DNA from: a virus
Length of the DNA: 30,206 bases
Strand: one strand, 5' to 3'
Virus record (IMG/VR): IMGVR_UViG_3300042298_000696
Span: 1-30,206 of that record
Part shown: positions 1 to 30,206 of the stretch, in pieces
Numbering within the stretch: the stretch's first letter is position 1
How the letters are laid out: each line of letters starts with the position of its first letter
Notes under the pieces: model-generated
Told to the model about the DNA's origin: nothing
The model's input: only the letters and a program-made list of their open reading frames with translations
The model's database searches: none
Position numbers and translations under genes: made by a program

Positions 1-119
1 CCCCAAGAATGACAGATGGAAAACTTGGATTGGACTATTCTGGAACCATTCCGCTGTTAGTAGCGGCAATTAAAGAACTCCACGCCGAAATCGAATCACT
101 CAAACAGAGGATTAACTAA
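1..119 (+). CDS. C-terminal end of a tail-fibre-like protein (partial)
   Basis: A reading frame enters from the left edge (first full codon at base 3) and stops at TAA 117-119. The visible 38 residues include LDYSGTIPLLVAAIKELHAE and finish with a short amphipathic helix. That is how S74/endosialidase-type chaperone domains of phage fibres usually end: a hydrophobic stretch, then a coiled coil of the form IKELxAEIxxL. The complete fibre gene at 2464 ends the same way (MLVKAVQELKTEVEAL), which supports reading this as the tail of a first fibre-type gene. The stop overlaps the next start (TAATG). The catalytic part of the domain lies outside the window, so the assignment rests on a short tail. 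Confidence 0.55.
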   Translation, partial: PRMTDGKLGLDYSGTIPLLVAAIKELHAEIESLKQRIN

Positions 120-478
120 TGGCCGACTACAAAGAAACTGACGTATCCGGTGTCGCATGGCAGCGAGCGTATCAAATTCTGATTCTGAACCCACTGGGCG
201 AACTGCCGACGGTGCGGTATGACGAGGAGCAGGTGATTAACCTCAACAATGAGCAGATCAAGCAATTCGTCGGCAATCTGGGTTACACCGTAGACCCGCT
301 CGGCATCATCGAACTGCGCGATCCAGAAACCCTAGAACTGACCGGCGAAACCATCCCGGTAGCGACGGTGCATGAAGCACTCTTCTCAGACTACATTAAC
401 AGAGCGATGGCTCGTGACGATGGGGCTAATCTAGTTCCTCCTGTTGAGCCTGTTGAGCCTGTTGAGCCGGAAGAATAA
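119..478 (+). CDS. Hypothetical phage protein, 119 aa, with PVE tail
   Basis: Function unknown. The start ATG overlaps the previous stop (TAATG), and an AGAGGA Shine-Dalgarno lies about 7 bases upstream. The protein is acidic. Residues 1-95 look like a small folded domain (N-terminal KETDVSGVAWQRAY, later IIELRDPETLELTGETI) of a type I recall next to fibre and lysis genes in other tailed phages, usually annotated hypothetical. The C terminus is a low-complexity Pro-Val-Glu repeat encoded by a tandem 9-base unit. Its position directly behind a fibre gene makes a fibre-associated or baseplate role possible, but nothing in the sequence proves it. Confidence 0.75.
   Translation: MADYKETDVSGVAWQRAYQILILNPLGELPTVRYDEEQVINLNNEQIKQFVGNLGYTVDPLGIIELRDPETLELTGETIPVATVHEALFSDYINRAMARDDGANLVPPVEPVEPVEPEE
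440..466 (+). repeat. 9-bp tandem repeat (CCTGTTGAG x3) coding PVE
   Basis: Three perfect copies of CCTGTTGAG run head to tail at the 3' end of the 119-residue gene and encode PVEPVEPVE. The unit is three codons long, so copy-number change by slippage would keep the frame. Confidence 0.85.
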
Positions 479-491
479 AACCTGCTACACT
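462..491 (+). promoter_or_regulatory. Weak candidate sigma70-type promoter before the lysis genes
   Basis: TTGAGC (462-467) and TACACT (486-491) are separated by 18 bases, and a TGC precedes the -10 like an extended -10 element. Each hexamer matches consensus at only four of six positions, and the -35 lies inside the PVE repeat. It would place a start near base 498, ahead of the 51-residue gene and the endolysin. It could be chance. Confidence 0.25.
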
Positions 492-525
492 ACGCGCTCC
501 TATCAACAACAACTCATAGACGACT

Positions 526-681
526 ATGCAGCCTAAAATTGAAATCAGTGTAGAGCTCTTGAACGCGGTCCTGAACTATCTGGGCACCAAGCCTTTCGTG
601 GAAGTCGCAGGACTCATCAATGGCATTCAGGAGCAGGCCAAGGGGCAGTTGCCAGAGACAACGGAAGCGGTAGAGGAATAA
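526..681 (+). CDS. Small hypothetical protein, 51 aa
   Basis: An ATG at 526 opens a 51-codon frame ending TAA 679-681, filling most of the space between the 119-residue gene and the endolysin. The protein starts MQPKIEISVELLNAVLNYLG and ends in an acidic tail (TTEAVEE). It is predicted mostly helical, with no membrane segment or cysteines. Helical proteins of this size are common near phage lysis genes but have no known function as far as I know. No strong Shine-Dalgarno precedes the start, so expression could depend on read-through or on a weak site. It is called a gene because the codon use is sensible and it fits the gap exactly. Confidence 0.6.
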   Translation: MQPKIEISVELLNAVLNYLGTKPFVEVAGLINGIQEQAKGQLPETTEAVEE

Positions 682-699
682 GGTTAAGAGGAGGTAGGT

Positions 700-1128
700 A
701 TGGTTACATCAAGACAGTGCTTTGCTAAGTGGGGCGACCCTAACACTCGGGAAGACGAGGGCAAATATATGGTGCTGTGGGACGTACCTACCTCGCTTGA
801 AATCGGCGTGATCCCCAAAAGGCTGTACTGCAACCGTGCGATGATCGAGCCATTAACCAAAGCATTCAACAACATCATTAGCCGGGGTCTCATCAACCAG
901 CTTAAAACTTGGGACGGGTGCTTCAATATCCGTAAAAAGAGAGGGGCAACCTCTCAGTCCCTTCATGCGTGGGGTATCGCTATTGATATCAATGCCGCGT
1001 GGAATCCCTTCGGGAAAAAGGGCAATATGAGTCCTGAATTGGTGAAATGCTTCACAGACGCGGGTTTTGACTGGGGTGGCACATGGAGTAAGCCCGATTT
1101 TATGCACTTTCAATTAGCGAAAATATAA
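700..1128 (+). CDS. Endolysin, M15-family peptidoglycan peptidase
   Basis: A 142-residue zinc peptidase expected to cut peptide cross-links or stems in the host wall at lysis. The M15 (VanY/D-Ala-D-Ala carboxypeptidase-like) signature is clear: SLHAWGIAIDIN (residues 87-98) supplies H89 and D96, and DFMHFQ supplies H136, giving the His-Asp-His zinc set. E113 or D133 may be the catalytic acid. The size suits a single-domain phage endolysin. There is no signal peptide or wall-binding domain, so export would need the holin encoded next. A strong AAGAGGAGG Shine-Dalgarno sits 5-6 bases before the ATG. L-alanyl-D-glutamate versus D-Ala-linked specificity cannot be told from sequence. Confidence 0.85.
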   Translation: MVTSRQCFAKWGDPNTREDEGKYMVLWDVPTSLEIGVIPKRLYCNRAMIEPLTKAFNNIISRGLINQLKTWDGCFNIRKKRGATSQSLHAWGIAIDINAAWNPFGKKGNMSPELVKCFTDAGFDWGGTWSKPDFMHFQLAKI

Positions 1129-1136
1129 GGTGATGT

Positions 1137-1316
1137 ATGAAAGATGTATTTGGTGTTTCTTTGGCGGAGGCGTCTACGTGGCGAAGCCTAATTGTTTTGC
1201 TGACACTGGTTGGCATTGAATTGAGCCCTGAGCAGGCCGAAGCAATCGGCAAAGCGGGGGCAGCGCTGTTTGTAGTTTTCGGAGTGTTCACTAAGCACAA
1301 ATCGTCCGTAGGCTAG
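1137..1316 (+). CDS. Probable holin, small two-segment membrane protein, 59 aa
   Basis: The frame starts at ATG 1137 behind an AAGGTG Shine-Dalgarno and stops at TAG 1314-1316, directly after the endolysin. It encodes 59 residues with two hydrophobic segments, about residues 15-29 (WRSLIVLLTLVGIEL) and 37-52 (around AALFVVFGVF). These are joined by a short polar turn SPEQAEAIG and followed by a basic tail (TKHKSS). Two short membrane helices, a charged C terminus and a place beside the endolysin fit a class II-like holin. The segments are short, so a different small membrane protein is possible. An overlapping ATG at 1133 leads to an unlikely Cys-rich peptide and is not preferred. Confidence 0.6.
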   Translation: MKDVFGVSLAEASTWRSLIVLLTLVGIELSPEQAEAIGKAGAALFVVFGVFTKHKSSVG

Positions 1317-1332
1317 CTGACAGAGACTCGGG

Positions 1333-2451
1333 GTGTTAGGCTTCTCGGCTATTGCAGACTCGCCCATTGCGGCACCGCGCATTGATGCCTATTTACTCCT
1401 AACTTCTCAGAGTCTTAGCCTCTCTCTTTCTTCGGCTGCAGTCACGGCTGCAGCTAACTACGCGCTCTCTTCTCAGTCACTTGTAACGACACTCAACAGC
1501 CTGACTGTTGAGGCAGCGGCTCAGTTTGCGCTTAATTCTCAGACCCTAACCACTGCACTCAATGCCGTAACATTAGAGACTAACAACACTTTAGCTCTCG
1601 ATTCGCAATCTCTCGCTACTACGCTATCTTCCGTAGCTATCTCCGGTGCGGCGGCGGTTACGCTCACTGGGCAAACGCTAACAACTACTCTTAATGCTGT
1701 CTCAGTCACAGCAGGTGCAGAAGTCCTACCCACAGGGCAAACCCTCACCACTACGCTCAATTCGGTTACTGTCTCTGCGGCAGCGGGCATAACACCCACG
1801 GGGCTCTCCTTCTATGGATATGTTTCGCCGGTTATTCTGAGTGTAGGGGCTACGGTCCCCACTACGGGGTTGATGCTCACATCGACGCTCAATAGTTTCA
1901 GAAAGTTCTGGGTAGATATTTTTACCCCACAGATACCTGAGATTCCCTACGATGACTGCTCGATTGGCTCAACGCCGATATGCTACACCCCACCAGAGCC
2001 TACAACGCAGGCGACGATTCAGGGAAATTGGAACGAGATAACACTGGATGCGGTAGTAGATGGGCAGGACTGCTCGATTGGGTCACAGCCTATCTGTGTG
2101 GGAGTCAACTATACGAATACCGAACTGTTGGTGACAGCAGTGAATGGTGGTGGAGCCATCACGGGAATTTCGATAAAGCACACCTCGCTCTACGATGAAG
2201 TCCCACCCAATCCAGCCGTTGTAGTAGCAACAAATGGTGGAGCAAATGCCACGTTCAATATACAATACTCCCAAAATGTAGCGATCAGCGTAGCGATTGC
2301 CAACGGCGGCTCTGGGTATATAGTAGGGGATACACTCTTCGTATTAGGAGGGATTGGATACAATCTACCCTCTACAGGCAAATATCCTGCCGCATTGTGG
2401 TCCAACATTACAACCACCCAGACCAGCAACTGGGTCAATATACCGACATAA
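1333..2451 (+). CDS. Fibre- or adhesin-like structural protein with eight 22-residue repeats
   Basis: 372 residues from a GTG start; the frame is open only from 1321, so the choice is narrow. The N terminus (LGFSAIADSPIAA) resembles the short anchor seen on many phage structural proteins. Residues 23-197 are eight tandem 22-residue repeats of the form TGQTLTTTLNSVTVSAAA, typical of beta-strand-rich fibre shafts. Next come two copies of D-C-S-I-G-S-x-P-I-C (208-217 and 246-255) and a Gly-rich C-terminal region with VNGGGAITGISIK and ANGGSGYIVGDTL, a motif pair common in phage fibre proteins. It lies between the lysis pair and the S74 fibre, so a tail or appendage role is likely. The exact function is unknown. 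Confidence 0.65.
   Translation: MLGFSAIADSPIAAPRIDAYLLLTSQSLSLSLSSAAVTAAANYALSSQSLVTTLNSLTVEAAAQFALNSQTLTTALNAVTLETNNTLALDSQSLATTLSSVAISGAAAVTLTGQTLTTTLNAVSVTAGAEVLPTGQTLTTTLNSVTVSAAAGITPTGLSFYGYVSPVILSVGATVPTTGLMLTSTLNSFRKFWVDIFTPQIPEIPYDDCSIGSTPICYTPPEPTTQATIQGNWNEITLDAVVDGQDCSIGSQPICVGVNYTNTELLVTAVNGGGAITGISIKHTSLYDEVPPNPAVVVATNGGANATFNIQYSQNVAISVAIANGGSGYIVGDTLFVLGGIGYNLPSTGKYPAALWSNITTTQTSNWVNIPT
1399..1923 (+). repeat. Eight tandem 66-bp (22-aa) coding repeats
   Basis: Codons 23-197 of the GTG-started gene form eight in-register units of 22 residues (the last is 21). The middle units are closest (TGQTLTTTLNSVTVSA and TGQTLTTTLNAVSVTA); the first and the last two are diverged. The repeat is clear in protein and weaker in DNA, so it is old and under selection. 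Confidence 0.85.
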
Positions 2452-2463
2452 AGGTGCGTAACC

Positions 2464-4434
2464 ATGCCTTCATCATATTCATCTAACCTTAGACTCGAAC
2501 TCATCGCCTCGGGTGAGCAGGCCAATACGTGGGGCAACACCACCAACACCAATCTAGGCACGTTGCTGGAAAGTTCTATCGCAGGGCGTGTAGAGCTCTC
2601 TTCGGGTTGGGTGGCTAACTCACTTACGCTGACGGCGCTCAATGGTGCTAACGATCAGTCAAGGCAGATGTGTCTGGTGGTCCCGGCTATTACGATCAGT
2701 GCAGACTCAAACATCGTGGTCCCCGCCAGTGCGGTCACAGCCTCATCGGGCAAGCTATATACCGTCATCAACCGATCAACATCTTATGCGGTCACGATCA
2801 AACTCTCAGCCACTACGGGCGTAACGATTCCAGCCAACACGACGAAGACGGTCATCTACAACGGCACGGATTTCCAAGAAGCCTTTACTGCGCTGAACTT
2901 CCTTACACTGACAGGCACCCCCACGGTCAACGCACATGCCGTAAACAAAGGCTATGTAGATGGGAAATTTTTCATCAATGCAGGGGCCAATACCGTCACG
3001 GGCAACACTACATTTACAGGCACCGTCACTCTGCCCGTAGCGACACCCACAGGCAACCAAGCCACCTCGTACAACTACGTCAATAGCAACTATTTGTGGA
3101 AAGCGGCGGGTGAAAGCACTCAGACCATGATCCCTAGGCTGAAATTAACCCAAGCGGCTGTTGATAATGATGATGTAATCACTAAAGGATACGCAGACAG
3201 TAACTTTGTAGGGCTCACCACTGTCCAGACGATTTCTGGCACTAAGACATTTTCTACAAATGTCTCCCTAAGTGGCTCCGCGCAGCTTATTCTCCCCAAC
3301 GCTCCCTTGAGTGGCACTCAGGCTACCAATAAGAGCTATGTAGATGGAGAGATAGCGGCGGCGTCATCTCTAGCCGCGAGCACTTTTGTCCCCCAGACGA
3401 GGACCATTACAGTAGGCACGGGGCTTCAGGTCAATGGCACGGCGAGTGCGGATTTGAGTGGAAATATCAATCTTCAGCTTGTTGGAGGAGGTACGGTCAC
3501 TTCGGTTACGGCAACTTCTCCTTTGACCGCTACAGGCACTACGGCGGTTAATTTGTCCATGAATATAGCCAGCACTTCACAAAACGGCTATTTAACCTCC
3601 ACGGACTGGAACACGTTTGACGGCAAATGCGATGCTAATGGTTCCAACGCTTCGGGTACTTGGGCCATCAGTATTGCAGGCAATGCCGCTACCGCTACGA
3701 ATGCAACAAACGCTACGAATGCAACAACAGCCACGACAGCTACAAACGCCACGAATGCGGTAAACGCTACAAACGCCACGAACGCTACGAATGCGGTAAG
3801 TGCCACGACAGCTACAAACGCTACGAATGCAAATGCTTTGGGCGGTGTAGCCGCTAGCGGTTACGTACTAAAAACCGGCTCCACGATGACTGGGGCGTTA
3901 AATGTTCAGAATAGCGGTTCTCCATCAGGGTATGTTAGTGTTGATACGGTCTTTAATGGCGCTGATTACTTCCCTGCTGTTTTATCTGTCAATACCGCCG
4001 CTTCTACCTATAGACCAATAGTATTAGCGCAAATAAGCACTTTAGGCACTTATGAAGTTAGATTAGCCATAGGCACAGGGGGCGCTGTAACGATATCTAA
4101 CTTAGCTGCTGGCGGTACTGTCTCTGCAGGGGCGGGCACAGGCACACTAACGGTATCCTCAGACCAAAACTTAAAAATAGCTGACGGTTTCATAGAAGAT
4201 GGCCTCTCTAAAATAGATGCGCTGCAACCTCGTTACTTTTATTGGAAAGATGAAGAGGGTAATGCTAACCTTGAAGAAGGAAGGCAACTAGGTTTTTATG
4301 CTCAAGAGGTGCAAGCAGTTAGCCAAGAAGCCTCTCCAACGGGGCAAGGCATATATGATAGAGCGATAATTGCTATGCTGGTTAAAGCCGTGCAAGAACT
4401 CAAAACCGAAGTAGAAGCCCTTAAAGGAGCCTAA
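2464..4434 (+). CDS. Tail fibre/spike with C-terminal S74 intramolecular chaperone
   Basis: 656 residues. The N terminus (residues 1-45, with GEQANTWGNTTNTNLGTLLE) matches the attachment region common to phage tail fibres. The middle has repeated fibre modules ending NKGYVDG, TKGYADS and NKSYVDG, then an Ala-Thr-Asn tract (about 409-457). The C-terminal 92 residues are a peptidase S74/endosialidase chaperone. SSDQNLK (565-571) gives the Ser566/Lys571 dyad that self-cleaves in this family, then RYFYW, LGFYAQEVQ and a closing coiled coil. The domain is expected to fold the trimer and then be released. An AAGGTG Shine-Dalgarno precedes the start. It is likely the receptor-binding fibre. Confidence 0.85.
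   Translation: MPSSYSSNLRLELIASGEQANTWGNTTNTNLGTLLESSIAGRVELSSGWVANSLTLTALNGANDQSRQMCLVVPAITISADSNIVVPASAVTASSGKLYTVINRSTSYAVTIKLSATTGVTIPANTTKTVIYNGTDFQEAFTALNFLTLTGTPTVNAHAVNKGYVDGKFFINAGANTVTGNTTFTGTVTLPVATPTGNQATSYNYVNSNYLWKAAGESTQTMIPRLKLTQAAVDNDDVITKGYADSNFVGLTTVQTISGTKTFSTNVSLSGSAQLILPNAPLSGTQATNKSYVDGEIAAASSLAASTFVPQTRTITVGTGLQVNGTASADLSGNINLQLVGGGTVTSVTATSPLTATGTTAVNLSMNIASTSQNGYLTSTDWNTFDGKCDANGSNASGTWAISIAGNAATATNATNATNATTATTATNATNAVNATNATNATNAVSATTATNATNANALGGVAASGYVLKTGSTMTGALNVQNSGSPSGYVSVDTVFNGADYFPAVLSVNTAASTYRPIVLAQISTLGTYEVRLAIGTGGAVTISNLAAGGTVSAGAGTGTLTVSSDQNLKIADGFIEDGLSKIDALQPRYFYWKDEEGNANLEEGRQLGFYAQEVQAVSQEASPTGQGIYDRAIIAMLVKAVQELKTEVEALKGA
3690..3838 (+). repeat. Low-complexity Ala-Thr-Asn codon repeat
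   Basis: About 150 bases are built from shuffled GCT/GCA, ACG/ACA and AAC/AAT codons, encoding runs of ATN and ATT in the fibre. The unit is 9 bases with irregular variants. Tracts like this are common in phage fibre shafts and can change length in frame. Confidence 0.8.
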
Positions 4435-4437
4435 ATC

Positions 4438-6816
4438 ATGCTCCAAAAATTACAGTACCGCCCCGGAGTTAATAGGGAGTCAACATCTCTTGCTAACGAA
4501 GGGGGGTGGTATGCCTGCGATAAGATTCGCTTCCGTTCAGGTCAGCCGGAAAACATCGGTGGGTGGACGTTTGCTTCAGATGATGTGTATCTAGGGGCTT
4601 GTCGTGATCTGACTGAGTGGGAGTCTCTAGCCAATTCCGGGGTGTCTTTCACTCTGCTGGGCATGGGGACTAACCTCAAATACTACATCGACTCCAACCA
4701 AGTCTTTTACGATATCACACCCATAGCAGACTCTTTTGCTGCGGGCACGGTGTCCCTTGATACCATCTATTCAACGCTAGCTTCTTCGATCAGTGCTACT
4801 AGCACGGACATTACTCTTGTCTCGGGTACGTCTTTTCAGAGAGCTTTTCCTTTGGTCATCACCATTGGTTCAGAAGATATCTTTGTTCAGAATGTCAGTG
4901 GCAATACTCTCACTGGCTGCTCACGAGGCTATAACGGCACTACAGCGGCGGCGTACAATTCAGGCGTTGCTGTCACCAGTCGATGGTTGATCCTTGCGGC
5001 TACGGCTCATGGCTCGGGTACAAATAACTTCGTCACTATAGGTGGGGCGACTGCGTTTGGGCCTTACACTGCCGCGCAGTTAAACAAGAACTTTCAGATC
5101 AAGGCGTTTACTACCAATTACGTAGCCGTAGATGTTGGGGTACTGGCGACATCAGCTTTGACAGGTCAGGGTGGTGGTGCCATCACTGCAGAGTTTGAGA
5201 TTGACACGGGTGAGGAGTTTTCTACGCAAGGCACGGGCTGGAGTGCAGGTGTCTGGAACTCTATGGTCTACAACGCCGGGCTCACCACGGTAGCGGAAGA
5301 AGTAGATAACACTGAGACGACGATCACTTTGACCAATGCTTCGACCTTTCCGGCTTCTGGGTATGCACTGCTTGAATCTGAAATCATTCAATACTCAGGC
5401 ATAAGTGGTAATGATCTGACCGGATGCACACGCGGAGCGACTTCAAGCACAGCGACCTTCCATCAGAACGGTACGACGATAAGAGGCTTGGTCTATCAGT
5501 CAACAACACCTAGCGTAACTAATCCTGTCCGTGGATGGAATACACCCGCAGAGTTTGGTATCAACATCCCCATGCGCTTGTGGAGTTCTGACTCGTTTGG
5601 TCAAGACTTGGTTTATAACATTCGCAATGGTGGAGTGTACTATTGGGCGGCGGCTGCTAATCTGGATGATACGGGTGAAGTCACGCTACATAGTGGTGTG
5701 AACATTGTTGATCTTCCCGGCGCGGATAGTTGGTCTCCTGAAGTGGGTGCCCATGTCTTTGTCTCTGAAGAACGGCATATTGTGGTGCTAGGCACCAACG
5801 ACCCCACAGCCACGGAACCTAGCGCTCAAGACCCATTGTTGCTTCGCTGGTGCGAACAGGAAGACCCATTGATCTGGGAGCCAACACCTATCAACACGGC
5901 TGGGTTTCAACGCATGGCCTATGGCAGTAAGCTGATTACGGCTGAAAAGACTCGACAGGAAGTGCTGATTTGGAGTGATAGTGCGCTGTATTCCATGCGC
6001 TATCTAGGCCCACCCTACACCTTTGGGTTCAACACGATCTCAAACGAAGTCACTCTCGCCGGTCCTAATGCAGTCGTCACTGCCAGCAACATCACGTACT
6101 GGATGGGCTTGGAAAAATTCTATGTCTATTCTGGGCGTGTGGACACGCTCCCCTGCAGTCTGCGGCAGTACGTCTTTGATGATATTAACGAGTCGCAGTT
6201 GGATCAGGTCTATGCAGGCACCAATGAAAAGTTTAACGAGGTGTGGTGGTTCTACCCTTCGGCTTCCACTATCGGTGTGGACAACCCCACAAACGACCGC
6301 TATGTAGTCTACAACTACCTTGAGAAAGTCTGGTACTACGGCCAAATGCCGCGCACCGCTTGGTACGATTCACATATCAGAGCTTTTCCGCTGGCGACCA
6401 GTGGAGGCAGACTTTTACTTCATGAGAACGGTGTAGACGACTACACCACCAACCCTCCAACACCCGTTGACTCCTTTATTGAATCTTCGGATTTCGACAT
6501 CGGTGAGGGTGACAACTTCTCGTTCATAAAGCGCATAATACCGGACGTAGATTTTATTGGATCACTGTCAAATACACCTTCTGTGACGATGACGGTATCG
6601 ACGAGGAATTTCCCCGGTCAAGGCACTTTCACCTCTACAGATAGCGAAGTAGTTTCCAGTAACAAGGTGTCACTGCAAGTGTACGATTACACGCACCAAG
6701 AGTGGATTCGCCTGAGAGGAAGACAAGTTGCCTTTAAGATTAGCAGCAATTCTTTGGGTGTAAAGTGGCAGTTGGGAGTCCCAAGAATCCAAGTGCAGCC
6801 AGACGGACGCAGATAA
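4438..6816 (+). CDS. P22 gp10-like DNA-stabilisation / tail nozzle protein
   Basis: 792 residues. The N terminus (LQYRPGVNRESTSLANEGG, then KIRFRSGQPENIGGW) and the core (TRQEVLIWSDSALYSMRY, ITYWMGLEKFYVYSG, EKVWYYGQMPRTAW) match the phage stabilisation/hub family, which plugs the portal and builds the tail tube and is related in fold to T7 gp12 nozzle proteins. P22 gp10 is about 470 residues. The excess here comes largely from two copies of a small beta module ending LTGCxRG (about residues 111-182 and 284-349). A Shine-Dalgarno AAAGGAG lies inside the end of the fibre gene. Family membership comes from recognising the sequence pattern; a generic tail nozzle label is the alternative. Confidence 0.65.
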   Translation: MLQKLQYRPGVNRESTSLANEGGWYACDKIRFRSGQPENIGGWTFASDDVYLGACRDLTEWESLANSGVSFTLLGMGTNLKYYIDSNQVFYDITPIADSFAAGTVSLDTIYSTLASSISATSTDITLVSGTSFQRAFPLVITIGSEDIFVQNVSGNTLTGCSRGYNGTTAAAYNSGVAVTSRWLILAATAHGSGTNNFVTIGGATAFGPYTAAQLNKNFQIKAFTTNYVAVDVGVLATSALTGQGGGAITAEFEIDTGEEFSTQGTGWSAGVWNSMVYNAGLTTVAEEVDNTETTITLTNASTFPASGYALLESEIIQYSGISGNDLTGCTRGATSSTATFHQNGTTIRGLVYQSTTPSVTNPVRGWNTPAEFGINIPMRLWSSDSFGQDLVYNIRNGGVYYWAAAANLDDTGEVTLHSGVNIVDLPGADSWSPEVGAHVFVSEERHIVVLGTNDPTATEPSAQDPLLLRWCEQEDPLIWEPTPINTAGFQRMAYGSKLITAEKTRQEVLIWSDSALYSMRYLGPPYTFGFNTISNEVTLAGPNAVVTASNITYWMGLEKFYVYSGRVDTLPCSLRQYVFDDINESQLDQVYAGTNEKFNEVWWFYPSASTIGVDNPTNDRYVVYNYLEKVWYYGQMPRTAWYDSHIRAFPLATSGGRLLLHENGVDDYTTNPPTPVDSFIESSDFDIGEGDNFSFIKRIIPDVDFIGSLSNTPSVTMTVSTRNFPGQGTFTSTDSEVVSSNKVSLQVYDYTHQEWIRLRGRQVAFKISSNSLGVKWQLGVPRIQVQPDGRR

Positions 6817-6820
6817 ATAG

Positions 6821-7243
6821 ATGAGTAAGTCAGGCAACGTCCCCCCCGCTCCGGTACTCCCGCTAGCTCCGCTAGAGTACGACATTCAGTTTCAGAATAA
6901 TCTGGTGCGGCTGGTCAATTACTTCATCGAGCAGGTCAACAATCCCGGCGATGTGCGGTGCACGTCATTGGTTGCGGCTAACTTCAACCCGGATGGAAAT
7001 GCGTTCTCTGCGGCTCTTCCAACCCCTATTGCAGCCACGGCTATGGTGGCTCTTTCGTACTATACTATCGTCACGGTAGGCACTACGGACTTCACACTGG
7101 TCGGCGCAGCAGACAACAATCTAGGTACCACATTCAAAACTACAGGTGCAGCGACAGGTACAGGTCGAGTGATTACAGGCTCACCCCACGGCACTATATG
7201 GCGGGACACCGCTGCAGACAACACCCTAAAAATTATTCCTTGA
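6821..7243 (+). CDS. Small virion-type protein, 140 aa
   Basis: Function unknown. It starts 4 bases after the nozzle gene with no strong ribosome site, so it may be coupled to it. The N-terminal part has a Pro-rich segment (PPAPVLPLAPLEY) and a helix (NNLVRLVNYFIEQ). The C-terminal half carries YYTIVTVGTTDFTLVG followed by a Gly/Thr-rich end (ATGTGRVI). That end module is one I recognise as recurring in many phage structural proteins, where it behaves like an exchangeable beta unit. The location points to a minor tail or head-tail component. Confidence 0.6.
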   Translation: MSKSGNVPPAPVLPLAPLEYDIQFQNNLVRLVNYFIEQVNNPGDVRCTSLVAANFNPDGNAFSAALPTPIAATAMVALSYYTIVTVGTTDFTLVGAADNNLGTTFKTTGAATGTGRVITGSPHGTIWRDTAADNTLKIIP

Positions 7244-7253
7244 GGTTACGATT

Positions 7254-8486
7254 ATGAGTTACGGTGGCATAGGCAGTCTTCTTAGTTCAGTAGGTGGCAT
7301 GGCCTTGACTCCTGCTTTGGAGACGTATATTCAGGATTATATTGGGGATGTGGACTGGCTAAAAAAGCTCAGCGACGACCCAGAAATGGGAGAAAAAATA
7401 GCCAACGTAGCAGGTGGCACTCTAGGCACTCTACTCAGTACCGGACTCAACGCGGGCTTAGGCTACGCTACGGGGGGTAAAGAAGGCGCAGCAGCAGGCG
7501 CAGCGCAAGGGCTCATTATGGGTGGCGGTGCAGCCCTTCAGCACGACAAGTTCAAAGAAGCTATGGGTATGGGGGCAGCGGCAGCACCTAACAAGCCTGC
7601 ACCCGGAACGGCTATGGCTAGCACCTACGGTATAAACGAAGACCCTACAAAGATCACGGGTGCTGAAGCATGGAATGAAGCTGCTAGGAAAGCGCCTGTA
7701 CAAATAGGAAACACCTCGACAGCAGCCTCCGTACCAGAGGTTTCAAAAACGGTTGAAGTGACAGACAACACGAAGCCGGAAACGTCCGCAGATGACAAGC
7801 CCGGATATTTTGAATTAGCAGGCAAACTGGGGCTACCGGCTTGGACTATTGGTGCTGGGCTTGGCAGTTCTATGGCTTACGCTAACAGGCAAGAGGAAAT
7901 TGCGCGAAAGCTGGAAGCTGAGAAAGCAGCAGAGGCTGCGAAAATGCAGGAGTTCTACTCAATGCTAGGTGATTTATATCGCCCTGCGTATGCTGAGGGT
8001 GGTGGACTGACAGTCTCTTCCAATGCGGGGGCTCCTGCTTCTGTAACCTTTCCTGATTGGTTTATAGATGAGTTTGCGGGTACGGGTGGGTTAGGTAGTT
8101 ATGCTTCAGGAGGGTATATCAACACCGAGCCGATGGACCCTGATACTGCCTATCCTCAGTCGATGATTCATAGGGCACAGCCCTATCCAGCCGCATCTCC
8201 CATACCGCACGAAGTTGTCAGTATGGAGAAAGGAGGTTTGCTAGAAGGCGAAGGATCGGGGATGAGCGATGATATACCCGCTAATATAGATGGAAAAGAG
8301 CCTGTACGAGTAGCCGATGGGGAGTATGTAGTGCCTGCGAATATCGCGGAACGCTTTGGTGAAGAACGCTTACATGCTATGATGAACAAAGTCCGTAGCG
8401 CAGCCCATGCTAAAAAAGGTAAACAAATTGTCGAGAATGCAGGCAAGCGGGCATTCATTCAAACCATGAGCCGAGTCAAAGCGTAA
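7254..8486 (+). CDS. Gly-rich virion protein, 410 aa, with ADGEYVVPA motif
   Basis: Not assignable to a named function. Residues 1-115 are hydrophobic and Gly/Ala-rich (LGTLLSTGLNAGLGYATGG, AAAGAAQG), perhaps able to pack or contact membrane. A charged helix follows around residues 215-240 (RKLEAEKAAEAAKMQ). The C-terminal third has Gly-rich linkers (EGGGLT, SGGYIN, EKGGLLEGEGSGMSDDIPA) and then PVRVADGEYVVPANIAERFG, a signature I recognise in many phage virion proteins of unknown role. A TGAGGTT site precedes the ATG, and the stop overlaps the cupin start (TAATG). It is probably a minor or internal virion component. Confidence 0.6.
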   Translation: MSYGGIGSLLSSVGGMALTPALETYIQDYIGDVDWLKKLSDDPEMGEKIANVAGGTLGTLLSTGLNAGLGYATGGKEGAAAGAAQGLIMGGGAALQHDKFKEAMGMGAAAAPNKPAPGTAMASTYGINEDPTKITGAEAWNEAARKAPVQIGNTSTAASVPEVSKTVEVTDNTKPETSADDKPGYFELAGKLGLPAWTIGAGLGSSMAYANRQEEIARKLEAEKAAEAAKMQEFYSMLGDLYRPAYAEGGGLTVSSNAGAPASVTFPDWFIDEFAGTGGLGSYASGGYINTEPMDPDTAYPQSMIHRAQPYPAASPIPHEVVSMEKGGLLEGEGSGMSDDIPANIDGKEPVRVADGEYVVPANIAERFGEERLHAMMNKVRSAAHAKKGKQIVENAGKRAFIQTMSRVKA

Positions 8487-8920
8487 TGAGCACAGAAGTT
8501 GCACCCGGATATGTTATCCATGAGTTTGGTCTAAAGCTGCAAAAGGCTCTAGCTGATGGAGAAGTCAATCCGGGTGTACAAGAGATTACTCACTACCAGA
8601 CAGATGACCTCTATGGCAGACGATGCCGCATACCTTCGGGCACCGTTGGAGCTACACTCGTTCACAAGTATGACCACATAGCCATCTGCCTGTCGGGGAC
8701 TGTGGTGCTAGTAGATCAGAACGGGGAGAAGCAGACTATCACCGCTCCTGCTGTAGTCATCACAAAAAAAGGCACACAACGGGCAGTCCTCGCTGTTACA
8801 GATGTTGATTGGGTAACTGTCCATCACTGCGAGAACCAAGACTTGGACAACATTGAGAGTATTCTGGGATGTAAGACAATGGCTGAGTACCAGAATCTAC
8901 TGACGCATACGGAGCACTAA
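8486..8920 (+). CDS. Cupin-fold protein, 144 aa
   Basis: Residues 45-115 read as a small beta-barrel of the cupin type. RRCRIPSGTVGATLVHKYDH (45-64) is the first motif region, with H60 and H64. A Gly-led turn and strand pair follows (SGTVVLVDQNGEKQTITAP), then DVDWVTVHHCEN with H113 and H114. The classic cupin metal set (HxH and a Glu) is only partly conserved, so a metal site is uncertain. The start overlaps the previous stop by one base. Cupin-like proteins do occur among phage structural genes. It could be a metal or sugar-binding virion part or a small enzyme. Confidence 0.6.
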   Translation: MSTEVAPGYVIHEFGLKLQKALADGEVNPGVQEITHYQTDDLYGRRCRIPSGTVGATLVHKYDHIAICLSGTVVLVDQNGEKQTITAPAVVITKKGTQRAVLAVTDVDWVTVHHCENQDLDNIESILGCKTMAEYQNLLTHTEH

Positions 8921-8921
8921 C

Positions 8922-9833
8922 ATGTCGCTATTTGGATCATTGGCTGCAATAGGTACAGCTATTTCTTCTGGTATCGGAGCAGCAGTGGGTGGGGCAGCTA
9001 CAGCGGCGGGCATTTCAGGTACTGCAGGTACTGCAGCGACACTAGGGGCGGCTACATCAGGGGGTCTTGCTGCTACGGGGGCAGCGGCGGGTACGGGTGC
9101 GGCAGGGGCTATAGGTAGTGCGGCAGGAGCGATTGGTACGGGGGCTTTAACAGGTTCAGCGGGCGGTGCTGCTATTAGTGCAGCTACAGGTGGAGACCCC
9201 GCTCGCGGTGCGGGTCTTGGTGCTCTTACTGGTGGTGCTATGGGAGGTATTGGAGCGGCATTTGCCCCCGCCGCAGCGCCAGCAGCGACCACAGCAGGAG
9301 AAGCAATTCTTAACCCCACAGCACAAGCTGCAGCCCCCGGTGTGCAAACTGTTGGCGATATAGCTACCGAAACGGCTATGAACCAAGTAGGCAACGCCGT
9401 GACTCCCGGTGCAGCAAATATAGCATCTACGGCTCCTGTGGCTACTAATGGGGGCAACGCTCTAGGGGGTATTGGTTCTCTTCTTAGCAATGACACCGTT
9501 AAAGGTGTCGGCATGGACCTCGCCAAAGAAGGAATCGGAACGGGAATGGATAATATGCAGCAAAATGCCCAAAACACCGCAAACAGTAGAATGGCACAAT
9601 CTTACGCGCAGGCAAGCGCTCAGCAACAAAAAGAAAAGGATGACGCATTCAAAACGCAGCTAGCTAGAACCCAAGGGGGTATTAGTGGAGGCCGGGGTAT
9701 GGGTATGAACAAAGGTGGCGAGGTAGCCCTACAAGAAGGGCAGTTCATTATTCCAGCCGATGTTGTCAGTGCGCTTGGTGACGGGTCCACTAAAGCCGGT
9801 GCTAATTTCTTGGATGAGTTCTTTGGTGTATGA
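8922..9833 (+). CDS. Gly/Ala-rich virion protein, 303 aa
   Basis: Residues 1-150 are extremely rich in Gly and Ala with short hydrophobic runs (GTAISSGIGAAVGGAATAAG), resembling glycine-zipper proteins that insert in or line membranes. A charged, Gln-rich helix follows (about 205-245). The C terminus ends MNKGGEVALQEGQFIIPADVVSALGDGSTK, here described in parts: Gly-Gly-Glu, then EGQFIIPADVV, then a short helix LDEFFGV. This is the same type of end signature as in the 410-residue gene at 7254. A GGAG ribosome site precedes the start. An internal or ejected virion protein is plausible but not shown. Confidence 0.6.
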   Translation: MSLFGSLAAIGTAISSGIGAAVGGAATAAGISGTAGTAATLGAATSGGLAATGAAAGTGAAGAIGSAAGAIGTGALTGSAGGAAISAATGGDPARGAGLGALTGGAMGGIGAAFAPAAAPAATTAGEAILNPTAQAAAPGVQTVGDIATETAMNQVGNAVTPGAANIASTAPVATNGGNALGGIGSLLSNDTVKGVGMDLAKEGIGTGMDNMQQNAQNTANSRMAQSYAQASAQQQKEKDDAFKTQLARTQGGISGGRGMGMNKGGEVALQEGQFIIPADVVSALGDGSTKAGANFLDEFFGV

Positions 9834-10243
9834 CGCTCCGTGTTGAAGTGGTTCCCTCAGAGTTTTTGAACATCACTTGGCCGAAAGTTGAAAAGTACAT
9901 TGCAGCGGCTGTTGAGTATTCTAATGGCATGCTCTCTGTAGAAGAGGTCAAGGTCAGAGTTTTGGATGGAGTATGGACACTCATCGTAGTCATTGACAAT
10001 TCTGATACAATACAGGGAGCCGCTGCGGTTTCTTTTTTCAATAGAACAGACAATCGCGTTGCTTATGTCACTAGCATAGGCGGCAGACTGATTTCAAACA
10101 AAAAGGCTTTTTCGCAACTGCGCGATCTCCTCAAAAAGTACGGGGCCACTTGTATAGAGGGCACCACTAGAGATTCGACACTGCGCTTATGGGAAAGGAT
10201 TGGTGCCCGTAAACAGTCCAACTACATACAAATAACCCTGTAA
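9830..10243 (+). CDS. GNAT-like internal virion protein, T7 gp13 analogue
   Basis: 137 residues, starting in an ATGA overlap with the gene before. The pattern fits a reduced acetyltransferase (GNAT) fold: an N-terminal helix (WPKVEKYIAAAVEYSNG), a central strand pair (VWTLIVVID, GAAAVSFF), a core strand (VAYVTSIGG), a helix (SQLRDLLKKYGA), and a final LRLWERIGARKQSNYIQI. That last segment resembles the 'fixed by the family' end seen in GNAT proteins. A clear acetyl-CoA loop (Q/RxxGxG/A) is missing, so it is probably not an active enzyme. Its length and its place just ahead of three large virion genes match T7 gene 13, an internal virion protein. The homology is inferred, not shown. Confidence 0.55.
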   Translation: MTLRVEVVPSEFLNITWPKVEKYIAAAVEYSNGMLSVEEVKVRVLDGVWTLIVVIDNSDTIQGAAAVSFFNRTDNRVAYVTSIGGRLISNKKAFSQLRDLLKKYGATCIEGTTRDSTLRLWERIGARKQSNYIQITL

Positions 10244-10260
10244 ATTTAGAGGATACGAAC

Positions 10261-12750
10261 ATGGCATCTCCTCCCGGCCAAAAGCCTGTCACATTCTCAG
10301 AGAGCACTGTAAGAGACCCCATAGCAGAACAGAAATGGGCATACCTAACAGCGCATGACTACTCTCCGTTAAACATTCTGACAGCCGACGCTTCTCGAAA
10401 AGCGCAGATTCTAGCGGGTATGGCAAAAAATGACCCGAAAGCGCAGAAAGCGTTCTTTGGGCGCAAACCTACCGCTGCAGATTGGGCTAACTTGAAGGGA
10501 GGCACGGGGCAACCTATTCCTCAGCCTACACAAAAAGCCGCACAAGGCGGGCTGATGGCTCTGCGGGGGTACTCTTCGGGTGGTTCTCCAAAAGCAACAA
10601 ATGCGCCCAAAAAGGACGCACCCAAAAAGGACGCACCCAAAAAGAATGCCCCTGAAAAACAAAAACCCCCTGCTAAACCCAAGCTAGCCCCGCCGCCTAA
10701 AAATGAAACCGCGCAGCAGCGTAGCGAACGCTTGATGGCCTTTGAAACTGCAGGCGGAAAGCTAAACAAGCAGCAGAAAGGCTACGTGGCTAACTTTGCG
10801 GAGTACGCCGATAAAGGCTATCCCATAAACCCGAAGACGGGTATGCCCACTCCGCCTAAACTTCCTTCAAATGCTACCAAAGCCCAGAGAGAGGCGGCAA
10901 TGGAGAAGTTTACTGCGGATACTAATCTCAACGTAAACGATAAAGGTAAGCTGGCTCCCAACACGGGCGGTCCTAACCCGAACATCTCCTTAGCCGATAG
11001 TCTTACACAGACCCCTGTAGGGTTTGACCCGCAGTCCTTGAAATCGACTATGGCTAAGGACGGGAAAACAGTAATCCCGCCCAGCTTTATGACTGACCCC
11101 TATGCGGGCATAACAAACCCTTTCTATCGTCAAGCGATAGACTACCAAAAAAATATGAAGATGCCCGGTGAGTATGGGCAAGCCTCTGATATGTATCGAA
11201 CGGCTGGGGCCGGATTAGAAAGTCTGGCTGGGTACAAACCACAAGATGTTTCTTACCAAAATGCTTCGGCTGAAAGAGCCAGTGCAGAAAAAGCCGCCGC
11301 CGCACAGATGGGCAGTATTGCTAATGTCAGTGCGGAACGCGCAGCGGCAGAAAGAGCTCAAGCCTCTCAAATGGCCGCTATTGCTGATGTTAATGCACAG
11401 CAAGTAGACCTCGGGCAGTATAACGTAAACGCCTCGCAAATGCAGCGCCCAGAGGATGTAACCGCTAAAGAACTGCAGCGGTATCAGATGGACAGCGCAA
11501 ACCCCGTCACCACCCAAGCACTCGAAGCCTATCAAATGGCAGGGCCGGGGTCTTGGACCGATGAGGGTGTGTCTAGCAAATACATGAGCCCCTACATGCA
11601 GGGAGTCATTGACATCTCAAAGCGCGAAGCGGAGAGAGACTATACCAAGCAGATGAATGCACTGAATGCCAAGGCTGTATCGGCTGGAGCGTTTGGTGGG
11701 TCTAGGCAGGCTTTGGAGCGCTCTGAAGCACAGCGTAATTACAACGAGCAGTTGCAAGACATTCAAACGCGAGGTCTGCAGCAAGCTTACGAATCAGGTC
11801 GTTCTCAGTACACTGGGGAATTAAGCATGTCGCAGCAGGCGGCTCTGCAGAATCTGCAGTCTAAACTCTCCACACAGTCGCAGTCTTCGCAGCAAGAGTT
11901 GCAAGCGATGCTCTCTAACCAGAACATCGACTACCAGACCAAAGTGCAGAACCTACAGGCTATGCTGGGTGTACAGTCTCAAGAAGCACAGCAGATGCTC
12001 AATGCGTCACTGGCTAATCAACAGGCTGAAATGGTAACTAGCCAAACCAATGCACAACTGGCACAGCAGGCAGCACTGGCTAACCAAGGCGTAAACTCTC
12101 AAGGTGCTCTGGCTAATCAAGCAGCAGCGCTTCAAGCGGCTCTAGCTAATCAACAAACACAGTTTGGCACAGGGCAGTTCAATGCTGGGGCGCAGAATCA
12201 AGCCTCTCTTGCTAATGCTCAGTTGGGAACACAGGCCAATCTAGCCAACCAACGGGCGGCACTTGAAGCGGCTCTGGCTAATCAGCAGACTCAGTTCGGT
12301 GTGGGCTCTTTGAATGCAAATCTGGCGAATCAAACCAACCTGCAGAATGCTTCGCTGGGAACACAGGCGGCTCTTCAAAATGCTCAGTTGGGTACAAACG
12401 TCAACCTTGCCAACTCTCAATATGGCCTCAGTGCTGCTTTGGCTAACCAACAAGCAGGGCTTCAAGGAAACCAACAGAACATCGCAGCCTATGGTGCTAT
12501 GGGTAACATGGCTACTGGGCTCGGGTCTATCGGCACTAACATTGCTAACTTCAATCAGCAGCAGTTTGGCAATCTCGGGGCTATGGGTAATACGTGGCAG
12601 AGCGGTATGACTACAGCAGAAAACCAGCGAATGATAAACGAGTACAATTCTATCAACCCCGCGACTCCTCTGGGGCCTGTCTGGAGTGCCATAGGCGCTG
12701 CTCCTAGTGGGGGTGGTGGTAGTAGCTCCACTATAAATCGTACACCATAG
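10261..12750 (+). CDS. Gln/Ala-rich internal virion protein, 829 aa
   Basis: Residues 1-90 look folded (WAYLTAHDYSPLNIL, QKAFFGRKPTAADWANL). A GGLMALRGYSSGG motif and a Lys/Pro/Ala linker with 5-residue APKKD repeats follow. Residues about 331-372 contain two near-copies of a 21-residue AER...MxxIA(N/D)V unit. A helical region contains YMSPYMQGVIDISKREAERD and AGAFGGSRQALERSEAQRNY, which I recognise from many phage virion proteins. The C-terminal part (about 583-735) is a long Gln/Asn/Ala repeat built on LANQ. Such extended helical, low-aromatic proteins fit ejected core proteins (compare T7 gp14/gp15) by composition and position only. An AGAGGA ribosome site precedes the start. Confidence 0.6.
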   Translation: MASPPGQKPVTFSESTVRDPIAEQKWAYLTAHDYSPLNILTADASRKAQILAGMAKNDPKAQKAFFGRKPTAADWANLKGGTGQPIPQPTQKAAQGGLMALRGYSSGGSPKATNAPKKDAPKKDAPKKNAPEKQKPPAKPKLAPPPKNETAQQRSERLMAFETAGGKLNKQQKGYVANFAEYADKGYPINPKTGMPTPPKLPSNATKAQREAAMEKFTADTNLNVNDKGKLAPNTGGPNPNISLADSLTQTPVGFDPQSLKSTMAKDGKTVIPPSFMTDPYAGITNPFYRQAIDYQKNMKMPGEYGQASDMYRTAGAGLESLAGYKPQDVSYQNASAERASAEKAAAAQMGSIANVSAERAAAERAQASQMAAIADVNAQQVDLGQYNVNASQMQRPEDVTAKELQRYQMDSANPVTTQALEAYQMAGPGSWTDEGVSSKYMSPYMQGVIDISKREAERDYTKQMNALNAKAVSAGAFGGSRQALERSEAQRNYNEQLQDIQTRGLQQAYESGRSQYTGELSMSQQAALQNLQSKLSTQSQSSQQELQAMLSNQNIDYQTKVQNLQAMLGVQSQEAQQMLNASLANQQAEMVTSQTNAQLAQQAALANQGVNSQGALANQAAALQAALANQQTQFGTGQFNAGAQNQASLANAQLGTQANLANQRAALEAALANQQTQFGVGSLNANLANQTNLQNASLGTQAALQNAQLGTNVNLANSQYGLSAALANQQAGLQGNQQNIAAYGAMGNMATGLGSIGTNIANFNQQQFGNLGAMGNTWQSGMTTAENQRMINEYNSINPATPLGPVWSAIGAAPSGGGGSSSTINRTP
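10606..10650 (+). repeat. 15-bp tandem repeat (CCCAAAAAGGACGCA), three copies
   Basis: Two perfect copies (10606-10620 and 10621-10635) and a diverged third (10636-10650) encode PKKDA units in the basic linker of the 829-residue protein. Confidence 0.85.
12010..12465 (+). repeat. LANQ-type coding repeat
   Basis: Recurring CTGGCTAATCAA-like words encode LANQ about every 7-15 residues. Two longer units of roughly 40-55 residues begin ALANQQTQFGTGQFN and ALANQQTQFGVGSLN. The composition (Ala, Asn, Gln, Leu) suggests a long amphipathic helix or fibrous bundle. Confidence 0.75.
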
Positions 12751-12759
12751 GAATCATCA

Positions 12760-14655
12760 ATGAATATGAACTCTAATATCACTGGTCAGGATTCCAGCAA
12801 ACCGGCTGAGTTTGTTAATAGTACGTATGAAGCCTTGAAGTACAATCCACAGGCCGCGCAGCAGACTCTACAGAAAGGAGCTAATGCTGGACTTGCGGGA
12901 CTTGGGGCTATGGCGGCTGTTCGATATCAACAGCAAGCACAAGATGTACAAAAGGTTGAACAGGCGCAACAAGCTGGACAACAACCGCAGCCTACGGTAT
13001 TACAACAGCTTCAAATGATCGCTGCACAACAAGGTGGGATCATGGGCCAGTTACCTAGCAATATCGCTATGGCGCAGCAGCCAGAGCAAGGGCCTCAAGT
13101 GGGTGGCGGACTCGGAGCTCTTCCCGTTGACCCTCGTACTCTGCCGCAAGAGATGGCGGGTGGTGGGCTCGTTGCTCTAGCCGAAGGTGGGTTCCTTGAC
13201 TACGGTTATGATGGCGGTGAAGGCTACGCCGAGGGCGGCGAGGTAAGAGGGTTCTTTGGTGGTGGTGATACGGGTTTGTACGATCCCACAGAAAAACCTT
13301 TTGATTATGCTAAGAATGCTGTCACCCGCGCCTCTGACCTCATCATTCCGGGTTATGAGGATTATCGTCGTAAAAGGGAAGCAGAGTATGATGAAGATGT
13401 AGGTGACGAATACTACGATACCACTGAGGCTTCGCCAGAAGAGAAGGAAATACGTCGCCTGATGGGACTACCTGAAGCCTATGCCGAAGCTATGAAGGCT
13501 GGCGAACCCATGCCTGAGACAAAAACGCTGAAGCATGAAGCAGGTGGTCGTAACGGTGAAGTCCCTGCGGGTCAAGAGTCTATCAGAAACCCCAAACCGC
13601 AAGTAACAAAAGAAGCTACTAAAGTAGATAAGCAGTTCAAGAGTGGGCAGAGAGACGACAACCATCTTGTTTCCGATGCCCAAACGCCTGCGGCTTCGGG
13701 ATTAGAGCCTATTCCTGCTGAAGAAGAGCGCCGTGCTCTCATGGACCGAGCTAGACAGGAAACACAAGAAGAATTTGCCCTTAAAGAAAGAGCAGATAAA
13801 AACATGGCTCGCGCTGAAACTATAGCTCAATCTGGAGGGCTTCCCGCTATTCAAGGACAAAGAGCAGCAGCGTCTGATACTGGAAGCAGCTTTGAGGAAA
13901 ATGCTAGACGAATGAACGAGCTCTATGGTGCTACACCTCAGATGTCACCTGAAGAACGTGCATGGCGAAAAGAGCAGATCGAATCTTCTAGGGCGGATAA
14001 ATGGCTGCAGACTCTGACGGCTATGGCGGGTGGTACTTTTGCTAGTGGAGAAACTACTTGGCCTGCGGCGATAGGGAAAGGCGCTCTGTTTGGGTTGTCT
14101 ACTTATCGTCAAGGTGCTCAAGCAGAAGCCGAAGCTGAACTGGGTCTAATCCAAGCCGACGCTGCCTATAAAGCCGCCGAAGCCGCCCAACGCAAAGAAG
14201 CCACTAAAGATGTATCAAGCATCCTGCAGAACATGGCTAAACTGGGTAATGCATCGGATATTGCTAGCTTGAAAGAAAGAGCCGCTGCTGGTCGTGAAGA
14301 ATACAAAGCAGAGAACAAGGCTAGCGAGAAAGAGCTAGACAGAATAGCTGCTCAAATACGTGCTGAGACTGTAGCAGGAAGTCGAGGCGATGCGACTAAG
14401 GCTCAGTTAATCAATGCTAGAACTGAAACTAGGAAACTGGCTAGAGAAGAGCTAATAGGAAAGCACGGCAATGAGGCTTTGATCCCTCCCGGTGCAATAG
14501 AAATACTTGCAGAGAAATACTTCAACGACGCCTTACAAGCTGCCGGTATCCCCCCTTCAAGTCTAGGTGGCGGTCAAGGGCTTGGTGGAGGTATGGGCAT
14601 GGGGAACAGGCCAATTGTGCGAAGAGATCGTATAATACCCGCTGCTCAACAATAA
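12760..14655 (+). CDS. Internal virion protein candidate, 631 aa
   Basis: No enzyme motif is seen. Residues 1-75 are helical and Gln-rich (ALKYNPQAAQQTLQKG). At about 126-165 there is a Gly-rich block, PRTLPQEMAGGGLVALAEGG then YAEGGEVRGFFGGG, of the same kind as in the neighbouring virion genes. A charged, largely disordered stretch follows (about 180-360). Then comes a segment recognisable in many phage virion proteins (RWRxEQIESSRADKWLQTLTAMAGGTFA-like, about 405-440), and a C-terminal coiled coil rich in Ala, Glu and Lys. It sits third in the cassette that parallels T7 13-14-15-16. A TAGGAA ribosome site lies before the ATG. Structural role likely; exact role unknown. Confidence 0.6.
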   Translation: MNMNSNITGQDSSKPAEFVNSTYEALKYNPQAAQQTLQKGANAGLAGLGAMAAVRYQQQAQDVQKVEQAQQAGQQPQPTVLQQLQMIAAQQGGIMGQLPSNIAMAQQPEQGPQVGGGLGALPVDPRTLPQEMAGGGLVALAEGGFLDYGYDGGEGYAEGGEVRGFFGGGDTGLYDPTEKPFDYAKNAVTRASDLIIPGYEDYRRKREAEYDEDVGDEYYDTTEASPEEKEIRRLMGLPEAYAEAMKAGEPMPETKTLKHEAGGRNGEVPAGQESIRNPKPQVTKEATKVDKQFKSGQRDDNHLVSDAQTPAASGLEPIPAEEERRALMDRARQETQEEFALKERADKNMARAETIAQSGGLPAIQGQRAAASDTGSSFEENARRMNELYGATPQMSPEERAWRKEQIESSRADKWLQTLTAMAGGTFASGETTWPAAIGKGALFGLSTYRQGAQAEAEAELGLIQADAAYKAAEAAQRKEATKDVSSILQNMAKLGNASDIASLKERAAAGREEYKAENKASEKELDRIAAQIRAETVAGSRGDATKAQLINARTETRKLAREELIGKHGNEALIPPGAIEILAEKYFNDALQAAGIPPSSLGGGQGLGGGMGMGNRPIVRRDRIIPAAQQ

Positions 14656-14670
14656 CCCGCGAAGGCACTC

Positions 14671-17600
14671 ATGGCTAGAGACACAGGCTTAGGCGCTCTT
14701 TTTACTCCTTCTTATAGAACGGGCGATCCTGAAATGGACGCTCTCTTCGGCCTGATACGAGAGCAGCAAGAGCCACCTGAACTCAAACGACCAGAAACCC
14801 GCTCCGCTCCTAGAGGTGCTAGGGAACAAGAAGAAGTCAGGAAAGAGCAAGGTGCCCGAGGGCGTGTAAAGACGGCGGTTAATAAAGACCTGTCTCCAGA
14901 AGCTAGAGCGCTTCTTGACACTATTGCAGGGGATGAATCTCCGGACTACCGCACTGTTTATGGCGGTAGAAAAGTCAATGATTTATCACGGCATCCCGGT
15001 ATTGCTGTGCCGATTCATAGCGGGCCTAATGCGGGTAAAACCTCTTCCGCCGCTGGGCGATATCAATTTCTAGGTTCTACGTGGAACGATCAAGCTAAAA
15101 AGCTAGGGCTGCATGACTTCTCACCTGAGAGTCAAGACTTAGCTGCGTGGAATTTGGCTGTTGAGTCTTATGGCCCAAACCTAGAAGCGGATTTGCGCTC
15201 TGGTGATCCTAGGAAGATCGCTGAAATAGGGCATGCGCTCAGAAGAGTGTGGACTTCTTTGCCCGGAGGCATAGAGCAGGGAGCGCAGGCGTCAAAGTTT
15301 GCTAGCAGATACCTAAGTAATTTAGGGGCAGAAAGCGAAGCCCCGCAGCAGGCTTCTCCTCAACTAGCTTCAACTCAAGAATCTCCATACTACCCTGTTA
15401 GGCTCACTGATGGGCAGATATTTGACGTAGAGAAGGGCATGGGTTTGGATGAAGTAGATGCCATGTTACAGAAGAATGGTATCAATGCCCGCCCACTACG
15501 CCCCTATACGGCTCCTGATGGTCGTCAGTTTGATGTCGAATACGATATGACTGATGATGAAATCATGGGTATGCTGCAGAAAGCACCTCAACAGCCGGGG
15601 CAAGAGGAAGAATCGAACTATCTAGGTGCGATGAAGTACAACGCACAGCAGGCGCTTTCAGGCATAGCTCAGGGTGCGGGTACGGAGTTGGGTGAGCTAG
15701 GCAAAGCCGCTCAGGGTGCAGGGTTCCTTGGAGATTATGCTAAGCCCGTCAGTGAGTTTCTTACAGAAAAAGGAGCGCAGAGCCGCACCTATGGCGAGCA
15801 GTTAGGTAAAGATATCGAAGGCACCTACGAGCGCCCTAAGAACCTCAATGCTGTTGAGGAATACTTCTCCTATCCATTGGTTGAGACGGTTGGCGGTATC
15901 TTTCCTTATGTCGCTGCAGGCGGGCTATCTATGGTCCCCGGTGTCGGCGGTGTTCTTGGCCCTGCGGCTGTGGCTGGTGCTGTCCATGCAGGGGCTATGG
16001 GTGAGGGAGAACAACTGGCAAAGGCAGAAGGTAAAGAGTTTGTCCCTAGTGAGTATAGATTCCCCTATGCTGCGGCAGTCGACGCCGCCAATTTGGTTGG
16101 GTTGAATGTTCTTAACAAGGCACTCAAGGTTTTCGGCAAAGAAGCTATTCTGGGTTCCCGCGAAGCTATCCAAGCTGCTGTAGAGAAAGGCGGTATAGAG
16201 GAAGCCAAGAAAGTAGTAGGCTCTCGTCTTAAAAATGTAGCGGGAGAGTTCCTAAAAGGCGAAGCAGCATTGGTTAGTGGAGAGGTTATAGAAGATGCTA
16301 TCAACCGTGAGTATCTAGGCAAACCCCTGCTGAGTGAAGAAGCGTGGCAGCAATATTTTGAGACTTCCAAACAGGTCGGTCCTCTGGGTCTGTTCACTGG
16401 GCCTATGGCTGGGCTGGGTACTCACTACAACAAAGCCACTGAAGTAGCACGGTTAGAAGAGCAGCAAGCCGTACAAGAAGCCCTTGCTCAACAAGAAGCG
16501 GAGCGTCAGAAGATTGGAGAGTTGCGTGATGTCGGCGTGTCTCCAGCACAATTAGAGAAATTCAAAGTTAAGAATGAGTTAGAAGGACTCAGTGATGAAG
16601 ATGCCCTTGCTGCTTACAAAGCCGATCAAGAAGCTATTGCCCAACGTAAAGCGGCTAAGATAGAAGAGCTTCCAGAAGAACTCAGGGACGTGCCTTACAA
16701 GGAAGCTAAGGTATACCAACAAATGCAGGAAGCTCAAGCAGCAGAGGTGCCTAGTGAAGAAGTATCTGGAGTACCCGAAGAGCCTACTGCTCCTGTTGAG
16801 CCTGTTAGTAGTGTTGCCCCTCCTGCCGTTGAAGTGGGTGCCCCGGAAGTACCAAAAGCCCCAGAAGTACAAGCTGAAGCCCCAGAAGTAAAAGCGCCAG
16901 AGGCAGAGGTCCCTTATTACGATACGCTAGGACTCAAGAACCCCAAGAGCAACCTGCCGTATAAAGCCCTCAAGCAATTCGATATCAACAACCCAGACCA
17001 TGCTGCGTCTATCAATACCATTCTGGACGAAATAGAAAAGAAAGGTATGCCGCGAGATCAAGCGGCGGTCAACGCAGTCCGTGCCAAAACTGAAGAGGTA
17101 AAACTCAATGCCCAGCCAATCCCCCAAGCAGGCCCGTTTGTTCGCAGCGGCAGCACACAATCCGAAATTCGCCAAGAAGGTGGGGATCAAACAGTCAGTA
17201 GCCAAGGAGTGGAACCAAGCCGACAAGGGATCGAAGTTCCTGAAGTCCCCGAAGCCAAAGCGCCGGAAATAAAAGAAGCAAAACTGTTCACAGCCGGAAG
17301 AGATGAAGGCTACGTTGTATATGATGAAGAAGCTCTACAACGCGCAAGTCTAGATAAAGGAGACAAACCTGTGCCATCTGGCGGTGGAATGGCTCCTGAA
17401 TATGAGTCAATGTTTGGTAAGCATTTTTATGAAGAGGCTAAAAGGTACTTCGCTCCGGGTGGCGGCTATGAGAAAGGGGAAAAGTATCGTGTTGTTACAC
17501 CTAAAGGGGCTTATTTATTTACGGATGTAGATCAGGCTAAGAACTTTGCTGCTACTAGCGGTATGAAGAAGGGTGCGACTAGAGAGCTAAAGCCTTTTGA

Positions 17601-20600
17601 GGCGACCGTGCCTAAAATAGACAAATACGAAAGCCCCTATATAGGTAGCAAGAAGCTCGACCTCAATAAGTTCACTGATGTTAAGACAGGTGCCGACCTC
17701 CTCAATAGATACCTTGAGCATGGCACGGATGAAGGTCTGAAGTCCCTTGCCTCTTTGTTCTTACAGTCTCCGCATGCGGCTTCAGTCGGGGTTAATTTCC
17801 ATAAGGCTGGAGATGTACTGCCCGCGCATATTTTGAATGCTATATCCAAGTCACATGGGATATCTGTAACGGGTCCTGAAGGCTCTGCAGTACACTTTAG
17901 ATCGGATGCCCCCAACTCCTTTACAGAAGATACGTTAGTTCACGAACTGCTTCACTCTCTTACGACAGGCGCTATTCATCGTAGCCCGCACCTTAAAAAT
18001 AGCCTAGATAGCCTGTCGAAAAACATCGCAATGGAGTTAAGCCACACTGCGGATATGTTGGGTTATCATAAAAAGGACAACGCTAGGATTAAAGAGCTTG
18101 CTGATTTTTGGCAAAAACACGTTAAGTACAAACCGGGTGAAATGCTTGCCTACGGGCTAACGTCTCCGGCTTTTAAGGAAGTTTTGCAGGGCTTCACTGC
18201 TGACGGTAAGCGACTGAATTTAGTAGAACAGGAGACTTTGCGTAGTCACTATGACTACACTACCCGAAGACCTTCTGCGCCTAAACCGTTGACTCTATGG
18301 GATAAGTTTGTTGATCTGATGCGTAAGCTGTTCCGTATACCGGAGAAGAACAAGGCAGCATTTGAACAGGCGGTAGCTAAGTATCATGAAGATGTAGAAG
18401 CTCGTAGACAAGAGATTGAAAGGCTTGTCACACCAAAATCTCTGGCGGCTCAACTAGATGAACACCTCAATGAACTGCTGAAAGTCACTAGAGAAAAAGG
18501 TCTGGGCCTTCCGACTAAAGGTGAAGACATATCCCAAGCTAAAAAAGCTGAAGCCCCCACACCCAAGCCATCCAAAGAAGAGTTAGCCGAAGCGGAGAAG
18601 CGTCTGAAAGACTCCGGTATGGTCGGTGCTGTTAAAGACAGAACGCTGGGCACCAAGATGCGAGATGTTGTGAATGACCTCTTCACAGAGGGGCGCAATA
18701 ACTCTTTTGTATCTGAATATGTAGACGTGCGAGAGCCTATCTCCAAGGCTGTGCAGGACTTGCCGGATAACGTAGGTGAGAAGCTTAGGAGTGACTATAT
18801 CTACAGCGCCTATGAGCAACGGGGCAATGTCATCCAAGAGTCCTACCGTAAAGGCTTTGTCGCTATGGGTAGGGATGGCACGATTGAGGTTGTTAAGGAC
18901 AACCAGCTTGCTTTGGCTGAAATCTTTAAGCGTGTCGGTGCCAAGAACCAAGAGCTTTTCAGTAATGTGTTGGTAGCGCTTCGCGTCAGGACTATTAGGG
19001 CTCAGGATGCTGAGATCAGAGCGCAGGCCAACAAACTGCTTAATATGGCTGAGGAGATGCAGGACTATGCCAGTACCCTGAAGGATGCGGCTAAGCGTAA
19101 GAAGTTCAACGCGGCGGCTAGAAACCTCACAAAGATAGCGGAGAAAAACCTAGAAAGAATTAACTGGGAAAAAGGCCGCACCAAGTTTACAGCGCAGGAA
19201 GTTAGAGATGCTGAGACTGTTATAGCAGGGCACCCAGAGCTTGCTCGTGAAGCCGAAAACGTCTATGCACTGCTGCGTAAGTCTGTTGATCTGTGGGAGA
19301 ACGACGGGCTCGTAGATGCTGATAAAGCGAAGGAGTGGAAGGAATACCCCAACTACTTCCCGCTCTATGAGACAGCCGATTACGAGAAGCAGATGGCAGA
19401 CCCTTCCAAGCATATTGATAGCTATGCTGCCATGATGGGTAAGAGCCCTAAGAACCTTCCTACTGTACACGCTCAAGAATGGCATGCACATCAGGTCTTT
19501 ACAGAGAACAATCTACTGCGGCACATCTCCTTCTTTGCTTCTGCGGCGGCTGAGCATTCAGCACGTAAGAACACGGCCTATAACCTTGAGATGGTAGGTA
19601 AGGCTGAGCGCATCAAGAAAGGCACTGAGAAGAAGGGTGAGCTTGTCGTTAAATTCAGAGAGAATGGTAAGGACGTATTCTATAGAGTAGACGATGCTCC
19701 TGCGTACTATGCCATGCAGTCGGCCATGCCGTTGATGAGCCCTCTCCTGAAACGTATGCGTAGTGTCGGCAACTTCGCTCGTGTTGTGATGCTTATGAAC
19801 CCATTATTCTGGTTCCGTCAGGCATTCCGTGAGCCTATTCAAGCGAGTCTTGTAGGTCGTGCAGGGGTCATCACTACGTTTGATACGCTACGTGCTGTTA
19901 GTGAGATAGCCGCTGGTAAGTCAAAAGGCTACGAGCGTCTGCGAGCCAAAGGTACCATTGGTCCGGTGGATATCATTCCTGACCCTGCTGAGTTTATTAA
20001 AGTAGCCCAGAACGGCAAGAGCATGGTATCTAAGGGTCTGACGGGTATAAAGCATATCCACGAAGCAATGGATGCTGCGACTCGTGTGGTGGTGTACGAA
20101 AAGGCTAAGGCTGACGCGCTCAGTAAGGGCTTCGATGAAGAGACGGCTGACGCTATCGGTGTGATGAAAGCACGAGAGATCATCAACTTCGCCAAACAAG
20201 GACGTAGCAAGATCATTCGAGCCGTCCGTGCGACTACTCCATTTTTCGGCGCAGCACTGAACAGTTTAGACGTTATGGCTCGTGCAGCATCACCTCGTAA
20301 GATAGGGCATCTGAGTAAAGCTGAGGCTATGGAGGCTAGGAGAAATTTTTACTCTACAGCATTCATGCTGGCTACGTTCTCTACGGCCTACGCTGCGGCT
20401 ATGTCAGAGGATGAGGACTATCTGAAAGAACCTGATCGTATAGGTAATTGGTTGATTCCTATCGGGGGTGGTAATTTTATAAAAATCCCTATCCCGTTTG
20501 AAGCAGGGTGGTTTACCAAAGAATTGCCAGAACTTACGATGCTGCTCAACATGGGGGCTATCAATACACGCGAAGCGCTCACTGAGGCTAGAAAAGGGTT

Positions 20601-21336
20601 TGCGGCTAACGTGCTTCCTCCTATGCCGACGATGTATGCACTGCAACCTTTCTTGGAAATATTGGTTGACTATGACTTCTTCACTGAGTCTTCGCTTGAA
20701 GGCAGAGACTCCGAATTGGCGGTACGTGACAGAAATAGTAAAGCCAGCGAACTCTCTAAGCTAATTATCAACAAGATGGAAGATGCTGGCGTAAACATCT
20801 TCGGCATGTCCGCCAACCAGCTTGAGCATCTGAATAAGAAGTTCTTGGGTCAGCTATGGGCAGTGACCCGTACCGCCTCGGATGCTTACATAAACAGAGG
20901 GCGTGTTACCCCTGAGAAGGAATGGTATGAGATGCCCCTAATCAGTGGGGCCGTGACTTCAGGCACTAAGGATCGCGCTGTCGATCAGTTCTATACAGTG
21001 GCTAAAGAAGTATCGGAGGTCAATAAATCGTTTGAACGTGCCAAGTCCCATGCAGATGTAGAGCGCTTCAACCAGATCACGACCAATCCAGAGAATGTTA
21101 AAGCCCTCAAAGCTAGCAAATCTTTGCGAGATAAAAAAGCAGATATAGGTAAGTTGGCTACTGATATAGAGAAGATCAAACAGAGCCAACCGCCGAACTA
21201 CGACAAGATGTCTGACAGAGAAAAGAAACAGGCGGCTAAGGATATGGCCGCTAAAATCAAGATGCTCAAAGACAGACAACGCCTTATTGCTAAGCTCGGA
21301 GTTGAGGAAGCGCGTAAGCTAGGGTTGGATATTTAG
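14671..21336 (+). CDS. Giant internal virion protein: lysozyme + metallopeptidase + LPD38-type polyvalent protein
   Basis: 2221 residues. Residues 80-220 align in pattern with lambda R lytic transglycosylase (GH104-type): AGDESPDYRTVYGG with likely catalytic E89, LSRHPG, SSAAGRYQFLGSTW (125-138), LHDFSPESQDLAAW (147-160) and VWTSLPGG. Two short DGQ/RxFDVExxM modules follow at about 240-305, then a hydrophobic Gly-rich region (about 400-445) that could enter a membrane. Acidic Pro-Glu-Val linkers come next (about 690-790). HELLH (1091-1095), with E1157 in PGEMLAYG, gives a zinc metallopeptidase-like set. Residues about 1350-1960 (MLMNPLFWFRQAFREPIQA, AREIINFAKQGRS, ATTPFFGAALNSLD) match the large polyvalent LPD38 type. 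The T7 gp16-like layout suggests ejection into the host and local wall degradation. Confidence 0.8.
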   Translation: MARDTGLGALFTPSYRTGDPEMDALFGLIREQQEPPELKRPETRSAPRGAREQEEVRKEQGARGRVKTAVNKDLSPEARALLDTIAGDESPDYRTVYGGRKVNDLSRHPGIAVPIHSGPNAGKTSSAAGRYQFLGSTWNDQAKKLGLHDFSPESQDLAAWNLAVESYGPNLEADLRSGDPRKIAEIGHALRRVWTSLPGGIEQGAQASKFASRYLSNLGAESEAPQQASPQLASTQESPYYPVRLTDGQIFDVEKGMGLDEVDAMLQKNGINARPLRPYTAPDGRQFDVEYDMTDDEIMGMLQKAPQQPGQEEESNYLGAMKYNAQQALSGIAQGAGTELGELGKAAQGAGFLGDYAKPVSEFLTEKGAQSRTYGEQLGKDIEGTYERPKNLNAVEEYFSYPLVETVGGIFPYVAAGGLSMVPGVGGVLGPAAVAGAVHAGAMGEGEQLAKAEGKEFVPSEYRFPYAAAVDAANLVGLNVLNKALKVFGKEAILGSREAIQAAVEKGGIEEAKKVVGSRLKNVAGEFLKGEAALVSGEVIEDAINREYLGKPLLSEEAWQQYFETSKQVGPLGLFTGPMAGLGTHYNKATEVARLEEQQAVQEALAQQEAERQKIGELRDVGVSPAQLEKFKVKNELEGLSDEDALAAYKADQEAIAQRKAAKIEELPEELRDVPYKEAKVYQQMQEAQAAEVPSEEVSGVPEEPTAPVEPVSSVAPPAVEVGAPEVPKAPEVQAEAPEVKAPEAEVPYYDTLGLKNPKSNLPYKALKQFDINNPDHAASINTILDEIEKKGMPRDQAAVNAVRAKTEEVKLNAQPIPQAGPFVRSGSTQSEIRQEGGDQTVSSQGVEPSRQGIEVPEVPEAKAPEIKEAKLFTAGRDEGYVVYDEEALQRASLDKGDKPVPSGGGMAPEYESMFGKHFYEEAKRYFAPGGGYEKGEKYRVVTPKGAYLFTDVDQAKNFAATSGMKKGATRELKPFEATVPKIDKYESPYIGSKKLDLNKFTDVKTGADLLNRYLEHGTDEGLKSLASLFLQSPHAASVGVNFHKAGDVLPAHILNAISKSHGISVTGPEGSAVHFRSDAPNSFTEDTLVHELLHSLTTGAIHRSPHLKNSLDSLSKNIAMELSHTADMLGYHKKDNARIKELADFWQKHVKYKPGEMLAYGLTSPAFKEVLQGFTADGKRLNLVEQETLRSHYDYTTRRPSAPKPLTLWDKFVDLMRKLFRIPEKNKAAFEQAVAKYHEDVEARRQEIERLVTPKSLAAQLDEHLNELLKVTREKGLGLPTKGEDISQAKKAEAPTPKPSKEELAEAEKRLKDSGMVGAVKDRTLGTKMRDVVNDLFTEGRNNSFVSEYVDVREPISKAVQDLPDNVGEKLRSDYIYSAYEQRGNVIQESYRKGFVAMGRDGTIEVVKDNQLALAEIFKRVGAKNQELFSNVLVALRVRTIRAQDAEIRAQANKLLNMAEEMQDYASTLKDAAKRKKFNAAARNLTKIAEKNLERINWEKGRTKFTAQEVRDAETVIAGHPELAREAENVYALLRKSVDLWENDGLVDADKAKEWKEYPNYFPLYETADYEKQMADPSKHIDSYAAMMGKSPKNLPTVHAQEWHAHQVFTENNLLRHISFFASAAAEHSARKNTAYNLEMVGKAERIKKGTEKKGELVVKFRENGKDVFYRVDDAPAYYAMQSAMPLMSPLLKRMRSVGNFARVVMLMNPLFWFRQAFREPIQASLVGRAGVITTFDTLRAVSEIAAGKSKGYERLRAKGTIGPVDIIPDPAEFIKVAQNGKSMVSKGLTGIKHIHEAMDAATRVVVYEKAKADALSKGFDEETADAIGVMKAREIINFAKQGRSKIIRAVRATTPFFGAALNSLDVMARAASPRKIGHLSKAEAMEARRNFYSTAFMLATFSTAYAAAMSEDEDYLKEPDRIGNWLIPIGGGNFIKIPIPFEAGWFTKELPELTMLLNMGAINTREALTEARKGFAANVLPPMPTMYALQPFLEILVDYDFFTESSLEGRDSELAVRDRNSKASELSKLIINKMEDAGVNIFGMSANQLEHLNKKFLGQLWAVTRTASDAYINRGRVTPEKEWYEMPLISGAVTSGTKDRAVDQFYTVAKEVSEVNKSFERAKSHADVERFNQITTNPENVKALKASKSLRDKKADIGKLATDIEKIKQSQPPNYDKMSDREKKQAAKDMAAKIKMLKDRQRLIAKLGVEEARKLGLDI

Positions 21337-21337
21337 G

Positions 21338-21369
21338 CAAAAAGAAGCCCCTGCGGAGGGTCAGGGGCT
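21338..21369 (-). terminator. Rho-independent terminator of the minus-strand replication operon
   Basis: A perfect 8-bp stem (AGCCCCTG 21346-21353 with CAGGGGCT 21362-21369) encloses an 8-base loop. Read on the minus strand it is followed by TTCTTTTTG (21345-21337), a good T-tract. It lies about 54 bases past the primase-helicase stop and just after the stop of the giant late gene. The plus orientation lacks a T-tract, so it mainly ends minus-strand transcripts. Confidence 0.8.
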
Positions 21370-21372
21370 GAG

Positions 21373-21387
21373 TTGGGAGAGTCCCAA
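21373..21387. other. Second hairpin in the convergent intergenic gap
   Basis: TTGGGA and TCCCAA form a perfect 6-bp stem with a 3-base loop (GAG), directly beside the main terminator. There is no T-tract on either side. It may help stop or stabilise the 3' ends of convergent transcripts, or it may be incidental. Confidence 0.4.
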
Positions 21388-21422
21388 GGAGCAATGAACA
21401 ATGATGTGTTACGATAGCATGC

Positions 21423-24374
21423 CTAAAGAGGTGTGTCAATAGGATCGTCTGCTTTTGACAGCATATCGACATCGAACAGGTAGCACGGGACGGGGGCTGT
21501 GGAATAATTTGCCGTTGCTTCACCTAGATTCGTGGTTAGTTCTTCTATCAACGTGCCGGATGACGTGAGCCCTTTCATTACTTGTAGGGTAGGCATGCGC
21601 TTGGTATTCAGCCATCCTACAAAGTCGGAAACGGAGATATACAGGCGACGAGTCTGCACCTCATGCCGACCCTTGAGAGCGCCGATGACAGGCTTACTGA
21701 CGGATTGATTCATTAGCGCATTATCCACGTCAGTCTGTCCACTCTGCACCACCAGAATCTGATGTATGAACTCATTCCAGTAACGGTTCACAGCGCTTGC
21801 ATACGAGCTTCCCTCTTGAATCATTGAGGCTTTTTGTACCGCAGTACGAGTCTCGGTGAACAACTCTATGGCCCACTCCCATACAGGCTCAATGGGGATA
21901 TTGATGATGCCCAGACGGTTAGCTATCTCTCCACCCGCAAAGGCTGCTGCCATACACCCAGAATAAAATCGCTCCTTGCCTTTTGAGTCCACTTCCGCAT
22001 CAAATCTACGCCGTGTGTCTAGGAGCTTTTCACGCACATTCTCAATGTTAGGCACAACGTACTGCATATAGGGCTCACACGCTAACCCATAGTTGTTTGG
22101 CAGTAGTTGACCGAATAGCTCATCCGCCTCTGCTTTAGTGAGGAGGTCATCATTCTCTACGGGCACTTGCAGTATGCGGAGCATTTCGCCTTCGACAGAT
22201 TCTTTGTATTGCTTCAGCACCCCATGCAGGCTGTTGTTACCAGAGGTCAGAAAAATCGTAGCCCATGTCGTGTCATTGGTGCGCTCCATGTTGTCATGAG
22301 TTCTTAGCCGGTTCTTGCCTCTGCCTGATGATAGGTCAAAACTAAAGCGGCTTACCGCTTCTGGCAGCATATTAGTCACTTCGTCTATACATGCCGGGAT
22401 ATTGTTTAGTACCCCCGCCCTATGCAGCTTGGCGTTCACCGTGTCGTTGTCGGTCAGCATACCCCGTATAGGATCACCCCAGATGCTGGTAACGGCTTTC
22501 TGCAATGTAGACTTACCCACGCCTGATGCTACGTTAGTCAGATGGACGATCATGCTCCCTTCACCGATGAACTTATACAACGGAGCACCGAACCCACAGA
22601 ACAGAGCAAAGGCTCTAGCCTCATTTCCTTTACTAGCATAGGTGTTCACAACCTTCTGCCAGTTCTCTAGCTTGCCTACTTTTGCGTAAATCTCAGCGAT
22701 TGATTGCGCTCCTTTGGTAATAGGGCTGTGGCCGATAGTGCCTGTGTCATTTACCTCTCTATTGCCAATAACAAACCGTGTGTCGTTGTCATGCCATCCG
22801 AACTGTTTACGGGCGTTTGCGGCTTTGCCGTCATCTTGCAGCTTCTTTGTCCATGCTCCGATATAGCGACGAAGTAACTCAAGCCGTTTGTTATTTGTGA
22901 CTACATGCACTCCCTTGGCAGCAAGGATATCTCGTAGGGTGTCCATTTTATATAGATAGGCCAGCGGAGCCGTGACTTCAGATAACCCGTCATTCGGCAA
23001 ACAAATACACAGCGTAGCATACTCCTGCTCTCCGTCTTTCGATCTATCCTTTACCCACAAGTCGCGTTCGTAGACCATGAACTCGTCAGGATCATCACCA
23101 CTGTCAGGATTATCATTTTCTACACTGCCTCTATAAGCTACCCCGCCACCTTTCGGGCGTATCCAAGGAAAAGGGTAGTCAGTAGGAATTTCTACGGAGA
23201 CAGTCTCGTTCAGCCCTTCATGCTTGACCTCAATGATGTGCTCTTCTGGTAGTGCCTCTTCTATCACTACACCCAAGGATATAGGCGATGTGATTTTGCC
23301 CTTGTGTATACAGGCGCTACAGAGTTGAGGATGATTGAGCTCCTTCCATTTCTCACAGGTGCGAGGTCCTTCTGCTCTACTCGCCTTGGCAAACCATTCA
23401 TCAGGTTCAGTGCCGGGGTAATCCCTCGACACCATATCAATCCCTTCGACTCTATCAATACAGAACTGCGCGATGGATAGCGCAGCATGCCACATGGGTT
23501 CTTCTAGGGTTGCTCGATTAGATACACAATAGGCGATCTGTGGGCACCCAGCACTGCGTTCCACTTTTCTTTTTACCAGACGGTCAATCTTGGTGCCATC
23601 TGCCTGCTCTATCTGCTCAATAGTTTCTTCGACGCGCTCAATGGTATCAATGCTTTTTTTGTAGATTCTGCTAAATTTGAATGTGCGGCTTACCTGCATC
23701 AACTTCTCCATGACAGGATCGGCTGAGTGAACAGGAGAGTAAGCCTCGCGTGATACATACCCTACACAGGCTGAAAAATGCGCTAGGGTTATAGGGTCTG
23801 CGACTCGTTTAAGTACGACTTTCTTATGGTTGCTGTCGCGTTTTTTGTTCGTGGTGTTCGGGACTCGTAAGATTCGCGCTCCATCTGCCGTCACTACAGG
23901 ATCGGCCTTTAGTTCTAATTCGTGAGTTTTGCGTTTGAATGCGTCAGCTACAGGCTTCCATGTGTTGTACTCTACAGCGGCGTTTAAGCTCCAATAGGCA
24001 TGTACTCCGAAACCGGAATCGACCAGTGTGGGGAGCGGGAGTTTGATCGTGTCACAAAATTTCTGAAGAGCCTCAATAGCCTCCTTCTTGGTCAGGTAGC
24101 CGTTCTCCTTGCCGCAGTCTAGGTCAAGATAGAAGCTCTTGAGCGCTTGGATATTTTGTACGTTTTTTGGTTTGTCTTTGTTTTGGAATGTGGCACAGGC
24201 GAAGTAAACCTCTCTGCCTTCCTCATCCATTGAGGCTATTGTCCTTGCTATTTCTGGATCGCCTTGCTCGAAGTAGCGCACCTTTGGCATGGCTGAGCGA
24301 TCACTCCTCAAACCTGTTAAGCAGAGCAGACCATCCTCGGCCAATACGGTGTTAAATAATGTTTCTGGTTCCAT
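21423..24374 (-). CDS. Primase-helicase (archaeo-eukaryotic primase fused to helicase ATPase)
   Basis: 983 residues. The N-terminal part (1-220) looks like an AEP/PrimPol primase: FYLDLDCG (81-88) gives metal ligands D84 and D86, and VDSGFGVHAYWSL (118-130) is the SGxGxH nucleotide motif with H125. A probable zinc site follows (C340, H348, C352, C355 in TCEKW...HPQLCSACIHKG). The C-terminal half is a DUF927/superfamily III-like helicase: Walker A ASGVGKST (616-623, K621), Walker B ACIDEV (661-666), then a sensor-like ATIFLTSGN. One protein would thus prime and unwind the phage origin or fork. Ribosome site GGGAG lies about 3 bases before ATG. It is the last gene of the operon, set off from the ssDNA-binding gene by a hairpin. 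Confidence 0.8.
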   Translation of the reverse strand: MEPETLFNTVLAEDGLLCLTGLRSDRSAMPKVRYFEQGDPEIARTIASMDEEGREVYFACATFQNKDKPKNVQNIQALKSFYLDLDCGKENGYLTKKEAIEALQKFCDTIKLPLPTLVDSGFGVHAYWSLNAAVEYNTWKPVADAFKRKTHELELKADPVVTADGARILRVPNTTNKKRDSNHKKVVLKRVADPITLAHFSACVGYVSREAYSPVHSADPVMEKLMQVSRTFKFSRIYKKSIDTIERVEETIEQIEQADGTKIDRLVKRKVERSAGCPQIAYCVSNRATLEEPMWHAALSIAQFCIDRVEGIDMVSRDYPGTEPDEWFAKASRAEGPRTCEKWKELNHPQLCSACIHKGKITSPISLGVVIEEALPEEHIIEVKHEGLNETVSVEIPTDYPFPWIRPKGGGVAYRGSVENDNPDSGDDPDEFMVYERDLWVKDRSKDGEQEYATLCICLPNDGLSEVTAPLAYLYKMDTLRDILAAKGVHVVTNNKRLELLRRYIGAWTKKLQDDGKAANARKQFGWHDNDTRFVIGNREVNDTGTIGHSPITKGAQSIAEIYAKVGKLENWQKVVNTYASKGNEARAFALFCGFGAPLYKFIGEGSMIVHLTNVASGVGKSTLQKAVTSIWGDPIRGMLTDNDTVNAKLHRAGVLNNIPACIDEVTNMLPEAVSRFSFDLSSGRGKNRLRTHDNMERTNDTTWATIFLTSGNNSLHGVLKQYKESVEGEMLRILQVPVENDDLLTKAEADELFGQLLPNNYGLACEPYMQYVVPNIENVREKLLDTRRRFDAEVDSKGKERFYSGCMAAAFAGGEIANRLGIINIPIEPVWEWAIELFTETRTAVQKASMIQEGSSYASAVNRYWNEFIHQILVVQSGQTDVDNALMNQSVSKPVIGALKGRHEVQTRRLYISVSDFVGWLNTKRMPTLQVMKGLTSSGTLIEELTTNLGEATANYSTAPVPCYLFDVDMLSKADDPIDTPL

Positions 24375-24396
24375 GCTCCCTGCCTACTAACGAAAG

Positions 24397-24417
24397 GGGC
24401 GGTGCAGAACACCGCCC
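24397..24417 (-). terminator. Hairpin between ssDNA-binding and primase genes, possible attenuator
   Basis: GGGCGGTG (24397-24404) and CACCGCCC (24410-24417) form a perfect, GC-rich 8-bp stem with a 5-base loop in the 71-base gap. On the minus strand it is followed only by CTTTCGTT, a weak T-run. It may cause partial termination or protect the 3' end of the ssDNA-binding mRNA, giving more binding protein than primase. Confidence 0.5.
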
Positions 24418-24445
24418 ATAAAAAGGATATCAACCTATCCAGTTA

Positions 24446-25339
24446 TCAATCGTCAGTAGCCCATTCGTCAAGGATGTTTTCCACCGATTCGCTTTTGACC
24501 GGCGCAGTGTTTGTCTTCGACTTACGGACAGTGGGCTCCTCTTCAACGGCCTCAATCGCTACAGGCTCTTCTCTGAAGGGTGATACCTTGGGTGCCGTAG
24601 CTTCAGCGGTCTTGGCTAAATCCATCTGCGCTGGGTTGAATGCGATAGCAGACAAGGCTTCTGGGCTCTGACCCTTCTCAATAACCGCAGCAATTTCGGC
24701 ATCAGTCAAAGATCGTGCAGCGCGGAAAAATAGCTTGGGAGACTCAGCGGATTCATCAAACCGCATCTCCGTCACGACACGAGTGATAGAGTAATTGAAC
24801 CCCGCCAGATGCTTAACATACGCATCCAGTGCCATATCATCCTCGCCCTTTGCCTTACCAAATATAGACGTAGCTGGAAGCGTTAGCTGGTAGACATCGC
24901 TGTTTTCTACATTATTAGCTAGTACAACTGCCAGCCTACGGCTGAAGCGACAAGCGCGACCCTTACCGTTGGTGCCAGACCCAGCGATGTTCTTTGGGCA
25001 ACTATCACAGGTCTTACCTTGAGGAGCAGGAGCTTTAGGATCAGGACGCCTGCCATCATTCGACCAGCAATCGGGTAGACCTACTGCGTTAGGATCAAAG
25101 GTCTTGGCATAGAAGGTACGGCTCACATCAGGAGCCGCGTTGACGACTACTACATCCATCTCGGGCTTGGGGCTCCGTGCCGTCTCTTGTCCATTGACGA
25201 TCATACGGAACTTACTACCCCGCAGAGAAATGCGCTTGTAGTTACCACCATTACCCAGCAGTTTTTTGGTTACATCGTCCAGACCTTGAGCGCTAGAAAC
25301 AACAGAAGTCTGGTCACGGAAAAGCGTTACATTAGACAT
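24446..25339 (-). CDS. Phage ssDNA-binding protein candidate with acidic tail
   Basis: 297 residues. The layout fits phage ssDNA-binding proteins: a beta-rich core (YKRISLRGSKFRMIVNGQE, MDVVVVNAAP), a probable zinc site with C91, C111, C114 and C130 (DCWSNDG, TCDSCP, ACRFSRRLAVV), strands around QLTLPATSIFG and LFFRAARSL, and a disordered linker. The C terminus ends NILDEWATDD, an acidic tail with an aromatic residue like that used by T7 gp2.5 and bacterial SSB to contact partners. It lies between a coiled-coil protein and the primase-helicase, downstream of a good promoter, as expected for a protein needed in quantity. The fold is inferred; no single catalytic motif can prove it. Confidence 0.65.
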   Translation of the reverse strand: MSNVTLFRDQTSVVSSAQGLDDVTKKLLGNGGNYKRISLRGSKFRMIVNGQETARSPKPEMDVVVVNAAPDVSRTFYAKTFDPNAVGLPDCWSNDGRRPDPKAPAPQGKTCDSCPKNIAGSGTNGKGRACRFSRRLAVVLANNVENSDVYQLTLPATSIFGKAKGEDDMALDAYVKHLAGFNYSITRVVTEMRFDESAESPKLFFRAARSLTDAEIAAVIEKGQSPEALSAIAFNPAQMDLAKTAEATAPKVSPFREEPVAIEAVEEEPTVRKSKTNTAPVKSESVENILDEWATDD

Positions 25340-25351
25340 GATATTTACCTA

Positions 25352-25762
25352 TTAAAGTTTTTTGGAAGGGCGGCGTACAGTAACGGAGTACGCACGGTCA
25401 GTATTCATACCCATTGGGAACACATCGGGATGATCCTCTAGGAAGTCCCGCATAGCCCCGTTGCTGATTCTCTTCTCAAGCAGGTATGGTGCTTGATGAG
25501 CATTGATGAACTGATACAAAGAGTCCCAGTCCGTCGTATAGTATTTAGTTGCTACACTCCTTATGATTGTCCCATGATTTGTTTTTATGCTTCCAGCACC
25601 TAGCTCTTCACAGAGCCTGTTCATCTCGGCTTGTAGCTCCTCCATTTTACCTTTCAGGACCGCTTCCTTCTCTTCGTTCTCTTTTTTCAAAGCGTAGTAC
25701 GTGTCCCGCAGGTTCAAGAAAGCAGCAGCCAAGCTGTCCGCTGATAATTTTTCAGTCTCCAT
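25352..25762 (-). CDS. Coiled-coil phage protein of unknown function, 136 aa
   Basis: The start is taken at the ATG of METEKLSADS because GAGGA lies 5 bases upstream and the promoter and hairpin sit just ahead. An upstream ATG (25846) would run the coding sequence through those signals. Residues 22-55 form a charged coiled coil (KKENEEKEAVLKGKMEELQ). Residues 58-136 are a compact domain: GSIKTNHGTIIRSV, YYTTDWDSLYQFI, LLEKRISNGAMRDFLE and a final YSVTVRRP strand. I recognise this domain pattern from other phage replication regions, where it is uncharacterised. It may help the ssDNA-binding protein encoded next, but that is only position-based. It is the first gene of the promoter-driven transcript. 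Confidence 0.65.
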   Translation of the reverse strand: METEKLSADSLAAAFLNLRDTYYALKKENEEKEAVLKGKMEELQAEMNRLCEELGAGSIKTNHGTIIRSVATKYYTTDWDSLYQFINAHQAPYLLEKRISNGAMRDFLEDHPDVFPMGMNTDRAYSVTVRRPSKKL

Positions 25763-25803
25763 AATATCCTCGCGTAGTGTTGCGTGATTGCGTATCGACA
25801 TCT

Positions 25804-25820
25804 CCCACATAACGTGTGGG
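25804..25820 (-). promoter_or_regulatory. 5' leader hairpin next to the predicted transcript start
   Basis: CCCACA (25804-25809) pairs with TGTGGG (25815-25820) around a 5-base loop. It would form within the first bases of the RNA made from the promoter at 25830-25859, about 40 bases before the ribosome site. A 5' stem of this kind can protect mRNA from decay; it could also be an operator palindrome. Confidence 0.5.
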
Positions 25821-25829
25821 GCCAGACAT

Positions 25830-25859
25830 ATTATACCAAGAATCAAAGGGTTACGTCAA
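25830..25859 (-). promoter_or_regulatory. Sigma70-type promoter with extended -10
   Basis: On the minus strand TTGACG (25859-25854) and TATAAT (25835-25830) are 18 bases apart, and TGG directly before the -10 gives an extended -10. The -35 matches five of six consensus bases and the -10 matches all six. The predicted start is near 25823. The -35 overlaps the last codons of the helicase gene, so the promoter serves the coiled-coil, ssDNA-binding and primase-helicase genes. Confidence 0.75.
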
Positions 25860-27415
25860 ATATCACCTCCCAAAAAGTTTTTATACATGGACAACAAGTT
25901 GTTCTGTGCCAGTGTACGATCTTCCAGCGCCTTATACAACTGCTTCTCTACCCCGCTGCTGCAAAGGTGGACGACCAAACAAGGATTCCTCTGTCCTGCT
26001 CTGTGGACTCGGGCATTGGCTTGCAGGTACGTCTCCGCGCTAGTCGTGGGGGAGAACCATATTACAGTATTTGCTGCCGTAAGTGTAACCCCATGCGCTG
26101 CTGCTTGTGGCTGAATGATAAGAACATGAGGCTCTGTGCTCTCTTGGAATTTTTTGAAAATCTCCGTTCTTCTCTTTGGGCTCACGCCACCATGAATGGC
26201 ATCGCTAGAGACTCCGTGTTTCTTTAGAAACTCTCCTACGATGTCTATCGAATGCCGGAAAGCACAGAAGATCAGTGTCTTGTGAGAAGCCTGCTGTACA
26301 ACATTTAGCATCTCGTTCAGCTTGTTGGAGGCATCGAACTGCACTGTCTCCCCCGTGTCAGCATAGACTGCTCCGCTTGAAATCTGTAATAGCTTACCCA
26401 ACTGTACTGCGGCATTGACTGCGGAGACTTCCTCTCCCGCCGCTTGTATTAGCATATCCTTACGTAGCTTCTTGTAGTATTTCTCCTGTTGTGGAGTCAT
26501 TGGTACTTCGTAGGTTGTATACAACTGCTCTGGTAGGTCTAGGCACTCCTCTGTTGTATATCGAATCGCCGGTTGGAGTACGCTGTGTACGATCTCCTGA
26601 GCATCAGGCTTTGGAATCCATTTGAACTGATTGATCTTTATCATCACCTTGTCTCTGAACGCACCCGCATAGGATGGCACAGCGCTAGGGTTCACAATCT
26701 TTGCCTGCCCGTATGCGTCCTCTGGCGACTGCGCTGCTGGAGTACCTGTCATGAGCCACACCCATGTGTCAGCCCCAATCAGAGAGTTAAAGGCTTTCCA
26801 TCGTCTTGTCTTGGCATTCTTCAGGTAGCTCGACTCATCGGCAATAATCAGATCGAACCCGCCTACCACTAGCTCGTCTCGCACCACTTCAACCCCGTCA
26901 TAGTTGATGATGACAAAATCGTAGTTGCCCTTAATTACCTGAATGCGCTGGTCTCTGGAGCCGTGAGCGATGCCTACTCTTCGGTGCATAACCGTCTTGA
27001 ACAGATCAGAGCGCCATGCACAGTCCATGATAGACAGAGGGCATACGACCAACACTCTGCGAATCGCCCCCATACTTAGCAGATAGTCAGCCGCCCACGC
27101 TGCCGCATTCGTTTTCCCACTGCCCATAGCGTTTAAGCAAAAGGCCCGCTTGTGAATCGTCAAAAATGCCGCTGTGTCTTTCTGATGAGCAAACGGGCGG
27201 TACATCCCCGGCCATTGGTAGTGCCCCAGTATAGGCGACAGAGGTTTCTTGAAACCAAGATTCTTGAGGATGACAGCATTTCCAAGGTCCCAATGGACCA
27301 ATACTTCTGAGATACCTTCTTGCTCTCCGACCACCTTAGACTTCTGAATCACTTGTGTAATCTTGTCAGGATTACGTGTACGCACCAAGAGGGCGTTGTT
27401 ATGCACAATTTCCAT
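25856..27415 (-). CDS. SNF2-family DNA helicase/translocase
   Basis: 519 residues, a compact superfamily II protein of the SNF2 group. Motifs in order: YRPFAHQKD (Q-motif region, Q78), LNAMGSGKT (Walker A at 96-102, K101), LVVCPLSIM (Ia), DLIIADESSYLKN (DESS at 193-196 in place of DEAH), LMTGTPAAQS (III), KTLIFCAFRHSID (IV), GVSPKRRTEIFKKFQ, LIIQPQAAAHGVTLTAAN (V) and QANARVHRAGQ (VI, 465-475). The HRxGQ form is typical of SNF2. Phage versions are thought to act in replication, recombination or fork remodelling. Residues 1-70 form a short unassigned N-terminal domain. Ribosome site AAGGGA lies just before the ATG. Confidence 0.88.
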   Translation of the reverse strand: MEIVHNNALLVRTRNPDKITQVIQKSKVVGEQEGISEVLVHWDLGNAVILKNLGFKKPLSPILGHYQWPGMYRPFAHQKDTAAFLTIHKRAFCLNAMGSGKTNAAAWAADYLLSMGAIRRVLVVCPLSIMDCAWRSDLFKTVMHRRVGIAHGSRDQRIQVIKGNYDFVIINYDGVEVVRDELVVGGFDLIIADESSYLKNAKTRRWKAFNSLIGADTWVWLMTGTPAAQSPEDAYGQAKIVNPSAVPSYAGAFRDKVMIKINQFKWIPKPDAQEIVHSVLQPAIRYTTEECLDLPEQLYTTYEVPMTPQQEKYYKKLRKDMLIQAAGEEVSAVNAAVQLGKLLQISSGAVYADTGETVQFDASNKLNEMLNVVQQASHKTLIFCAFRHSIDIVGEFLKKHGVSSDAIHGGVSPKRRTEIFKKFQESTEPHVLIIQPQAAAHGVTLTAANTVIWFSPTTSAETYLQANARVHRAGQRNPCLVVHLCSSGVEKQLYKALEDRTLAQNNLLSMYKNFLGGDI

Positions 27416-27428
27416 ATTCCCTTATCCA

Positions 27429-27443
27429 CCGCTTGAGGAGCGG
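27429..27443 (-). other. Short hairpin upstream of the helicase start
   Basis: CCGCT (27429-27433) pairs with AGCGG (27439-27443) around a 5-base loop in the 50-base gap before the helicase gene, 14 bases from its ATG. There is no T-tract or promoter match. It may tune translation or RNA processing; weak evidence. Confidence 0.3.
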
Positions 27444-27465
27444 CAACCTGTTAAAATCGAGACAG

Positions 27466-27705
27466 TTAGAGGATGTCGTAAGCGTCTTCTATGTCCACTG
27501 TTGGCTTAAGCAACTCTAGCAAATCCATCTTGTGTCTCTCAGGATCATGCACCCAATTCCGTGCCGTTTTATAGCAGTGCTTGCGCTCTCGCTTGGCTAC
27601 AGCAAACGTAAAGTTTATGAACTGCTCTATATACCGCTCTACTACGTCATGAGGGAGCCCAGAGTTTGCAGCTATCTGCCTAACGGCTGTTGGTGTAACT
27701 CTCAT
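27466..27705 (-). CDS. Hypothetical protein, 79 aa
   Basis: Unknown function. The start lies in an ATGA overlap with the HNH-like gene before it. The protein is helical: residues 5-35 (TAVRQIAANSGLPHDVVERY) have the look of a helix-turn-helix-like pair, followed by a basic stretch (KRERKHCYKTARNWVHDPER) and an acidic C terminus (VDIEDAYDIL). A small DNA-binding or adaptor protein is possible, but no family is recognised. Its place in a tightly coupled replication operon is the only context. Confidence 0.65.
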   Translation of the reverse strand: MRVTPTAVRQIAANSGLPHDVVERYIEQFINFTFAVAKRERKHCYKTARNWVHDPERHKMDLLELLKPTVDIEDAYDIL

Positions 27706-27995
27706 TTTTTCTTTTTGGGTGCGTCATAAGTCGCCGCTGGCTTGTGATTGCTGGAACGCTTGAAGCTACGGTTTTCAGAAGGAGATGCTAGGAAAAAACC
27801 ATCCTCATTACCCCCGCCTTTCGAGAGGTTCTTCTTATGAGCGATGTCCTTACCTTTGCGGTTTACCCCCTCCTTGTCCAGCTTCCTACGTAGTGTCTGA
27901 CGGGCCAGCTTAGCCTTCAGCACACCCCCATCTTTCTCTTGGCGGGCTTTCTCATTTTCCCAGTCTTTCTTCCAGTTTCTTTTCTTTTCGGCCAT
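27702..27995 (-). CDS. Basic HNH-like small protein, 97 aa
   Basis: Very Lys/Arg-rich. Residues 25-60 (LKAKLARQTLRRKLDKEGV, then KGKDIAHKKNLSKGGG) and 73-80 (SENRSFKR) follow the layout of small phage HNH proteins: a basic helix, a D-x-x-H step (D50, H53), a Gly-Gly-x-N turn (N63) and a closing Asn-Arg-Ser (N75-S77). The usual Asp-His pair is spaced out as DIAH and no zinc cysteines are present. It may therefore be a reduced HNH nuclease or only a DNA-binding relative. The C terminus ends in a Lys run. It starts in a TAATG overlap after the PD-(D/E)XK nuclease gene. Confidence 0.55.
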   Translation of the reverse strand: MAEKKRNWKKDWENEKARQEKDGGVLKAKLARQTLRRKLDKEGVNRKGKDIAHKKNLSKGGGNEDGFFLASPSENRSFKRSSNHKPAATYDAPKKKK

Positions 27996-28672
27996 TAGAG
28001 TGATCCATTATGAGGGCATTGAGTACGGCACCACTTAGCACAGAGTCCGTTAGGTTTAGGGTTCCAGATATTGTGAGTATAAGCCATTTCTCTTTGCGTC
28101 AACAGCCCATGCAGGTCAGCAAAAATCTCGAATGCCTTATCACGAGTGTATTCTGACTTGATGAAATCGCCAGACACAACGAACAGCAGGCCCGCCTTGA
28201 CCCGTTCTAAATCAGGGTACTTGGCAAACAAACACGCTGCCATCAATGCTAACTGCCGTGGGTCTGCATACCGTGCATTCTTATTGGTCTTGTAGTCTAC
28301 AAGCCATCCCTTGGGTCCATCGACAATAACAAGGTCAGCAACACCGCGAAACCAAACATCTCTATCTTTGAAACCACAAGCAACAAATCTTCCATCTTCT
28401 TTTTTCAACCCTACCTGCAACTCACATATCTTTTCGCCGGGGATATTGTTCAGCTTTTCCAAGTAAGGAAGCACAAACCCAAACCGGGGAGGGATAGGTT
28501 TGCCATCCCTCATAAACTCTTCACACGCCAGATGAAGCTCCTTGCCGTAGATCGTGGCATCGCTGTCTGTGTACTTTACTTCCTTGGTAACTCTCTCGCT
28601 CTCGTACTTGCGATGGCAGGTGTCGAAGAGCTTGATGCTGCTGTAGCTCCATGCTGGCGGTGCTTTACTCAT
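27995..28672 (-). CDS. PD-(D/E)XK nuclease, Cas4/RecB-like, probable Fe-S protein
   Basis: 225 residues. An N-terminal WSYSSIKLFDTCHRKYE gives C19 and opens like RecB/Cas4 nucleases. GKELHLACEEF carries H47. RGVADLVIV carries D113. WLVDYKTNK carries D126 and K128, the (D/E)xK core. RQLALMA with Q140 is the usual next helix. Near the C terminus C211, C215 and C219 (LCAKWCRTQCPH) join C19 to make a four-cysteine set like the [4Fe-4S] ligands of Cas4 and AddB. It is expected to be a DNA exonuclease in replication or recombination. There are no cas genes around it, so it is not part of a CRISPR system here. It starts in an ATGA overlap with the gene before. Confidence 0.82.
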   Translation of the reverse strand: MSKAPPAWSYSSIKLFDTCHRKYESERVTKEVKYTDSDATIYGKELHLACEEFMRDGKPIPPRFGFVLPYLEKLNNIPGEKICELQVGLKKEDGRFVACGFKDRDVWFRGVADLVIVDGPKGWLVDYKTNKNARYADPRQLALMAACLFAKYPDLERVKAGLLFVVSGDFIKSEYTRDKAFEIFADLHGLLTQREMAYTHNIWNPKPNGLCAKWCRTQCPHNGSL

Positions 28673-28875
28673 TGAGCAAATGCCCCGTTGTCTTTTTCCT
28701 CGTAGATAGCCTCTGCACAGGCTATGAGCATTTTTCCGTACAGCCTAGCTCTATCTGCGGTCATCGTTAGGTGTGTTGTCTTGTATCCGTTTTCGCTGAG
28801 GTTGAGCATAACAGACAGCCCTTCAACAGCGTCATCATAAATACCGATAGATATTCCAACAGGTTCTTTACTCAT
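28669..28875 (-). CDS. Hypothetical protein, 68 aa
   Basis: Unknown function. It starts one base after the polymerase stop, with its AGGA ribosome site inside the end of the polymerase gene, and its stop overlaps the nuclease start (ATGA). The sequence suggests a small alpha/beta fold: strands (VGISIGIYDDAV, SVMLNLSE, TTHLTMTADRA) and a C-terminal helix (ARLYGKMLIACAEAIYEEK). Tight coupling between polymerase and nuclease suggests a replication accessory, but no motif supports a specific role. Confidence 0.65.
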   Translation of the reverse strand: MSKEPVGISIGIYDDAVEGLSVMLNLSENGYKTTHLTMTADRARLYGKMLIACAEAIYEEKDNGAFAQ

Positions 28876-28876
28876 T

Positions 28877-30206
28877 TTATCCTGCTTCTTTCAAATTTAC
28901 TCCTATGCTGCCTTCTGCAGCGAGTGGTATGCCCGGTGCCCACTCAGGAGCGCGTGTTAGTTCTTGCATCATAAAGTCATAGACCCCTTGCGCCTCATCC
29001 TGAGGCACTACGCAGTAGCAGCTATCGTGAACAGTCAGGGCTATGGGGTGCTTTCTGTTTATCCTAGCCATCGCTTCTCCAATGACGCAACGTGCCAAAG
29101 CCTGAGTCGTCTGCTGATAGCATTTGCCGCCGTGAGTATGGACAACCCCTTTTCTCGTGCCGTATACCCATTGTTTCCGGCCTTGCTCATCTTCGGTCGT
29201 TCTCAAATCAGGATACGTCATGAACAACCCTGACGGTAGCTTTATACCACGCCGCCCTGCGACTTGCAACTTTAGCTTGCCTAATCCGATCTCAATCCCT
29301 TCGTTGTTGATGACGGCATCGAGCGCTTTCCCTGCGTCATACCAAGCAGCTTTAACTCTAGGATTCTCCTGCCGGTATAGGTTTACAACACGCTTAGCCT
29401 CTGCCTCTCCTATGTCAGTGCCAGATAACTGTTTTATAGAAGCTCTTAGTTTCCCTGCTCCAACACTATATATCAACGATAAAACCGACACCTTCCCGAT
29501 AAACCTTTGAGGAGTCGTAACATCCTCATAAGCCACATTAAACACTTTAGATGCAAAGTCCTTATACAAATCAAGCCCATCACCCAGCATATTTAACTTG
29601 TCCATCTGCCCAGCATAGTATAAACCCACACGTAGCTCAATGTTGCTCAAGTCAAGCCCGACAATGCTGTACCCCATAGGAGCGATGATAGCTTTCTTTA
29701 GCTTCGACCCTCTTGGTATGTTCTGAAGGTTGATGGAATCTACCGCACTCCAGCGCCCAGTGATAGCCCCGTAGTATTTCAGCGGTACAGGCAATGCTCC
29801 ACCTGCCTCATGGATTCTTATGAATCTCTCGGTTCTCGTTTCTTCGATGGTGCTCCGAATCCCTAGCCTAGCGGCTACAATCGCTTGGACTCTTTCATCT
29901 TCATGCTCTAACAACGCCTTGAACGCTTCATCACTCTTGGCGAAAGCATAGGTTTCCTTACCTGTTGTTGGGCTTATTTTAGTCGGAGGCTCCACACCAA
30001 AATTCTTTAAGACCTCAGCCAGCTTGGGGTTGCTCATCAGGTCATCTTTTACGATGCCGCACTCGTCCAGTAGCTGCTCCTTTCTTTGCCTTACATTTTG
30101 CAGATGCTCCTCAAGAATGCCTCTGTCTAGCTCGAACTGCGGCATGGTGTGCATCTTGATCGTCATGTCGATCAACGCGATCTCGGTCTTGTCAAAAGAT
30201 GAAGCT
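28877..30206 (-). CDS. Family A DNA polymerase, polymerase domain (5' end outside window)
   Basis: The frame is open through the right edge, so the start and the 3'-5' exonuclease part are missing; the TTG at 30175 is internal. The visible protein starts SSFDKTEIALIDMTIKM, the usual link between exonuclease and polymerase domains. Polymerase motif A is GLDLSNIELRV (D codon at 29651-29653). Motif B is RFIGKVSVLSLIYSVG (29459-29506) with Arg and Lys in place. Motif C is TVHDSCYCVV (HDS at 29021-29029). Leu occupies the position equal to E. coli Pol I Phe762 and T7 Tyr526, and the usual YG after it is YS. It is the replicative polymerase of the phage and the first visible gene of the operon. Confidence 0.9.
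   Translation of the reverse strand, partial: ASSFDKTEIALIDMTIKMHTMPQFELDRGILEEHLQNVRQRKEQLLDECGIVKDDLMSNPKLAEVLKNFGVEPPTKISPTTGKETYAFAKSDEAFKALLEHEDERVQAIVAARLGIRSTIEETRTERFIRIHEAGGALPVPLKYYGAITGRWSAVDSINLQNIPRGSKLKKAIIAPMGYSIVGLDLSNIELRVGLYYAGQMDKLNMLGDGLDLYKDFASKVFNVAYEDVTTPQRFIGKVSVLSLIYSVGAGKLRASIKQLSGTDIGEAEAKRVVNLYRQENPRVKAAWYDAGKALDAVINNEGIEIGLGKLKLQVAGRRGIKLPSGLFMTYPDLRTTEDEQGRKQWVYGTRKGVVHTHGGKCYQQTTQALARCVIGEAMARINRKHPIALTVHDSCYCVVPQDEAQGVYDFMMQELTRAPEWAPGIPLAAEGSIGVNLKEAG

Follow-up and report, generated by a model that had tools for sequence, protein, structure and literature searches.

The 30,206-nt stretch of viral DNA analysed here (the window) encodes a giant protein that joins a lambda R-type transglycosylase, a zincin-like domain and an LPD38-containing C-terminal block in a single chain, and is a phage-type polyvalent protein as defined by Iyer et al. 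2017 (PMC5512222). Taken as a whole, it is probably best explained as a virion-packaged, ejected polyvalent protein, comprising a carrier block, a wall-opening enzyme and a zincin acting after ejection.

Organization of the giant protein

The giant polyvalent, ejection-type protein (P0001; 2221 aa) is encoded by an intact open reading frame at 14671..21336. This gene and every other feature described below lie on the + strand. The source is a metagenome-derived short-tailed phage, and the DNA of the gene is 99.996% identical to IMG/VR contig 3300044733_001520. The start and the end of the protein are homologous to those in the relatives L060 and L061.

Starting at the N terminus, the chain forms the lambda R-type transglycosylase domain (residues ~59–226; 14845..15348). 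The PHROG 90 endolysin profile matches residues 58–226 (E 7e-23), phmmer matches residues 92–200 to lambda lysozyme (PDB 1am7/3d3d; E 9e-9), and E89 (codon 14935–14937) lines up with the catalytic Glu of the lambda-type lysozymes. The type of wall enzyme in this slot is exchanged between relatives, being lambda R here, Phage_lysozyme2 in L060 and L138, and SLT in L061. Around the exchanged enzymes the flanks and the C-terminus stay conserved, and close relatives retain the zincin and LPD38. The chain continues with two copies of the short motif DGxxFDVexxMxxxEvxxMLQ (residues 241–306; 15391..15588), read off the translation; a similar motif also occurs in L138 and at the start of the L002 protein. 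An Ala/Gly-rich stretch (residues 381–500; 15811..16170) is the most hydrophobic of the protein and lies within a conserved region (65% to L060); it might conceivably have a membrane or channel role. A linker that is rich in Pro, Glu, Val and Ala by composition follows (residues ~681–750; 16711..16920), and then a variable slot (residues 861–960; 17251..17550; 55% to L061), whose equivalent in L060 carries FtsK_gamma and ART-PolyVal. The zincin-like domain occupies residues ~1000–1290 (17668..18540).

The remainder is the C-terminal block of ~900 aa (residues 1314–2221; 18610..21333), a probable packaging and ejection carrier module by its terminal position in relatives. It ends no more than 27 aa from the C terminus of the protein in 42 of the 43 relatives, while the part preceding it varies from 703 to 2725 aa. 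LPD38 lies within it (residues 1915–2091; 20413..20943; Pfam PF18857, E 8.8e-17). Foldseek found no PDB fold match for the block. As candidate homologues, the C-termini of T7 gp16, N4 (C2), the phiKMV type and phiEco32 gp26 gave hhalign probabilities of <1% and were rejected at this sensitivity. The block shows no relationship to T7 gp16 or to the Autographiviridae set, and only the zincin is common to some members; PHROG 342 (T7 gp16-type internal virion protein) did not match the giant protein either.

The sequence-only reading had noted the lambda R pattern with E89, long Pro-Glu-Val linkers, HELLH at 1091–1095 with a downstream Glu at 1157, and a large polyvalent protein region in the C-terminal half. 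The positions of the HELLH and Glu are exact and both are conserved, the linker is present, and the assignments of the lambda R-type enzyme, the zincin and LPD38 are correct.

Placement of the protein in the polyvalent class follows from several features. It carries unrelated enzymatic domains in one polypeptide (the transglycosylase and the zincin-like domain), and LPD38, a domain exclusive to phage-type members, is matched above the PF18857 cut-off. The gene is late and virion-associated, being the last of the virion module and adjoining structural genes. The members described by Iyer et al. (PMC5512222) are likewise giant, multidomain and late in position, with a lysozyme-type wall enzyme, a zincin-like MPTase and LPD38 per chain; the difference is that the present zincin is not matched by PF18818. 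In the text of that paper we found no example of this particular domain order with an enzyme of lambda R type. The DarB-like giant proteins of the JC1 gp69 / Bcep22 gp75 type also come from podoviruses, are found in virions and combine an N-terminal lytic transglycosylase with a C-terminal LPD38, but differ in length (4515 aa) and in having methylase and helicase-like parts; JC1 gp69 was detected in virions by mass spectrometry as 51 peptides (PMC9144972).

The zincin-like domain and its homologues

The domain is defined by a 42-sequence alignment, an AlphaFold2 model and homologies, and is gluzincin-like. HELLH (residues 1091–1095; 17941..17955) is the sole HExxH of the protein; a bare HExxH is expected in 5% of shuffles of its composition. 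In the 42 aligned relatives H1091, E1092, H1095, T1098 and E1157 are the only invariant columns. Loci L007–L058 were retrieved by the pattern HEL[LI]H, which accounts for part of the His/Glu conservation seen in them, and the homologues retrieved without the motif are the proper test. E1092, the general base, is kept in all eight homologues retrieved via the C-terminus (L060, L061, L066, L067, L072, L077, L102 and L138), and the equivalent Glu also in LKD16, PSTNGR1, XAJ24, SFN6B, PhiM1 gp48 and N4. E1157 (18139..18141), the putative third metal ligand, played no part in retrieval, and is again Glu in 45/45 sequences of a second alignment. By these comparisons conservation of the HELLH is far beyond chance.

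The AlphaFold2 model has a mean pLDDT of 81, rising to 94 and 87 around the motifs. HELLH is predicted within a helix (147–165 in model numbering) and E1157 within a later helix (216–225). Preceding the HExxH helix are a helix (82–91) and three strands (100–105, 124–129 and 132–138), read as a small beta-sheet from the secondary structure. The sequence-only reading would have been refuted by HELLH lying outside such a helix near E1157, and at the level of predicted helices it stands. The fold had been proposed to be metzincin- or gluzincin-like; the downstream Glu 1157 as putative ligand makes it gluzincin-like, while metzincin identity is ruled out because the third ligand of HExxHxxGxxH/D is absent (sequence HELLHSLTTGAIH, where residue 1101 is Ala). 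Against the PDB, the best Foldseek match of the model is the zinc metallopeptidase 4l7a, at a non-significant E of 0.13 and a TM of ~0.3. Membership of Pfam MPTase-PolyVal was dropped, as PF18818 failed to match the window record even at E values as high as 10.

By sequence profile the domain is homologous to one in podophage internal-virion proteins of solved structure (9sfn, 23sg and 8vb2); the set A4 includes the SFN6B protein itself (L057), aiding the match to 23sg, and XAJ24 (L050). A structure search with the zincin returned phiKMV-like core proteins and an N4-like virion RNA polymerase (vRNAP); 9sfn and 8vb2, although expected, are absent among the Foldseek PDB matches listed, and homology to both rests on the profile. 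Against the C1 region of the N4 vRNAP, hhalign gives 95–97%. N4 gp50 is also an ejected giant protein and has a homologous zincin (HELVH, and later a Glu followed by MAWGL), but carries an RNA polymerase in place of the lysozyme, and no homology is detected between its C2 domain and the LPD38 block. The phiKMV-type internal virion protein (LKD16 gp37, whose motif reads HEAVH; 9sfn) and PhiM1 gp48 (8vb2) have the homologous zincin, with HExxH and Glu, in an ejection protein at the gp16 position, but are of 1263–1337 aa and lack LPD38. The domain of PhiM1 gp48 was labelled endolysin/exotransglycosidase-like by its authors (PMC11440229), whereas the profile says zincin. HERLH at 559 of T7 gp16 does not align to the zincin profile and was rejected as a chance occurrence. 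Many T7-like core proteins in the sample examined lack the domain, which means that ejection in itself does not depend on it.

Genome context and proposed role

Upstream of the giant gene are a 792-aa virion structural protein, probably the tail nozzle or hub (4438..6816; PHROG 3287, E 7e-66; 81% to its L117 homologue), and three candidate ejection proteins assigned by inference. The smallest has 303 aa, is 44% Ala/Gly and has homologues in L061 and L117 (8922..9833). The candidate partners are of 829 aa (10261..12750; syntenic homologues in L060, 46%, L061, 31%, and, over part, L002, 34%) and of 631 aa immediately before the largest gene (12760..14655; syntenic homologues in L060 and L061). 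The sister genome L117 encodes two SU10_adaptor proteins. Gene order together with these adaptors indicates a podovirus with the giant gene in the ejection-protein position. The late module resembles that of phiEco32 / SU10 in its adaptors (here in the sister genome) and in the succession of ejection genes, large protein and strand switch; it differs in that phiEco32 gp26 (1473 aa) has neither an HExxH nor detectable homology to the LPD38 block. No P22-type portal family was found in eight records, and a T7-type portal search returned nothing in these or in any control genome and is uninformative. Among GTDB genomes, the patterns used turned up no bacterial host or prophage that carries a close relative, and no PADLOC defence model matched.

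The early proposal of an ejected protein is thus supported by gene order, by the adaptors and by homologues in virions, from which we infer, with good support, that the giant protein is built into the virion of the short-tailed phage and ejected with the DNA or ahead of it. The C-terminal ~900 aa would be the constant carrier that gets it packaged and ejected. The transglycosylase would open the peptidoglycan at the entry site, a role suggested by domain identity and by the swapping of wall-enzyme types in the N-terminal slot. The zincin would be a catalytic-type metal site of the N4-vRNAP / phiKMV-core-protein family. Most likely it works once ejected, and its substrates would be proteins present at the entry site, whether partner ejection proteins, the giant protein itself or a protein of the host envelope. 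Both proteolysis and its target are putative here, and in the literature cited zinc, activity and substrate are reported for no member of the family.

That such a protease may process itself or other proteins is not new, having been proposed for the polyvalent class by Iyer et al. 2017 (PMC5512222). In the form of self-cleavage at the Pro/Glu/Val linkers, suggested by the sequence-only reading too, which would free the wall enzyme and any cargo domain from the carrier, we regard it as rather unlikely. The linker and the variable cargo slot (ART and FtsK_gamma in L060) do sit right between the wall enzyme and the zincin, and a further polyvalent protein with an MPTase, P1 DdrB, undergoes processing ahead of packaging (PMC5512222). 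However, this form is weakened by the presence of the zincin in the N4 vRNAP, which is reported to be packaged uncleaved (PMC5512222), in phiKMV-type core proteins, where no cargo is known, and in L061, which lacks such a linker by the same composition test; nor was a conserved cut site identified.

The zincin might instead be an effector cleaving a host defence, envelope or transcription protein after entry. It diverges faster than the carrier (37% versus 76–82% between P0001 and L060) with its active-site residues fixed, it appears to be exchanged as a module, and known effector domains such as ART occur in polyvalent proteins. We nevertheless consider this fairly improbable: its spread over highly dissimilar phages and hosts points to a general task, and no target is known. 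It is unlikely that the metal-binding fold serves an ejection protein in structure or folding alone, as might be suggested by PhiM1 gp48, whose homologous domain, a component of the ejectosome, lines a groove beside the packaged DNA (PMC11440229). Were the zinc site only structural, E1092 would not be needed, and its invariance, extending to homologues found without the motif, favours a catalytic-type site.

It is very improbable that the protein is not ejected and works instead in late lysis or within the cell, for although lysis endolysins are among the nearest lambda R homologues, its gene ends the virion module, its homologues are present in virions, and a separate M15-type peptidase (700..1128; Pfam PF13539, E 2e-16) is a candidate lysis endolysin, leaving no need for the lysozyme domain to act in lysis.

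A possible protease common to entry machines

Taken singly, the giant protein is simply a further polyvalent protein. A testable addition to that known class is the presence of the zincin in ejection proteins of the N4 and phiKMV types. We tentatively raise the possibility, itself somewhat doubtful, that one zincin family is an ejection-coupled protease common to otherwise unrelated entry machines (N4-type vRNAPs, phiKMV-type ejectosomes, LPD38 polyvalent proteins and perhaps crAss-like proteins), in at least one solved ejectosome described as endolysin-like. The comparison suggests that this label for residues 268–528 of PhiM1 gp48 is worth revisiting, which bears on the reading of ejectosome structures. 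It also brings into laboratory phages the question of whether the invariant HExxH/Glu site of the N4 vRNAP and phiKMV gp37 is that of an active DNA-entry protease. If so, the entry of many podophages would include a proteolytic step hitherto unrecognised.

Organization and genomic setting of the giant protein

The open reading frame at 14671–21336 (+ strand) is uninterrupted and encodes a product of 2221 residues. At its N terminus lies a lambda R-type transglycosylase (residues 58–226; PHROG 90 endolysin, E = 7e-23). The lambda lysozyme structures 1am7/3d3d match residues 92–200 (E = 9e-9), and in alignment with the lambda-type lysozymes from the Skate and ZF40 phages E89 falls on the catalytic glutamate. 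The only HExxH of the protein is HELLH at residues 1091–1095, with a glutamate at 1157, and LPD38 is located at residues 1915–2091 (E = 8.8e-17). The sequence-only reading had described a lambda R pattern with E89, the HELLH with its downstream glutamate and a C-terminal polyvalent region; each is borne out, and the coordinates given were exact to the residue. A short DGxxFDVexxMxxxEvxxMLQ-like motif is present twice in residues 241–306 (15391–15588) and once in the polyvalent protein of locus L002, right at its beginning; it recurs in such proteins, including that of L138.

Over the compared overlap, the window and IMG/VR contig 3300044733_001520 share 99.996% identity. It encodes a PHROG 3287 virion structural protein, a tail fibre with a C-terminal S74 intramolecular chaperone (2464–4434) and a short-tail-fibre-like protein of 144 aa (8486–8920; PHROG short tail fibre, with weak matches to a Gp18-like domain and to cupin). 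Two SU10_adaptor proteins are encoded upstream in the sister genome G002. Together these genes are consistent with a podovirus having an SU10/phiEco32-like tail. The giant gene closes the late module, following genes for proteins of 303 (44% Ala/Gly), 829 and 631 aa that have syntenic homologues in relatives; ejection genes are typically ordered with the largest last (PMC8954989). On its 3′ side are replication genes in the opposite orientation (21423–30206, minus strand; DUF927 primase/helicase-like, SNF2/ResIII helicase and PolA), in the same order as in L002, L060 and L061. A separate M15_4-type peptidase gene (700–1128) is a candidate for the lysis enzyme (endolysin).

Conservation and predicted fold of the zincin

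Shuffling the composition of the giant protein generates a bare HExxH in 5% of shuffles, so the motif by itself is weak evidence. An alignment of the protein with 41 IMG/VR relatives (A4) has five invariant columns, H1091, E1092, H1095, T1098 and E1157. The His/Glu conservation is partly ascertained, because most relatives were fetched with a HEL[LI]H-type pattern; that of E1157 is free of this retrieval bias, and in a second alignment the glutamate is present in 45/45. In proteins fetched via the C-terminal part, or in the case of L138 with patterns outside the motif, HExxH and the glutamate are kept in all eight having a detected motif region (L060, L061, L066, L067, L072, L077, L102 and L138), while the inner letters vary (HEAVH, HEMVH, HETTH, HEIVH, HELIH and HELVH). 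This zincin was not detectable in most other relatives sharing the C-terminal part. On these alignments conservation of the HELLH site, unlike the bare motif, exceeds chance. A relative of 4227 aa (L010:4349-17029) contains HEMLH, HELLH and HEIGH, and possibly has several MPTase domains in one chain.

The AlphaFold2 model calculated from A4 (mean pLDDT 81) is predicted to comprise a helix, three strands, the HELLH helix (147–165 of the model, block pLDDT 94) and the E1157 helix (216–225, block pLDDT 87), the order given for zincin-like MPTases by Iyer et al. (PMC5512222). Both elements lie in predicted helices; a helix holding HELLH is what the sequence-only reading had required. A Foldseek search of the PDB gave no significant match, the best being zinc metallopeptidase 4l7a (E = 0.13). 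Among predicted viral structures there are 15 matches at E ≤ 0.001, including large polyvalent proteins, the phiKMV-like internal core protein of PAO1_Ab05 (1337 aa), the virion-encapsulated RNA polymerase of Vibrio phage phi 1, and proteins of the uncultured phages cr272_1 and cr8_1, whose names suggest crAss-like phages. Lower-ranking matches include an M34-type endopeptidase and a fusion protein of crAssphage labelled 'zincin protease'.

Modules on a probable C-terminal carrier

Among close relatives in IMG/VR, the C-terminal part is 75% identical to those of L060/L062, 40% to L061 and 33% to L138, all of which have LPD38 at the end together with HExxH and the glutamate. The N-terminal wall enzyme is of lambda R type in the window, Phage_lysozyme2 in L060 and L138, and SLT in L061. 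In L138:4575-11534 an M15/VanY-type-like stretch (SGYRPG...HxxxxAxD...HxD), seen by eye, follows Phage_lysozyme2, so that this N terminus perhaps carries two wall enzymes. Compared with L060, identity is 76–82% in the C-terminal block and 65–74% in the post-lysozyme region, but only 37% across the zincin and 27% across the lysozyme slot; compared with L061 it is 46% in the zincin and 55% in residues 861–960, equal to or above the 35–45% of the C-terminal block. Between linker and zincin L060 has FtsK_gamma and ART-PolyVal, where the window protein has a different stretch of ∼90 residues. From this mosaic and the differences in wall enzyme and cargo, the wall enzyme, cargo and zincin act like modules that can be swapped while the carrier is conserved.

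The C-terminal block of ∼900 aa stops ≤27 residues from the C terminus in 42/43 proteins, and in complete proteins the preceding part is between 703 and 2725 residues long. It is predicted to be helical (moderate pLDDT, 74), and no relationship to T7 gp16, N4 C2 or phiEco32 gp26 was detected at the sensitivity used. We infer that it is a packaging/ejection module. The best experimental support comes from JC1 gp69 (4515 aa; lytic transglycosylase 80–192, LPD38 4195–4401), the second-best scoring protein of purified virions (PMC9144972).

The zincin in ejection proteins of other phages

The A4 profile matches three solved virion proteins with HExxH and the glutamate aligned in each: internal virion protein 9sfn chain G (E = 1.8e-47), 23sg gp10 (E = 8e-21) and Pectobacterium phage PhiM1 gp48, a tetrameric ejection protein (8vb2, E = 1.5e-11). 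The 9sfn protein has the length of LKD16 and phiKMV gp37 (1337 aa), and a profile built without Autographiviridae finds the zincin in LKD16 gp37 (E = 2.6e-39). It is present, with the motif, in core proteins of XAJ24, Providencia PSTNGR1 and Shigella SFN6B, and undetectable in ten further core proteins retrieved through similarity of their C termini; one of the ten, L115, is annotated at 940 aa and may be missing its N-terminal part. The C1 domain of N4 vRNAP (HELVH at 2228) matches by hhalign at 97% (E = 2e-11), and the N4 sequence alone at 95%, glutamate included; by profile comparison the two are one family.

Residues 268–528 of gp48 were labelled endolysin/exotransglycosidase-like from BLASTP and DALI (PMC11440229). 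Within that span, the zincin profile matches residues 289–522, which contain HEAAH and, further along, a glutamate, and the published label is probably a mis-assignment.

The giant protein would most likely be packaged via its C-terminal block and then ejected, whereupon the N-terminal enzyme would most likely cut peptidoglycan and the zincin be employed at or after entry. Invariance of the general-base glutamate favours a catalytic role over metal binding alone. The proposal of a protease acting from within an ejected protein is partly supported; self-cleavage at the linkers is possible, but is probably not the common denominator of the family, since the same zincin occurs in core proteins of the phiKMV type and in N4 vRNAP, which virions reportedly contain in unprocessed form (PMC5512222).

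This interpretation was largely foreseen by Iyer et al. 2017 (PMC5512222), and the giant protein adds a member to an already known class. In the literature covered, mostly papers open without subscription, a 2025 preprint on N4 (PMC12633501) is the only one to mention both zincin and ejection protein. What is added is the connection of the zincin to ejection proteins of laboratory phages, and the finding that one domain of a solved ejectosome has probably been mislabelled.
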